Source: Histomonas meleagridis | Taxonomy: Eukaryota; Parabasalia; Tritrichomonadida; Dientamoebidae | Length of the DNA: 64,000 bases | Assembly (NCBI GenBank): GCA_020186115.1 | Contig: WSYJ01000001.1 | Span: forward strand, 248,001-312,000 | Reading direction: 5' to 3' | Shown: positions 1 to 64,000 of the stretch, in pieces | Layout of the letters: each line of letters opens with the position of its first letter | Position numbering within the stretch: position 1 is the first letter of the stretch | Translations under genes and position numbers: made by a program | The notes under the pieces: model-generated | What the model was told of the DNA's origin: nothing | What the model saw: the letters and a program-made list of their open reading frames with translations, nothing else | Databases searched by the model: none

Positions 1-1
1 C

Positions 2-1642
2 CAATTCCAAAGTTTCCAGCGCGAACTTGCCGTATTAGCCACAGTAAAACATCCATCCATAATACCATTTGTAGGTGCCACTGATTCACCACCATTTTGT
101 CTGATCACCGAATGGATGCCTAACGGTTCACTTTATCATGATCTTCATATAAATCATCGACTTGATGCCACAGGTCGAACCATTGCAGCCTATGATATTG
201 CCCGAGCTATGCAATATTTGCATTCTCGACATATCTCGCATCGCGATCTTAAATCACTTAATGTCCTTTTAGACTCTAATCTTAAAGTCAAAGTTTGTGA
301 TTTTGGTTTTTCACGCTTTAGTGATGAAACCCATTTAATGACATCTAATTTAGGGACCATTCATTGGATGGCTCCTGAGTTGTTAATACCTGGAAATATG
401 TATACATCGAAAGTTGATGTTTATGCATATGGTATATTATTATGGGAACTTGTCACGTGTCAAAAGCCATATTTAGGACTTGATACGCATGATATAATAT
501 ATGAAGTATCTCATAATGATTTACGTCCGATAATACCGAAAGACTTAAATCCATTATATGCCGATTTAATTATTCGTTGTTGGGATCGAGATCCAGACAT
601 TCGCCCCACGTTTGATGAGATTGTTAAATTGTTTAGAACGAAACTTATCACTTTAAATGATGCTGATAAAGTTAAAGTTCAAAATCATATTAATAATAGC
701 ACAACGTCAATAGAACAAATTATTACCAAGATTGAAAAAATGGTACAAAAACTTAAAGAGTCGAAAATAACAATAAATGAATTATATGAATATCTTAAAG
801 CGAATGGAATTCCATTAACAATTACTGATACATTATTTAATGCTATTGTCGAATTAATACCGAATTATAACATCTCCGAAATTTGTAAATTGTTTTTGTT
901 ATTTAAAACAACAAAAATTTCCGAAGTATCAAAGATATTACGAACTTTTCCACGGAATTCAATTCCGCATAATATAATAACCGAATTCATTTATGAGTTA
1001 CCAACTGGTTCCAATGAAACTGATTTAAACATATTAATTTCCGCTTGTAAAAATAATTCTTCTGATTTATGTTCATTATACGTCACAAAGCCAGAAGAAA
1101 AGGCTTTAGCTTTAGAAATAACTCGATTAAATAGAATCGACGTAAGAATTCGTGAGCCTTTAATCGATATATGTATAGCAGCAACATTCATCGAGAATAA
1201 CGTGTTGAGATTAGCGGCATTGAGACTTTTGTTTGTGATGAACGAACTAAAAAGAATTTCGTTAAATGAGTTGAAAAAGTTTTTCGAAAGTAATAACAAA
1301 AATTTGATTTTCCTTTCGTATTTCGTGTTGGTTGAGATCTCGGATTATAAAGAAATTGATGATGATTTGATTAATAAAGTGTTTGAGTTGTGGGAAATAG
1401 ATAATAATGCTGCAATTGCTATTATAGCATTGTGTAAAAATAAACAAATTGCTCAAAGAGCTATTGGAAAAATTGAAAATAACGCTGAAAACAAATTGTC
1501 TGTGTTGGAGTTGAAAATTCTTGTCGCGGCTTCGTTGCATGAGGAATTAAAAGATAAAATTAAAAATATAATGAAAAATTTGGAATTGGATGAAATGGAA
1601 AATCGATTTAAATTGCCAATAACTTATTTAAAGAATTTGTAA
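2..1642 (+). CDS. TKL-type protein kinase with helical C-terminal region (5' partial)
   Basis: The frame is open from base 2, so the gene starts outside the window. The first visible residues already belong to the kinase N-lobe (an alpha-C-like stretch, then KHPSIIPFVG and a hinge reading LITEWMPNGS). The catalytic loop HRDLKSLN is at about residue 80, DFG at about 100, followed by GTIHWMAPE and a conserved WDRDPDIRPT. This order and the HRDLKSLN loop are typical of tyrosine-kinase-like Ser/Thr kinases, which are expanded in trichomonads. After the kinase domain come about 330 residues of predicted helix, Leu/Ile/Lys-rich, possibly ARM/HEAT-like repeats that could bind partners. The Gly-rich loop and VAIK lysine are not in the window, so activity cannot be fully judged. 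The substrate is unknown. The stop codon is TAA followed by A. Confidence 0.9.
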   Translation, partial: QFQSFQRELAVLATVKHPSIIPFVGATDSPPFCLITEWMPNGSLYHDLHINHRLDATGRTIAAYDIARAMQYLHSRHISHRDLKSLNVLLDSNLKVKVCDFGFSRFSDETHLMTSNLGTIHWMAPELLIPGNMYTSKVDVYAYGILLWELVTCQKPYLGLDTHDIIYEVSHNDLRPIIPKDLNPLYADLIIRCWDRDPDIRPTFDEIVKLFRTKLITLNDADKVKVQNHINNSTTSIEQIITKIEKMVQKLKESKITINELYEYLKANGIPLTITDTLFNAIVELIPNYNISEICKLFLLFKTTKISEVSKILRTFPRNSIPHNIITEFIYELPTGSNETDLNILISACKNNSSDLCSLYVTKPEEKALALEITRLNRIDVRIREPLIDICIAATFIENNVLRLAALRLLFVMNELKRISLNELKKFFESNNKNLIFLSYFVLVEISDYKEIDDDLINKVFELWEIDNNAAIAIIALCKNKQIAQRAIGKIENNAENKLSVLELKILVAASLHEELKDKIKNIMKNLELDEMENRFKLPITYLKNL

Positions 1643-2379
1643 AAATTGTTTTATTGAATAAATTAAATGTTTTTAGAAAAATATTTTTTTTCCAAAATTT
1701 ATGATGTTATTCGAGGGTGGACCCAAATGTTTAGTCTGAGGAGGATTAAAATTGAGGTTGAAATTTCAACTTAAAAAAATTGGGAAAATCTGATCAATAC
1801 AAAAATGTAAATCAAAAATTTCAAGAATGTGAAATGCTTCCATAAATCAAGCACATAATCTATTGTATTAACAAAGAAAATATTACTCACTTAATAAATT
1901 TAATTTTGATGAAGATTATCCAATTTCCTTTGATATCTATATACATTGGAAAAATTGTATTTATTTCATTTATGCTAAAAATAAATGATTATAAAGCATG
2001 CTTTCTTTTATTAAAAGAAATTGAAAAATTATCTCGAATGTTTAACATTTGAGAGAATTTGATAATTTTCTTATAGAATCATTCATTATTAAATATTATT
2101 ATTCCTCGTGATACCATGTAACCACAAAAACGCTAGCAATTATATAAGCACAAAAAAAATAATGAAATCATGATGATGAACCTTTAACTTTAAACGGTTT
2201 CCATTTTTGAAAGTGATCCGGGGGGCCCGAACCCTGTTGAAGTTCTATCGTTCAACATTGAAAAAGTAAAGAGGACGTTTAGAAAAACCGAAAATTTTTG
2301 TAGGGGTTACAAACATTTTCACAATTTTTCGCATTGTACTATTTCCCGACGCTTCGGTAAAATTTGCGATTCACAGTGT
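1643..2379. other. intergenic region between converging kinase genes
   Basis: This AT-rich gap lies between the 3' ends of two convergent kinase genes. It holds scattered homopolymers and one GC-rich spot at about 2217-2232 (GGGGGGCCCGAACCC). I see no reading frame, RNA gene or repeat array that I can support. Confidence 0.6.
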
Positions 2380-3357
2380 TCACACTTCGTATCTATCAAG
2401 TTGTACTATTAGTGATTGAATCAAGTTAACAAGATTTCTGTCTGGCTCTGCAAGTTGAACTTGATGCTCTGTCTCAATCTGAAACCATGGGTGTGATAGG
2501 ATGTCGTTAGGGCATGGCCTGTCATTTGGATTCACTGTTAAGATCATTGATAATAAATCTTTTAATTCTTCACTCATCGTGTCGTCGTAAATAATATTAC
2601 CACTGCAAATCTGTTCTGTTGTGGCACTCAATATTAGGTCTGGAGGGGTATTATCATCAATAATCCATGGTAAATGATTTGAAACCATCGAGTATAAACA
2701 TATCCCAGCGCTCCAAATATCGACGCTAAAACCATCATACTGTTGTCCTGTGATGATTTCAGGAGCAGTGTAAACAAAAGTTCCGCACATAGTTGTATAC
2801 AAATTACTGAGTGGTTTTCTCTTGCATAACCCAAAATCAGCGAGCTTAGCACTTCCATCAGCAGCGATTAATATGTTTCTCAAGGTTATATCTCGATGTG
2901 CATAATTTTGATTATGAATGTATTCGATTGCTTCCATGATCTGTCTGAAAAATACCATAGCTTGTTGTTCGCTTATCCCTCCTGTTGATCTTACAAGATT
3001 TTCGAGGGTACCTCCAGGGCATAATTCCAAAATTAAAAAAAGGTTTTGTCCGTCACATTGGATGTCATAAAAGCGCACGATTCCTGGGTGAACCATATGA
3101 GAGTTAGCTGTCAGCTCATTTTTAAAATTTTCGTAGTTTTTGCTATCTTCTTTCACAGTTCGAATGTTAATAACTTTGCAAGCATAAACCATCCCAGTCA
3201 TTCTATGACAACACTTCCAAACTTGCCCGAACGAACCTTGTCCAATGAGCTCGATGAGTTGATATGGCCCTATAAATCCATTCATATTCGGATTAACTGA
3301 ATTATCTGACTTTGTTTCAATAAACAAGTTTCTGAGCGACGGTAATTGAATTGACAA
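2380..3357 (-). CDS. Ser/Thr protein kinase, CAMK-like, with atypical HRDITLRN catalytic loop
   Basis: This is a 325-residue protein that is almost entirely kinase domain. The Gly-rich loop GQGSFGQV is at residues 39-46, the ATP-binding Lys in YACKV at 61, the hinge around LILELCPGG, DFG at 174-176, YTAPE as the APE motif, and DIWSAGICLYSM as subdomain IX. The overall pattern is like CAMK/CAMKL kinases of trichomonads. The catalytic loop (residues 154-161) reads HRDITLRN, not HRDLKPEN: Asp and Asn are kept, but the usual Lys is Thr and an Arg sits two positions later, as in tyrosine kinases (HRDLAARN). It may still be active. A CGGTTA element lies directly upstream of the start. Substrate unknown. 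Confidence 0.9.
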   Translation of the reverse strand: MSIQLPSLRNLFIETKSDNSVNPNMNGFIGPYQLIELIGQGSFGQVWKCCHRMTGMVYACKVINIRTVKEDSKNYENFKNELTANSHMVHPGIVRFYDIQCDGQNLFLILELCPGGTLENLVRSTGGISEQQAMVFFRQIMEAIEYIHNQNYAHRDITLRNILIAADGSAKLADFGLCKRKPLSNLYTTMCGTFVYTAPEIITGQQYDGFSVDIWSAGICLYSMVSNHLPWIIDDNTPPDLILSATTEQICSGNIIYDDTMSEELKDLLSMILTVNPNDRPCPNDILSHPWFQIETEHQVQLAEPDRNLVNLIQSLIVQLDRYEV

Positions 3358-3679
3358 TTAACCGCCTGAGCAACTTTTGTGTTTTTTGCGCCACACTTAC
3401 CGACTTCCTCTCAAAAAATTTTATTGTAAACGAAATTTTTGCAAGTAACAAACAGGAAAACAAATAAATTCATATGAAAAATACAATTATGAGATAAATT
3501 CAATTTGATATGCAAATAGATGGGAATCAATCATCATTTTTAAATTGGTATGAAATTAATTTATCATAAAAAATTTTAACATCCAAAAAATGAATTAATT
3601 TTCTAAACCCATAAAATGAAAACAAAAGATAGATAAGGTTTTAGCTAGTCTATGTTTTATTCATTGAAAATAATTATCT
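3358..3679. other. intergenic region upstream of the kinase gene
   Basis: This is the 5' region of the minus-strand kinase and also the 3' region of the minus-strand nucleoporin-like gene. A CGGTTA element (minus strand, about 3359-3364) sits against the kinase start. The rest is AT-rich with no supported feature. Confidence 0.5.
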
Positions 3680-4648
3680 TTAAAATATAGATCGAAGAAA
3701 AGATGTGAACAAACGATCGACCTTCCCGATAAACTCAGAAAATACAAACTCTGATTTTGGTTCATTTTCTTCTATTTTACAATTTTCGAAAAGTTTGGAA
3801 TGAAAGACAGGAACTTCATTCTTCTTTTGTGATTCATCATCAATGAAGTTTCTTTTAGGGTCATATCTTCCTTTGTAACAAACAACTGCATATCCAGAAA
3901 TTATTTGAAATACTCGATTATCTAAATCGATGTTATTTTTCTCCTGATCAATGAAGCTGGAGTACTCAATAGAAATCCAGTTGCTATCTGAACGTGAAAC
4001 TCTTGACAAATCACCAAATTTTGAAAAGAATTTGAGAGTTTCCTCGTAATACAAATCTTGGACACCAAATATTGTGTACCATCTGCTTGAGATGACAAGG
4101 TTAAATTGTAATACAGAGTAAGGATCTGATTTCGAAAATGAAATAAGTGCTGATCTGATATCAGAAACAAAATGTACTGTAGGCTTCTGAATTGTTGAAG
4201 CATACTTGCCCTTGTGAAAAAGTAATGTTGTCCCTCGTTTTTTGATCTCATCGTCAGAATTTAATATCAGCTGATTTTCAGGAGAAAGAGACATAAATTT
4301 AACAGATATCCATTTTTCAAATGACGTTAGACATTTAGATATTTCACCATATTGTAAACAATGATTATATGCTTCTATTATTGAGAATGAAGAACTATCT
4401 GAAATCCATGTTAAAGTAAACCATTCACCAGACTTTGATTTTGAAATTTCCTTTTGTTTTCCATATAGGCTATGTTCTGGATATGTTCCAATATAATCAT
4501 ATCCGTATTTTCCAAAAACTCGAGGTTCAGGAAGTGTTCTCAAATTACCACTGTGTGAAGAAGAAACAAGTTGCACTTCAACTGATTCGTAATCTCTAAA
4601 AAGTCTAGTCTTAATGAATTCGGTGTTTTCTGTTTCTTTAGAGACCAT
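3680..4648 (-). CDS. Nup35/Nup53-like nucleoporin with two RRM (MPPN-type) domains
   Basis: Two segments of this protein follow the pattern of the Nup35/Nup53 RRM (MPPN) domain. The first runs from WFTLTWIS through YGEISKCL to KWISVKFMS. The second runs from WYTIFGVQD through FGDLSRV to NWISIEYSS. In the known family the domain reads W-x-T-[VI]-F-G, then F-G-x-I, then NW[IM]xIxY, and mediates dimerisation in the inner ring of the nuclear pore. Known Nup35 has one such domain; here there seem to be two in tandem. The last 17 residues (FIGKVDRLFTSFLRSIF) could form an amphipathic helix like the C-terminal membrane-binding helix of Nup53. I chose the ATG at 4648 (start MVSKETENTEF) over 4705 because a GGGC...GGGC promoter-like stretch lies between them. 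The assignment rests on pattern recognition only. Confidence 0.6.
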   Translation of the reverse strand: MVSKETENTEFIKTRLFRDYESVEVQLVSSSHSGNLRTLPEPRVFGKYGYDYIGTYPEHSLYGKQKEISKSKSGEWFTLTWISDSSSFSIIEAYNHCLQYGEISKCLTSFEKWISVKFMSLSPENQLILNSDDEIKKRGTTLLFHKGKYASTIQKPTVHFVSDIRSALISFSKSDPYSVLQFNLVISSRWYTIFGVQDLYYEETLKFFSKFGDLSRVSRSDSNWISIEYSSFIDQEKNNIDLDNRVFQIISGYAVVCYKGRYDPKRNFIDDESQKKNEVPVFHSKLFENCKIEENEPKSEFVFSEFIGKVDRLFTSFLRSIF

Positions 4649-4921
4649 TGGGCAGTTTACCCTTTTGGGCAAAATTAACGTACTTTCTTCTGTTCTTATT
4701 TTCAATATATAAATGGCCGATTAATTTGCTCATGTTTTTCCTTTTTCATTTATTAGAATAAAGCCAAAGTCTATGGTAATGGCTTCATCATCTTTTAATA
4801 AAAAGTTTAAACTTCAAATCATTAAATCAAATATGTAATCAGATTTCATTAGAAAACTTTTTAATGATTTCACACGAAACCAAAAAAACAAAAATTTCTT
4901 AATTTGATTCTTTAATGGAGT

Positions 4922-6154
4922 TCACATTGGTTGACAGCTTCCTTGATGTTGATATCCATCATCTTCGCCGTATGCCTCATGTCTTTGGCTTCTGCTTGAC
5001 TTAGCATTTTCGAATTGTTTGATGTCTGAATCTTTCATCTTAACAACGAATACGTTTTCATCCTTCATATTAATTCCAGCTGTCTCATCTGGCACTGGCA
5101 AAGCTTTCATGAGTGCGCTTCTAAGCTCTGGTGTTATTTGATTTGGCTTTGGAAATTCGACTTCGAACTTGATGAAAAGTCGACCTTTCTCAAATTGATT
5201 GCCACGGATTGGCATACCTTCGCGGTCTATAACCTTGACGGAATCTGGGATAATGATCTGTCCAGGAGTTGTTTCGACAATGACTTTACGACCATCTAAA
5301 TGATTAATGACAAATTTAGCTCCAAGCAAAGCTTCACTAAGAGTGATTCTCTTAAGGGCAAGGAGATCGTCGTGGTTTCTAACGAATGTCTGATGTTGCT
5401 TTTGCTTAAGCTTAATGATAAGATCACCAGTATCAGCGCCTGGGGCTTCATCAGAACAACCTTGGAAGACGATGCGTTCACCATTCTCCATTCCTGGTTC
5501 GATATGAACGGTAACTTTCTTGGCTTCTTGTGTGATCTTCTTACCTTTACATGCGGTGCAACGATCTTTAGGATCAATGCTTTCACCTGTTCCATGACAT
5601 GTTGGACATGGTGCAATTTGTTGTGAGACCATAAAGCCCATTCTGGTAACTTGAACTTTTTGTCCTTTACCATCACAATCTGCACACTTCTTGGGTGACT
5701 TACCTTCAGCACAACCAGAGCCATTACATTTCTTACAAAGAACATCACGATTGATCTTAAGAGTTACTTCACGACCATTATAAAGATCTTCGAGTGAAAC
5801 ACTAATAGTGTGTTCAATATCTTGTGTCCTAGCTTTACGTTTAGAGCGTCCACCTCCCATACCAAAGTTTCCAAAGCCAAAAAGATGTGAAAGAATGTCA
5901 TCCATTCCACTACCGCCGGCTCCTTCACGAAGACCTTCAGCGCCATATTGATCATATATTTGACGCTTTTGAGGATCTTTTAAGATATCATAAGCTTCGT
6001 TAACTTGCTGGAACTTTTCGGTTGCATTTGGGTCATCTCGATTACGATCGGGGTGAAGTTGCATTGCCTTTTTTTTATATGCCCTTCTGAGGTCAGCTTC
6101 GCTTGCATCTGGTGAAACACCAAGTAAATCATAAAGCTTCGTGTCGACAACCAT
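4922..6154 (-). CDS. type I DnaJ/Hsp40 co-chaperone (DNAJA-like), CQPM farnesylation motif
   Basis: This is a 410-residue class I J-protein that stimulates Hsp70 ATPase and delivers clients. The J domain (residues 1-70) has the HPD motif in LHPDRNRDD. A Gly-rich linker follows (GMGGGRSKRKAR). The zinc-binding region has four Cys pairs: CKKCNGSG, CADCDGKG, CPTCHGTG and CTACKGKK. Then come the two beta-sandwich client domains. The protein ends in CQPM, a CaaX box expected to be farnesylated as in Ydj1/DNAJA1. The open frame extends upstream to 6388, but that part is antisense to the YJU2 gene, and the family start MVVDTKLYDLLGV places the ATG at 6154. It is divergent from YJU2 with 138 bp between starts. 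A close paralogue lies at 49129. Confidence 0.96.
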   Translation of the reverse strand: MVVDTKLYDLLGVSPDASEADLRRAYKKKAMQLHPDRNRDDPNATEKFQQVNEAYDILKDPQKRQIYDQYGAEGLREGAGGSGMDDILSHLFGFGNFGMGGGRSKRKARTQDIEHTISVSLEDLYNGREVTLKINRDVLCKKCNGSGCAEGKSPKKCADCDGKGQKVQVTRMGFMVSQQIAPCPTCHGTGESIDPKDRCTACKGKKITQEAKKVTVHIEPGMENGERIVFQGCSDEAPGADTGDLIIKLKQKQHQTFVRNHDDLLALKRITLSEALLGAKFVINHLDGRKVIVETTPGQIIIPDSVKVIDREGMPIRGNQFEKGRLFIKFEVEFPKPNQITPELRSALMKALPVPDETAGINMKDENVFVVKMKDSDIKQFENAKSSRSQRHEAYGEDDGYQHQGSCQPM

Positions 6155-6292
6155 CCTTAAAAATAAAGGCTTTGGCGGTTGTATACAATTTAAGTGGCCA
6201 AACAACCATAATTGGGGTGCCCCAAGAAAATTTGGCATTTCCATACAAAATCTGGGGTGCCCTAAGAATTCCATGTTTTTCATTTCATTTAA
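6155..6292. promoter_or_regulatory. bidirectional promoter region with two GGGGTGCCC(C/T) palindromes
   Basis: The 138-bp gap between the divergent DnaJ and YJU2 starts holds GGGGTGCCCC at 6214-6223 and GGGGTGCCCT at 6254-6263, 40 bp apart. One is about 60 bp from the DnaJ ATG and the other about 30 bp from the YJU2 ATG. Such GC-rich blocks are rare in this AT-rich window and recur near other start codons. A role as a core-promoter element is inferred. Confidence 0.55.
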
Positions 6293-6979
6293 ATGGGTGA
6301 AAGAAAGCCTGCATGCCATTATATTCCACCAGACTTCGACCCAAAGCGTCCCGCAAGAAGATGTAAACCTCAAAATGGTCAGCATCAAGTTCGTTTCATG
6401 TTACCAATGTCACTTCAATGTAAAAATTGCGGAGATTACATGTTTTTAGGTACAAAAGTTAATTGTAGAAAAGAACTTTGTTATGATGAGTTTTATTTGG
6501 GTATTAACGTTTATAGGATTTATATGCACTGTAAATCTTGTTATGCGGAAATTACTTTGAAAACTGATCCTAAAAATTGCGATTATATAGTTGAGCAAGG
6601 TGCAACAAGACACTTTGAACCTTGGAGAGATTTTTATATTCAACAAGCTATGGATGAAAAAACTAAAATGCTTGGAAACAAAATTCAACAAGTAGAAGAA
6701 AGTACAGTTGATACTCAAAGAGAAATGGATCAGTTAAGAGAATTAGAAAGATTAAGAGCCGTTAGCAATAAGCAAAATAAAACAAATATAGAAAAAATTA
6801 TCGCAAAAGAAGAGAAACAAGACGTGTTAACAGATGAAGACAAGAAAAAAATCGAAAACTTCGAAGAAGATCAAAAGAAATTAAGAAAAGAAAGGCCGAC
6901 CATTGGATTATTTGGAAGAAGTAGATTTGGTGGTAATAGTGGCGGCTTTTTCAAGTTTGGCACTGATCCTGAAATATGA
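6293..6979 (+). CDS. YJU2: pre-mRNA splicing factor YJU2 (CWC16/CCDC94 family)
   Basis: The 228-residue protein starts MGERKPACHYIPPDFDPKR, matching the conserved YYPPDFDP opening of YJU2. The zinc-binding motif follows: CKNCGDYMFLG, then CKSCYAEITLKTDPKNCDY and EQGATRHFEP, all hallmark YJU2 sequence (CKTCGEYI, CTRCLAEITFKTDPENTDY and EHGATRNF in human). A charged helical tail follows, from about residue 115. YJU2 acts in the spliceosome at the first catalytic step, binding near the branch helix. Its length is close to the shorter members of the family. Together with U1-70K further on, it indicates a working major spliceosome despite the apparent lack of introns in these genes. Confidence 0.95.
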   Translation: MGERKPACHYIPPDFDPKRPARRCKPQNGQHQVRFMLPMSLQCKNCGDYMFLGTKVNCRKELCYDEFYLGINVYRIYMHCKSCYAEITLKTDPKNCDYIVEQGATRHFEPWRDFYIQQAMDEKTKMLGNKIQQVEESTVDTQREMDQLRELERLRAVSNKQNKTNIEKIIAKEEKQDVLTDEDKKKIENFEEDQKKLRKERPTIGLFGRSRFGGNSGGFFKFGTDPEI

Positions 6980-7164
6980 ATAAAAGGTAATTTGTAAATA
7001 TGAATTAATCAATCATTTTTAAAAAATTTTAATATTCTAAAAAATAAAAAAGCGTATGTCTATCCTTTAGTTTTTTGGGTCCATTTCCTTTTTCAGTAAT
7101 ATTACTGAAGATAATCTGAAAATTAAAAAAATGCTTTTTTGACTGCGTTTGTTCGAATAGAAAA

Positions 7165-9552
7165 ATGGAAGAAAAACAAACTTTTCCTCACCAACATCTT
7201 TTTCCAAATATTACTGAAGAACAAAAACAAACATTGATTGATTATATTCCAGATGTGTTTTATGAGAATGATAAAGATTTTGATCCTATTGATTTTTCTT
7301 TATCTCTTTTACCTGATGCCGACAATCCTGACTTTAATAAAGAACTTGACAAGCTTTCCAATGGACAAATGGATTCTCTTGATATTGTTTCTCGAAATCT
7401 TAACCAAAATGTACTTGAAAATTATACCGAAGTTATTCGAGCAATGACACTTATCTCAGATCTTAATAATCATCTTAATGTTAGTGCCCAAAATATTTCA
7501 CAAGCACGACAAATTCTTAGTAATACTGATAGAGAAATATGCGAACATCCTGACAAATTCTTTCGGCAGGTTACCAAACAACAGAACCTTGACAAGGTAC
7601 TTGGGTTACTTAATGAAATCCAAACCATTTCTAAAGGATATGAAGATCTCTCCGAAGCACATAAAAATCATGATTATGTCACAGCATTAGAATTATGTTC
7701 CAAACCATCAGACCTCAACAGCAACATTCGACAACTTAATTGTATATCCGGTTTAGTTTCTAATCTACAAAATATGAAAGAAAAAGTTGTCTCAATTATG
7801 GATGACTCATTACGAGAACAAATTGTACGCTTCGAACGCGATGTTTACCGAAACTTATTACGTGCGTATGAATCATTAGGCAAACTCCAAGTTGTACCCA
7901 TTAAATTACAAGAAGCGTTTGTCACAAAGCTTACGACAGAAAATGATTCATTGGTCAATAATAATGCTGACTTCAAAACGTTGGCACGTTACAAACAGTT
8001 ATTGCAACGTGTTATAGATAACAATTATTCTATTCTTAACACTCATTTACAAATCATTAATTGGCATCGATCAACCAATGAATTTGAAAGTATTCGAAAG
8101 CCAATTGAAGATATTGCGAAAATTTTATGGGATTCGGCTGAAAATTATGTAACAAATATCATAATTAAAGCACCTGCTGATAAACTTGGGTTTGAAGAAT
8201 TCGATCGAATGTTAAAACTTACGTCATCATTTATCCAATTTGGTTCAACAGTTGTTGATTTACCAGGTCAACAACTAACAAACGCCGTTAACAATCTGAC
8301 AAATAAATATTTCAAATTATTCCAGAAAAGTGCTCTCGAAACTGCACACGAAAATATCGAGAACGATACGTGGAATTCAATACCTTCGACAAACGAATTA
8401 GAACGATCAATATTAACGTTGTCCATACCTATCAAGGAATCAAATGATTCTAATGATGTCGCTAATATTACAATACCTTCAGCATTCCCTATCGACTTAC
8501 AAAAGATGACAATTTCATGTTCAGCAATTATTAAATTATTACATCAATATTTATCAATGATGAAACTTGTTCCGACACTCGCGACGGATTGCTTTAAAGG
8601 AATGAAAGAACTAATCGAGTATTATTCATTTTCACTTTTATATATTGTCACAAAGAATTTGAATTTGAAACCATTTGATATCAATAATAACCAAATTAAC
8701 ATATTTAACCATAACTTAATCCTAATGAAAATCGAAGAATCGCAATGTTTAATACGTATAATTCAACATATTCAAGAATCGCAAATTAAATTACCATTAA
8801 ATCTAACAAATAGTATTAACAACTTTGACAACAATATTAAGTTTATCAATGACATAGTATCAATATCTTCCGATATTAAGATCATTGGTTGGTATTTATT
8901 ATCTATTCGAACAATTTTCGAAGAATCTTTGCCAGAAAACTCGCTTGGACAGTTGCGTAGGTTCTTCAATGATGTTGTTAATATCTTTTTAATGCATTTT
9001 CCTTCATTTTGTTTCCAATATATTACACCAAATTTGGTACATTTAGGTGAATTTGAACAACAAGTCAAACTTGTCAAATGGAATATTAATGAGGCTCAAG
9101 TTGAACCTCATTATTTCACTAACGTTTGGAAGGAAGCTGCTAAAAACATTAATGTAATTATTAACAAGTTGGAATCGATTGATCAAGAATATAAAGATGA
9201 ATTATGGAAAGGGTTTTGGTGTTATAGTAACTTCATTTTAATCAATGGATACTCAGTCCAAAAATGTACAGCAGAAGGAAGAACTTCAATGCTATCGGAC
9301 TTCAGAAATATGTCACACGATTTGATTGAATTCACAAACAAAAGAATTCAATTCGACACAAATTGGGTGGCATCGTTTGTGCAGTCATTTTTCTTGGGGG
9401 TACCCGAATTCAAAAAGTGGGCAAGTGAAAATTACAAGAGATACACATGTAACAATATTATGGCGGTAGTGGAAACAGGTTTGTCTGATGATATAAACAG
9501 ACAAGCAAAGAAGGAGTTAAGACTGTTCGTACAGGAGTTGTATAACTCATAA
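7165..9552 (+). CDS. VPS50: VPS50/syndetin, EARP tethering-complex subunit
   Basis: This 795-residue protein matches syndetin (CCDC132) along both conserved regions. The N-terminal Vps54-like coiled-coil part includes NYTEVIRAM, the LNVSAQNISQAR stretch, KVLGLLNEIQTI, DYVTALELCSKP and LLRAYESLGKLQ. The C-terminal DUF2451-like part has INGYSVQKCTAEGRTSM followed by SDF, matching the GYSNVKKCSNEGR signature, and ends with INRQAKKEL. VPS50 replaces VPS54 in the EARP complex (with VPS51-53) and tethers vesicles at recycling endosomes. The start MEEKQTFPHQHLFPN follows an AT-rich 5' region. The middle (about residues 400-520) is poorly conserved. The gene is on its own transcription unit downstream of YJU2. 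Confidence 0.9.
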   Translation: MEEKQTFPHQHLFPNITEEQKQTLIDYIPDVFYENDKDFDPIDFSLSLLPDADNPDFNKELDKLSNGQMDSLDIVSRNLNQNVLENYTEVIRAMTLISDLNNHLNVSAQNISQARQILSNTDREICEHPDKFFRQVTKQQNLDKVLGLLNEIQTISKGYEDLSEAHKNHDYVTALELCSKPSDLNSNIRQLNCISGLVSNLQNMKEKVVSIMDDSLREQIVRFERDVYRNLLRAYESLGKLQVVPIKLQEAFVTKLTTENDSLVNNNADFKTLARYKQLLQRVIDNNYSILNTHLQIINWHRSTNEFESIRKPIEDIAKILWDSAENYVTNIIIKAPADKLGFEEFDRMLKLTSSFIQFGSTVVDLPGQQLTNAVNNLTNKYFKLFQKSALETAHENIENDTWNSIPSTNELERSILTLSIPIKESNDSNDVANITIPSAFPIDLQKMTISCSAIIKLLHQYLSMMKLVPTLATDCFKGMKELIEYYSFSLLYIVTKNLNLKPFDINNNQINIFNHNLILMKIEESQCLIRIIQHIQESQIKLPLNLTNSINNFDNNIKFINDIVSISSDIKIIGWYLLSIRTIFEESLPENSLGQLRRFFNDVVNIFLMHFPSFCFQYITPNLVHLGEFEQQVKLVKWNINEAQVEPHYFTNVWKEAAKNINVIINKLESIDQEYKDELWKGFWCYSNFILINGYSVQKCTAEGRTSMLSDFRNMSHDLIEFTNKRIQFDTNWVASFVQSFFLGVPEFKKWASENYKRYTCNNIMAVVETGLSDDINRQAKKELRLFVQELYNS

Positions 9553-9768
9553 GTAAAATTAATTTGAAATTTTATTGATTTTATTAGTAACCGGCGATGT
9601 CTTCTAAGTTTGGAGTTTTTGTCAGTAGTCTAATTGCAATTATTTTTTTTTCTATGAAATAATCTATTTATTAAATCATACAAAAAAAAAGTATATCGAA
9701 GAACAATTGCATAATCCAAAAATATCTCATAAAGCACTATAATAAGCTAAATTATTTTAAAATATTTT

Positions 9769-10668
9769 ATGTTATCAGTGAAGAAAAAAATGAAGTTAAT
9801 ATTAAACAAAGCTTGTCAATTCGGGGATAAGAACGGAATGAAACAAAATCTTCACTTCGTTCATGTGAACACTACAGCTCGGGAATATGTAAAACAGCGT
9901 TACCAAGATCCAGATGTTGATAAGCAATTAATTACTTCAAATAATTATGTTCTAAATGATTGGATTTTCAAAGAAGAAACCCGTTGTTCAATAAAATACA
10001 CAATGAATGTAAAGTGGAGTGAACCAGTACAACAAGTTTTGAGTAAAAGCGAAGTAACTGTTAGTGAAAAACGAAACTTTGATTTTGATTCAAATCCCAT
10101 TAAAATATCATCCACCATATCAACAAATTTCAAGTATCTCAAAGCCACTATTATCCGTACTCTGACTGATTCTAACAACAATTGTACTGAAGATATTTCA
10201 ATTAATATTATTTATTCTGGCGATTGTTATAAGAAGGAAATAGAAAGAAGCTTCTTCCTTGCATTGCAGCCATTAATTATCACAGAAGCAAAGGCGCCTT
10301 TATTTGCTGACAATGCATCATTAGAACATTTTCAAATATATCATAACCTTCATGATGAACTTGAACAGCTTAAAAACCTTTCTTCCTCATTTAATAACAT
10401 CATAGAACAGACCAAGATTGACCGGAAGCCTTTGGTTGTTCCGAGCGCTGATCAAATTTCACAAATCATAAACATTGTTAGTTACGAAAAATTTTCGATT
10501 CAGGACGAAATAGATCAAATGAGGGCAGAAACAGATAGAATGAACAGAATTGTTGGGTCAATTAAAAAGGCAAGACAGCAAACAATTGGATCGAGTTCCC
10601 TTCCTATTTTTATAATGGCATCATGCGCTGCATTGATTGCTATTGTGATTTCGAGATCAAAAAAATAA
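9769..10668 (+). CDS. tail-anchored protein with coiled coil, function unknown
   Basis: This is a 299-residue protein. Residues 1-190 look like a mixed alpha/beta globular domain with alternating hydrophobic strands. Its pattern, including a beta-rich stretch from ETRCSIKYTMNVKW onward, recalls START-like or VASt lipid-binding folds, but I cannot confirm this. Residues about 195-265 form a heptad-rich helix (LHDELEQLKNL, SIQDEIDQMRAETDRMNR). The C-terminus is a single hydrophobic segment (LPIFIMASCAALIAIVI) followed by SRSKK, typical of a tail anchor in the ER or outer organelle membrane. There is no signal peptide. If the globular part binds lipid, the protein could act at membrane contacts; that is speculation. 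Confidence 0.75.
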   Translation: MLSVKKKMKLILNKACQFGDKNGMKQNLHFVHVNTTAREYVKQRYQDPDVDKQLITSNNYVLNDWIFKEETRCSIKYTMNVKWSEPVQQVLSKSEVTVSEKRNFDFDSNPIKISSTISTNFKYLKATIIRTLTDSNNNCTEDISINIIYSGDCYKKEIERSFFLALQPLIITEAKAPLFADNASLEHFQIYHNLHDELEQLKNLSSSFNNIIEQTKIDRKPLVVPSADQISQIINIVSYEKFSIQDEIDQMRAETDRMNRIVGSIKKARQQTIGSSSLPIFIMASCAALIAIVISRSKK

Positions 10669-10944
10669 ATATTCTGAGTGTTTGGATAAATAATTTTTTA
10701 TTTATTTTCTTTGTTAATGATGAAATAGCTGAAAGTTCAATAAAAAGTCGTTCTATCAATAACTAATTCATGATTTTAGAAAAATAATGTTTGAATGAAT
10801 GTTACACCAGATTGTAAATGTATTTGATTTTGTAATTGCAATACTTTGAGAAAATGTATCGGATCCGATAAATGCATTTGATTGAGTGAATGCATTTGAA
10901 TTATAAAATGCTCACTACTTTTTGCACACTGTATAAAGACAGAA

Positions 10945-11469
10945 ATGAGAAAATATAATAGAACTACAATTGTTAATTTTACAGAAGAAGAACATGGAGA
11001 TATAATTTATCAAAAATTAGAGCAATATTATCTTTCTTATCAAACAGGAATAATAACATTTAATTTATCCTTGACTCCACAATATGTTGAAGAATTTGTC
11101 AAGATTACTACAGATGCAAGTGATTTTTGGAGACAATACTTTTCAAAAAAGATCCAAGAAGTGCTAGATTGCCTCAAAGAAAACTATGATATGTTTTGGT
11201 CTTATGTTAATATAAATCATCAACATTTATCAGCATCAGGAATTTCTATTTCTTGGAGTCCACCTTGGCATTCATATAATCCACAAAGTACTTATCAACT
11301 TATTGCCATATATCATGATGCAGGTAAGGAAAATGCAAAACAAGAAACAGAAGTTCGTGAGTTTGTTGATAAGCTGTTTTCCCCAGAGGGTTCATTATAT
11401 GAATACCGGAAAGAAAATGATTGTGTTGGATATTATATTTTAAGTGATGTTGAACTTGATAATGAATAA
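10945..11469 (+). CDS. hypothetical protein, 174 residues
   Basis: I do not recognise this protein. It is soluble and mostly helical at the N-terminus (an FTEEEHGDIIYQKLEQYY stretch), with an aromatic-rich centre (SWSPPWHSYNP) and an acidic C-terminal end (SDVELDNE). There is no signal peptide or membrane segment. The upstream region has a weakly repeated TGAATG/TGCATTTGA pattern at about 10790-10910. The codon use and the length of the frame support a real gene. A small membrane-tail ORF follows 70 bp later in another frame, so this could once have been part of a larger membrane protein. Confidence 0.6.
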   Translation: MRKYNRTTIVNFTEEEHGDIIYQKLEQYYLSYQTGIITFNLSLTPQYVEEFVKITTDASDFWRQYFSKKIQEVLDCLKENYDMFWSYVNINHQHLSASGISISWSPPWHSYNPQSTYQLIAIYHDAGKENAKQETEVREFVDKLFSPEGSLYEYRKENDCVGYYILSDVELDNE

Positions 11470-11539
11470 ATTATTCATTTTGATAAAGAATTAAAAAAAT
11501 CGAATAAAATCAAAGAAATAGAAAACGAAATTTTTTTGA

Positions 11540-11803
11540 ATGAATCAATATAACGACCAATTAAACCAAGCAAAGACACCGGAAGAAATTGAAGATATTT
11601 TGGCTAATGCACAGAATGAAAATAATAATAATGCTGAAGATGATAATAAAGGTAATAATGATGACAATAAGGCTATGATAATTGGAGTGTCTGTTGCTGT
11701 CGGTGTTGTTGTTGTTGCAGCTGTTGTTGTGGGCGTAGTTGTGATAATTCGTAGAAGACGTAATTCTCAAAATGTGTGTAATAAGTTAATGGAATCTCAA
11801 TAA
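11540..11803 (+). CDS. small single-pass membrane protein or remnant of a membrane-protein tail
   Basis: This is an 87-residue ORF. Residues 1-45 are hydrophilic and Asn/Asp-rich (low complexity, from AAT/GAT triplets). Residues 46-70 are a strong transmembrane segment (GVSVAVGVVVVAAVVVGVVVII) followed by RRRR and a short tail. This arrangement is common at the C-terminus of trichomonad surface proteins, so the ORF could be the end of a decayed larger gene. An in-frame TGA stands directly before the ATG. There is no clear signal peptide. Confidence 0.4.
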   Translation: MNQYNDQLNQAKTPEEIEDILANAQNENNNNAEDDNKGNNDDNKAMIIGVSVAVGVVVVAAVVVGVVVIIRRRRNSQNVCNKLMESQ

Positions 11804-12356
11804 AATTGTTAGAATTTTCTTTTTCGTTTGTTATGTACTCACTGTTCATCGCGAAGACGAAACAACGATTAACACGTCTCAATAAAATATTTGGTTATTG
11901 TAATATGATTCAAACTTATGAATAAGATTGGAATACAATTATAATGTAATTTTATATAAAACAGGAGTAAACTGTTTCCAAAAAGTCAGCAGCACTTTTC
12001 GATCGGTTTTAATAGAATCACGTTCAAAAAGTGATGCCGATAATGCCTATTTTTTTTTCGCAGACAAAACTAACAATAGTAACTATCCCCGTTGGAATGA
12101 CGATAAAACTTTTTGTAATACAATTCACTCGAAACCGATCATTTATTTGTCCGACTTGCGCAAACGCAGAAAATAAAGTTCAATAATGTATTGAAACAAC
12201 ATAAAAACCGTAAAATTTCATTTGTATGAAAAAGTGATTATTTTAAAATAAAAACCGGTTTTTCAAGAGGTGAAAATCATTTTACAAACGACGCAAAAAA
12301 GACCAACAGCAATATGAGAAAATTATTTTAGTTAACCAATGAAAATTAGACCTGTT
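11804..12356. other. intergenic region with a 14-bp palindrome
   Basis: This is the convergent gap between the small membrane ORF and the tetraspanin-like gene. It contains a perfect palindrome, AAAAACCGGTTTTT, at 12250-12263, which joins two AACCG half sites. A short open frame at 11928-12176 has no recognisable content and I do not call it. Confidence 0.45.
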
Positions 12357-13673
12357 TTAGCTTGATAAAGATGATGTTGTTTCACTCGATGACGATCCAC
12401 TTGAATCTGATGATTCACCTGAAGATGATCCACTACTTTCAGTATCATAATAGTATTCATATATTTCCTCTTCATATATTTCTTCCTCATATTCATAACT
12501 TGAAGACAATGAAGATGATGTTGTCAATGTTGTTGTTGTAGTAAGTGTAGTTGAAGAGGTCTCTGTTTCTGTTACATCTGTTCCAGACGTTGATTCTTCT
12601 TCTGATGAGGTTGACGATGAGGTTGATGATATTGGTTTCGGCTTTTCTTTAACTTCGACCTTCACATCCTCCTTCTTCTTTGGCTCCTTCTTCGGCTCTT
12701 CCTTCTTCGGTTCTTCTTTCTTCTTTGGTTCTTCCTTCTTCGGCTCTGGTTTCTTGGCAGGCTGCTTCTTCGATGCTGGTCTGGTTGTTTGCTTGCGGTT
12801 CACTTGACAGATCAATCCGACGAGAATCAAAATTATAATTAATAGAAATGAAAGAATCTCAAGGATGAGGAACAAAACTGTGATGCAATAGAAAACGGAG
12901 TAGGATGCGACGCCATATTCCTTCATACTTTTTGAAGCGAGAGTTGTGATTCGATCTAATGTACTAAGACCTGCTAATTCAACTTGTTCGGTGTAGAGAT
13001 CGCACCAATAGTTTTGGAAGTTTTCGACATCCCAGTTACCAATGCACTCGGCTTCGACATTTGACAAATCGTAATCACATGGATTTGAACTTGTAAGGTC
13101 GGTTGAGTTGGGTATTGTGAATTTGCATGATGGGACAGAGCCAGTAAGGTACATTGAGTTATAATAAAACCTGTATGAAACATAGAAATCGCCTAATGTA
13201 TAAGAATTGACCTGTATTGATGCATTGTTGACTGGGAGTTCTATTTCGGCTATTCCTAATTGGTAGTTGTTGTCGACGTAATTACGAAAATCTTCTTCTT
13301 CATAATAATTGTATCTGGAAGAAATAATAGAGTTTCCATACATTGTGTATGAAAGCCCTATGATCTGTGAAATGATTACACCCAAAGTGAAAAGCAATGA
13401 GAAAACTAAGAATACTGTTACAATCCATTGTTTTTTAGACTGGCCAATAAAAAGCATGACTGCTGCTATAGTAAATACGAATGACGCTATTGCGAACACT
13501 ACTATACACATTGTAACATGGTGCATAGAAATGTTTATTCCGAATTTTAATTGAGAATAATTATTTTCGCTGTTAAAAATCAGACCGTGAATAAATACAC
13601 AAAGGATTGTAACAAGAAATGTTGCTGCCGAGCCTCCGACTAAGTAAGGAATGACTTTGGTTCGAGAAGGCAT
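12357..13673 (-). CDS. tetraspanin-like four-pass membrane protein with Lys/Glu/Pro and acidic Ser-rich tail
   Basis: With the start at 13673 (MPSRTKVIPYLVGG) the protein has about 438 residues. Three hydrophobic segments lie in the first 130 residues, then a large loop of about 130 residues containing several Cys (for example CKF, NPCDYD, AECIG, YWCDLY), then a fourth hydrophobic segment (VFYCITVLFLILEILSFLLIIILILVGL). This topology is that of tetraspanins, though I do not see a canonical CCG in the loop. The cytoplasmic tail is unusual: repeats of PKKEEPKK (about residues 310-345), then a Ser/Thr/Glu-rich low-complexity stretch. An upstream in-frame ATG at 13733 would put 20 hydrophilic residues before the first membrane segment and is less likely. 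It probably sits in the plasma membrane or vesicles. Confidence 0.75.
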   Translation of the reverse strand: MPSRTKVIPYLVGGSAATFLVTILCVFIHGLIFNSENNYSQLKFGINISMHHVTMCIVVFAIASFVFTIAAVMLFIGQSKKQWIVTVFLVFSLLFTLGVIISQIIGLSYTMYGNSIISSRYNYYEEEDFRNYVDNNYQLGIAEIELPVNNASIQVNSYTLGDFYVSYRFYYNSMYLTGSVPSCKFTIPNSTDLTSSNPCDYDLSNVEAECIGNWDVENFQNYWCDLYTEQVELAGLSTLDRITTLASKSMKEYGVASYSVFYCITVLFLILEILSFLLIIILILVGLICQVNRKQTTRPASKKQPAKKPEPKKEEPKKKEEPKKEEPKKEPKKKEDVKVEVKEKPKPISSTSSSTSSEEESTSGTDVTETETSSTTLTTTTTLTTSSSLSSSYEYEEEIYEEEIYEYYYDTESSGSSSGESSDSSGSSSSETTSSLSS

Positions 13674-14887
13674 CTTTCTGTTGTGAAAAAACGTCGACCC
13701 TTTGAACAGGGACTCTGAATTTTTTGAATACACAATGTCAGAAAATTGGCTTTTTGACTAGATTTTTTGCGGCTAATTAACGTCTTGTGTGCTTTTTCTT
13801 TTCTTTTGGTGTTTTTGAGTGGCAAATTTATTACAGTTCATAAAAATCTTTGTGAAAACATTTAGCATTATTAAATCATGAAAAAAATATGAATTACTCT
13901 CTCGTTTATTAATTTCTGGTTGGAAATCTTTCATTTTCCCATAAAAAACATTGTAGAATCATTTTTTGCTAAATCTCCGACAGCTTTTTCTCTTAAACTA
14001 CCAGTTTGCCAAATAAAGTTATCAATTGCTAAGCTTTTTGAGGCATCGCCTGTCAGAAGTGAAATGAACCCAACGGCAAAAAAAAACGCTGCTTTGTGGA
14101 GAAAGAATCTGCCAGAAATTCAAAAAGTTAAAATAAGAAACCAAGCTTTTGATAGAAATTGAATGCGTCAGTGAAAAACTTCTTCGAAGAAGCGGTTAAT
14201 TTAATGGATTTGAATACCTATCGTTGCCGTTTTTGCCTATGACGAATTTTGCACCAAAAATGATTGCGCCCATGTGTTAATTTTGGGGTTTTTAAATAAA
14301 ATTCTATCAAAAGATTCCCAATCGAGGTTTTAGTAAAAAAAATTCAGAACACTGATTATGAAAAGTGTGTTTCTCTTTAATCAGCGAGAGAAGTTCAAAT
14401 CATTTGAACATATGCCCTTATCACAGTAAAGGCATTCTTTTAACCATGATTGCTTACAGCACTTTTTAACTTGGAAACAACGAGAAACAATCAAATGTTA
14501 AATGAGAATATACTTTTTTTTATTTTAAATTCTTTGACTCATCTCCTATATTGAATCCTTGCTATAAATGAAATATAATTACAAATTGAAGATTTTTGCA
14601 GCATTCATTTAGTAAATTTTTAAATCTCTTTAATGGAAAATAAGGTCATCATTTTATATTGTTCTTACATTCTATAACGTGTTAACATATTTCAATTTAC
14701 GATAATTTGTCGAATTTTTGTAATAGTTAATTTCATAAGAAATTCAATCCAAACAAATACATCAATTTTAATAGTTGTGTGGTTATATTTTACAATATTT
14801 GTTCTGTAGGTATTGCTGAAAAATGTTTGTTCTTGTTCATTTTTGGGGGTGCCCCATTATAAAACCGTTAAAACTTCAGCCACTTTT
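13674..14887. other. intergenic region between divergent genes
   Basis: This 1.2-kb gap lies between the tetraspanin-like gene (minus) and the CS/Sel1 gene (plus). The right end carries GGGGGTGCCCC at 14845-14855 and AAAACCGTTA at 14861-14870, both close to the plus-strand ATG at 14888. An open frame at 13920-14162 has no recognisable product. The rest is AT-rich without repeats or RNA genes that I can support. Confidence 0.5.
14845..14870 (+). promoter_or_regulatory. GGGGTGCCCC palindrome followed by CCGTT element
   Basis: GGGGGTGCCCC at 14845-14855 is followed at 14861-14870 by AAAACCGTTA, 18 bp before the ATG at 14888. Both motifs recur near other start codons in the window. This pair also argues that the open frame upstream of 14888 is 5' region and not coding. 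Confidence 0.5.
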
Positions 14888-15865
14888 ATGGATATCGAAC
14901 ATTCTCTTTCGGAAGAAGGAATAAATTATGGATATCAAATGACACAAAATGATGAAACAATAACAGTCACTACAAAATATAGTCCAAAGTTCAGTGGGCA
15001 AGGAGTTATATTTGAATATCTACCAGAAGATAATTCACTATATTTAGGTTTCAGAGAACAACCACCAGAGATTTGTGGAAGATTATATAGTGGGGTCAAC
15101 AGTGCCATTTGTAATTCTACATCAACAGAAATTATTGTTACTCTAATCAAATCTTCCAAAAATGAATGGCCTTTTCTAATCTCCTCGCCAAGTGCTCATG
15201 GCATTGATTCTAAATCACTTTTCCTTCTTGGTCTTCATGCAGATTCAAGCAAAGATTATCAAACTGCATGGACCAATTTTTTCAACTCATACAAAGCAGG
15301 GTATTACCCGGCTGCAATTCTAGTTGCCGACATCCTCATGTCCTCCGAAAACCCGTACAGTGTCAAACAAGACCTTGACGAAAGCATCAAAATTCTATTA
15401 AATATTTTTGATGAAACTCACAAACCACAAATTGCCATCAAAGCTGCTTCTGCGCTTAAGAAGAGGCATCGCTTTATGGACGCCAGAGCTCTTCTCGAGA
15501 GATGTGCAGATCAAGATGATGACGCAAAACTAATGCTTGCCAAGCTCTTAAGCCCAATATTCGGCGAGCTTGATGAGGCACAGCATGCTGTGAGCTTGTT
15601 TGCAGCCCTTTCGTCCAAAAAAAATCCCGAAGCGATGAGATGCTTGGCAAAGCATATGCTCACCGGCTCTGGGATAGAAAAGAACAAAGAGGAGGCAAAG
15701 AGGCTCATAGAAGAAGCGAAAAGTATCGATGGAGTTGCGGCCGAGATAATACAAATTTCAGATAAATGGTCGCATGTGTTAATAGGTGCAGCTATAGGAG
15801 TAGGAGTGGCAGCAGTAGCGTTTGGGATTGTTGCGTTATGGCGGAGAAGAAGTGGGAATAAATAA
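14888..15865 (+). CDS. CS (NudC/p23-like) domain plus Sel1-type repeats, tail-anchored
   Basis: This is a 325-residue protein. Residues about 15-100 look like a CS domain of the NudC type: LYLGFREQPPEICGRLYSGV matches the pattern GLRGQPPxxxGxLY, and a later stretch ending KNEWPFLIS matches the NKMEWWxRL turn. Residues about 110-285 are short helical repeats with the Sel1/TPR look (LFLLGLHADSSKDYQTAW, AMRCLAKHMLTGSGIEKNKEEAKRL). The C-terminus has one membrane segment (VLIGAAIGVGVAAVAFGIVALW) followed by RRRSGNK, so the protein is probably tail-anchored with its domains in the cytosol. CS domains bind Hsp90 or dynein-pathway clients and Sel1 repeats are protein scaffolds, so a membrane-bound co-chaperone or adaptor is plausible. 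The ATG at 14888 is chosen because the promoter motifs lie between it and the earlier ATG at 14813. Confidence 0.75.
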   Translation: MDIEHSLSEEGINYGYQMTQNDETITVTTKYSPKFSGQGVIFEYLPEDNSLYLGFREQPPEICGRLYSGVNSAICNSTSTEIIVTLIKSSKNEWPFLISSPSAHGIDSKSLFLLGLHADSSKDYQTAWTNFFNSYKAGYYPAAILVADILMSSENPYSVKQDLDESIKILLNIFDETHKPQIAIKAASALKKRHRFMDARALLERCADQDDDAKLMLAKLLSPIFGELDEAQHAVSLFAALSSKKNPEAMRCLAKHMLTGSGIEKNKEEAKRLIEEAKSIDGVAAEIIQISDKWSHVLIGAAIGVGVAAVAFGIVALWRRRSGNK

Positions 15866-16400
15866 AATGAGGATTTTGGCTTATTTAATTAAATTCGTAA
15901 TGATATCATTGTGTGCCCACAAAAGTCACTTTGAATTTGTTGAAATAATTTTAGAAAACGCTGAATATGTTTTCTTGTAATTTTTATGAATTGGATATAT
16001 TATTACTCTAAAAATTTCAAAATTTTAATGGTTTTTACAATAATGAAAAATGGAATCAATTTGCACATGATGTCTGGTTTACTAATTCTCCTATGCATAT
16101 CTTTTCTTCATTTGCCACATGTCATTTAGATGTTCTGTTTCTGAATGGCGATGATATTATCAATGGATAAAACATATAATGAACATAACAAAGAAATATT
16201 AAAGATTCCATTGACTACAATAACCCAAACGATTTAAACATTTGTTACATCATAATTCAGTTCGCTTAACTTTGTGTTTGAACTGTAATTCATTTCCCGA
16301 AATGTAAATACATTTCATCACATTGCAAAATATTACGCAAATTATTACATTTCAGATTATCCAAAATTATGAAAAACAAACTTCCCAAATTAGCTATTGT
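15866..16400. other. convergent intergenic region
   Basis: This is an AT-rich 3' region shared by the CS/Sel1 gene and Rab GDI. I see no gene, repeat array or RNA structure that I can support. Confidence 0.5.
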
Positions 16401-17723
16401 TTAGTCTTGGCTGAAATCAACTGGTTTGCCCATGATTTGCTCGTACAAATCAAGGACTTCAGCAATTGTAGTTTCGAAGTGTGTTGTTGGGTCGTATGAA
16501 GAGCTGCAGTACATTCCATCTTGGCTACCTGGGATTTGTGGGATGTATACGTCTTGAACTTCGACAGCTTGGTATGCGATCTTGCCGAGGAGGTCAAGGC
16601 CTGGCTTCAATTCAGCTTCTGGCTTATCTGTTTCAACAGTTGTAGAAACAAGAGCGACGTACCAGCCTTGTGGGCAAACGCGTTGTTGGTATGAGGTGAA
16701 GCATACATAGATATCATGCTTACGGCCAACTTCAGTTTGTGGGATGATGATGTTTGCGGAATCAATCTTGTTCTTGTTGCCAAGGCATTTGATTGGTTGG
16801 TTAAGAAGACAGATGGCACGAACAATTCTGCCTTCAGGCTTTGTCTTGCCTGGGATTTTAGCGAAATATGATGGATCACCAATGATGATTGGAGCATAAG
16901 CCTTCTTTCCATTGGATTCGATACCGACTGCTCTGCCATTCTCAATGATGATGTTGTCGACTGGTGTGTTAAGCATGTATGTACCACCCCAAACTGCGCA
17001 AAGACGAGCAAAGGCTTGTGGAAGATCACCTAGACCGTACATTGGGTATAAGTATGGTGAGTTTTGGTTCTTGAACTTAGAGATGGAGTTACCATAAAGG
17101 GCCATCTTGTCAATAAGTTCGTTAGCTGAGCGCTTAAGATATTGATCATCTGGTTCAAGACACATAGCGTGACCAATGAATGTCATTGTGGATGGATCAA
17201 GGCCGTATGACTTCATGAATTCTTGTGCTGTCATTGTCTTAACTTTGGCGTGTTTGGGATCACTTGGGTTATCATAGATGTTGGTAACTTGTTCAAGGAA
17301 TGATGCAAGACGACGCTTTTCTAAGAGGCCAACAAGAGAAGTAGAGAATGCTTCTGCAGATGTTGATGGAACCTTATCAACTTTCTTGTTCTTGTAAACA
17401 TATGAACCAGCGATAAGTTGGAAGTTAAGGGAATCATTAACCTTTGTGTGGATTAAAACCTTAACAAGAAGACCATCAGCCATGATGAATTTTGGAATAA
17501 GGTCGATATTCCAGTCACGATTTGGTCCAAGTTCTGCTGGTGGATCCTTGTGGAAGAACTTTTGGAAGAATTGTGTGATGTTTAATGAGGCACAATCAGC
17601 ACCGTAGAAATCGTTACGATCGACGTGTAAAACCTTCTTCCTGGCAACTGAGAGAAGACCACTGAGGAGGCACTCCTTAAAACCTGTTCCGCATGCGATG
17701 ACATCATAGTTATCACCCTCCAT
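16401..17723 (-). CDS. GDI: Rab GDP-dissociation inhibitor
   Basis: This is a 440-residue protein of normal GDI length. It starts MEGDNYDVIACGTGFKECLLS, the conserved GDI/REP opening, followed by the dinucleotide-fold pattern GTGxxxxxxxG and KKVLHVDRNDFYG. Further matches include the GSYVYK region, MTFIGHAMCL, YPMYGLGDLPQAFARLCAVWGGTYML, and the C-terminal CSSSYDPTTHFETT. GDI extracts prenylated GDP-bound Rabs from membranes and returns them to donor membranes. Codon choice is more biased and GC-richer than in neighbours, suggesting strong expression. AAACGGTTT at 17772-17780 and GGGGTCTCC at 17798-17806 lie about 50-80 bp upstream of the start. Confidence 0.97.
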   Translation of the reverse strand: MEGDNYDVIACGTGFKECLLSGLLSVARKKVLHVDRNDFYGADCASLNITQFFQKFFHKDPPAELGPNRDWNIDLIPKFIMADGLLVKVLIHTKVNDSLNFQLIAGSYVYKNKKVDKVPSTSAEAFSTSLVGLLEKRRLASFLEQVTNIYDNPSDPKHAKVKTMTAQEFMKSYGLDPSTMTFIGHAMCLEPDDQYLKRSANELIDKMALYGNSISKFKNQNSPYLYPMYGLGDLPQAFARLCAVWGGTYMLNTPVDNIIIENGRAVGIESNGKKAYAPIIIGDPSYFAKIPGKTKPEGRIVRAICLLNQPIKCLGNKNKIDSANIIIPQTEVGRKHDIYVCFTSYQQRVCPQGWYVALVSTTVETDKPEAELKPGLDLLGKIAYQAVEVQDVYIPQIPGSQDGMYCSSSYDPTTHFETTIAEVLDLYEQIMGKPVDFSQD

Positions 17724-18682
17724 TTGCTAAGTGAAGTGACTGAATAATTTATTTCAAATTTCGACAAACAGAAACGGTTTTTGTAAATGGGCAACTTGGG
17801 GTCTCCTAAAAAAGTACAAGTGCTTTATAACCGTTTTCGTGAGATCGACCGTTTATTGTACTTGTACAAAATCTGACTAAGGTTAGAAGTACAAAAAGTG
17901 ACACCGTTTCACTTGAAGCTTTAGAATTCGGTATTCCGTCTTCATCTGCATTGTTATTGGATCTACATTGATCCCTGACTGTCACATGTCATGCTATTTC
18001 ACTGGAACTGAATGGTGTTAAATAATGTTAAAACCTTTTTAATCCTTAGTAAACGAAAGGCTAAAATTTTAATAAAAACAAGAAACTAAAAATTTTGTAA
18101 ATTTATATTCACATGAAATCATAAAATTCACTTTAAGAATTACAAAATTTAAAGTAACGCCAAAGAACGTATAGATAAAATCTATTATTTGTTTTTAATT
18201 ATTTTTATGCTATGAAGGAATTTGTTTAATTTGATTTTTTTTATCCTTTTTATCGTAAGAGAATTGAATTGTTTACAAATTAATTTAAATATTTCAGATA
18301 TTTCATATCATATATTTCTCGTATAAATATGTTATTTCAATGTTAATATGTTGCTAACATGTATATCATGCTTATTATGAAAAAAAAGTCTCATTTTAAA
18401 ACAAAATACAAATGATTCAAGAATTAAACGATGGCTTTCGTTGATTGAAAAATGATAATAAATTTATTCAATTTATCTTGTCTAAAAAAGGCAAATTAAA
18501 TAATTTTATAGACTAAAATTAACCAAACTAATTGATAGAAATGATAAATGATTATAAATTGTGTCTTAATTACGAAATATCTTTTAAAAATTAGATTTCA
18601 TCATAAGAATTACAATGAAACTTTCTTGTTCGAATTCAGATAGTCAAAATTTCAAATGACAATTAATGACGTTTAGAATTTT
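17724..18682. promoter_or_regulatory. divergent upstream region with a cluster of CCGTT/AACGG elements
   Basis: The 959-bp gap between GDI (minus) and the importin gene (plus) has four CCGTTT/AAACGG sites within about 150 bp on the GDI side: near 17772, 17830, 17849 and 17909. The site at 17847-17860 (GACCGTTTATTGTA) is identical over 14 bases to one upstream of the chromodomain gene at 34781-34794. The remaining 700 bp is AT-rich with nothing I can name. Myb-like binding is inferred from the core YAACGG. Confidence 0.5.
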
Positions 18683-21600
18683 ATGGAGCTTCAACAAGAG
18701 CAATTTTGTCAGTTAGCAAATGATGCTCTTTCTACATCTAACGCACGTGAATTTAGCGAAAAAGTTTTAATAGATTTCTTGAGAGCTGATCCACTACATT
18801 TTGAGCAATTTTCAATGAATATGATTATGTCGGATCCAAATCCAATAAATAAACAAATAGGTATTACACTTCTTTGCAGAGGAATTAAACTCGGAAATTT
18901 ATACCAATTAGTTCAGTTTCAAAATGAATTCTGGCCTCTTTTTTCAATTTTTTTTCTACAATTTATTCAAAGGCAAGATATTCCGCACAATTCTAAATTG
19001 TTAGTTTCTTCTATTGTTGCTTTGCTTGCTTCAACAACATATAAACAGACACAAGGAACCATTATTCAAAATTATGTTTGCGAAATTTTCACAAAAGTTC
19101 CAGAATTTGAACCGTTCATATACTCAATTATATCTGAAATTTTGCTATCGACTGGTGACTTCGCCGGCTTTGATCAAAATTTTTTATTACAATTAATTAC
19201 CAGAGATTTAGTTTATGACACCTCAATTCTTCCAAGAGCGCAGTTGTTTTTTACAATTTGGGGCATGGTAAGTGACGAAGTTGCTCTTAATTTTGAATCT
19301 GTATTCTATAATCAATTAATAAATACATTTCCAACTGAACAGCTTCCAGGCCTCCTCACTGCCATTGATTCATTTGCTGAAAATCATGCTAATATGTTCT
19401 GCCAAAAACTTTCATCTCTTGTCGACTTTCTTTGCAAGATTGCCATCAGCGAAAACTGCCCTTTTCGCAATCTTGCTCTATATATATTTGCTTCACTAGC
19501 TAAGGGCGCTCCTATAATGTGTTCCAATTCACCTGATTTTTTTAACAATGTGTTTTTCGTCTTATCGAAGTTAATTGAGCAAACCGAAGAAGATTGTTCA
19601 GAACATGATTACAACGATATTTCTACATCATCTTGTGCTAAATATGTTCTACTGACTATTTTAAAAGTTTCTTCCTCACCAAATTATCTAATCTATTTTC
19701 TAAAATATCATGAGCATATTTCTCAAGGTGAATATACATGGCGACAACTTTATCCTATTTTTATAGCATATTCAGGTGTGGGTATTTATGCGTGGTCGGC
19801 TTTTCCTGGGAATCTGTTTGATTTTGTATGTCAATTAATTAACATCATTCAAAATCCAGTACTTTCACATTATTTACTTCGGATAGAATTATATAAAATG
19901 ATAAAAAACTTCTGTAAACAAAGGCCATATACATATCAAGAAAGAGGAAACATATTAATTTTCTTAAAGAATTTTGTAAATGAGCAACATCCAAAAGCTT
20001 TGGAAGAATGTGTAAAAGCATTAATGTATTTCTTTATAAAGCTTCCACGCGAAGCAATAATACAATATTTTAACACTGAGTTTAACTATTTTTTGGAAAT
20101 ACTTACAAAAATTCCAGAACATATACAAGTTTATATATATAAAATCATATATAAATTTGAAGCCGTTTTAGGAATGCATTTTCCGTTTTATAATGAAATG
20201 CTTACACTTTTAAAAGATCGTTATGTTAATGCAACATATCCAGTATTAAAAGTATCAATAATTAATGCTTATTATGGTTCATTATGTACTTTTTTAATGT
20301 ATAATAAACAACTCACAGCTGAAATACTTCAAGTTGTGAATTGTTTCTTAGATGATTTGATTATAATGCAAAATAATTACATAGATGAAAAATTCGATGA
20401 ATCTTGTAACCATGCAATTCAAAGATTAATAATATATTGCAATTCACAAATTGTTGACCATGTTTTTCTAAATGCATTCCAAACAATTCAAGAACCACTT
20501 CAAATAATAACTTTGGGTGCATTCGAAGATTCATCACTTTATCCGCAATCTGTTTATTATCGTTTGATATCAGATAATAAATCAGAAAAAGCTTTTTCTC
20601 CAAAATCAAACATAGATAAAATAGTTAATGCTATTACACTTATTCGTGCGTTTTTAGATCAAAGGAAAGATGAATTTTTCCAATATGTTCAAAACATAAT
20701 AACTTTAGCTGGAAATGTTCTTAATCAAAAATTTTATTCACAAAAATTAGTTTTCTCATTACTTAATTTGTTGCATCAAATAACTTGTGAATTTAAAGAA
20801 AACGAAATAATTTTTGCGATTTTTGAAATAGAAATACGAATTATTAATGCAATAATATTAAATATAGAATCAATGTCAAGCCTTAATAATTTCATTTTAA
20901 CATGTGAAGATATATTTGAATTTATTGTTACTACTAATTATATTAACAATGAACAAATTCATTTACTTTTTAAAAACTTAGTTACACTTCTTAATAATCT
21001 TTTGATAATAAAACAAAAAAAAACTAAAACTCTTAAACAATATCATTATGATAACATTGAAGATGAAAAAGATATTGTTTTTGTTGATACTTCCATTGTA
21101 GAGACATGTTTATTCATTCGTATTTTAGTATGGAATCCAAATTATTCCAATTTAATTGATGGTCTTTTTGTTAAAATTGTACAAGATTTAGAAGTTTTAT
21201 TAAATGATCCAATTTCAAAAGAAGCTGCAATTCTATTAATTGGAACATTTATTGTCTATAAGAAAAATGAAATCCAAATTACGCAGAATTATATTCTTGC
21301 AATTATTAATATTGCTGCTTCATTTACACAAAATTGTGAATATTCATCAATTGCATTTGGACAACTTGTTGAGATATTTAAGAACCATACACCTATAAAT
21401 GATATGTTATGTAATAATTTATGCGCATTGTTTAAAAATACGCTAACTGATCCGAGTTTACAAGAAGAATATGCTGATATTTCGGATTCATGTTTAGCTG
21501 CTTTTGCTTTGTTTATTTGGTATTATTTGTTACCTAATCCAGAATGTTCTTGCCAATCCATCTGTAACGATGCTTTAAATCTGTTCTTCGATTCGTTGCC

Positions 21601-21934
21601 AATATGGGAAGGAAATTATCCGCATGTTGTTTACGTGTTTTTGTTCATCGCAGATTTGGTGTTGAATCAAGACCCATCATTAGAAATACAAAAAAACTTC
21701 ACAGCAGCAATGAAGGCAGTAGATAAATGGTTCTTATCTTTCGATGATGATTCAAAAATTTATGACGTCCCAGCAGATAAAGTAAGCGAAATGATGCTAA
21801 AGTGCTTCGACGAGTTGTATGCAAGCGATGAAAACTGTGACTTGATAAAAGGCGCATTCGATGAAATAAGCCTTGATTCAAATTTGATGGAAAGATATAG
21901 AATATGGAGAAGCAAGGATACAAATGAACAGTAA
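18683..21934 (+). CDS. importin-beta family karyopherin (importin-4/5-like HEAT-repeat protein)
   Basis: This is a 1083-residue all-helical protein of the size usual for importin-beta family receptors. The N-terminus (LANDALSTSNAREFSEKVLIDFLRADP) resembles the first HEAT repeats that bind Ran-GTP. Repeats with paired helices continue throughout, including RNLALYIFASLAKGAP and the acidic stretch NIEDEKDIVFVDTSIVETC, which resembles the acidic insert region of importin-5-type receptors. It would carry cargo through the nuclear pore in a Ran-dependent way. The exact subfamily (importin 4, 5 or a divergent one) is not settled. The start is the first ATG after an AT-rich leader. Confidence 0.75.
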   Translation: MELQQEQFCQLANDALSTSNAREFSEKVLIDFLRADPLHFEQFSMNMIMSDPNPINKQIGITLLCRGIKLGNLYQLVQFQNEFWPLFSIFFLQFIQRQDIPHNSKLLVSSIVALLASTTYKQTQGTIIQNYVCEIFTKVPEFEPFIYSIISEILLSTGDFAGFDQNFLLQLITRDLVYDTSILPRAQLFFTIWGMVSDEVALNFESVFYNQLINTFPTEQLPGLLTAIDSFAENHANMFCQKLSSLVDFLCKIAISENCPFRNLALYIFASLAKGAPIMCSNSPDFFNNVFFVLSKLIEQTEEDCSEHDYNDISTSSCAKYVLLTILKVSSSPNYLIYFLKYHEHISQGEYTWRQLYPIFIAYSGVGIYAWSAFPGNLFDFVCQLINIIQNPVLSHYLLRIELYKMIKNFCKQRPYTYQERGNILIFLKNFVNEQHPKALEECVKALMYFFIKLPREAIIQYFNTEFNYFLEILTKIPEHIQVYIYKIIYKFEAVLGMHFPFYNEMLTLLKDRYVNATYPVLKVSIINAYYGSLCTFLMYNKQLTAEILQVVNCFLDDLIIMQNNYIDEKFDESCNHAIQRLIIYCNSQIVDHVFLNAFQTIQEPLQIITLGAFEDSSLYPQSVYYRLISDNKSEKAFSPKSNIDKIVNAITLIRAFLDQRKDEFFQYVQNIITLAGNVLNQKFYSQKLVFSLLNLLHQITCEFKENEIIFAIFEIEIRIINAIILNIESMSSLNNFILTCEDIFEFIVTTNYINNEQIHLLFKNLVTLLNNLLIIKQKKTKTLKQYHYDNIEDEKDIVFVDTSIVETCLFIRILVWNPNYSNLIDGLFVKIVQDLEVLLNDPISKEAAILLIGTFIVYKKNEIQITQNYILAIINIAASFTQNCEYSSIAFGQLVEIFKNHTPINDMLCNNLCALFKNTLTDPSLQEEYADISDSCLAAFALFIWYYLLPNPECSCQSICNDALNLFFDSLPIWEGNYPHVVYVFLFIADLVLNQDPSLEIQKNFTAAMKAVDKWFLSFDDDSKIYDVPADKVSEMMLKCFDELYASDENCDLIKGAFDEISLDSNLMERYRIWRSKDTNEQ

Positions 21935-22431
21935 AATAGTGACTGTTTTGTCGATTTTTCTTCTTTTCTCAAAACTTTTTTAGAATTATGAAGAGCATTT
22001 AATGGAACTAAATATGAAATTTGTTAAATGAAATTACAAAAATATAAATTCAAAATGATGAATTCGGAAAATCTCAAGAAACACAATCATTCATAATTAA
22101 ATTATTATTTTAAGCAAATAATTGATTCATCAATTGATTACTTATATTTCATGTGATATATTGAAATATATTACTATTATATAGAATAAATTCCGGAAAT
22201 ATAGAAATTGTTAAATTCCTTCTTGAACAAGATGGAATTAATGTAAAAGGTATTTATTTTAATATTTCAAAATAATTATTTAAATTATCATGTAATGTTA
22301 ACACATCACATGTTTGCATCTAAAAGAGTTGTATAGCTATACCAAAATAATTAAATTACTTCTTGAACAAAACGGAATTTCTGCTATGTGAAACCGTTTT
22401 TAATTGGTCATTCGGTTTAAACAGTTTTGGG
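21935..22431. other. intergenic region with CCGTT element before U1-70K
   Basis: This is AT-rich DNA. AAACCGTTTT at 22391-22400 lies about 35 bp before the U1-70K ATG. The text CTTCTTGAACAA(A/G) followed by (A/C)GGAATT appears twice, near 22221 and 22359, and marks a short imperfect duplication. No gene seen. Confidence 0.45.
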
Positions 22432-23202
22432 ATGCCACCAAAATATGCAGAAGAGATCACACAACTTTTTAAAGCTAGGCCAAAGCTTAGAGTCATAAAG
22501 CCTGAGCCAAAACCAGCGCCACGAAATTTTACTGGGTTTTCTGCATACTTGGAAGCAATTAAAAACGTAGAACTTCCCCCACCTTCTGAACCGATCTTAT
22601 CAATTAATGAATCCAGAATTCAGCGGAGAATGCAAAGGCAACAAGCCAATGAAGAAAAGCTTGCAATTCAAAGAGCAAATTATCATCCAAAAGATAATCC
22701 AGACGCTACTTCAAATCCTTATAACACTCTTTTCCTTGGAGGCATACAAAGCAACCTCACAGAAAAAAGTGTGAGATATGAGTTAGGTGTTTTTGGTCCA
22801 ATTAAAACAGTCAAATTTGTATATGATAAAAATACAGGAAAACGACGCCCATACTGTTTTGTTGAATATGAAAAGGAGAGCTCCTTCAAAAACGCAATGG
22901 CCCAAGGCTCCAAAATTTATTTTAAAGATGAAAATGGTGAAAATCGAAAAGTGATCATCGACTGCGAAAGAGGACGGACAGTCACGGGATGGCTTCCCAG
23001 GCGCCTTGGAGGTGGTATTGGTGGACTTTCTCGAAGGTTTACTAAGAAGACAATTGTAATCGAGAAAAATGTTAAGCGTCCGAAAAGATCTGGATACAAA
23101 TATGGAATCCGCTACAAAGGCGTTCTCGCTGAAGTATCAAAGAGAAGAGATGTCAAGCTTGGAATTGAGCGAAAAAGTTATAAGCCAAGAAAAGGATGGT
23201 AA
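22432..23202 (+). CDS. SNRNP70: U1 snRNP 70-kDa protein
   Basis: This is a 256-residue protein. The N-terminal region (MPPKYAEEITQLFKARP, then a proline-rich stretch and a charged helix) matches the U1-70K part that wraps around the Sm ring. The RRM (about residues 95-180) has RNP2 LFLGGI and RNP1 RPYCFVEY. Right after it comes ERGRTVTGWLPRRLGGGIGG, nearly the same as the U1-70K signature [20 protein letters not shown]. A short basic tail follows; the long RS tail of animals is absent. The protein binds stem-loop 1 of U1 snRNA and recognises 5' splice sites. The ATG at 22432 is preferred because upstream residues do not fit the family and a CCGTT element lies between. Confidence 0.95.
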   Translation: MPPKYAEEITQLFKARPKLRVIKPEPKPAPRNFTGFSAYLEAIKNVELPPPSEPILSINESRIQRRMQRQQANEEKLAIQRANYHPKDNPDATSNPYNTLFLGGIQSNLTEKSVRYELGVFGPIKTVKFVYDKNTGKRRPYCFVEYEKESSFKNAMAQGSKIYFKDENGENRKVIIDCERGRTVTGWLPRRLGGGIGGLSRRFTKKTIVIEKNVKRPKRSGYKYGIRYKGVLAEVSKRRDVKLGIERKSYKPRKGW

Positions 23203-23317
23203 TTCTAAGCAGAAGTTCTCATGTAAAAAGTTTGTAAAGGTTTTTTGGAAAGAAATTTATTCGACGCGAATAGTGAATGCGATTCTGTAATAATTTGATA
23301 TTTTTTAATGATAAACA

Positions 23318-23712
23318 TTGATAAAATGCATGATTTCCAATATAGACCAAGGAAGATTAGTGTATGCTGAAAAAGAAAATATGTTAAAATGCGTGATTTA
23401 CAATGTTTAGACCAAGGAAGATTAGTGTTTGCTGAAGAAGAAAATATGTTAAAATGCGTGATTTACAATATATAGACCAAGGAAGATTAATATTTGCTGA
23501 AGAAGAAAATATGTTAAAATGCGTGATTTACAATGTATAGACCAAGGAAGATTAGTGTTTGCTGAAGAAGAAAATATGTTAAAATGCGTGATTTACAATA
23601 TATAGACCAAGGAAGATTAATATTTGCTGAAGAAGAAAATATGTTAAAATGCGTGATTTACAATGTATAGACCAAGGAAGATTAATATTTGTTGAAAAAA
23701 AATGATAAAATG
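23318..23712 (+). repeat. 65-bp minisatellite, six units, with alternating unit types
   Basis: AGACCAAGGAAGATTA occurs at 23344, 23409, 23474, 23539, 23604 and 23669, exactly 65 bp apart each time. Units alternate between two variants: CAATATATAGACC with ATTAATATTTG, and CAATGTATAGACC with ATTAGTGTTTG. Units three and five look identical, so the amplified unit is probably 130 bp. The array starts about 115 bp after the U1-70K stop. Flanking units are degraded at both ends (AAATGCATGATTTCC on the left, AAATGCATTATTTTC on the right). Confidence 0.93.
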
Positions 23713-24524
23713 CATTATTTTCAATTGAAGTTTCTAAATTCGGAATGTTAATATTTTCTAATGATGAAAATTAATAACTTCCAATTGTTATAACTGAATT
23801 TGTTTCAAGAATGATAATTATTTTCATTAAATACTATAATAATTTAAAATTTTGAACACTATATAAAAGCAGTTGATTCAAATGATGAAACTAATTTTGT
23901 TTGTTAATGCATACAATCATTTTTCCTTATGCTCCGATATTAATTTCATTTAAATTCCAAATTCAGTAACAATAATTGGTGGTTACTCATCATGTTATTG
24001 ACAATATCATTAACTGATTATTATTACAATTCCAGGATCACTTAATCAATAATAACTAATGTATTAGCTTAATGTTTTTTCTTTGGAAGTAATAAATTGT
24101 AAGATTATAACAATTGGAAGTCATACATTACATATAACTTCCTACCGAATATCACATTTCCAGATTTTGTTTCTTCAATTGAAACATATACATTTGCTTT
24201 TGTTCATCTTTAATTAATTTATTATTGAAAATCCAAAGGTTCATCTTTTGAAGAATGTAACCAATATCCTTAGCCAACACATACATTCACAAATGCACAA
24301 TCAAATGCATTATCGCAGACTTTAACATGTTCAAATATATTTACTCTTTTACATCATTCACGCAAACATTACCATTATTAGAACCGATTGCACATTCATA
24401 TTTGTCCGGAGCATTCATACATGAGCACAGTTATTCATTTTATTTATTATTCAGATTTACACAATTCTTAATCAAAATGAAAACGAGACAAACATATGGA
24501 TGTTATGTCGTCAGAAGTATTTCT
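23713..24524. other. intergenic region after the minisatellite
   Basis: This is 0.8 kb of AT-rich DNA between the minisatellite and the 3' end of TRIP13. An open frame at 24327-24572 overlaps the TRIP13 3' end and has no recognisable content. Nothing else is supported. Confidence 0.4.
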
Positions 24525-25829
24525 TTATTCAGAATTTTTCTTTTCGAATTGCTGCGAAATTGCGAAGTCTAACGCGTCTATAAAGTCTAAATACTTCGCC
24601 GGGATTTGCATCGCTTTGTACACAAACGCAAGGAACGGTAACCGCCTTAAAATGCGTCCTGACAAACCTTCACATTTTTCGGCACTTTTCAGGAGCAAAT
24701 AAGTGTTCTGGAAACTCGTTTGAAGTACTTCTTGTTGGAAAATCGACAATTTATCATAATCGAGTAAACCGAAGTTTGACTCAACGATACCTTTGTTGTA
24801 CAGTTCATCGACGCAACTTTTAAGAATTATATATCTTGCGATTTTTGATGGAGGTCCAATATATTGCTTAATATCGGCTCTCGACAAAAAGGCAATGTCA
24901 ATACATTCGGTTAAATTAGAAGTGGCCAACATTATAACATTAGTCTTTTTCCTTAATTGATCTATTTGCGTAAGCAAAGCATTAACTACTCGAATGGCAT
25001 CGGACGGATCTGAGCCATTCATTGATGATTCTCTTGCGGTTGCTAATGATTCTACTTCATCGATTAATACGATAACAAGAACGTTATGATCTGATGCTAT
25101 GGAATTAATGCGGTCAAATAGCTTCTTTACCATTTTACCACTTTCGGCAAACCATTTGGAAAATAATGAATGAGTATTAATTTCTAATATGGTCCCATAT
25201 TGATATATATGTGAAAAACGTATCGATAACTTTTGCGCTAAACCATGACAAATGGTCGTCTTTCCGGTTCCGGGTGGCCCATATAATAATATTATTCGAT
25301 TTGATGTAACAGTGTCTGGACATACATCATGATTAGCAAATTGAACACTCGTCTCCATAAAGTTTAATAACATCGATTTAATGTTACTTTCTTCACCTTC
25401 AAATATGACAGAATCAAAATCATTTTGAAATTTCTCCGAGGGTAGAATTGTCTGTTGTGCAATTGATAGTATTTCTCCATCGTTATCAATAATATCATCA
25501 TGTGATTCATCATGATTTAATATATAACAATGAATCTTAATAGGTGGCGTATCACCATAAATATTGATTTGTTCTATTGATTCTTCATATTCATTAGATG
25601 GTAAGTGTACTGATTGTATAATTTTATGTTTTGTCATTGATCCTACATTTCCAACATTTAAAAAAATATTTGGTTGCTCATTTGCAATCCCTTCAAAAAA
25701 CGTTCTTATTTCGTCCGTTGATATTGCTGAATTTGCTTGAATCGCAATTTCAACATCCATATGAATTTTAATTTGCACATCATCAATTTGATGTAGCAAA
25801 CCGCTAAAACCGTCCGACTGTTTATCCAT
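24525..25829 (-). CDS. TRIP13: AAA+ ATPase TRIP13/Pch2
   Basis: With the start at 25829 (MDKQSDGFSG) the protein has 434 residues, the same size as human TRIP13. Walker A GPPGTGKT is at about 184-191 and Walker B VLIDEVES around 256. TRIP13-specific sequence includes EINTHSLFSKWFAESGK, DPSDAIRVVNALLTQIDQL, SRADIKQYIGPPS and CEGLSGRILRRLPFLA. The enzyme remodels HORMA-domain proteins in the spindle checkpoint and in meiotic chromosome axes. Its presence fits other meiosis-type genes known from trichomonads. The upstream ATG at 25862 would add 11 residues; TTTTGGCCCAA lies between the two, like the GC-rich elements near other starts. It is divergent from the coiled-coil gene at 26363. Confidence 0.96.
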   Translation of the reverse strand: MDKQSDGFSGLLHQIDDVQIKIHMDVEIAIQANSAISTDEIRTFFEGIANEQPNIFLNVGNVGSMTKHKIIQSVHLPSNEYEESIEQINIYGDTPPIKIHCYILNHDESHDDIIDNDGEILSIAQQTILPSEKFQNDFDSVIFEGEESNIKSMLLNFMETSVQFANHDVCPDTVTSNRIILLYGPPGTGKTTICHGLAQKLSIRFSHIYQYGTILEINTHSLFSKWFAESGKMVKKLFDRINSIASDHNVLVIVLIDEVESLATARESSMNGSDPSDAIRVVNALLTQIDQLRKKTNVIMLATSNLTECIDIAFLSRADIKQYIGPPSKIARYIILKSCVDELYNKGIVESNFGLLDYDKLSIFQQEVLQTSFQNTYLLLKSAEKCEGLSGRILRRLPFLAFVYKAMQIPAKYLDFIDALDFAISQQFEKKNSE

Positions 25830-26362
25830 TGAAATGTTGGGCCAAAATGTCATTGGGGTCAAAGGCGAAGGCGTGAAATCGTTTTTGAAAACCCTGATGT
25901 ATACATCAAGCTGGGTGTGTTGGTGTGTTGCTGGTACAACATATCCTTCAAAAACCAGCGAAATAATTAAAATTCCAATTTGAATATTAAATATGTTTAA
26001 CTACTCTGAAAATTTCCCCTGCTATGTATTACTTTAAATGCGTTAATGTGAGTATTCCTTGAACATAGTTCGATTTAGGTGCTTTCCAGACTTGAGGATG
26101 CAGTAATAATCCACAACCGTTATTTTAATAAGTTGTATCGTATAACGGTCACTGTAATTGAATTAAACGATAGCTGTTTTGAATATTTTACATTTGATAT
26201 AAAATATTGAAAAAGTTTATTAATGTTTTCCCACTTATTGAATTGAATTTAATCTCCCGAAAAGTGCAGGAACATTTTCAATGTAACAACCGTTATTTTA
26301 CAATACATTGAATTTTTCAAACACTGTAAACGTTCCTTTTAACGTCCTTTGTCAACAAGGAA
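25830..26362. promoter_or_regulatory. divergent upstream region with repeated CAACCGTTATTTTA
   Basis: The gap between TRIP13 (minus) and the coiled-coil gene (plus) contains ACAACCGTTATTTTA twice, at about 26113-26127 and 26287-26301. The second lies about 65 bp before the ATG at 26363. A further AACGGTCA is near 26144. The core matches Myb-type sites; the function is inferred. Confidence 0.5.
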
Positions 26363-28525
26363 ATGAAGGGTGCAGTTCCTCATCCAGAAAGAACAAATAA
26401 AAAATGTCCTAACACTCCTCAAAAGAAATGCCCTTCAATAAATGTCAAAAATTCCAAACGTTCGATGTCTGCTACAAATTCACCAATTTCCAAAAAATAT
26501 TCATTGTCACCAGAAAACAAAAAATCTCTCGACTTGTTTGTCTCGTTGATGATTAATTCATCAAATTCTATTGATAGACTTTATAGTTTTTGCGAACATC
26601 ATTTTCGTGAAGAATTAGTTCAAATTGTAACAAAAAAACTCGATGAATACATAACAGATTTCAAAAATCTTTTAGTTCAAATCCAAACACAAAAAATTGT
26701 TACATCACAACTTGAAGCAGATCAAAGACCAAATTCTGTATCTTTTTCGATTTCAAATTGGCGTAATTACAGTGACGAAAATTGGCCAGATACTACATCT
26801 GATGATTGGATTAAAGTTGCTGTTTCACATTTTACAAAAACTGCACCAGAATTGCCTACATCACCAAAAAAGCAGACACAAACATGGGAAGAACGAATTG
26901 CTAACGCAGAAATCAAACGGAAACGAATCGAAAATATTAAAAATCGTGAAATTAGAATGAAAACAAATAAAATTCGGAGAGTAAATGAGCGAATGAACCT
27001 TCAACAAGAAGAAGCTAAATCAACAATTAATGAAAAGCTTGATACTGCACTTCAGCGAAGAGAAGCAATATTAAATCAAATTGTTGAAAAAGCGCATAAT
27101 GAAATTGAAAAAATCCAAGAAAATAATTTCATGCAGCGCCTTGAAAATGAAGGGAAAAAGCTTCAACTTGAAAGAAACATGGATAAAGCAACCAAAAGGC
27201 ACCAAGAGATGGTACAAGACATTCGAAATAAAGCGAAAGAAAGAACAGCATCAAAGAATCAAATTTCACCTGACATGTCTCCTCCTAAGAAAAAGCCAAA
27301 GGCCGTTACTCTTACAGAAGCTATTAATCAAAAGTTTCTTCCCGAAGAAATATTTCCATTAAAGGGAATTAGTTATGAAGACATTCCTATCATTACAATT
27401 CCAACTTTTAATGAAGAAGAACCAAAGAAATCGCAAATATTAGAAAAGCTTAGTAAAGCAATGATAAATGAAGAACAAAATCAATCACAACATATCATTA
27501 ATTATTTAAAGGCAATTAATGATCAAAAGTCATTCATTAAATGGGAATCACCGGAAGCAAAAGTAATATATGAATCACTTCAACTTATTTTAGTTTCTAA
27601 TCATTCAAATGGAAGTCAAATATTACGTCATGTCATTAATCTTTTACCAAATTCATATCCATTTGTATTCAATATTGGTTTTAGAATTATATCACTTTTC
27701 CATGAATATTGTCATCAAGTTGATTCACTTCCAACAACGAAAGAAATAATTTCACTTTGGACATCCATTTTAAATTGTCAATATGATGAAACACAAATAT
27801 TATTGCTATCACAAATGATTTATTCGAGTGTTATACGTTATTTATGTTATATTATTGAAATTGTTAAACAAGAAGATCTAAAAAATGAATCAACACAAGA
27901 AATTATTAATTTAATTATCCAATTATTAAAATCAATTTCATTATTTCTTCAAAATAACAAAGCTAAAATTCCATTAGAGTTATTCCAATTAGTTAACAAA
28001 ACTTCTTCATATATATATTCATCATTATTTAATTATTTAATATTAACCAAATCCGAAAATGCTATACATATAATATCTCTTTATATGATTAATTTTCATG
28101 ATAATTTAGACGAAATATTAAAAGAAGATAACATTGAACAAATATTAAATATTGTTAAATCTTTTATTACTTCAAAAGAAGTCTCAAAAGAATTCATTTT
28201 GTTCATTGGAATTGTTTGTAGATATTCAAATGTTTTTAGAGAAAAATGTAATATTGGAAACCCATCAATTTTATCAATATTATGCGGATTACCTTTATCA
28301 TATTTCATTCAGAAAGAAGAATCAAATGTTTTAATACCAACATTGGTTGCAATATGTTATCATTCACCTGAAAATATCAAAACATTAAAGCAAAAGATAA
28401 ATATCTCAATTTTGTCGAATTTTATGAAAAATATTCAACAAAATGAAAAGGATTTGTTCTCTCCTCATTTTAGGTTTCCTGTTGAAGAAAAATTAATCAT
28501 TATGAAAACATTGGAAGAAGGTTAA
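26363..28525 (+). CDS. coiled-coil protein with helical C-terminal half (SCAPER-like layout)
   Basis: This is a 720-residue protein. It opens with a basic, Ser/Pro-rich stretch (KKCPNTPQKKCPS, SPISKKYSLSPE), then a helical part to about residue 150. A long charged coiled coil follows from about 170 to 310 (WEERIANAEIKRKRIENIKN, LQRREAILNQIVEKAHNEIE). The C-terminal 400 residues are helical and hydrophobic, ARM/HEAT-like. The coiled-coil region with RREAIL and KAHNEIEKIQENNFMQRLE resembles SCAPER, a cyclin A- and cilium-linked protein, but I am not sure of homology. There is no membrane segment. The CCGTT element about 65 bp upstream suggests the chosen ATG is right. Confidence 0.6.
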   Translation: MKGAVPHPERTNKKCPNTPQKKCPSINVKNSKRSMSATNSPISKKYSLSPENKKSLDLFVSLMINSSNSIDRLYSFCEHHFREELVQIVTKKLDEYITDFKNLLVQIQTQKIVTSQLEADQRPNSVSFSISNWRNYSDENWPDTTSDDWIKVAVSHFTKTAPELPTSPKKQTQTWEERIANAEIKRKRIENIKNREIRMKTNKIRRVNERMNLQQEEAKSTINEKLDTALQRREAILNQIVEKAHNEIEKIQENNFMQRLENEGKKLQLERNMDKATKRHQEMVQDIRNKAKERTASKNQISPDMSPPKKKPKAVTLTEAINQKFLPEEIFPLKGISYEDIPIITIPTFNEEEPKKSQILEKLSKAMINEEQNQSQHIINYLKAINDQKSFIKWESPEAKVIYESLQLILVSNHSNGSQILRHVINLLPNSYPFVFNIGFRIISLFHEYCHQVDSLPTTKEIISLWTSILNCQYDETQILLLSQMIYSSVIRYLCYIIEIVKQEDLKNESTQEIINLIIQLLKSISLFLQNNKAKIPLELFQLVNKTSSYIYSSLFNYLILTKSENAIHIISLYMINFHDNLDEILKEDNIEQILNIVKSFITSKEVSKEFILFIGIVCRYSNVFREKCNIGNPSILSILCGLPLSYFIQKEESNVLIPTLVAICYHSPENIKTLKQKINISILSNFMKNIQQNEKDLFSPHFRFPVEEKLIIMKTLEEG

Positions 28526-29161
28526 ATGTCTTTTTGAAAAATTGTTTGCGGAAATAAATAAAATTGTAGAAATATAAAATAATTTTTGTTTCTATATAAA
28601 ATAAGTTGATTTTTAATGTGTTTGCTAAATCATTATGTTGTAAAATTGTTACAATCAGATCAGGTGATTATCATTTTTTGATGTTTCTAAAAAAATACTT
28701 AAATATGAAATTCTATATTAAATATATTAGTAAGTTATGAATCACAAATATATTTATTCCTATTTACGAATAAGACCCCTTTGTTTTGGAGGTGCAATTG
28801 ATCATGATTAAAAATGATCGTTTTTACGGTTTATCTAATGTTTCCAAATCCATTGAAATAATTTCGCAACCAATAATGATAATTCCAGCCCAACACCATT
28901 TTAAACCAAAAATAGAAGTAATTTCCAACCTCTACAAAAACGAATTATAGTGCTTTAATTGGAATTTTATAAAATTTATTTCAACTGTCAACTAGCAAAT
29001 ATTCTTTTTCAAATAAATATACGATATATTTTTTGATTAAATAGATTAATTGTTTAATCGCTATGGATATAAACTTGGTTTAAATGTATGTATCTTTTTG
29101 TCACTTTTTATGCAACATTTGACAAAAACCTCTTTTGTAAATATCTGAAATATAACTGGAG
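28526..29161. other. intergenic region
   Basis: This 636-bp AT-rich gap lies between two plus-strand genes. I see no repeat array, RNA gene or supported ORF. Confidence 0.4.
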
Positions 29162-31692
29162 ATGAATGTTGTCTTCGAGTCACCATCAGCATTGCATACA
29201 TTTTCATCATCAATACTAAGCATATTTACAACTAAAAAGTATTTTTATGTTGCAACCGTTGATAATTGGCTCACTAGATATGAAATTCGATCACAAGTCA
29301 AAGCATCTTTAAATACCATGCAAAAGACCCAAATAGCCAAGAGAGGCTTAAAGAAAATAGCCGTTGTTTTTTGCAAAGAGTATTTAATCGTTGCTCTTGT
29401 TCAAAATCAATTATATATTTTACCAGAATCAAAGTTTCATGAACCATTCTACCCCACTAGCATTACCAATGTTGATGATTTCTGTGCGTGCGGAGATGAG
29501 AATTCACTTCGAGTAATATCTGGTAAAAACTTCATTCAATATTCTATCCAAAATTTCAAAGATTTTCTTCAAGTTTCTACACGTGAACTTAAGCAAAGTG
29601 TTTCCCAAATAGTTTCATCTAATGTTGAAATTCTTTTTAAAATGAAAGGAAAAAATCAACCACAAATTCTTGATATGAGAGAAGCCAAATTTTATGACAC
29701 AGGAAAAGAGTCTCCACGTTTCATTGGTGTTGCCACTGGGCCCACAGGATCCAAGACTAATCGACTTTCACAAAGACAAAAAGTATCACAATTTTATTTA
29801 GTATACAAAGATTATGTCGAATTCCTTCGAAATGGTCCATTTCAACGCCTTCAAGCCAAAAATAATGAAACCATTATTGATTTTAAGATAAATTATCCAT
29901 ATGCGATATTTATCTTTAAACATTTTATCGAGGTTAAAGCATTAGTCTGTGACAATTTAACATTAGAAATTCCGTTTGAACCACCTGCATCTAAATCAAT
30001 TTTATGTCCATTACCAAATCATTCATTTTTATATTCTAATGACAAGCAATTATTTTCAGTACAATTTGTATCACCTACAGCCCAAATCGATGAATTAACA
30101 AATCGAAAGTTATGGGAAAATGCCATTGCATTATCAGCGGCATTTCCCGACGATAAAACTTCTCAGTCAAAATTGAATGATTTATATTTGAGTTATGGCG
30201 AATCTTTATTAGTTCAAGGGAAATTCCACGAAGCGTTTGTTAACTTTAAGAACAGCAACAAGCCACCGTCATCGATTGTCAGTAACTTTTCGGTGTTGTT
30301 ACCATATGAAGTTACTGATGAGAAATCGAATTTAACCGAATGGAAAAAGAAGAGTAATACTAATTTCTCAAGTTCAATGCAACTTGACGAAAATGCTTTA
30401 GTTGAACTTAAGAACTACATTAAGGGCATCTTAGAGAAAGGTTGTGATGAAGAAACAACATTAATGATATTACAATCAGTCTTATTCAAGTGTTATGTAT
30501 ATGTCGAACCTAACTATGTCATTGAGTTCATTCGACAGAAGCCATCAATCTTCTTTGATTCCACCGAAAAGTTTTTACAACAAAAGAATTCCGATGAGAT
30601 TTTCTTGGAATTATGTCGAACGTATGGCCGAAATTCGATTGCCATTAAGTTCCTTAAAGACAAAGGCCTTGTTGAAGAACTTGTCAAATATGTTCGCATG
30701 TCACATGATTTCGAGAAACATGGGAAAGAAGTCTTTCGATTTGTCCATGACAAAGATCCTAAGTTATCACCGTTATTATTCTGTTCGAATTATTTAGATG
30801 AGTCACAAGTCTATAACATATTACGTTTTATCGAGACATCTGCCGGCTTAAAGAAATCTGAACAAAATATTATTAACATTAAGTTCTTAGACTTTTGTAT
30901 CTATGAACGAAAGATCAACAAGAACACATTAAATGTTAAATTGATCGAACTTTATATCGAAATATTATCGCCATCGATCTCACAACATTTAAGTGCATTA
31001 ACAATGAATTATATATCAATCGAACGAGAACCAGAGCCCATTAAATCATATCGAAAAGGGTTACAAAAGATACTTGAAACATGTGAACGATCAGATGCAG
31101 CAGCACAAGTTGATAAAATCAGTGATTGTTTTCTTGAAGAGAAACTCGTAGCAATGCGACGAAGCGGAATGATTAAGAATTGTCTTCAACTTGTTTCGCA
31201 AAGTATTGTCGACTTTAGTATTGCACTTGATTTTTGTGAGAAAGTTTATGAAGAAGAACAAAATCAAAAAGATGTTTTACACAATTATTTATGGAATTAA
31301 TATCACAACCGAATGTTAATGAAAATTCGAAAAAGAATATAATTCGACTTGTTAATACGAAGACGGAATTTTTAGATATTGTTTGTGTTATTCAACGAAT
31401 TCCATCGAATATTAAATTAGTTGAAATTAAAGAATTCTTGAAGAATGTCACCGTCGGAATGGTGAATCATAATCGCGAAAAAAAGATCGAAAATGCATTA
31501 ATCCAATCAACTTTATCATTTAAGAAACAACAATTAAAATATTTGAAAGGAGGCTCTGTGGAAATTACACACGACACTTTGTGCGCGACATGCAGAAAAC
31601 CAATTAAATTCTCTGTGTTTTACGTGCTGAATGATAACACAATAATACATTCTGCTTGTAAACCACCACAAACAGATTTATCAATGGATTAA
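29162..31692 (+). CDS. Vps39/Vam6-like HOPS subunit, interrupted by a one-base frameshift
   Basis: The first frame (29162-31300) gives an N-terminal CNH-like beta-propeller and then clathrin-type helical repeats: NRKLWENAIALSAAFPDDKT, YGESLLVQGKFHEAFVNFKN and SNFSVLLPYE match Vps39/TGFBRAP1. The second frame (to 31692) gives the C-terminal zinc motif CATCRKPIKFSVFYVLNDN plus IIHSAC, like the Vps39 CxxCxxxIGNSAF...VVHYFC. The two frames overlap at about 31274-31300. A run of four T (31274-31277) is five T in the duplicated fragment at 40328-40332, where the frame continues, so the break is a lost T or a sequencing error. The protein would tether late endosomes/lysosomes through Rab7 (HOPS) or act like Vps3 in CORVET. 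Its 3' end is the source of the inverted copy at 40064. Confidence 0.85.
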
Positions 31693-31699
31693 ATAAATT

Positions 31700-32137
31700 G
31701 TTGAAAATTATATTTTATTTGAAATAATGTGAAAATATAAATCATAGCGATATTTGCATGAGTTAGAAATTTGATGAAAATTATATTTTATTTGAAGAAA
31801 TGTGAAAATATAAATCATAGCGATATTTGCATGAGTTAGAAATTTGATGAAAATTATATTTTATTTGAAGAAATGTGAAAATATAAATCATAGCGACATT
31901 TGCATGAGTTTAAATTTGTTGAAAATTATATTTTATTTGAAATAATGTGAAAATATAAATCATAGCGACATTTGCATGAGTTTAAATTTGTTGAAAATTA
32001 TATTTTATTTGAAGTAATGTGAAAATATAAATCATAGCGACATTTGCATGAGTTTAAATTTGATGAAAATTATTTTATTTGAAGAAATGTGAAAATATAA
32101 ATCATAGCGACATTTGCATGAGTTAGAAATTTGATGA
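31700..32137 (+). repeat. 70-73 bp minisatellite, six units
   Basis: CATAGCGA occurs at 31743, 31816, 31889, 31961, 32033 and 32103, a period of 70-73 bp. Each unit reads roughly TTGATGAAAATTATATTTTA, then TTTGAAGAAATGTGAAAATA, then TAAATCATAGCGAYATTTGC and ATGAG. The array starts directly after the Vps39-like stop codon and ends about 170 bp before BspA gene A. The inverted copy at 39930-40065 has only two units. Confidence 0.93.
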
Positions 32138-32309
32138 GAAGGTGTGGATGAAGAACTGATATCTTTACAAAACTTAAACCAGGTTTTGTAACAAGTTACA
32201 TTAAATTTTCATGTGCCATTATTCACTTTTTGATAGTTTTCATTGTTTGACGTCAAATAATTTTCGAAAAGAGTATTGAAATTTGAATTAGTATACTTAA
32301 ACGGCAGAA

Positions 32310-34580
32310 ATGATCCCGAATGAAAGATCAACTATTCATGATATCGTTAATATATATGGAAATAATTATCTACGCGCATTTAATGGTACATTCTCCTTCT
32401 CAAAATTTTATATCAAAATCAAATTTTTATTGATAAATTATTTTTCCAAATTTGTTCATAATAAAAAAATCGATAGTATTAAATTAACTCCAATTTTTTT
32501 GATTGTTTTTTTCATATTTTCATATGAAACATTTGATTCAAATACAGGAACACTTACTATTTCTCATCCAAATGAATTTCCAACTGAAAAAGATGATAAC
32601 ATAAAAAATATTATTATTAATGGTAATGTTACTGTTATTCCAAATAATACATTTGAATTTTGGACGTCAATCACATCTGTTGAAATTGGAGATTCAGTTA
32701 TTACGATTGAAAGATATGCATTTTATTTTTGTACTTCATTGGAAACAATTTCTTTTGGAAACAATTTAAAAACAATAAATGATATTGCATTTTATAGATG
32801 TTCTTTAATAAGTGTTACATTTCCAGATTCTTTGATGTCAATTGGAAGTTCAGCATTTAGTTCAAATATTAAATTAACAACGATTATATTTGGGAATAAT
32901 ATTCAAGAAATAAATAATTTTGCATTTCAAAATTGTTATTCATTAGAAAATATTATAATTCCTAAATCAGTTATATATATTGGAAATGGTGTATTTAGTT
33001 TATGTTCTAAACTTCAATTTATTAATATTTCAGAAGAAAATGAATATTATTCTAATTATCATTATGATGGAATTATTTATAATCAAAATCATACGAATCT
33101 TAACTGTTATCCGAATGGTAATTTGAAAGAAACATTTTGCGTTCCTAAATATGTTAAAATCATTGAAACATATTCATTTTATTCATGTACAAATTTGAAA
33201 AACATTATTATTCCGGATACAGTTACAACCATTGGAAGTTATTCATTTTCTCAATGTTTATTTCCAAATATTTTGTTTCCAAATTCATTAACAACAATTG
33301 GAGATTATTCATTTTATTCATGTTTATTTACAAATATTTCATTTCCAGATTCTTTGATGTCAATTGGAAGTTCAGCATTTAGTTCAAATATTAAATTAAC
33401 AACGATTACATTTGGGAATAATATTCAAGAAATAAATGATTTTGCATTTCAAAATTGTCATTCATTAGAAAATATTATAATTCCTAAATCAGTTAGATAT
33501 ATTGGAATTGGTGCATTTAGTTTATGTTCTAAACTTCAATTTATTAATATTTCAGAAGAAAATGAATATTATTCTAATTATCATTATGATGGAATTATTT
33601 ATAATCAAAATCATACGAATCTTAACTGTTATCCGAATGGTAATTTGAAAGAAACATTTTGCGTTCCTAAATATGTTAAAATCATTGAAACATATTCATT
33701 TTATTCATGTACAAATTTGAAAAACATTATTATTCCGGATACAGTTACAACCATTGGAAGTTATTCATTTTCTCAATGTCAACAACTTCAATGTATTTAT
33801 TATTATGGATCTTCAGAACCATCAATTGGAAGCAATGCATTTTATAATATTTCAACTAAAGAAGTTATTGTAACTAATGTTTACAATGATACAAAATTTG
33901 GAAATTTAAACATATTACAAGGAAATGCGAGTGAATATTGTGAACCAATAATAACATTGACATTTTCACAAAGTAATACATTCACTAAATCAAATACATT
34001 TATAAAATCAAATACATTTACTGATTCTAATTCTGTTACAATATCGAATACATTTACATCTTCTTTCCAATCTGATATAAAATTTTCTTATTCAATAACA
34101 ATAACATTAATAAATTCATATTCAATCACAAGAACAATTACGAGACAAATTTCATATTTAAATACATATTCAATATCATTTGTTAATTCAGCATATATTT
34201 ATATTCATACGATTTTTATTTATTATAATTATACGATTATTCAATATTCAACAAATTTCATATTTTATTCTAATTTTTTTACGATATTTCAACATAAAGA
34301 AGAACAAACGAATTCGAATAATATTAATATCAATATTATTATTATTGTTGTTTGTGTTGTTATTATTATTATTATCATTATTATTATCATAATATCAATT
34401 GTTTTAATTAAACATAAACGAAAACAATTAAATATTAATGAAAATAGTAATGATGAAAACGAAAATGGACAAGAAGGGAATGTAATCAATAATTTTTCGA
34501 CAGGAATTAATATATCACATATTGACGAAGATCCATTTGCACAAGATTTCAAAGAAGATGAAAAATTTGTTAATATTTAA
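32310..34580 (+). CDS. BspA-like leucine-rich-repeat surface protein A
   Basis: This is a 756-residue predicted surface protein. An N-terminal hydrophobic stretch (LTPIFLIVFFIFSYETF, about residues 60-75) probably acts as signal or signal-anchor. LRR_5/BspA-type repeats follow with the pattern SLxxIxFPDSLxSIGSSAFSSN, to about residue 530. Within them a 522-bp segment is duplicated almost unchanged (32851 and 33373 start the same text). Next come SNTFTKSNTF-type repeats and Tyr/Phe/Asn-rich sequence. A transmembrane segment made almost only of Ile and Val (about residues 670-700) leads to KHKRK and a cytoplasmic tail ending DEDPFAQDFKEDEKFVNI. DPF-type motifs can bind the AP-2 adaptor, so endocytosis is possible. 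Such proteins are linked to host or bacterial adhesion in trichomonads. The start is shared with copy B, preceded by AAACGGCAGAA. Confidence 0.9.
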   Translation: MIPNERSTIHDIVNIYGNNYLRAFNGTFSFSKFYIKIKFLLINYFSKFVHNKKIDSIKLTPIFLIVFFIFSYETFDSNTGTLTISHPNEFPTEKDDNIKNIIINGNVTVIPNNTFEFWTSITSVEIGDSVITIERYAFYFCTSLETISFGNNLKTINDIAFYRCSLISVTFPDSLMSIGSSAFSSNIKLTTIIFGNNIQEINNFAFQNCYSLENIIIPKSVIYIGNGVFSLCSKLQFINISEENEYYSNYHYDGIIYNQNHTNLNCYPNGNLKETFCVPKYVKIIETYSFYSCTNLKNIIIPDTVTTIGSYSFSQCLFPNILFPNSLTTIGDYSFYSCLFTNISFPDSLMSIGSSAFSSNIKLTTITFGNNIQEINDFAFQNCHSLENIIIPKSVRYIGIGAFSLCSKLQFINISEENEYYSNYHYDGIIYNQNHTNLNCYPNGNLKETFCVPKYVKIIETYSFYSCTNLKNIIIPDTVTTIGSYSFSQCQQLQCIYYYGSSEPSIGSNAFYNISTKEVIVTNVYNDTKFGNLNILQGNASEYCEPIITLTFSQSNTFTKSNTFIKSNTFTDSNSVTISNTFTSSFQSDIKFSYSITITLINSYSITRTITRQISYLNTYSISFVNSAYIYIHTIFIYYNYTIIQYSTNFIFYSNFFTIFQHKEEQTNSNNININIIIIVVCVVIIIIIIIIIIISIVLIKHKRKQLNINENSNDENENGQEGNVINNFSTGINISHIDEDPFAQDFKEDEKFVNI

Positions 34581-34780
34581 AATTAGTCTATAAAAAAATT
34601 TTTATATAAAAATCAAATTCAAAATTATAATAATTCATAATTAAAATCAAACTAATAATTTATAAATTATACAAAAGTTTATTAGTTTCAATTATATATA
34701 TAAAATAACATCAAAGGCAAACTGTTAACAGTTTCAATTTGAAAAAAATTAATATGGAAAAAAAAATTGACACCGAAAGA

Positions 34781-34794
34781 GACCGTTTATTGTA
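34781..34794 (+). promoter_or_regulatory. CCGTT element upstream of the chromodomain gene
   Basis: GACCGTTTATTGTA lies 24 bp before the ATG at 34818 and is identical to 17847-17860 in the GDI upstream region. The CCGTT core recurs near many starts here, consistent with a Myb-type element overlapping the transcription start. Confidence 0.5.
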
Positions 34795-34817
34795 TAAATT
34801 AAACGTATACTATTGAA

Positions 34818-35486
34818 ATGGCTGAAACAACAGAAGAAGCATACGAAGTAGAATCTATTGTCGGCCATAGAAAACTACCTGGAGAACCTGAACAATACCT
34901 TGTGAGGTGGGTTGGGTACGAGAATCCAACATGGGAGCCAATTGGACTTCTTGATAATTGCAAAAATTTAATCAAAGAATTCTGGATTAAAAAGAAAGAA
35001 AAAGCAAAACAAGCTACTGAACAAGTGGCAACAATTAAGCCGCCAACACAACCTGATTTCAGAATGATTTTTAATCTTCCTATTGATACTTCAAAAGAGA
35101 ACATTCAAGAATTAGAATTAAACCCACTTGAACCAAAGCCACAACAAAGAGAGTTTGATGCTGATATTGAACCTACAAATTTCCATGATATGCAAGTTGA
35201 AAATGTTCTTTTAGTTAGAAGAGAGCCGAAAAAAAATGTTATGAGAAGTTGGTATAGCGGCGCTTGCGTTACTGAAGTGGACTCTGATGAAAAATTTGAG
35301 ACACCACCAAACAACTTTCGAATCACTTCCTTATGGAAAGATGAAACAGGCGAATGCTTTGGAACAATAACTAACCAAGACGAGGAAGAAGAGATTGTTG
35401 AATACGATACTTTAGCCTTCTTCTTTCCAGATTTATTAGCTGATTTCATTGAGCTTCATTACCTCATTGGCGAATCAATATCATAA
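34818..35486 (+). CDS. HP1-like protein with chromodomain and chromoshadow-like domain
   Basis: This is a 222-residue protein. The chromodomain (about residues 9-58) reads YEVESIVGHRK, then QYLVRWVGYENPTWEPI and NCKNLIKEF. It keeps the aromatic cage positions (Tyr at the start, Trp in VRWVGY, Trp/Glu in TWEP) used to bind methylated histone H3 lysine. A charged linker follows. The C-terminal part (about 150-220), with FRITSLWKDETGECFGTI and PDLLADFIELHYLI, resembles a chromoshadow domain, which dimerises HP1 proteins. Role: heterochromatin formation, inferred from the family. The gene lies between the two arms of the inverted duplication. The start codon is 24 bp after a CCGTT element. Confidence 0.85.
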   Translation: MAETTEEAYEVESIVGHRKLPGEPEQYLVRWVGYENPTWEPIGLLDNCKNLIKEFWIKKKEKAKQATEQVATIKPPTQPDFRMIFNLPIDTSKENIQELELNPLEPKPQQREFDADIEPTNFHDMQVENVLLVRREPKKNVMRSWYSGACVTEVDSDEKFETPPNNFRITSLWKDETGECFGTITNQDEEEEIVEYDTLAFFFPDLLADFIELHYLIGESIS

Positions 35487-35620
35487 GCTTTACATTTTAC
35501 GATAGCTTCATTATTAACTTTTTCATATGTTTTTGATCGTTTAGTACACAATTTTACGCTTATCGTTCTAGCCGATTTTTTTTTTGTTGTGTAAGTAAAT
35601 ATATACAAATTCTATTTTTA
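35487..35620. other. short convergent gap
   Basis: This gap separates the chromodomain gene and the transporter gene, which converge. It contains only T-rich sequence. Confidence 0.4.
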
Positions 35621-36697
35621 TTAAAACAATTCATTCCCTGTTCCTTCTTCTTCTTCAGAATCAAGAAATTGGTACTGTTCTATTTCCTCTGTTAGTGTTC
35701 TTTTTTCGACTGAAAATCCGGACAAATTAAATCCCAAGAAAGAGAAGACGACTCCAAGATAAGGAATCGATGAGTAACCAAATGTTAAAACTTCTTCTCT
35801 AAACACACTATGTCTCACAAAGAAGTTTAGCATTGTTGCGAATATAATAATTCTGGACAATTCAACAGCAGACGTATGCAGAATTAGCCAAAACTGCATA
35901 TAATGCCTTAAAGCGCTTGCTGCAACAAAAGCGGTAATCAGAATTATGGAGTTATGAGTTGGCGATATAAATATTTTTTCTTTTTTCGTGAACGATATGT
36001 ACGAATGATATAGCGATGTGATGACAATTCCCCAAACTCCGTTTTCAGCACAAAACGAAAGTGGCGAAAGACTAATTGTAGTTGATAAGGATTGTACAAT
36101 TGTCATACTAATGCAATTAAGTAGAATAGATAAAATCAGAAAGAGATAGCCAGCATGAACTGACTCGATTCCAAAAACAAAATATGGGGTAGAATAGATC
36201 GGTTCAAATGGTTCGCCAACAGGACTTGAAGAAATTGAAATATAACCAATGGTTTGGAAAATTAACCCGATAAATTCAATAAACGTAAGTTTTTGATTAA
36301 AAAAAATTAATGAAAATATGGACTGAAATATGGGAAATAAAAAAAAGAGAGTTTCCGATTTTTCAGGAGCAAGAGACATTGCAATTTTTAAGGATGCATC
36401 ACAACTAATATCAAGAAGTGTGAGAGTAGCTGAATTGATAAGTGATAAATGTTTTTTGTGACTTATCATATTTTTCTTTCTTCCAAACATACGTACAAAA
36501 AATGCAGCAAGAAGCATTGATACATATTGGAGAAATTGAGAAATTAATAGACGTGGTGGATTTAACCGAAGAAAAGTAAGGCGTGTTTCTATTATTTCTG
36601 TAGCAATGTATGAAAAAACAAATAACACGTGGCGTATTGTTATTGCTTTCTCGAAATTTTCGTTGTTTTTTGATGGTGGCCGATGTCTCGCCACCAT
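35621..36697 (-). CDS. drug/metabolite transporter (DMT) superfamily membrane protein, SLC35-like
   Basis: This is a 358-residue protein with about nine or ten hydrophobic segments and small loops, the layout of SLC35/EamA-type transporters. Recognisable features include a central pair of segments around SETLFFLFPIFQSIFSLIFFNQKLTFIEFIGLIFQTIGY, which matches the typical DMT half-repeat end (F-x-E-x-[IL]-x-x-x-Q-x-[IL]-G). The C-terminal tail is acidic and ends QYQFLDSEEEEGTGNELF, with YxxL/acidic sorting-like sequence. The substrate is unknown: sugar nucleotides or other metabolites are possible. The gene lies between the inverted arms. Confidence 0.75.
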   Translation of the reverse strand: MVARHRPPSKNNENFEKAITIRHVLFVFSYIATEIIETRLTFLRLNPPRLLISQFLQYVSMLLAAFFVRMFGRKKNMISHKKHLSLINSATLTLLDISCDASLKIAMSLAPEKSETLFFLFPIFQSIFSLIFFNQKLTFIEFIGLIFQTIGYISISSSPVGEPFEPIYSTPYFVFGIESVHAGYLFLILSILLNCISMTIVQSLSTTISLSPLSFCAENGVWGIVITSLYHSYISFTKKEKIFISPTHNSIILITAFVAASALRHYMQFWLILHTSAVELSRIIIFATMLNFFVRHSVFREEVLTFGYSSIPYLGVVFSFLGFNLSGFSVEKRTLTEEIEQYQFLDSEEEEGTGNELF

Positions 36698-36936
36698 ATT
36701 AGAATTGACTAAGTCTGTCAGATATTTATCTTTTTGTTTTGCAAAAGATTTTGTCCTAACAATATGATTATTGCTTATTTTTATGATTAAACGTAACTAT
36801 ATCTTACCAGAATAATTGTTTAAAGAATTAAAAAACAAAATTTAAATCCGTAAATGTTCGTTTATTCATCACTTAAAAAACTTGAATAAATTGTTATCAA
36901 TAACATTTTCGGTTTCAAATATTATCAAATTTTCGA

Positions 36937-37056
36937 TCACCTCCGTCGAATGAATAAAAATGCTGAAAAAGTTTTTGTTACATCTTCTTGTTGGACATCG
37001 GCATTTTCAAGAATTTTTTGGAAACTATTCAGTTGTTTTTGCCTATGTTCCAGCAT
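36937..37056 (-). CDS. possible short coding segment (39 codons), uncertain
   Basis: On the minus strand, ATG at 37056 opens 39 codons with a charged helix-like composition (QMLEHRQKQLNSFQKIL, QQEDVTKTFSAFLF) ending in RRR and a TGA. The frame continues upstream without ATG into a pyrimidine tract and TTTTTCAG, which looks like a generic 3' splice site. The conserved trichomonad 3' splice motif (ACTAACACACAG) is not present. It may be a short exon, a small gene or chance. I do not recognise the protein. Confidence 0.25.
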   Translation of the reverse strand: MLEHRQKQLNSFQKILENADVQQEDVTKTFSAFLFIRRR

Positions 37057-37129
37057 CTGTATCAAACGTTTCAAATGAATCCCTGAAAAAGACAATAAGA
37101 AAAGAAAGATACTAATGTAATTTGATTAA

Positions 37130-37440
37130 TATTTTTGTTATGATAGAACATGGACATATTATTGTTGCATAATAATTTTTCTGATTTCACTTCCACTATT
37201 TTTCTTTCTTGATCATATTGAAACAACTGTTATATTTCTTCTAGTATGCACAGCTATTTCTGGCGCAGGCGTTTTAGTTTTTGGTATCTTGAGCCCAGTA
37301 TATATTCGTATAGATTCTCTTGTTGATAAAGCAATCAGTCACCAAGTGTCATATTCATCATATGAAAGCGATATTAATGGAACAATTAATGAGCTTCCAT
37401 ATCTTGAAATTGGTTTTACAATGAGTTATAAAATACTTCG
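37130..37440 (+). pseudogene. truncated membrane-protein fragment cut by the inverted block
   Basis: One frame is open from 37130 to the boundary at 37441. It encodes two hydrophobic segments (CCIIIFLISLPLFFL and VIFLLVCTAISGAGVLVFGI) followed by SPVYIRIDSLVDKAISHQVS and a polar stretch. There is no ATG at the expected N-terminus. The layout, a membrane segment followed by a short D/K-rich helix, slightly recalls the N-terminus of CD36/LIMP-2 family proteins, but this is weak. The frame runs into the 16-bp direct repeat that borders the inverted block. It is probably a gene remnant broken before or by the insertion. Confidence 0.4.
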
Positions 37441-37444
37441 AATT

Positions 37445-39757
37445 TTAAATATTAACAAATTTTTCATCTTCTTTGAAATCTTGTGCAAATGGATCTTCAT
37501 CAATATGTGAAATATTAATTCCTGTCGAAAAATTATTGATTACATTATTCCCTTCTTGTCCATTTTCGTTTTCATCATTAATATTTTCATTAATATTTAA
37601 TTGTTTTCGTTTATGTTTAATTAAAACAATTGATATTATAATAATAATAATAATGATAATGATAACAACACAAACAACAATAATAATGATATTGATATTA
37701 ATATTATTCGAATTCGAATTCGTTTGTTCTTCTTTATGTTGAAATATCGTGAAAAAATTAGAATAAAATATGAAATTTGTTGAATATTGAATAATCGTAT
37801 AATTATAATAAATAAGAATCGTATTAATATAAATATATGCTGAATTAACAAATGATATTGAATATGTATTTAAATATGAAATTTGTCTCGTAATTGTTCT
37901 TGTGATTGAATATGAATTTATTAATGTTATTGTTATTGAATAAGAAAATTTTATATCAGATTGGAAAGAAGATGTAAATGTATTCGATATTGTAACATAA
38001 TTAGAATCAGTAAATGGATTTGACTTCGTATATGTATTTGATTTTGTAAATGAATTTGATTTGGTAAATGTATTTGATTTAGTGAATGTATTACTTTGTG
38101 AAAATGTCAATGTTATTATTGGTTCACAGCCTTCACTCGCATTTCCTTGTAATATGTTTAAATCACCAAATTTTGTATCATTGTAAACATTAGTTACAAT
38201 AACATCTTTAGTTGAAATATTATAAAATGCATTGCTTCCAATTGATGGTTCTGAAGATCCATAATAATAAATACATTGAAGTTGTTGACATTGAGAAAAT
38301 GAATAACTTCCAATAGTTGTAACTGTATCCGGAATAATAATGTTTTTCAAATTTGTACATGAATAAAATGAATATGTTTCAATGATTTCAACATATTTAG
38401 GAACGCAAAATGTTTCATTCAAATTACCATTCGGATAACAGTTAAGATTCGTATAATTTTGATTATAAATAATTCCATCTTTATAATAATTAGAATAATA
38501 TTCATTTTCTTCTGAAATATTAATAAATTGAAGTTTAGAACATAAACTAAATGCACCAATTCCAATATATCTAACTGATTTAGGAATTGTAATATTTTCT
38601 AATGAATAACAATTTTGAAATGCAAAATCATTTATTATTGATATATTATTCCCAAATGTAATTGTTGTTAATTTAATATTTGAACTAAATGCTGAACTTC
38701 CAATTGACATCAAAGAATCTGGAAATGAAATATTTGTAAATAAACATGAATAAAATGAATAATCTCCAATTGTTGTTAATGAATTTGGAAACAAAATATT
38801 TGTAAATAAACATTGATAAAATGAATAACTTCCAATAGTTGTAACTGTATCCGGAATAATAATGTTTTTCAAATTTGTACATGAATAAAATGAATATGTT
38901 TCAATGATTTTAACATATTTAGGAACGCAAAATGTTTCATTCAAATTACCATTCGGATAACAGTTAAGATTCGTATAATTTTGATTATAAATAATTCCAT
39001 CTTTATAATAATTAGAATAATATTCATTTTCTTCTGAAATATTAATAAATTGAAGTTTAGAACATAAACTAAATGCACCAATTCCAATATATGTAACTGA
39101 TTTCGGAATTATAATGTTTTCTAATGAAATACAATTTTGAAATGCAAAATCATTTATTACTGAAATATTATTCCCAAATATAATCGTTGTTAAATTATTA
39201 TTTGAACTAAATGCAGAACCTCCAATTGATATTAATGAATCTGGAAATGTAATACTAATTAAAGAACATTGTCGAAATGCAATATTTTCAATCGTTTTTA
39301 AATTATTACCAAAAGAAACTGTTTCCAATGAAGTACAAGAATAAAATGCATATCTTTCAATCGTAATAACTGAATCTCCAATATCAACAGATGTGATTGA
39401 CGTCCAAAATTCAAATGTATTACTTGGAATAACAGTAACATTGCCATTAATAATAATATTTTTTATGTTATCATCTTTTTCAGTTGGAAATTCATTTGAA
39501 TTAGAAATAGTAAGTGTTCCAGTATTTGGATCAAATGTTTCATATGAAAATATGAAAAAAATAATAATAAATATTGGAATTATTTTGATATTATTGACTT
39601 TTTTATTATGAACAAATTTGGAAAAATAATTTATCAATAAAAATTTGATTTTGATATAAAATTTTGAGAAGGAAAATGTACTGAACCATGTGCATAATGA
39701 ATTATATCCATATATATTTACGATATCATGAATAGTTGCTCTTTCATTTGGGAGCAT
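37445..39757 (-). CDS. BspA-like leucine-rich-repeat surface protein B (inverted copy of A)
   Basis: With the start at 39757, matching that of copy A (M[IL]PNERxTIHDIVNIYG), the protein has 770 residues. It has the same order as A: hydrophobic N-terminal segment (IIPIFIIIFFIFSYETF), BspA/LRR_5 repeats with the long internal duplication, TFTKSNTF repeats (one or two units more than A), an Ile-rich membrane segment, KHKRK and the tail DEDPFAQDFKEDEKFVNI. A few substitutions (for example NYYKDGIIYNQNYTN for NYHYDGIIYNQNHTN) match genes C and D better than A, suggesting gene conversion within the family. The longer frame to 39787 is less likely, since A lacks it. Confidence 0.9.
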   Translation of the reverse strand: MLPNERATIHDIVNIYGYNSLCTWFSTFSFSKFYIKIKFLLINYFSKFVHNKKVNNIKIIPIFIIIFFIFSYETFDPNTGTLTISNSNEFPTEKDDNIKNIIINGNVTVIPSNTFEFWTSITSVDIGDSVITIERYAFYSCTSLETVSFGNNLKTIENIAFRQCSLISITFPDSLISIGGSAFSSNNNLTTIIFGNNISVINDFAFQNCISLENIIIPKSVTYIGIGAFSLCSKLQFINISEENEYYSNYYKDGIIYNQNYTNLNCYPNGNLNETFCVPKYVKIIETYSFYSCTNLKNIIIPDTVTTIGSYSFYQCLFTNILFPNSLTTIGDYSFYSCLFTNISFPDSLMSIGSSAFSSNIKLTTITFGNNISIINDFAFQNCYSLENITIPKSVRYIGIGAFSLCSKLQFINISEENEYYSNYYKDGIIYNQNYTNLNCYPNGNLNETFCVPKYVEIIETYSFYSCTNLKNIIIPDTVTTIGSYSFSQCQQLQCIYYYGSSEPSIGSNAFYNISTKDVIVTNVYNDTKFGDLNILQGNASEGCEPIITLTFSQSNTFTKSNTFTKSNSFTKSNTYTKSNPFTDSNYVTISNTFTSSFQSDIKFSYSITITLINSYSITRTITRQISYLNTYSISFVNSAYIYINTILIYYNYTIIQYSTNFIFYSNFFTIFQHKEEQTNSNSNNININIIIIVVCVVIIIIIIIIIISIVLIKHKRKQLNINENINDENENGQEGNNVINNFSTGINISHIDEDPFAQDFKEDEKFVNI

Positions 39758-39929
39758 TTCTGGTTTCTGCCGTTTGATTATACTCATTCAAATTTCAATA
39801 CTATATTCAAAACCAACAAAAAGTGAATGATGTCAATCACCTCACAGAGTATCCAATATAACCTTTTTACGAAACCTGGTTTAAGATATCGCAAAGATAT
39901 CAGTTTTTCATCCACACCTTCTCATCAAA

Positions 39930-40065
39930 TTTAAACTCATGCAAATATCGCTATGATTTATATTTTCACATTACTTCAAATAAAATATAATTTTCATCAA
40001 ATTTCTAACTCATACAAATATCGCTATGATTTATATTTTCACATTATTTCAAATAAAATATAATT
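39930..40065 (-). repeat. two-unit copy of the 72-bp minisatellite
   Basis: TCGCTATG, the reverse complement of CATAGCGA, occurs at 39948 and 40021, 73 bp apart. It is the inverted-block copy of the array at 31700-32137, reduced to two units. On the minus strand it follows directly after the truncated Vps39 fragment. Confidence 0.9.
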
Positions 40066-40570
40066 ATTTTAATTGTTGTTTCTTAAATGATAAAGTTGAT
40101 TGGATTAATGCATTTTCGATCTTTTTTTCGCGATTATGATTCACCATTCCGACGGTGACATTCTTTAAGAATTCTTTAATTTCAACTAATTTAATATTCG
40201 ATGGAATTCGTTGAATAACACAAACAATATCTAAAAATTCCGTCTTCGTATTAACAAGTCGAATTATATTCTTTTTCGAATTTTCATTAACATTCGGTTG
40301 TGATATTAATTCCATAAATAATTGTGTAAAAACATCTTTTTGATTTTGTTCTTCTTCATAAACTTTCTCACAAAAATCAAGTGCAATACTAAAGTCGACA
40401 ATACTTTGCGAAACAAGTTGAAGACAATTCTTAATCATTCCGCTTCGTCGCATTGCTACGAGTTTCTCTTCAAGAAAACAATCACTGATTTTATCAACTT
40501 GTGCTGCTGCATCTGATCGTTCACATGTTTCAAGTATCTTTTGTAACAATTTTTTGACATATATTTAATG
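40064..40570 (-). pseudogene. truncated copy of the Vps39-like 3' coding region
   Basis: From 40549 to 40064 the minus strand reads ILETCERSDAAAQVDKISDC and onward to STLSFKKQQLK, the same as 31060-31545 of the Vps39-like gene. The N-terminal four-fifths and the zinc motif at the C-terminus are absent; the frame runs into the minisatellite. It has five T at 40328-40332 where the parent has four, so this fragment keeps the ancestral frame across the parent's break. Nearby sequence back to 40570 matches the parent from 31039, more diverged. It is unlikely to make a functional protein. Confidence 0.9.
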
Positions 40571-40710
40571 TTATTTTATATATATAATTGAAACTAATAA
40601 ACTTTTATATAATTTATAAATTATTAGTTTGATTTTAGTTATGAATTATTATAATTTTGATTTTGATTTTCATATAAAAATTTTTTTATAGACTAATTTT
40701 AAATGTTAAC

Positions 40711-40861
40711 ACAAACAAAAATTCTGTTTGCACAAGTTTCGTGTGTCATTTCACAAGTATTTTAATTCTTCATCTTTCAGCACATTGATTCACATCATCA
40801 CATTCCTAATCAGAAATTTATTTATTACCAAAATGAAAAATTTATTTTAATTTTTTAACTC
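40711..40861. other. gap between the inverted block and the copine gene
   Basis: It begins at the outer edge of the 16-bp direct repeat. Its minus strand contains AATTAAAATACTTG and, 1 bp on, GAAATGACACACGAAACTTG, which resemble 31533-31585 of the Vps39-like gene (part of the piece missing from the fragment at 40064). The match is short and uncertain. Confidence 0.3.
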
Positions 40862-42514
40862 TCACTCCTGAATATTCGGCACGTATCCGTGGCTTCTGCA
40901 AAACTCGTCGACTTGCCTCGGCACCTCAGCCAGCACCTCAGCTGCCAATCCGATGTTTCCATTATTTTGGAACTTAACGAATGGTACGAACTGCACAATG
41001 TCCCTCTTCATTCTTACTCCTGTCGAAGACACCAGCGGCACCTCGTCAGCGTCCAATTGGTCCATTGCGCTGAAGTTCGCGTTTCCGACGCCGACGATGA
41101 TGATACTCAACGGCGCATCTGTTGCTTCGACTATAGCGTTAATCGTTTCTTGCATATCATTGATGATACCGTCAGTGAGTATCATCAGAATTGTATATGT
41201 TTTACTTTCATTCCATGATTGGATAGCGACACCTGTCGCCGCTTTTATCACTGGCGAGAACAATGTTGGACCAGACAATTGTACGCATGTGAGTGACTGT
41301 CGATATGCTGAGAGGATTCCATTCAAGCCACTGACGTTTGGATTATTTGGATCAAATGTTAATGGGAAACAATGATTAATGATCCCATTAAGTTTACCAC
41401 CAAACCCATAGACTGGGAATTGTTGATCACTATCATATGGACATAATACACTTCCAACACTATATATACATTGTTCATATTGATTCATAATTCCATCATT
41501 GCGTAAGAAATGTAATGACATTGGATCACGTGGATCTCTGTTGGAGGCAGTGTAGTCAATGGCAGTGATCATATTCAACTGAATGCCACTGCGCATGTAA
41601 TCCCAAAATGTCGGTTTTCTGACAAGTTGTAAACTATTGAATCTGATTTGTCCACTTTTCACCTTTTGGCGCTTGTTGTCGGTGAATGAGATCTCAATGG
41701 GAGTACGCTGTGACTCCATTAGCTGAGAGATGGAACGTTCAACAGAGCCAATAAATTCATCCGGGCGGTTACGAACAAAATTCATTATTGATATGGTTAT
41801 AGGCATTTCTGTATCGCCATTACAAATGGTTTGTAATGGGATTTCAAAGTTCTTGAAGGTACACGTTTGACTTCGAAACACAACTTCGGATCTGAAAATT
41901 GGTAATTTTTTGCCACTTTCACTGGGCTTGGAAATAAGAACATAGGGATTGTCTCGGGAAAAGAAGTGGAGCTTACGAAGATCCATGCAGGATATGGAGC
42001 CTGTAACAATTGAGCCTGATTGTGTGGCTTGTTCGGTTGTGATGATGAGTGTTCCTCGTTTGTTTGTGGCTGTGTTGTGTTTGAGCTCAAGACGAAGTTG
42101 GGATGTACCATTAGATACTAAGGTTTGAACATCAGTATCAGCATAACCTACAAAATCATGTTTTGATAAATCTGCATTTTCTGAGTCGCAATCATATACA
42201 CAAAAACGGAGTGGCTGGTGTGTTTCGAAAACATACATAGCTTGGAAGAATTTAACCCAGTTTGGATTTGGATCATCCCATATAACTTCAGTACGTGCAA
42301 CTTCGCAATATTTACCATTGACAGGTACAAAAAGTACACACATGGGATCACTCGGAGATCCAAGATCAAGTTGAATTACGTTTTCGCAAGAAACATGAAT
42401 GTTTAAAATTGGATCTTTTGAAGCATTGTCTAACATAGTTGAGTTACTAACATTTGCTTCCGCTGAGTTAATTGTAGCATTTTGGTGAATGTGAGTTCCA
42501 TAAGCAATGCTCAT
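40862..42514 (-). CDS. copine (two C2 domains plus von Willebrand A-like domain)
   Basis: This is a 550-residue protein with the full copine layout. C2A (about residues 35-150) includes LDLGSPSDPMCVLFVP and NPNWVKFFQAMYVFETHQPLRFCVYDCDS. C2B (about 165-295) includes SCMDLRKLHFFSRDNPYVLISK and TCTFKNFEIPL. The A domain begins at about 315 with NMITAIDYTASNRDPRDPMSLHF, where DxTxS is the metal-binding MIDAS motif as in other copines, and continues with PVYGFGGKLNG and TDGIINDM. Copines bind phospholipid in response to calcium and recruit partners to membranes. The start is 110 bp from the start of the divergent BspA gene C. A CCGTC/GACGG-type site lies about 25 bp upstream. Confidence 0.95.
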   Translation of the reverse strand: MSIAYGTHIHQNATINSAEANVSNSTMLDNASKDPILNIHVSCENVIQLDLGSPSDPMCVLFVPVNGKYCEVARTEVIWDDPNPNWVKFFQAMYVFETHQPLRFCVYDCDSENADLSKHDFVGYADTDVQTLVSNGTSQLRLELKHNTATNKRGTLIITTEQATQSGSIVTGSISCMDLRKLHFFSRDNPYVLISKPSESGKKLPIFRSEVVFRSQTCTFKNFEIPLQTICNGDTEMPITISIMNFVRNRPDEFIGSVERSISQLMESQRTPIEISFTDNKRQKVKSGQIRFNSLQLVRKPTFWDYMRSGIQLNMITAIDYTASNRDPRDPMSLHFLRNDGIMNQYEQCIYSVGSVLCPYDSDQQFPVYGFGGKLNGIINHCFPLTFDPNNPNVSGLNGILSAYRQSLTCVQLSGPTLFSPVIKAATGVAIQSWNESKTYTILMILTDGIINDMQETINAIVEATDAPLSIIIVGVGNANFSAMDQLDADEVPLVSSTGVRMKRDIVQFVPFVKFQNNGNIGLAAEVLAEVPRQVDEFCRSHGYVPNIQE

Positions 42515-42624
42515 TGTTTAGGGAATGAGAAAATTCCGACGGTTTCGCATTGAAAAAACCGAAATTTGTATGAACGTTAAGTGGAAAACAATGGAATTTG
42601 TGATTTAACGGACGAAGATTTTGC

Positions 42625-44922
42625 ATGAAAATGGAAACGAGAGGAAGCAAAGGCACTCATTTTATTGGAAATGACATTATAATATCAATGTCCATTTTGC
42701 CTTTTTCGTTTTTGTTTCCTTTATTTGCATTGTTTTATTCCAAATTTAAATTTTTATTGATAAATTATTTTTTCAAATTTGTTCATAATAAAAAAGTTAA
42801 TAATATTAAAATAATTCCAATTTTTATTATTATTTTTTTCATATTTTCATATGAAATATTTGATCCAAATACTGGAACACTTACTATTTCTGACCCAAAT
42901 GAATTTCCAACTGAAAAAGATGAAAAAATAACAAAAATTATTATTAATGGTAATGTTACTGTTATTCCAAGTAATACATTTGTATTTTGGACGTCAATCA
43001 CATCTGTTGATATTGGAGATTCAGTTATTACGATTGAAAGATATGCATTTTATTCTTGTACTTCATTGAAAACAATTTCTTTTGGTAATAAATTAAAAAC
43101 AATTGAAAATATTGCATTTCAAAGATGTTCTTTAATAAGTGTTACATTTCCATATTCATTAATATCAATTGGAAGTTCAGCATTTAGTTCAAATATTAAA
43201 TTAACAACAATTACATTTGGGAATAATATATCAATAATAAATGATTTTGCATTTCAAAATTGTTATTCATTAGAAAATATTACAATTCCTAAATCAGTTA
43301 GATATATTGGAATTGGTGCATTTAGTTTATGTTCTAAACTTCAATTTATTAATATTTCAGAAGAAAATGAATATTATTCTAATTATTATAAAGATGGAAT
43401 TATTTATAATCAAAATTATACGAATCTTAACTGTTATCCGAATGGTAATTTGAATGAAACATTTTGCGTTCCTAAATATGTTGAAATCATTGAAACATAT
43501 TCATTTTATTCATGTACAAATTTGAAAAACATTATTATTCCGGATACAGTTACAACTATTGGAAGTTATTCATTTTCTCAATGTTTATTCACAAATATTT
43601 CATTTCCAAATTCATTAACAACAATTGGAGATTATGCATTTTATTCATGTTTCTTTACAAATATTACATTTCCAGATTCATTAATATCAATTGGAGGTTC
43701 TGCATTTAGTTCAAATATTAAATTAACAACAATTACATTTGGGAATAATATATCAATAATAAATGATTTTGCATTTCAAAGTTGTATTTCATTAGAAAAT
43801 ATTACAATTCCTAAATCAGTTAGATATATTGGAATTGGTGTATTTAGTTTATGTTCTAAACTTCAATTTATTAATATTTCAGAAGAAAATGAATATTATA
43901 CTAATTATTATAAAGATGGAATTATTTATAATCAAAATTATACGAATCTTAACTGTTATCCGAATGGTAATTTGAATGAAACATTTTGCGTTCCTAAATA
44001 TGTTGAAATCATTGAAACATATTCATTTTATTCATGTACAAATTTGAAAAACATTATTATTCCAGATACAGTTACAACTATTGGAAGTTATTCATTTTCT
44101 CAATGTCAACAACTTCAATGTATTTATTATTATGGATCCTCAGAACCATCAATTGGAAGCAATGCATTTTATAATATTTCAACTAAAGATGTTATTGTAA
44201 CTAATGTTTACAATGATACAAAATTTGGTAATTTAAACATATTACAAGGAAATGCGAGTGAAGGCTGTGAATCAATAATAACATTGACATTTTCACAAAG
44301 TAATAAGTATACAAATTCTCATTTATTCACTCAATCAAACACATTTATAAATTCGCATTTATTCACTAAGTCATTCACATTTACACCATCTTTCCAGTCT
44401 GATTTAACATTTTCTTATTCAATTACAGTAACTATAATCAATTCACATTCAATCACAAGAACAATTTCACAACAAATATCATATTTAAATACATATTCAA
44501 TTTCATTTTTTAATTCAACATATGCATTTGTTAATACTATTCTTATTAATTATGATCAAACATTTATTCAATATTCAACAAATTTCATGTTTTATTCAGA
44601 TATCATTACAATATTAAGTTTAAATAATCAACACGAGAATTCTAATTCGTTAGATACGAATATTATTGTTGTTATTGTTGTTGTTTGTATTATTGTTATT
44701 ATTGTTATTATTGTTATTATTTTAATTGTTTTAATTATTTATCGTAAGCATAACCAAAAACGAAATAATAATGAAAATAATAACAATGATAACAATAATA
44801 ACAATAAAAATCAAAATGAAGACACAACAAATAATTTTTCAGCAGGAATTAATATTGCAAATGTTGAAGATGATCCATTTGCTAACGATTTTAAAGAAGA
44901 TGAAACATTCATTAACATATAA
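42625..44922 (+). CDS. BspA-like leucine-rich-repeat surface protein C
   Basis: This is a 765-residue protein of the same family as A and B. Homology with the other copies starts at about 42747 (AAATTTTTATTGATAAATTA); the first 40 residues are specific, so the start could also be ATG 42688 (MSILPFSFLFPLFALFYSKF), which would itself make a signal sequence. BspA repeats, with the long internal duplication (NNISIINDFAF, YIGIGVFSLCSKLQF), run to about residue 550. The Ser/Thr/Asn/Phe stretch is shorter and different (NKYTNSHLFTQSNTF). The membrane segment is Ile/Val-rich, followed by YRKHNQKR and a poly-Asn tail that still ends EDDPFANDFKEDETFINI. The conserved end, despite a variable middle of the tail, suggests it has a function. 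Confidence 0.88.
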   Translation: MKMETRGSKGTHFIGNDIIISMSILPFSFLFPLFALFYSKFKFLLINYFFKFVHNKKVNNIKIIPIFIIIFFIFSYEIFDPNTGTLTISDPNEFPTEKDEKITKIIINGNVTVIPSNTFVFWTSITSVDIGDSVITIERYAFYSCTSLKTISFGNKLKTIENIAFQRCSLISVTFPYSLISIGSSAFSSNIKLTTITFGNNISIINDFAFQNCYSLENITIPKSVRYIGIGAFSLCSKLQFINISEENEYYSNYYKDGIIYNQNYTNLNCYPNGNLNETFCVPKYVEIIETYSFYSCTNLKNIIIPDTVTTIGSYSFSQCLFTNISFPNSLTTIGDYAFYSCFFTNITFPDSLISIGGSAFSSNIKLTTITFGNNISIINDFAFQSCISLENITIPKSVRYIGIGVFSLCSKLQFINISEENEYYTNYYKDGIIYNQNYTNLNCYPNGNLNETFCVPKYVEIIETYSFYSCTNLKNIIIPDTVTTIGSYSFSQCQQLQCIYYYGSSEPSIGSNAFYNISTKDVIVTNVYNDTKFGNLNILQGNASEGCESIITLTFSQSNKYTNSHLFTQSNTFINSHLFTKSFTFTPSFQSDLTFSYSITVTIINSHSITRTISQQISYLNTYSISFFNSTYAFVNTILINYDQTFIQYSTNFMFYSDIITILSLNNQHENSNSLDTNIIVVIVVVCIIVIIVIIVIILIVLIIYRKHNQKRNNNENNNNDNNNNNKNQNEDTTNNFSAGINIANVEDDPFANDFKEDETFINI

Positions 44923-45102
44923 ATTTATTAATATTTATTTCATTGTGAAACATTAAAATTAAAATAAAAATTTTCAAAGCATTAATTTTATATCGATTCA
45001 CCAATAAATAATAACAATATTCATATTTATGTTATATTTTTATCAATGAAATAATATAATATAATATTAATGAAATATAGGGTACATGACTCATTTAAGA
45101 AT

Positions 45103-45141
<39 letters not shown>

Positions 45142-46022
45142 TTGACCTGCTTAAGTTTATATCTGTATTACATTTCATTATTCAGTATTAATACCCATGA
45201 TCATAATGATTGATCACAATGTTTTCCAAACACGAAATTTAATATGAATTCATTATAAATTTGTAGCATACATCAAATTAAGTATAACTTGCTCGCATAT
45301 AAAAATTGAACAACTAATGATTGCAAACATAAGCTATAACCCTAAAGCAAAGTTTTGAATTTTTATTATCACTTTTGTGTTTATAAACAAATCCAATAGA
45401 ATAGACATTTTTTGTAATTTTAATATGTTCCCGTAAAAATTTCCTTTAATAGTGTTGTTTATTTATAAACCATATTGTTATATAAAAATAGATGAAACAA
45501 CATCCTTTGAGCTGTAAAAATTTTCATTATTTTTGGGTTTTCTAAAAGTACTTTCCATCTCCATATGGAATTGTTTTCTGTCGTTTCCCTCCTTCTCTGT
45601 AATAGTTAGGTTTTTAAGATAAAATATTGATAAGTAAATCATAGAATACGAAGTAGCCATGATAGTGTATCAAAAGCATCAGTTAAGCTTGGTTGTTAAA
45701 TTAAAAATATCATATCAATTGCGTGAGTAAGAGGTAATCGAGCAGATGGGATCAAGCCATGAAATTTGAAGATGATAGTAAATTTTCTTGTTGGAATTTA
45801 TCTCATGTGAAGTTACAAATAAATTTAATGTTTATTTCACACCATATGGAGGATGTTTGTCAAAAACTTCAATCGATTGACATTTTATAAAATTTTGTTT
45901 GAAATTTCGGTCTGGTTAACGGTTATAATGAAAAGCCATTTTTACAACGAAACACAAAGAGAATTTGTTAAGGGAAAAACGGTTCCAAATTATCCAAAAA
46001 AAAAAAAAAGAAAAAAAGAATC
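44923..46022. other. intergenic region between BspA genes C and D
   Basis: This 1.1-kb AT-rich gap contains an (AT)16 tract at 45105-45136, AACGGTTA at about 45917, AAACGGTT at 45977-45984 and an A-rich run at about 46000-46020. I see no gene I can support. Confidence 0.5.
45105..45136. repeat. (AT)16 microsatellite
   Basis: An uninterrupted AT dinucleotide run, likely length-variable between strains. Confidence 0.95.
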
Positions 46023-46562
46023 ATGTTCTTAAAATTATTGATGCAATCTCCCTTTCTACATTTGCACATTCCTTCATTTGCTGTACAGAAGCCAATATTA
46101 AATAACAATATTTTTCAAAAGATTTATATAAGCCCACCAAAAGCGCAACGAACACATAATTTGGCCGACTATTCATTTGAGCTCATTACCCAATATTTGT
46201 TTTTATCTAAAAGTAGTTCATTCAATCACATTTTGATATCAAATTTTACCAAGTACATTATATTTTTGGCTTCAAACTGGCTCTTGTCCAATAGCTTTCT
46301 GACAAGTTTTTCCTTTTGTTTTTTAATTTCTTTAAACTCATCTTTCATACGTGAACAAAATAAATTCCATTGCACAAATGCAAATCTTTCTAATGCTACT
46401 ATGACTTTTTTTAACAGTTTTTTTGAAAATTATGAAAATGCTTTTTTAATCACAATTTTCACCTCTTTATTTTCATTTTTGTTTTCTTTGTTCAGTTGCA
46501 AAATTAAATTTTTATTGATAAATTATTTTTTCAAATTTGTTCAAAATAAAAAAATCAACAAT

Positions 46563-48675
46563 ATGAAATTAATTCCAATTTTTTTGATTGTTTTTTTCAT
46601 ATTTTCATATGAAACATTTGATCCAAATACTGGAACACTTACTATTTCTAATTCAAATGAATTTCCACCTAAAAAAGATGATAACATAACAAAAATTATT
46701 ATTAATGATAATGTTACTGTTATTCCAAGTAATACATTTGAATTTTGGACGTCAATCACATCTGTTGATATTGGAGATTCAGTTATTACGATTGAAAGAT
46801 ATGCATTTTATTCTTGTACTTCATTGAAAACAATTTCTTTTGGTAATAAATTAAAAACAATTGAAAATATTGCATTTCAAAGATGTTCTTTAATAAGTGT
46901 TACATTTCCATATTCATTAATATCAATTGGAAGTTCAGCATTTAGTTCAAATATTAAATTAACAACAATTACATTTGGGAATAATATATCAATAATAAAT
47001 GATTTTGCATTTCAAAATTGTTATTCATTAGAAAATATTATAATTCCGAAATCAGTTATATATATTGGAAATGGTGTATTTAGTTTATGCTCTAAACTTC
47101 AATTTATTAATATTTCAGAAGAAAATGAATATTATTCTAATTATTATAAAGATGGAATTATTTATAATCAAAATTATACGAATCTTAACTGTTATCCGAA
47201 TGGTAATTTGAATGAAACATTTTGCGTTCCTAAATATGTTGAAATCATTGAAACATATTCATTTTATTCATGTACAAATTTGAAAAACATTATTATTCCG
47301 GATACAGTTACAACTATTGGAAGTTATTCATTTTCTCAATGTTTATTTACAAATATTTTGTTTCCAAATTCATTAACAACAATTGGAGATTATGCATTTT
47401 ATTCATGTTTCTTTACAAATATTTCATTTCCATATTCATTAATATCAATTGGAGTTTCTGCATTTAGTTCAAATAATAATTTAATAACGATTACATTTGG
47501 GAATAATATATCAATAATAAATGATTTTGCATTTCAAAATTGTTATTCATTAGAAAACATTATAATTCCGAAATCAGTTAGATATATTGGAATTGGTGTA
47601 TTTAGTTTATGCTCTAAACTTCAATTTATTAATATTTCAGAAGAAAATGAATATTATTCTAATTATTATAAAGATGGAATTATTTATAATCAAAATTATA
47701 CGAATCTTAACTGTTATCCGAATGGTAATTTGAATGAAACATTTTGCGTTCCTAAATATGTTGAAATCATTGAAACATATTCATTTTATTCATGTACAAA
47801 TTTGAAAAAACATTATTATTCCGGATACAGTTACAACTATTGGAAGTTATTCATTTTCTCAATGTCAACAACTTCAATGTATTTATTATTATGGATCTTC
47901 AGAACCATCAATTGGAAGCAATGCATTTTATAATATTTCAACTAAAGAAGTTATTGTAACTAATGTTTACAATGATACAAAATTTGGTAATTTAAACATA
48001 TTACAAGGAAATTCGAGTGAAGGCTGTGAACCAATAATAACATTGACATTTTCACAAAGTAATACATTCACTAAATCAAATTCATTTATTCAATCAAATA
48101 CATATACAAAGTCAAATACATTTTCTGATTCTAATTCTTTTACAATATCAAATACATTTACCAAATCAAATGCATTTACTCTTTCGAACACATTTTCATC
48201 TTCTTTTCCACTTGGTGCTTCTCTTTCACATTATTTAGTTCTCACACATTTTATTTCACACACGCAGACGCTGTCTATACAAAACACATTCATATCCAAT
48301 TCCATTTCACTTTACTTTAGTAATTTCACGTACACGTACACAAACACTGCAATTGTTTATTTCAATTATACAATTGTTCATTACTCCACATTCTATAGTT
48401 TTTATTCCGATTTTTACACATTCTTTTATTCCCAAACACCAAATTCCGACAGCCTTTCGTCAGAAGTATTGATTGGAATCATCTGCGGCGCCGTTGTAAT
48501 TGTTCTGATCATTATTGGAATTGTTATCTTTCTTGTTCGCACAAGCAAGAAGCGCCATTTGACATCTTCGGACTCGAGGCGCTTTAATCCCATAAATAAC
48601 AATAGTAAACAAAAGGAAGTCCCAAATAAGGAAATACAAAAACTTGCGCTTGAAGATGATGACCAATGGATTTGA
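46563..48675 (+). CDS. BspA-like surface protein D, frameshifted, with a different C-terminal end
   Basis: The open frame reaches back to 46023, but the ATG at 46563 gives a clean signal peptide (MKLIPIFLIVFFIFSYETF); genes A-C have ATT at this codon. BspA repeats nearly identical to gene C follow. At 47805-47810 there are six A where every other copy, including this gene's own first repeat at 47269, has five. This shifts the frame; reading resumes in the next frame (NIIIPDTVTTIGSYSF) and continues to 48675. After about 48190 the sequence no longer matches A-C: the membrane segment is VLIGIICGAVVIVLIIIGIVIFLV and the tail ends KLALEDDDQWI, without DPF. D is therefore a mosaic. The shift may be a real mutation or a homopolymer error. 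Confidence 0.8.
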
Positions 48676-49128
48676 TTCATTAGTTATATTAAATCAAAAA
48701 ATACGTTTTATTTCAATAAAAAATTTATTTCTAAATAATTTTATTAAATATATGTAATTAGAAAATCATTTGATAACATGCAAAGCATTGATGTTCTTCT
48801 TAATAATTAATTGTATGTAAGCAATTATTAAAATCTTTGCTTTAATTTATTTTCAATTTATTTAATAATTGCTAAACCTTTATAGATTTTCCTTTAATAT
48901 TATTTAGTAAATAATTTTACTCAATATCCATTGACATTAATATGAAACACCAAGAAATTTAAACACCACAGAAGGATTGCATCAAACCCGTTTACAACGT
49001 TCTTCCAAGAAAATTATCCGGTTATAACAGCAAATAAAAAAACCATTTTATGACAAATGAATTTGAATCGTTTACACTCTATCGTCAATAAATCATTCAA
49101 AAGGCTTTTTTGGTTGACCAAAATTCAA
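48676..49128. other. intergenic region with CCGGTTATAAC near the DnaJ gene
   Basis: AT-rich. CCGTTTACAAC (about 48989), CCGGTTATAAC (49018-49028) and TCGTTTACAC lie within 140 bp upstream of the second DnaJ gene. Nothing else is supported. Confidence 0.4.
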
Positions 49129-50364
49129 ATGGTTGTTGAAACTGAGCTTTACGACATTCTTGGAGTTAAACCAGATGTGAATGAACACGACCTTAAGAGA
49201 GCTTTTATTAAGCGTGCAAGAGAAGTTCATCCAGACAAAAATCCTAACGATCCAAATGCAACCGAAAAGTTCCAAAAAGTCAATGAAGCTTATGAGATTC
49301 TCAAAGACCCAACCAAGCGTGAAATATATGATAAATATGGTTCTAAAGGACTTGAAGAAAATCAAAATGCACCACAAGCCGATGACATTTTTTCAGCCTT
49401 TTTCGGTCCCCATGCTAACCACAAGCCTAGGACTAACAACATCACACAAGAGATTGATGTTACTCTTGAAGAGTTATACACAGGCTGTGAGAAAAATGTA
49501 TCATATACACGTTATGTTGCATGCAATGCTTGTAAAGCAACAGGTACTAAAGATGGCAAGCCAGCTCCCACTTGTCCTAAATGTGATGGCCATGGTGAAG
49601 TTATAGTTACCCATCAAACACCACAAGGATTAATTCAATCCATTCAAACATGTCCCGAATGCAATGGAATGGGCGAATCCATCACCGATGAGATCCGCTG
49701 TCCAACATGCCATGGCAAGAAGCTAATTGAAGAGACCAAAGACATTATTGTACATGTCAAACCTGGCATGGAAGATGGGGAGAAAATTGTCTTCCAAGGA
49801 GCATCTTCGGAGATCCCAGGTGCTGAAACAGGTGATGTGATTATAATTCTTAATGAAATAGCTCATGATGTATTTACCCGAAATCATAATGATCTTCTTA
49901 TACGTAAGCGCTTGACCCTTTCTGAGGCCATCTACGGCGCTCGTTTTGTCATTGAACATCTCGATGGCCGAAAACTTGTTGTTGAAACTGATGCCAAAGC
50001 AGTCATCCAACCAGGCGATGTTCAACGCATTGTCCGAGAGGGAATGCCTGTACGAGGCGATCCCTTCAATCGCGGTACTCTTTATATTATGTTTAATGTT
50101 CTTTTACCACAACAAAGCGAATTGTCCATGGAATTCCGCCATAGCTTATGTAAAGTTGTGCCGCATAGAGATGAAGCCAAAGGCATCAACACAAAAGATG
50201 AAAATGTCTTCGTCGTTAAACCAGAAATGGCAAATATCGAAGACTTCGAAAATGCAAAAAGAACTAAAAGTGAAACTAGAAGAGAGGCTTATGATGCTGA
50301 TGGTTATGATGACGATGATGAAGATGACGAAGAAGGACAACAAGTTGGATGCCAACCAATGTAA
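49129..50364 (+). CDS. type I DnaJ/Hsp40 co-chaperone, second copy, CQPM farnesylation motif
   Basis: This is a 411-residue class I J-protein, paralogue of the one at 4922-6154. The J domain starts MVVETELYDILGVKPDV and has HPD in VHPDKNPND. The Gly-rich region is reduced and lacks the GMGGG run of the paralogue. Zinc motifs are CNACKATG, CPKCDGHG, CPECNGMG and CPTCHGKK; the first has Ala where Gly is usual. The client-binding region follows, then an acidic stretch (DGYDDDDEDDEEG) and CQPM, a farnesylation signal. The upstream frame to 49057 does not fit the family. The two copies differ enough to be an old duplication, perhaps for different Hsp70 partners. Confidence 0.95.
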   Translation: MVVETELYDILGVKPDVNEHDLKRAFIKRAREVHPDKNPNDPNATEKFQKVNEAYEILKDPTKREIYDKYGSKGLEENQNAPQADDIFSAFFGPHANHKPRTNNITQEIDVTLEELYTGCEKNVSYTRYVACNACKATGTKDGKPAPTCPKCDGHGEVIVTHQTPQGLIQSIQTCPECNGMGESITDEIRCPTCHGKKLIEETKDIIVHVKPGMEDGEKIVFQGASSEIPGAETGDVIIILNEIAHDVFTRNHNDLLIRKRLTLSEAIYGARFVIEHLDGRKLVVETDAKAVIQPGDVQRIVREGMPVRGDPFNRGTLYIMFNVLLPQQSELSMEFRHSLCKVVPHRDEAKGINTKDENVFVVKPEMANIEDFENAKRTKSETRREAYDADGYDDDDEDDEEGQQVGCQPM

Positions 50365-50752
50365 GGCAAAAGTGTCATAGTCATCACTAAAATGTCAAAA
50401 AAATCAAAATGAGAATTAAAAAAAATTGATTTTAAATTTAAAAATAGAATTCATTTATAAACTGAATATGTTTTATATTTTAGTTATCTTTGTTTATTTT
50501 TCGTATTTCACAAAATCAATTTAATATTTAAAAAAAATTAATATAAATTTTGGGTTCAATGGATTAGACTGGTGATTGTTATAAATAATTCTTCATTATA
50601 ATGAGTATTTATTGCATTCATGTACATAATAACAATTTTCTTATTTTCACTTTTTTTTAGCTCTCAAATTTGGAAATTCAATTGTTTACTCTTCTTGATA
50701 AGTTTACAATGGTAACGGTTATTTACAGTTTGAGGAAAAACATATCAATTCC
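50365..50752. promoter_or_regulatory. upstream region with GGTAACGGTTA element
   Basis: This is an AT-rich gap. GGTAACGGTTA at 50711-50721 is the fullest form of the Myb-like motif in the window and lies 32 bp before the ATG at 50753. Nothing else is visible. Confidence 0.45.
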
Positions 50753-52273
50753 ATGAGCAGCAGCGGTCATGATACATTAATTGACCTAAAAAACTATTAC
50801 TCTTTTAATCATTTGGAAATGCTTCAATTTTGCTTAAACTATTCAAAAGAAGAACTCAAATCTTTTAGTATTCGTTGCAAAGTCAATAGTCTTATTGAAT
50901 TTCTTTATCTCAACGCACAGTATTGGCCTAATGCTGATTTCAATTTTTCGTATGGTTTTCATCTTTCTGTACCCATAAAAAAGTTTATTAACAAGGATGA
51001 AATTAAAGTTGTTCGTTGCAATCTTACCGATGTGCTCAAAAAATTATGCTTTACCATTCCTGATGTTGAGGAAAACAATCGATACAACATGTTAATAAGT
51101 TATTTTGCGAACTCAACATTTCCATCAATTTTTGGGAATTTTGCTTTTGATGAACTAGCGTGTGCTGCTTTCAATTTTATAGCTTTATTTATAAATGACG
51201 ACATAACAATTCGTCTTGTAGGGAGTTTTCTCAAATCATCTTTTTTTTTTCAAGAACAATTCACAGACCATTTTTTCTTTTTTATAAAAAATAAGGAAGT
51301 TCGTACCCCATCTGACCTTACGAACCTATTACAAAAGAGCTTTGAGCACAGCTATCAATACTTTTCTGAATATCAAATCGCTGCAGCCAAAAACATCATT
51401 CATTTAAAAGCCGATAAGGCGCCAACCGCTTTTTTTGAATGCTTTTTGAACGGCATAGTATCGGCGTGGCCTCTTTCTCAGAAGTTCACGAATGAGATCA
51501 AAAACAAAATTATGTCTGTTTTCCCCAAATGCAAGGACATACTCTATGCTTTAGCAGAACTCTTAAAAAAATTCAGACAAAATCATCTCGAATTTATATT
51601 TAAATGCTTTACGATACCAGGTTCAACTACATTTAGACAACTCCCTAACTACCGAGATGTTATTTTTAAGGATGGTGGTGATTTTGCTATTACAAAATTT
51701 GATAAATTCATCATTAACAACATTGTAGACTGTTGTATCGACAACAAAGATCCAACTCCATTTAGTGGTGATTTTATTGATGATGCTTTTTCTATTTGTA
51801 CAACTCAATATTTTTCTAAACCAATTAACTTTGATGGAAAACTTAAAAATTCTGAAGATCAACTTGAACGACTGCGTAAATCCAAAGAAACTATCGAATT
51901 TCTCTTCAAAATTTCCCCAAGTTTTAAATCCTTCCAAAGAACCAGCGACCGTTTAGATCACGTTTATCATGTTAACGTTCGCAAATTTGTTGAAAAATAT
52001 AAAAAGAAATCCCTCTCAAAGGAATTTGTTCAAAAGAAATTAAAAAGGTTTATTTTAGAACAATCAAAAGTTCAACTTAATATTTCTTTATTTGATCAGC
52101 AAAATCTTGAAAATATCTTTCAAAGACTTCCGAACAAAATCGACAATGAGTCCGATGCAAAGAATACTTTGTTATGGTGTTTTCAGCAAGTTAAAAATTA
52201 TATAGAGAAGCAAATATTTATAGATGATACTTTGATTGATTGTTTCTTAATTTTGCTGAAAGAAATAATTTAA
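50753..52273 (+). CDS. hypothetical helical protein, 506 residues
   Basis: I do not recognise this protein. It is mostly helical with many aromatic residues (YYSFNHLEMLQFCLNYS, FLKSSFFFQEQFTDHFFFFI), no signal peptide and no clear membrane segment despite Phe-rich runs. The C-terminal part (from about 400) is Lys-rich and may be a coiled coil (VRKFVEKYKKKSLSKEFVQ). The stretch with TFPSIFGNF, then FINDDITIRLVGSFLKSSFF has a layout like IPSTFYFFL...FIHPVFVRFVSSVF in the protein at 63110, so the two may belong to one lineage-specific family, possibly a divergent regulator of small GTPases. That link is weak. Confidence 0.7.
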   Translation: MSSSGHDTLIDLKNYYSFNHLEMLQFCLNYSKEELKSFSIRCKVNSLIEFLYLNAQYWPNADFNFSYGFHLSVPIKKFINKDEIKVVRCNLTDVLKKLCFTIPDVEENNRYNMLISYFANSTFPSIFGNFAFDELACAAFNFIALFINDDITIRLVGSFLKSSFFFQEQFTDHFFFFIKNKEVRTPSDLTNLLQKSFEHSYQYFSEYQIAAAKNIIHLKADKAPTAFFECFLNGIVSAWPLSQKFTNEIKNKIMSVFPKCKDILYALAELLKKFRQNHLEFIFKCFTIPGSTTFRQLPNYRDVIFKDGGDFAITKFDKFIINNIVDCCIDNKDPTPFSGDFIDDAFSICTTQYFSKPINFDGKLKNSEDQLERLRKSKETIEFLFKISPSFKSFQRTSDRLDHVYHVNVRKFVEKYKKKSLSKEFVQKKLKRFILEQSKVQLNISLFDQQNLENIFQRLPNKIDNESDAKNTLLWCFQQVKNYIEKQIFIDDTLIDCFLILLKEII

Positions 52274-53234
52274 TTTTTTATTTTTTTGTAAAAAGCGATT
52301 TATATGTATTTTTTAAATATAAATAATATGCAAATTGAGTCGAAGCAAAGATAAGTTTTTCATGAAATATAATTTGAAATGTTTTACAATTCATAACATT
52401 ATGTGTTCATTAACATTTTTCTTTCAAAGACAAAAAAGCTGAAAAATTTTTGTGGGTAAATAATATTAGGAGGAATAGGCATACGTAAAATACTGTTATT
52501 AAGTGGAAATGAATCTAAATTTTGATCATTAATGTAAATTTTTTTGGTACAAAAAATGATTTAATGATTCTCTAAATGAGTATTCATATGAAATAAGATG
52601 TCGTTAATAAAACTATTGCGCACAAAAAAACAGAGGAAATTGTGTAACGTTGTGTTAAATGTTATATATACTTCGAATGATATTTACAAATACACGAGTT
52701 ACATTACCAATGCTCTAAAAAATAACATACGGATGATTTTAATTGAAAAAAAGATAACATGAGACTGTTTCCTTATAAAATAAGGTGTTAGTCGTCTATA
52801 AACAATATTTATTCATGCTGAATGAAAAAAAAATTTGACCTGAAGTCTATTTGAAAATAAATTCTTAATATCTTTCATTGTATGCTATCAAACATTTTAC
52901 TCACATTATGAAAAACATAGTTATAATTAAATTTACATTGATTTTACATAGATATCTTAATTAAAAAAAAATCCTGATCAGGATGAAATACAAAAAAGTG
53001 TTGTATTCGACGGCTTATTTTCAAAGTCTTTGAAAAATTTCAATCGAGACTTCTATCAATTCTTTGTCAAAAGACTTGGCATTTTATAAACCATCAGTGG
53101 TGCTTGAAATTAATTTTTTTCTATAAGTTTCAATTGACAAAACAACACTGTGCGTACTCTATTTTTACAGTATTTGTGACAGAAGTTTTAATTCTGCCGA
53201 AAAATAGTTCACATCATTTTATAAACCTTTAGTG
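52274..53234. other. intergenic region with a short duplication
   Basis: This is nearly 1 kb of AT-rich DNA. CATTTTATAAACC(A/T)T(C/T)AGTG(A/G)TGC occurs at about 53080-53103 and again at 53215-53238, where it overlaps the start of the SH3-like gene. Elsewhere nothing is supported. Confidence 0.4.
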
Positions 53235-53456
53235 ATGCAGGATCATGACAACGAGACATTCATGAAAGAAATCAAAGTTGGTGATAGAGTCAGAGTGAGA
53301 AAAGGCGCAAAAGTATATGGCAAAGACATGAATTGGGACAGCTGGGTATACGATGCTGTTTTCAATGTAGGAGAAATTTCTGGTGAAAGAGTCGTCATTT
53401 ATCATAACGGAGGGTGCACAGGCCCAATTTATATAAGTGATCTTTACCAACCTTAA
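53235..53456 (+). CDS. small SH3-like domain protein resembling bacterial lysin C-terminal domains
   Basis: This is a 73-residue protein, essentially one small beta-barrel domain: KVGDRVRVRKGAKVYGKDM, then SWVYDAVFNVGEISGERVVI and a final IYISDLYQP. This matches the pattern VGDxVxVKxGAKTYDGxxxASFVYxxxYxVxxVxGDRVVI seen at the C-terminus of many Firmicutes and phage cell-wall hydrolases. No catalytic domain or signal peptide is present, so it is either a domain fragment or a small stand-alone binder. The gene is clearly richer in G and C than the surrounding DNA. Trichomonads are known to carry laterally acquired peptidoglycan hydrolases, and this looks like a related acquisition. The in-frame GTG at 53232 precedes the ATG. 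Confidence 0.65.
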   Translation: MQDHDNETFMKEIKVGDRVRVRKGAKVYGKDMNWDSWVYDAVFNVGEISGERVVIYHNGGCTGPIYISDLYQP

Positions 53457-53922
53457 AAAATTAACTAAAAGATCCCTTTGATATCAAAATACATATTTGA
53501 TTTATTATTTTGGATAAACTTATCTAAATTTGAAACGAGTTCAAAAATATGAGAAATTTATAGTTTTACTTGTTTGATTTAGAAAATGTAAGTGTTGACC
53601 AGACATATTGAGTACATTATTCAACTGATGAACCTTTCGATACATTAAGCGAACCAAATGCTGTACATCGATATCTATTTATTGATGCCACAACATATTT
53701 CATATTTACACTATCGAAGGAATTATAACTTATATCAGTTGGTTTTTCATAACCCAAAATATATAAATGTTAAATTAGTACATGATAAGGTTTCAATTGT
53801 TGTTACTTTTTTTCAAAAGATAAATGCGGTGATAAAACTTAAATTAACTTTAATAAAAACATGGAAGAGCTTAAGAATATCAGAAAGATAAAAATCACAA
53901 CAAAACTGCATCAATTTCAGGA
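53457..53922. other. intergenic region before a decayed BspA locus
   Basis: AT-rich, with short open frames in several phases (for example 53658-53891) but no recognisable product. It may hold decayed coding sequence. Confidence 0.35.
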
Positions 53923-54324
53923 ATGATCGCTAAAGGCGCTGATGTATTTCAATTATATCGAAGAAATTTTTATCTTGCAGCTCGAAAGTTTTTGAATTTC
54001 GGCTACTTCTCAGAACTTCCAACAGCATCACGTTCACTTGTAGCTGATGTAGAGTTAGCACTTGGTAATGTTCGTAAGAGATGGTTGCTTCAATTAACTG
54101 ATTTATTTGAATTTGTACAATTATTTAGTGCAGATATAACCATAGGGCAAGCAGTTACTAGTAATTTAGCTGAAGCTAAGAACCTTCCAGATATGCTTTC
54201 TTCTTGGACTACATCATTAGTAGAAATTGGAAATTTATTCTGGATTCGATGCAGAAAATGTACAAACCTTAGAAATATTTATATACCAAGTTCTGTTTAT
54301 TCAAATGGAAATCCATTTTTATAA
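53923..54324 (+). pseudogene. chimeric fragment: unknown coding sequence fused to a BspA repeat remnant
   Basis: The 133-residue frame begins with about 105 residues of unfamiliar helical protein (ADVFQLYRRNFYLAARKFL, VADVELALGNVRKRWLLQL) whose codon use is unlike BspA genes. It then passes into CTNLRNIYIPSSVYSNGNPF, a typical BspA/LRR_5 end, and stops. Downstream DNA continues as broken BspA sequence. Probably a fragment of another gene joined to a dead BspA copy. The origin of the first part is unknown. Confidence 0.45.
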
Positions 54325-54945
54325 TGCAACAACAGTTATGACATTAGAAACATATCAAAATAAAACATTTGGAAATATGTGTGTCAATAAGGACAATACT
54401 TGACTAATGTCTTCCGCTAACACTCATATTCACTAAATCAAATACATTTACAAATAGTAATACATTTATCAGATCAAATACATTTACTAAATCAAAAAAA
54501 AGTATCGATTCAAATACTTAAGTTAATACATTTTTGATGAATTTTTCTTTAGTTAATTTTACTTTCGTTAACACTTATACTTTAATTTATTCTTTATCAT
54601 ATATAAAAGCTTTATCAATTTGCTGTTGCGCTTTCTTGAGGTCTTGTTCAATTGCTTTTATTGAATCTGAAACAAAGTGTATTTATGTCAATTTTATATA
54701 TTATAATTATACAATCATATATTATCCAGAATATTTTACTTATTATCCGAGTTTCTCTTATGTTTCTTATATCGAAGATGTAATAATAAACACTGATGAT
54801 AATAATACATTAATTATCATTATAATTGGTGTTGTCAGAGATAAAATGATTGAAAAAATTAACAAACGATATCGTAGAATTCTAAATACAAATAAAAAAA
54901 AAGTATTTTATATTTGTTTTTATTATATAAATCACATATAACACA
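54325..54945 (+). pseudogene. decayed C-terminal region of a BspA-like gene
   Basis: In shifting frames this stretch still reads TKSNTFTNSNTFIRSNTFTK (about 54435-54497), then a stop. The frame 54534-54941 has FTFVNTYTLIY, INFIYYNYTIIYYPEYFTYYPSF-like text and a short Ile-rich segment (TLIIIIIGVV), matching the region before and at the membrane segment of genes A-D. The Ile-rich segment is truncated and the DPF tail is lost. It marks a fifth BspA locus in the window. Confidence 0.7.
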
Positions 54946-54955
54946 AAAAGATATT

Positions 54956-57310
54956 TCATTCATCATCTTCTTCATCGAAAGAAATACTAAACAAATTTTG
55001 TTTTTCAATTTTCGAACTCTTATTTGACAAAAACGATTTCTTTGTCAGTGGTTTACGTGTTTTTGAGTTAACATTAGCACTGAATGAAGCATTTGATTCA
55101 CTTGACATAATTTCTTTGCTTTTCTTCTTCTCTTTTTTAGTTGATTCATCAGATGAAGAATCCAAAAAAGAAATATTTGAAGAATCATCAAATATCTTTT
55201 GTTTGTTTTTATTTACAAATACTTTTTGTTTAAAAGATTTTTGTTGTTTCGATTTATAATATTTAAAATCATTATCTTTTGATGAATTAGTTATATCATC
55301 ATCATCTTCAAATAATGAATATTTATTCTTTTTTCTTCTTGGTGAAATAATTGATGAATTTTGTTTTTGTTTATTTCTTGATGAAGAAGAAGTTGATAAA
55401 AATATTATATCATCCGAAGAATTTTTCTTTTTAATCATATCACTATAATCTGTTTGAGAATTATTGAATGAAATCTTTTCATATTTTACTTCATTTTGAT
55501 TTTGATTTGTTTCATTTGTTGTTGTTGAATAATTATCATCAGATGAATATGATTCACTTAATTCAGAAATAGAATCAGTATCTAACGCAAGTGGTGAAGA
55601 TAAAAATATCATTGATGATTCATTCTTGGCTGAAGAAACATCAACTTTCGTTAGGTTTGAAGACGTCAAAAATCTTTTGTTAGATTCAGAATTAGTTTCC
55701 GTTGTTGTTGATTGATATTTCCTTTGGCTTTCAAATATAGGCTCGGTTTCAAATGATGACGAAATTAAGTTCTTATTAAGTGATGAACCAGATTCAGAAA
55801 ACTCAATTTGTTTCCTTTTATTTGGAAATTTTGGCTGCTTTTCCATTTTACTTGATGTTGAAGTGAAATCTCTTCTTTTTGATGAAGAATCACTAAATAT
55901 TGGTTCAGTTGTTAATCTGTTGGATGATAACATTTCTTTCCTTTGTGCTGAGCTATTTGTTGGGAAAATTGGTTCAGTTACAAATCTTTGTGATGATGAA
56001 ATTGATGATATATTTCTTCGTCTTGATGATGAATCACTAAATATTGGTTCAGTTGTTAATCTGTTGGATGATAACATTTCTTTCCTTTGTGCTGAGCTAT
56101 TTGTTGGGAAAATTGGTTCAGTTACAAACTTTTGTGATGATGAAATTGATGATATATCTCTTCGTCTTGATGATGAATCACTAAATATTGGTTCAGTTGT
56201 TAATCTGTTGGATGATAACATTTCTTTCCTTTGTGCTGAGCTATTTGTTGGGAAAATTGGTTCAGTAACAAATCTTTGCGATGATGAAATTGATGTGCTT
56301 TTAGATGAACTACTAATGAAGACTGGTTCTGTAACCATTTCTTGGGAAGAAGATGAAATATAATTTCGTTTTGAAGAACTATTTGTGAAAAAGACTGGTT
56401 CTGTGACCATGTTAAATGATGTTGTTGAAAAAGCATTTGTTTTTCTACTTGATGTATTATGATCATCTTCAGAATATTCTTCTAATTCTTCTAAACTTGA
56501 ATAATATGAATCACCTTCTGACAATAAGTCATTGGTTTGCTTACTTAAATCGATTTCAGATATAAAACGATTTTCATCATCTGACGAAATATTATGTTTA
56601 GCTTTTTTAGTATGAATGCTTCCTTTAGAAGAGGATTTATAAGGAATTGCTGAATAATCTGGTGGTTCATTTTGTGGAATAAGTATACTTGATGTGTAAA
56701 ATTGACTATCAGCATTAAGATCTGAGTTATATTCACTTCTCCTTGCAGATATAAAATGAAGAACTGAGCTACTTGTGAAAAGTGATTCAGGTAAATTAAA
56801 ATCATCATATTGTTTGAATATATCAATCTCCTGAAACTCGAAGTTTACAGATGGGATTGCTTGTTGATACCTCCAAATGTATTTTTGAAGTTGTTCATCA
56901 CTTGAATTGATACAAAGGATTAATCTTGTAAGAAGTTCATTTATAGGAAGAGTAATTTTTGTCTTATTTAAGAAATCTTGAAGATGAACACCTGAACATA
57001 CATCTATGTAGCAAACTTCAAATTGATATGATTCATATTCAATACGCCTACATTGATATAATTTTAAAGGAATATTTGGATGTGAGATAAAACAAACTGA
57101 AAAATTTATCTTCTGTATTTCATACTGAATCTTAGGTTGGCCCTTTGTTAAAAAAACAAAGTTTGAAGCATCTTCTGGAATTTGTTCAATAATTTCAGGA
57201 ATAGTAAAAATTTTTGAATCAGATTCTGATATCCTTGAAACGAATTTTCTTGGGGAACATATTATGTTTTCTAATTCGTAGCAATGAGTGCTTGATGATG
57301 TATTCCCCAT
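54956..57310 (-). CDS. Ser-rich repeat protein, probably N-myristoylated, function unknown
   Basis: With the start at 57310 the protein has 784 residues and begins MGNTSSST. Gly at position 2 and Ser at position 6 fit the N-myristoylation consensus, and this start needs only 9 residues less than the longest frame. Residues about 10-200 may form a globular domain of unknown type (NFVFLTKGQPKIQYEIQKI, SGVHLQDFLNKTKITLPINEL). From about 280 the protein is Ser-rich and disordered, with TEPIF/TEPVF motifs about nine times. Three copies of a 48-residue unit (144 bp) lie at about 55889-56322. The end is acidic (FDEEDDE). It may be a membrane-bound scaffold or phosphorylation platform. It is divergent from HDAC with 116 bp between starts. 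Confidence 0.75.
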   Translation of the reverse strand: MGNTSSSTHCYELENIICSPRKFVSRISESDSKIFTIPEIIEQIPEDASNFVFLTKGQPKIQYEIQKINFSVCFISHPNIPLKLYQCRRIEYESYQFEVCYIDVCSGVHLQDFLNKTKITLPINELLTRLILCINSSDEQLQKYIWRYQQAIPSVNFEFQEIDIFKQYDDFNLPESLFTSSSVLHFISARRSEYNSDLNADSQFYTSSILIPQNEPPDYSAIPYKSSSKGSIHTKKAKHNISSDDENRFISEIDLSKQTNDLLSEGDSYYSSLEELEEYSEDDHNTSSRKTNAFSTTSFNMVTEPVFFTNSSSKRNYISSSSQEMVTEPVFISSSSKSTSISSSQRFVTEPIFPTNSSAQRKEMLSSNRLTTEPIFSDSSSRRRDISSISSSQKFVTEPIFPTNSSAQRKEMLSSNRLTTEPIFSDSSSRRRNISSISSSQRFVTEPIFPTNSSAQRKEMLSSNRLTTEPIFSDSSSKRRDFTSTSSKMEKQPKFPNKRKQIEFSESGSSLNKNLISSSFETEPIFESQRKYQSTTTETNSESNKRFLTSSNLTKVDVSSAKNESSMIFLSSPLALDTDSISELSESYSSDDNYSTTTNETNQNQNEVKYEKISFNNSQTDYSDMIKKKNSSDDIIFLSTSSSSRNKQKQNSSIISPRRKKNKYSLFEDDDDITNSSKDNDFKYYKSKQQKSFKQKVFVNKNKQKIFDDSSNISFLDSSSDESTKKEKKKSKEIMSSESNASFSANVNSKTRKPLTKKSFLSNKSSKIEKQNLFSISFDEEDDE
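55889..56322 (-). repeat. three tandem 144-bp coding repeats
   Basis: CACTAAATATTGGTTCAG starts at 55891, 56035 and 56179, exactly 144 bp apart. Each unit encodes 48 residues with two motifs, FVTEPIFPTNSSAQRKEM and LTTEPIFSDSSS. The units differ at only a few positions, so the amplification is recent; older single TEPIF/TEPVF motifs flank it. Confidence 0.93.
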
Positions 57311-57426
57311 TTGAATCATAACGTACAAAGCCGCCAAAAGCGAAAAAATTAAGCCGCCCCAAAATGTGGGGAAATATATGTCAAAAAAATTGAATGTTAA
57401 TATTTGTGCCAGTCACATAAAGATTT
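57311..57426. promoter_or_regulatory. short divergent promoter region with GC-rich blocks
   Basis: The 116-bp gap between the myristoylated repeat protein and HDAC contains CCGCC at about 57331, CCGCCCC at 57354-57360 and GTGGGG at 57366-57371. These are isolated GC-rich blocks in AT-rich DNA, as near several other starts. Function inferred. Confidence 0.4.
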
Positions 57427-58653
57427 ATGAACAAGAGAGTTGTGTACTTTTATGACGAAGATGTAGGAAACTTTTCTTATACATTAACTCACCCAATGAA
57501 GCCGCATCGAATTCGTATTGCTCATAATCTAATTTTAGCATATAATCTTTATCCAAAAATGAGAATTTTAAGACCAAAACGGGCAACTTTTAATGATATG
57601 ACAAGATTTCATACAGATGAATACATTAAATTTTTACAAGCAGCAACTCCAGAAAATTCTGCTAACGAAGCAGATGTATTAAACAAATTTAATATTGATC
57701 AATCAGATTCACCACCATTCACCGGTCTTTACGAATTTTGTCAAATATCAGCAGGTGGTTCAATTTGTGCTGCGCAACAATTAAATGATAACAAAGCTGA
57801 CATTGCAATAAATTGGGCCGGTGGACTTCATCATGCTAAGAAATCAGAAGCCAGTGGTTTTTGTTATGTTGCCGATTGTGTTCTTGGCATTCTTGAATTA
57901 CTCAAAAAGCATGAACGAGTTATGTACATTGATATTGACATTCATCATGGTGATGGAGTTGAAGAAGCTTTTTATTTAACAGATCGAGTTCTTACAGTTT
58001 CCTTCCATAAGTATGGAGATTTTTTCCCAGGGACAGGTAGTTTGAATGATATTGGAATTGATAGAGGAAAATATTACTCTGTTAACGTCCCACTTCGTGA
58101 TGGCATGGACGATGAAAGTTACATCACGCTCTTTAAGCAAATAATGGGCGAGCTAGTTAACTGGTACAAGCCAGGCGCGATTTTGCTTCAATGCGGTTCT
58201 GACTCATTAACAGGCGACCGTTTAGGCTGTTTCAATCTTACGACAAGAGCGCACGGCGAATGTGTAAGGTTTATGAAAGGTTTTAAGATACCATTATTAG
58301 TCACAGGAGGTGGCGGCTATACTGTAAGAAATGTTGCACGTTGTTGGGCATATGAAACTTCAATTTTAGTCGACCAAGAAATTGAAGATGAATTGCCTTT
58401 TAATGAATATATGGGATATTTTGGACCAGACTATAGGTTACATTTGCACCCTTCAAATATGGTTAACCAAAACGACAAAGAATATTTGGGAAATATTTAT
58501 CGAACAATTCATGAAAGATTAGAACAAAATCCTGGCGCACCAAATGTTTGTTTCGAGAATGATTTCCAATTTGATAAGCCGGATCTACCTAAAGGTATTG
58601 GTGAATACATTGGAAATAGACCAACAATGAATTTATTCCAACAGAACAAATAA
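57427..58653 (+). CDS. class I histone deacetylase (Rpd3/HDAC1-like)
   Basis: This is a 408-residue protein and a close match to HDAC1. It opens [26 protein letters not shown]. The active site has the His pair in [10 protein letters not shown] (about 135-136), zinc ligands Asp171 and His173 in [16 protein letters not shown], Asp259 in [14 protein letters not shown], and the catalytic Tyr298 in [14 protein letters not shown]. All are intact, so the enzyme should be active. The long C-terminal tail of animal HDAC1 is mostly absent. It removes acetyl groups from histone lysines, and would act in the nucleus with corepressors. Neighbours: a divergent repeat protein upstream and RABL2 102 bp downstream on the same strand. 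Confidence 0.98.
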
Positions 58654-58679
58654 AAATAATTTTGTGAACTCAAAAATAA

Positions 58680-58696
58680 AACCGTTTTTAACGATC
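58680..58696 (+). promoter_or_regulatory. CCGTT/AACGAT element between HDAC and RABL2
   Basis: ACCGTTTTTAACGATC lies about 65 bp upstream of the RABL2 ATG. It contains both the CCGTT core seen elsewhere and AACGAT, the form described for Myb sites in Trichomonas vaginalis promoters. Confidence 0.45.
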
Positions 58697-58755
58697 AAAA
58701 TTGTCTGAAAATTATTTAACGTACGTTGGCTGGCTAAAATTTATTGTTTTAGGAA

Positions 58756-59349
58756 ATGTCGGATGGTTCTGAGCTTTTCCCACAATCTAACGTTTCGCGT
58801 GCTGATTTGAAGCTTGTTCTTCTCGGTGATAGTGCAGTTGGTAAAACAAAGCTTGTTGAAAGATTTTTATTAAAAGAATATAACCCAGTTAATAACTCAA
58901 CTTATGCTTTGACATTATACGAACATCATGAGAACCTTGGCGGAAAAGATATACTCGTAAGTATTTGGGATACTGCTGGTCAAGAAAGATTTGAGAGTAT
59001 TCATCCTGCATTTTTCTATGGCGCCCATGCTGCCATTCTTGTTTTTGATGCAACACGAAAAGAAACATACCAGCATCTTGAAGAATGGAACCAACAATTA
59101 GTTTCACAGAGAAATCAAATTCCCGTTATTGTTGTTGCTAACAAAATGGATTTGAATCCATCTATTACAAGAAAGCAATTCAAATGGCCAGCAGCTCATA
59201 AGTATCCACTTTATTATACATCAGCTGCAAAAGGTGCAAATGTTGTTCCTGCATTTCAAGAAGCAATTCATCTCGGGTGGACACATAAGAATAATCCCGA
59301 TGATGTAATGGGCGTTATATGTGAGCTTCTTGCAAAGGAAAATCAATAA
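58756..59349 (+). CDS. RABL2: RABL2-like small GTPase
   Basis: This is a 197-residue Ras-superfamily GTPase. P-loop GDSAVGKT is at 24-31, the switch region STYALTLYEHHEN at 48-60, WDTAGQERF at 71-79, VANKMD for guanine binding, and the SAAKGANVV motif. The STYALTLY sequence and the residues VERFLLKEYNP are specific to RABL2, which has STYALTLY in place of the usual Rab effector loop. As in RABL2, the C-terminus (ICELLAKENQ) has no Cys for prenylation. RABL2 binds the IFT-B complex and acts in cilium or flagellum entry; trichomonads are flagellated, so the role fits. GDI would not be expected to act on it. Confidence 0.9.
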   Translation: MSDGSELFPQSNVSRADLKLVLLGDSAVGKTKLVERFLLKEYNPVNNSTYALTLYEHHENLGGKDILVSIWDTAGQERFESIHPAFFYGAHAAILVFDATRKETYQHLEEWNQQLVSQRNQIPVIVVANKMDLNPSITRKQFKWPAAHKYPLYYTSAAKGANVVPAFQEAIHLGWTHKNNPDDVMGVICELLAKENQ

Positions 59350-59714
59350 AACAATATTTCGAATGAATTTTACTGGATTTCAAATATTAAAAGAAACATC
59401 TTTTGATTTGAAAAAATATTTTTTTTGCGATTGCCATTTTTTGTTCAATTTGCCCATACAAATTAATTTCAAATAATTAAAAGATAACATTCAAAATTAA
59501 CGATTTACAAGTTAAAAGTATATAACATTTCATTTCGGTTCTTTTGAGTTAAAAAAGTTTTTTCCTAACACGTTTATTCATTAAAATGTTTCTGTAAGTT
59601 AATAAGTATCACACAAAACAACAAAAAAATGATGACAATTATGAAATCGTCGAAGAAAAATTTTTGTTTTCATTTATAATAATTAAAAAATGCCTATTAA
59701 TATATTTAATATAA
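59350..59714. other. convergent intergenic region
   Basis: AT-rich gap between the 3' ends of RABL2 and the RRM gene. Nothing supported. Confidence 0.4.
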
Positions 59715-60263
59715 TTAATGACGAGATCGATGGTGACGATGAGAGTGTCGAGATGATGAATTTTCAGGATCAGAATCTTCCTTAGATCTTCGGTGACGAT
59801 GAGAAGATTTTTGAGAACTAGTAGCTGTTTCATATTTTGCAGAAAAGCTATCACTGACTGGATAGCTTTCTTGTTTAACTTCGCGATATGATTTTCGTTC
59901 ACGTGAACTTGATTGAGCATGATGACTTTGTGAGCTCATACTTCGCTCCTTCCTCGCTATAATTTCCTGTTCTTGATAGTTTGGTTGTGCATCTTCGATG
60001 ATAACTTGACCAACCATATCATCTTCAATTCTCACAACTCTTGCATGGAATGGTTCACCATCTATTGAGCTTCTATCAAGCTTTTGAGCTGCTGATTCTG
60101 CCTCTTTGTTTGACCGAAAAATAATATAACCAACTCTTAAATTGTAAGAAGCATGTTCAACCATAACAATAGGTTTTTGAATGCCTGTTGTTCTACATAC
60201 AAATCTTGTGAAATCTTCCAATGGTAAATCTCCTAAAGGGTGAACTTGGACAACAAACGTCAT
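59715..60263 (-). CDS. RRM protein with Ser/Arg/His-rich tail
   Basis: This is a 182-residue protein. Residues 1-85 form an RRM-like domain (MTFVVQVHPLGDLPLEDFTRF, then RVGYIIFRSNKEAESAAQKL for the RNP1-like strand and helix 2, and FHARVVRI for the last strand). RNP1 is divergent (VGYIIF). The tail from about 120 is rich in Ser, Arg and His (SSRERKS, SSQKSSHRHRRS, ending RHHRSRH), like SR or SR-related splicing proteins. It may act in mRNA splicing or export. No further match recognised. Confidence 0.75.
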   Translation of the reverse strand: MTFVVQVHPLGDLPLEDFTRFVCRTTGIQKPIVMVEHASYNLRVGYIIFRSNKEAESAAQKLDRSSIDGEPFHARVVRIEDDMVGQVIIEDAQPNYQEQEIIARKERSMSSQSHHAQSSSRERKSYREVKQESYPVSDSFSAKYETATSSQKSSHRHRRSKEDSDPENSSSRHSHRHHRSRH

Positions 60264-60708
60264 TTTTAGCTAAACACAGTTAGTCAATTTCAATGTTCGT
60301 TTACTTTGTGGTAAAAATGTTTGACTTCTATAAGTGCTTTCATTCAAACAGGAATATCAAATAATTTTTATGAAAATTGAGTTAATGATTGTGAAAATAT
60401 TAATTAATATAAATAATTTGACGAATGTTATTGCATATTTTAGCTGAGTTAAAAATCTCAAAGAAATATCATTTTGTTTGCCATAAATATAATTTGTTTT
60501 TAAAAGAATTATAATTTATGAGGAAGGAATAGCAAACAAAGTAAACTCACATATAATTATTATCTTATTTAAAAAAAAATGAAAATAACATATCTTCAAA
60601 TTATGAACACTGAAATTTCAATAAAATTATTTTTTTCATTCTAAACTCACAATTTCTCTGTTAAAGTAAATCAGGATCACTAAAAAATATTATGGAGAGA
60701 ATGTGTTT
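60264..60708. other. intergenic region
   Basis: AT-rich gap between the RRM gene start and the 3' end of the HAD gene, both on the minus strand. Nothing supported. Confidence 0.4.
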
Positions 60709-61407
60709 TTACTCTAATTCAAGCAATTTCATCAATTCTTGGTGTCCTTCAATAAGATCCTCGTGGATGTATGATGGCTTCGGGTATTCAGCATAATGAA
60801 CACGTCCTGTTTTGACGCCAAATGGTATTACACCGTTCTCTATTGCTGCGTTGATGTCTGATGGGGTGTCGCCGATGTGCATAATGATGTCAAATTTTTT
60901 GCCGGTTTTTTCTTCTGCTATCTTACGCGACATTAAGACAGCATCTTTTCTGTCATTGAATACTCCGAGCCCACCAATCCTTTGTGGGAAGTATTGAGCT
61001 ATTCCACAAAGCTCTAATTTCCTCCAAGCAATTCGAGGAAAGTTTCCACTTGCAATTCCCATTGTAACATTAGGTTTTGACGACAATTCTGCAAGAGTTT
61101 CAGGAACGCCTTTGCATACTTCAGGTATAGCTGTACATGTTTCGATGAAAATGTCTTCCATTCTTGTTTGTGCTTTGGAAATGTTCTCCTCACTTGGTTC
61201 AAAACCAATCTTCTTTATCATTTCGGCAAGAATTCGTTTGTCCATCCATCCATCAATCGAATGACCAAAAAAGACTTCAGGTGTATCACACTTACCAAAA
61301 AGTTCTTCACATGCTAAATGGAACGCATTTAAATGGAATTTAGTGGCATCATTTCCAAGGATTAGTGTTCCATCAATATCCCAAGATATGTATACCTCTT
61401 TGGACAT
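60709..61407 (-). CDS. HAD-superfamily hydrolase (phosphoglycolate phosphatase/beta-phosphoglucomutase-like)
   Basis: This is a 232-residue protein. Motif I is WDIDGTLILG at about residues 9-18 (nucleophile Asp and acid Asp in DIDGT). Motif II is MGIASGNF (Ser/Gly at the strand end), then KDAVLMSRKI supplies the motif III Lys region and HIGDTPSDINAA is motif IV with the metal-binding Asp pair. A helical cap of about 70 residues lies between motifs I and II, so it is a C1-cap type acting on small phosphorylated metabolites. The substrate is not clear. The ATG at 61407 (MSKEVYISWDIDG) is preferred to 61440, because GGGGCACCCC lies between them. Confidence 0.88.
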   Translation of the reverse strand: MSKEVYISWDIDGTLILGNDATKFHLNAFHLACEELFGKCDTPEVFFGHSIDGWMDKRILAEMIKKIGFEPSEENISKAQTRMEDIFIETCTAIPEVCKGVPETLAELSSKPNVTMGIASGNFPRIAWRKLELCGIAQYFPQRIGGLGVFNDRKDAVLMSRKIAEEKTGKKFDIIMHIGDTPSDINAAIENGVIPFGVKTGRVHYAEYPKPSYIHEDLIEGHQELMKLLELE

Positions 61408-61957
61408 GTTTGGAGTGTGGGGCACCCCAAAACTGACCATTTTCTTACATGTAAGGTCATCAAACTAAACTCGTATTAAATGTCTTCTTTAAAGCAGATT
61501 TGTTTTTTGAATAGTTCAAAAATGAAGTCCTAACTTTAGTCAGCATAATACTCAAAAATCATATCATAGTGATATTGTCATTTCGAAAAAATGATATTTT
61601 CTGGAATATTGTGATGATGAGCACACTCTTATCAGTCAGGCTCACTTGTTGGTATTAAGATATTATGGTGTTAGTAGCTCATTTGATTGGCATTTTAAAC
61701 GAGAATTTACTTTTCATAGCCTATTATCTTACTTATGAAATTCTGTCAAAAAACGCTCAGGCATTTGAAAGATAATTTGAGTGTGCTCATTGAAATCTAA
61801 GACGACACCACGTCAAATTGAATTATCTTTATTGAAAACTGTTTGTTAAGCGCTCAAAAAGATTATCTGCTAAAATTTATTTGGACCAATTTTCAGAATT
61901 TTGTATTGATAAAAAATAAACATTTGAATCTAAAATTCTTAAAGAATCATTTTTAAA
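61408..61957. other. divergent intergenic region with GGGGTGCCCC palindrome
   Basis: Upstream of both the HAD gene (minus) and the kinase (plus). GGGGCACCCC at 61419-61428 lies 12 bp from the HAD start codon; on the minus strand it reads TTTTGGGGTGCCCC, the same as at 14841-14855. The rest is AT-rich with nothing I can name. Confidence 0.5.
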
Positions 61958-62938
61958 ATGCATTGTCCGTGTCAAATAGAAACAGAAGACCTCGTTAATA
62001 CCAAAATTGGAGAGTACAAACTTATTAGGAAACTTGGGAAAGGTAGATTTGGGTCTGTATATCTTTGTAAGTCAGAAAAATATAATTGTTATTTTGCTAT
62101 AAAAATTGTCGAGAAAAATGCATCATCAGGTTTAATACAGTTTGAAAGAGAGACAGGAAACTTAGGTTCAGTTTATCATTCAGGTATTATCAGCTTATAT
62201 TCTTTTTTTGAAGATAATCACCATTTTTATCTTGTTATGGAATATTGCTCTGGAGGAACTCTTTTAAATCTTATCCAAAGGTACAAACATCTTAACAAAG
62301 TTTCAATTCAATTTTATTTCAAACAACTTTTTGAAGTTCTTGACTATTGTCATACAAACAACATAGCCCACAGAGATCTCAAGCCAGAGAATATCTTTTT
62401 GGAGCATAATGGTCGGCTAAAAGTTGGTGATTGGGGTCAATCAAAAATTTATTCATCCTCTGAAGATCTTCTTCAAACACATTGCGGAACAGTGTCATAT
62501 GCACCACCTGAGATGTTTTCCCATTCTCCATATGATGGTCAAGCATCAGATATGTGGTCAGCTGGAGTTTGTCTTTATGCAGCAGCTCATGGAAGGCTTC
62601 CGTGGCCATCATCGCACGAAAAGATCGAATCCATAACAAAATGTCATTTTGCCATATCACCAGATGTTGATCAAGAAATCGCAGATGTCATTAATTCTTT
62701 GATCGTGTTAGATCCAAAAAAGAGAAAAACAGCAAAAGAGGTCTTACAGATGCCACTTTTTCAAAATTATAATCCAACGATCTCAAAAGAGTTAATGCTT
62801 CCAAGAAGAGAAAGAGCATCAAACCCAAACATCAGCACCCTTAAAACAAGTGGAAAGTTACTCATAAACAGTTTGAAATTGACAAAAGGGAAAATGTCGA
62901 TGTCATCAAATTTCCGTCAAAGAATTTTATCTTTTTAA
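61958..62938 (+). CDS. Ser/Thr protein kinase with DWG in place of DFG
   Basis: This is a 326-residue kinase, CAMK/NEK-like. Gly-rich loop GKGRFGSV is at 27-34, AIK Lys at 49, a possible alpha-C Glu at 64, catalytic loop HRDLKPEN at 138-145, APPE as the APE motif, and DMWSAGVCLYAA. The metal-binding motif is DWG (158-160), not DFG; the Asp is kept, so activity is likely, but Trp in place of Phe should change the regulatory spine. The N-terminus MHCPC has two Cys that could be palmitoylated. The C-terminal 60 residues are basic and Ser-rich (PRRERASNPN, SLKLTKGKMSMSS). Substrate unknown. Confidence 0.9.
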   Translation: MHCPCQIETEDLVNTKIGEYKLIRKLGKGRFGSVYLCKSEKYNCYFAIKIVEKNASSGLIQFERETGNLGSVYHSGIISLYSFFEDNHHFYLVMEYCSGGTLLNLIQRYKHLNKVSIQFYFKQLFEVLDYCHTNNIAHRDLKPENIFLEHNGRLKVGDWGQSKIYSSSEDLLQTHCGTVSYAPPEMFSHSPYDGQASDMWSAGVCLYAAAHGRLPWPSSHEKIESITKCHFAISPDVDQEIADVINSLIVLDPKKRKTAKEVLQMPLFQNYNPTISKELMLPRRERASNPNISTLKTSGKLLINSLKLTKGKMSMSSNFRQRILSF

Positions 62939-63109
62939 CGAGAAAATTCTTTTTTCAAGAGAAAATATAGAAAATACAATAAATCTTCATACCATGAATT
63001 TTTTTTTATAATTAAAATTAAAAAAATTAAAATTAACGTTCGTTATGCGTTTTTGAATACAGAAGTGACCGTTAAATGAATTAGGGCAGCCCAAAAGCAG
63101 CAAATTCAA
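62939..63109. promoter_or_regulatory. upstream region with CCGTT and GGGCAGCCC elements
   Basis: GACCGTTAAATG at about 63067-63078 and GGGCAGCCC at 63084-63092 lie 18-43 bp before the ATG at 63110. The order is the reverse of that at 14845-14870, where the GC-rich palindrome comes first. Confidence 0.45.
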
Positions 63110-64000
63110 ATGTCATCCAAAGTAATTAACAAAGAGGTTATTGATTTGACTTATGAAACACAAAGACATGTTAAAAACGAAGCAGCGCTTATAGAGTTCG
63201 AGGATTTTATTTATAAATCGGCAAAATTCAATATTTCTACAGCATTAAATGATTTTATAAAACACCAAAAATGTTATTATTCCACGCAATATCTTGTTTC
63301 CCGCCATCTCACAAAGAACAGTAATCTTATATTAACAAATCTTATTTCTTTCAATTATCCAATTTTAGAGGGAAAGGCAGAAGTTGTTGATATTGCTGGT
63401 CTTGAAAAGGTTTCAAAAACGCCGATCAAAAATGATGCACTTGTTGACATTTTAACGTATTGTACAATTCCTTCAACATTTTACTTTTTCCTAGAAGAGA
63501 AACGTGTTTCAAGCTTTGTCGAATTTTGCTCAAAAGGTGTTGAGCCTACTAATTTCATGAAATATCTCAGAGTAATTTTTATTCATCCCGTTTTTGTCAG
63601 GTTTGTTAGCTCTGTTTTTAGCCCAATAATTACCCCTTATCTTCTCACAAGCAAAAAAATCGAACAACCAGAAGAAGTTTTGAACCAGATATATGAATTA
63701 TGGGAATCCAAAATATCAATGATTCCAAATTTCATTAGGCGTATCTTCAATGAATCCACCAAAAACAAACAAATTGACAACAAGCCTATTTCAGGTTCAC
63801 TTATTCTCTATGAATGTTTCTTCAAAGAATTTGTGAAATCTCCACAACGCTTTCTTGTCTTTGATTGTCACCAAAAGGTTCCTTCGAACTTTTTCGAACC
63901 AATTATGACATGTCTGCAAACTAATCAAGATATTCTACATCGGTTTGCAAATTCAATTCAATCATCAACACTTGAACTTGATACCAGTTATTTAATATCA
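63110..64000 (+). CDS. hypothetical helical protein (3' end outside window)
   Basis: The frame is open from ATG 63110 to the window end, 297 codons with no stop. The sequence starts MSSKVINKEVIDLTYETQRH and is helical with a Phe/Leu-rich core (CTIPSTFYFFLEEKRVSSF, FIHPVFVRFVSSVFSPIITP), then LILYECFFKEFVKSPQRFLV. There is no signal peptide. I do not recognise the family; a trichomonad family of Ras-GAP- or VPS9-like regulators is one possibility, with the protein at 50753 as a distant relative. The start follows CCGTT and GGGCAGCCC elements and the context AAATTCAAATG, which is also seen at the second DnaJ gene. Confidence 0.65.
   Translation, partial: MSSKVINKEVIDLTYETQRHVKNEAALIEFEDFIYKSAKFNISTALNDFIKHQKCYYSTQYLVSRHLTKNSNLILTNLISFNYPILEGKAEVVDIAGLEKVSKTPIKNDALVDILTYCTIPSTFYFFLEEKRVSSFVEFCSKGVEPTNFMKYLRVIFIHPVFVRFVSSVFSPIITPYLLTSKKIEQPEEVLNQIYELWESKISMIPNFIRRIFNESTKNKQIDNKPISGSLILYECFFKEFVKSPQRFLVFDCHQKVPSNFFEPIMTCLQTNQDILHRFANSIQSSTLELDTSYLIS

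Follow-up and report, generated by a model that had tools for sequence, protein, structure and literature searches.

In the genome assembly of Histomonas meleagridis (43.3 Mb in 121 contigs), a second copy of a BspA-like gene lies close to the first; it is rotated and inverted, and it includes a 0.5-kb fragment from a VPS39-like gene. We studied this locus in a window of 64,000 nucleotides (contig C1, positions 248001-312000), to which all positions below refer unless a contig is named. The rotated order of the copy is real, and its mechanism is ambiguous, because an ordinary local rearrangement explains the order as well as a DNA circle would. The reading that we prefer, with a confidence just short of even, is that a unit made of the VPS39-like fragment, repeats, promoter, BspA-like gene and 3′ flank was copied by a local chromosomal rearrangement, for which a free circle is not required.

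A rotated and inverted copy of a BspA-like gene

The window was compared with itself by BLAST, and the right copy was then aligned to the rotated left block. Three inverted pieces were obtained: 31996-34584 against 40065-37441 (91.7%), 31039-31544 against 40570-40062 (98.0%) and 34568-34715 against 40711-40564 (95.9%). Read on the minus strand from 40710 to 37441, the right copy corresponds to 34569-34711, followed by 31039-31544 (or 31060-31544, see below) and then by 31706-34584, with all of its pieces in one orientation. A preliminary description of this DNA had recognized 37441-40710 as a permuted inverted copy of the left block, and the rotated alignment, run as a check, placed the pieces in the order claimed, including the jump. 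The rotation itself rests on a piece of 143 bp. The sequence 34569-34711 was found at two places in the 43.3 Mb, both at this locus (the second copy has E = 5.6e-62), and the same two places were the only ones found for 31039-31694. Because the two segments joined by the rotation, termed F and V below, are each found at these places alone, the structure is not a product of chance. In the 43.3-Mb assembly, the junction pieces were not found a third time, either near the two other BspA-like genes of the window, C and D, or elsewhere, and the idea that surface-protein genes are spread by such circles is therefore not supported.

The left block begins within the C-terminal part of a VPS39-like gene (29162-31692, plus strand), which comprises the open reading frames 29162-31300 and 31291-31692. 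The second frame contains a zf-Vps39_C domain (PF10367, E = 1.5e-6), and no Pfam family was found in the first. The frame changes near 31275 (31270-31300), where the left copy is one T shorter in a run of T than the right fragment (40330), which is either a recent frame change or a base error. The public model P0241 (26363-31300) ends at this point; one source names it farnesyl pyrophosphate synthetase, a doubtful name given the zf-Vps39_C domain just 3′ of the model. Segment V (31060-31544, plus strand), delimited by alignment with 40547-40063, belongs here to the longer gene, and the left block is therefore the likely donor. Between V and the promoter, a 72-bp unit is repeated in tandem about six times (31695-32140, plus strand), as identified by self-BLAST and from the sequence. 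The repeats are followed on the same strand by a promoter/5′ island (32164-32395) overlapping the start of the next reading frame, by the BspA-like (LRR_5) gene L (32310-34580; PF13306, E = 3.2e-80), by a 16-bp sequence at the 3′ end of this gene (34569-34584) and by segment F, its 3′ flank (34585-34711). Self-BLAST also revealed tandem repeats elsewhere in the window, at 23295-23771 and at 55868-56295 (144-bp period).

The left and right blocks, mutually inverted, flank a spacer (34712-37440, plus strand) and are thus 2.7 kb apart on one contig. The spacer holds a chromodomain gene (34818-35486) and a minus-strand reading frame (35621-36697) without a Pfam family. Near its end, 20 bp from the right block, lies a feature absent from the preliminary description, a 270-bp piece from the interior of a multicopy gene (37151-37420, plus strand), whose closest copy (C55:689757-690026, 97%) differs at 8 of 270 sites, all within the first 121 bp; the 376-residue reading frame at that place has no Pfam match above the cut-off. 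The right copy lies on the minus strand. Its left end is the 16-mer (37441-37456), the end of the BspA-like gene R (37445-39787; PF13306, E = 2e-79). Two copies of the 72-bp repeat (39919-40065), against about six on the left, are joined at AAAAT to the copied VPS39-like fragment V′ (40063-40547), and the equivalent of 31545-31705 (about 160 bp) is missing. The copied gene end and 3′ flank, that is, the 16-mer with F′ (40568-40710), differs from the donor at 5 of 143 sites. Between F′ and V′ is a stretch of 22 bp (40548-40569), which is either filler or a strongly diverged form of 31039-31059. A copine gene (40862-42514, minus strand; PF07002, E = 2.4e-69) with relatives in H. meleagridis flanks the acceptor site. 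An extension of the homology of the right copy past 37441 into the 3′ flank of gene C, where self-BLAST reaches 37413/44951, was rejected, as the alignment is weak and AT-rich by eye.

Junctions and the histories that yield the observed order

The rotated order needs a junction between 34711 and about 31060 and an opening at 34569-34584. As previously described, the 16-bp sequence of the opening recurs as direct repeats at both block ends, at 37441-37456 (16/16) and at 40695-40710 (15/16), so that a single opening point serves both ends and its scar is a 16-bp duplication. With either base allowed at the variable site, the 16-mer was found at four sites in the 43.3 Mb, three at the locus and one elsewhere; the pattern read backwards, which served as a control, was found at two. 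Since one site in the whole assembly was found outside the locus, it is unlikely that a target as near as 2.7 kb to the donor already carried the sequence, and a doubling of the 16 bp during the event is more probable. At the other junction, the join of 34711 to about 31060 was confirmed, but the start at 31039 and the CAT microhomology of the preliminary description are insecure. The 22 bp at 40569-40548 match 31041-31059 weakly, and an equally good match is given by 4.3% of 5000 stretches of 19 bases drawn at random from the window. Secure homology of V therefore starts at 31060, and the donor ends are joined inside the copy with 22 bp that are unmatched or diverged. No notable homology was found between the two ends of the unit (500 bp each way; best matches 15-22 bp, E = 0.12) or across the acceptor site (500 bp per side compared).

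Five candidate histories were run symbolically with segment labels: a circle recombining with a 16-mer target; a circle of which one lap and a further 16 bp are copied; a tandem duplication followed by a staggered-break inversion and a flip; an inverted copy with an insert of 16-mer and F at the junction; and a plain inverted duplication. The plain duplication does not yield the observed order, in line with the preliminary description, and it is the only one of the five that the rotation excludes.

The tandem duplication with inversion and flip yields the exact order observed. In this local rearrangement, about 3.65 kb would first have been duplicated in tandem, so that F was joined to V (34711 to about 31060) through a short filler and with slight homology at most. 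An inversion would have followed, with a staggered break at 34569-34584, whose 16 bp would be doubled by fill-in, and a second break between 37440 and 40711. Finally, the spacer between the now inverted BspA-like genes would have been flipped by homologous recombination. Replicative template switching within the locus, as a single event, could stand in for the first two steps. The right copy would afterwards have lost 160 bp, and the number of tandem repeats would have changed. We favor such a local origin because the copies, inverted and 2.7 kb apart, resemble the leftovers of local inversions, because a random insertion less than 10 kb from the donor has odds of roughly 5e-4, because the scarcity of the 16-mer points to its doubling in the event, and because the ends of the unit lack notable homology. 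On the other hand, three steps are needed where a circle needs two, the flip of the spacer is an assumption, and a circle predicts an identical final sequence. Multi-step histories of duplication and inversion have been held unlikely, since exact breakpoints must coincide (PMC7188851; PMC7450558); in the local route, one staggered break together with homologous recombination would supply this exactness.

A less probable, though possible, history is that 31039-34711 was closed into a circle by end joining, opened at 34569-34584 and re-inserted between 37440 and 40711, either through a crossover at a 16-mer in the target or through the copying of one lap and a further 16 bp into a break. Both forms yield the exact order, and to this extent the circle proposed earlier is supported; the same order, however, is reached by two chromosomal routes. 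The single crossover with a 16-bp target, the form put forward in the preliminary description, is weak: besides the single 16-mer outside the locus, the acceptor sides show no notable homology over 500 bp each, and the odds of a pre-existing target are roughly 1e-4. In favor of a circle, the locus fits the change from A-B/C-D to B-A/D-C with short junction scars described in PMC7450558, which also mentions micro-duplications at the opening of a cattle circle; the 16 bp seen here are comparable. Moreover, the points of entry and exit lie within 16 bp of each other, for which independent template switches have odds of roughly 0.9%; a circle needs no extra assumption for this coincidence, but a staggered break accounts for it too. 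Against a circle, the rotated part is only 143 bp long, a free circle would be improbable as the source of a copy only 2.7 kb from its donor in the absence of a local bias, and copies on the same chromosome may stem from nested local events (PMC7188851). The flipped parts reported by Takahashi and Innan all exceed 500 bp; as that figure is their detection limit and shorter parts are expected (PMC7188851), we do not count the figure against a circle.

It is unlikely, but compatible with the same symbolic order, that 31060-34584 was copied in inverted form and that a 143-bp piece of 16-mer and F was added at the far junction by template switching in several steps or by local fragment joining, the piece beside the break at 34584 having served as insert. 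The 22 bp where F′ meets V′ resemble filler. The C55-like fragment of 270 bp lies 20 bp from the other block end, as compound repair would leave it, and its divergence (8/270) is close to that of F (4/127). However, the overlap of entry and exit requires one break to supply both, and the fragment may be unrelated, because partial matches are also present at 53004-53804 (C1:367073-367870, 91%) and 53905-54224 (C120:3155277-3155596, 94%). These emerged from a search of 15.8 kb at 48162-64000 (39 of 308 candidates scored), in which 54323-54835 also matched more than 20 places at 74-85%; such partial matches are thus not confined to the block junction.

Although fold-back chimeras produce inverted copies and the V copies are nearly identical, an assembly error or chimeric read is highly improbable, as F (4/127), promoters (39/207) and gene tails (11/557) differ and the right block is hence no re-read of the left. 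Also against such an error, the assembly was built from Nanopore and Illumina data, and its authors report no within-contig rearrangements between two strains of one lineage (PMC8529796). A lariat-type duplication as described in PMC7188851 was rejected because of the common orientation of all pieces of the copy.

Uneven divergence and possible gene conversion

The divergence between the two copies is uneven along the block. V differs by 2 substitutions in 484 sites and one indel, one of the substitutions being the last column, at the junction. F differs at 4 of 127 sites, the 72-bp repeats that could be compared at 3 of 133 (plus one indel), the gene tail at 11 of 557 (plus three indels), 32396-32470 at 1 of 75 and 32140-32163 at 1 of 24. 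By Fisher tests, F, repeats and tail are similarly diverged (pairwise p 0.5-0.74), as a single event predicts. V is less diverged than F (p = 0.019) and the tail (p = 0.026); the likeness of its copies could be exaggerated by short-read polishing. The promoter island of about 230 bp (32164-32395 against 39672-39895) differs at 39 of 207 sites (19%) with five indels, far more than V, F, repeats or tail (p 1.5e-5 to 1.1e-19), and it adjoins segments that are about 0.4-4% apart. When the two promoters were used as queries, the genome yielded no third relative. Because V is lower and the promoter island far higher, a single age does not fit all segments without later conversion, which weighs against the local rearrangement we favor. 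We also considered that the right copy is an old paralog in which only V and F are recent, and rejected this because the repeats, 32396-32470 and the tail are little diverged as well. Since C and D, in contrast, are far from L and R in the tail, most of the right copy belongs to the same event.

All four BspA-like genes (L, R, C and D) contain LRR_5 (PF13306, E = 3.6e-67 or better), with LRR parts at 32473-33972, 37974-39600, 42733-44354 and 46499-48161. In blocks of 100 columns across the LRR part, the six pairs are 88-100% alike, with the exception of one L-R block at 82%, so that L and R diverge by up to 18% per 100 bp. C and D are 93-100% alike in the blocks 32573-33872 and 47-58% alike in the tail. 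The tail blocks of L and R are 96-99% alike, and those of C and D are 47-85% alike to them. Among 63 informative sites that split the genes two against two, the pairing of L with R is supported by 50, that of L with D by 10 and that of L with C by 3. This pattern, in which the four genes are alike in the LRR part and apart in tails and promoters, suggests gene conversion limited to the LRR part. Following the local rearrangement, the LRR part would accordingly have been homogenized with genes C and D, and one promoter tract would have been replaced or would have evolved fast.

The LRR_5 domain and a hydrophobic stretch near the C terminus of the translation, judged by eye, are features shared with the trichomonad BspA-like (LRR_5) surface family, and no unusual feature was seen in the BspA-like proteins of the locus. 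For H. meleagridis, 94 proteins with a BspA motif have been reported (PMC8529796). When the gene R protein was used as a query (best 120 of 7992 candidates scored), the few organism names given were bacterial, and neither the protein of the window itself nor any other trichomonad protein was named among the matches listed.

Comparison with known duplications and significance

Human circular-DNA-mediated segmental duplications (cSDPs) show a rotated order and short scars, and a closing join with microhomology or a short indel is described as an additional, non-specific feature of circles (PMC7450558). The cattle color-sidedness circle is reported to have micro-duplications at its opening (Durkin 2012, as cited in PMC7450558). 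The locus resembles these cases in its rotation, its one closing junction and one opening, its short scars and the lack of extended closing homology; it differs in that the copy is inverted and 2.7 kb from the donor, with a rotated part of 143 bp and an opening duplication of 16 bp. Takahashi and Innan describe three human cases and advise caution on the two with both copies on one chromosome (PMC7188851). Following them, we took a copy far from its donor as our own criterion, and here the copy lies on the same contig, inverted, at 2.7 kb. Because this short distance leaves local histories possible, we do not assign the locus to the circle class, although it may still have worked alike.

In Drosophila, inversions through staggered breaks are known to duplicate single-copy DNA in inverted orientation (PMC3355041). 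With these the locus shares a spacer between inverted copies and a short duplication at the break, but its rotation needs a prior tandem duplication or a junction insert. FoSTeS/MMBIR gives complex local rearrangements, which the locus resembles in being local and inverted, with a jump back and a junction filler; unlike them, it has its entry and exit points no more than 16 bp apart, a coincidence that independent switches are not expected to produce. FoSTeS/MMBIR is also mentioned in PMC7450558.

Could extrachromosomal circles contribute to the growth of gene families in these organisms? Trichomonad genomes contain expanded families of surface proteins, in which the origin of single copies is rarely visible at the base level. 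In the open-access literature that was searched, we found no study of DNA circles in parabasalids. That a free 3.7-kb circle with a BspA-like gene was formed by end joining and copied back beside its source is, in our opinion, rather doubtful, and from a single case the frequency of such events is not yet inferable. The interest of the locus lies in how copies arose and not in the proteins: it retains the scars of a duplication, namely the closing join, the opening point and the filler, alongside a pattern suggestive of subsequent gene conversion. If a circle was indeed involved, and if such events recur, extrachromosomal circles would be a route for the expansion of surface gene families in parabasalids.
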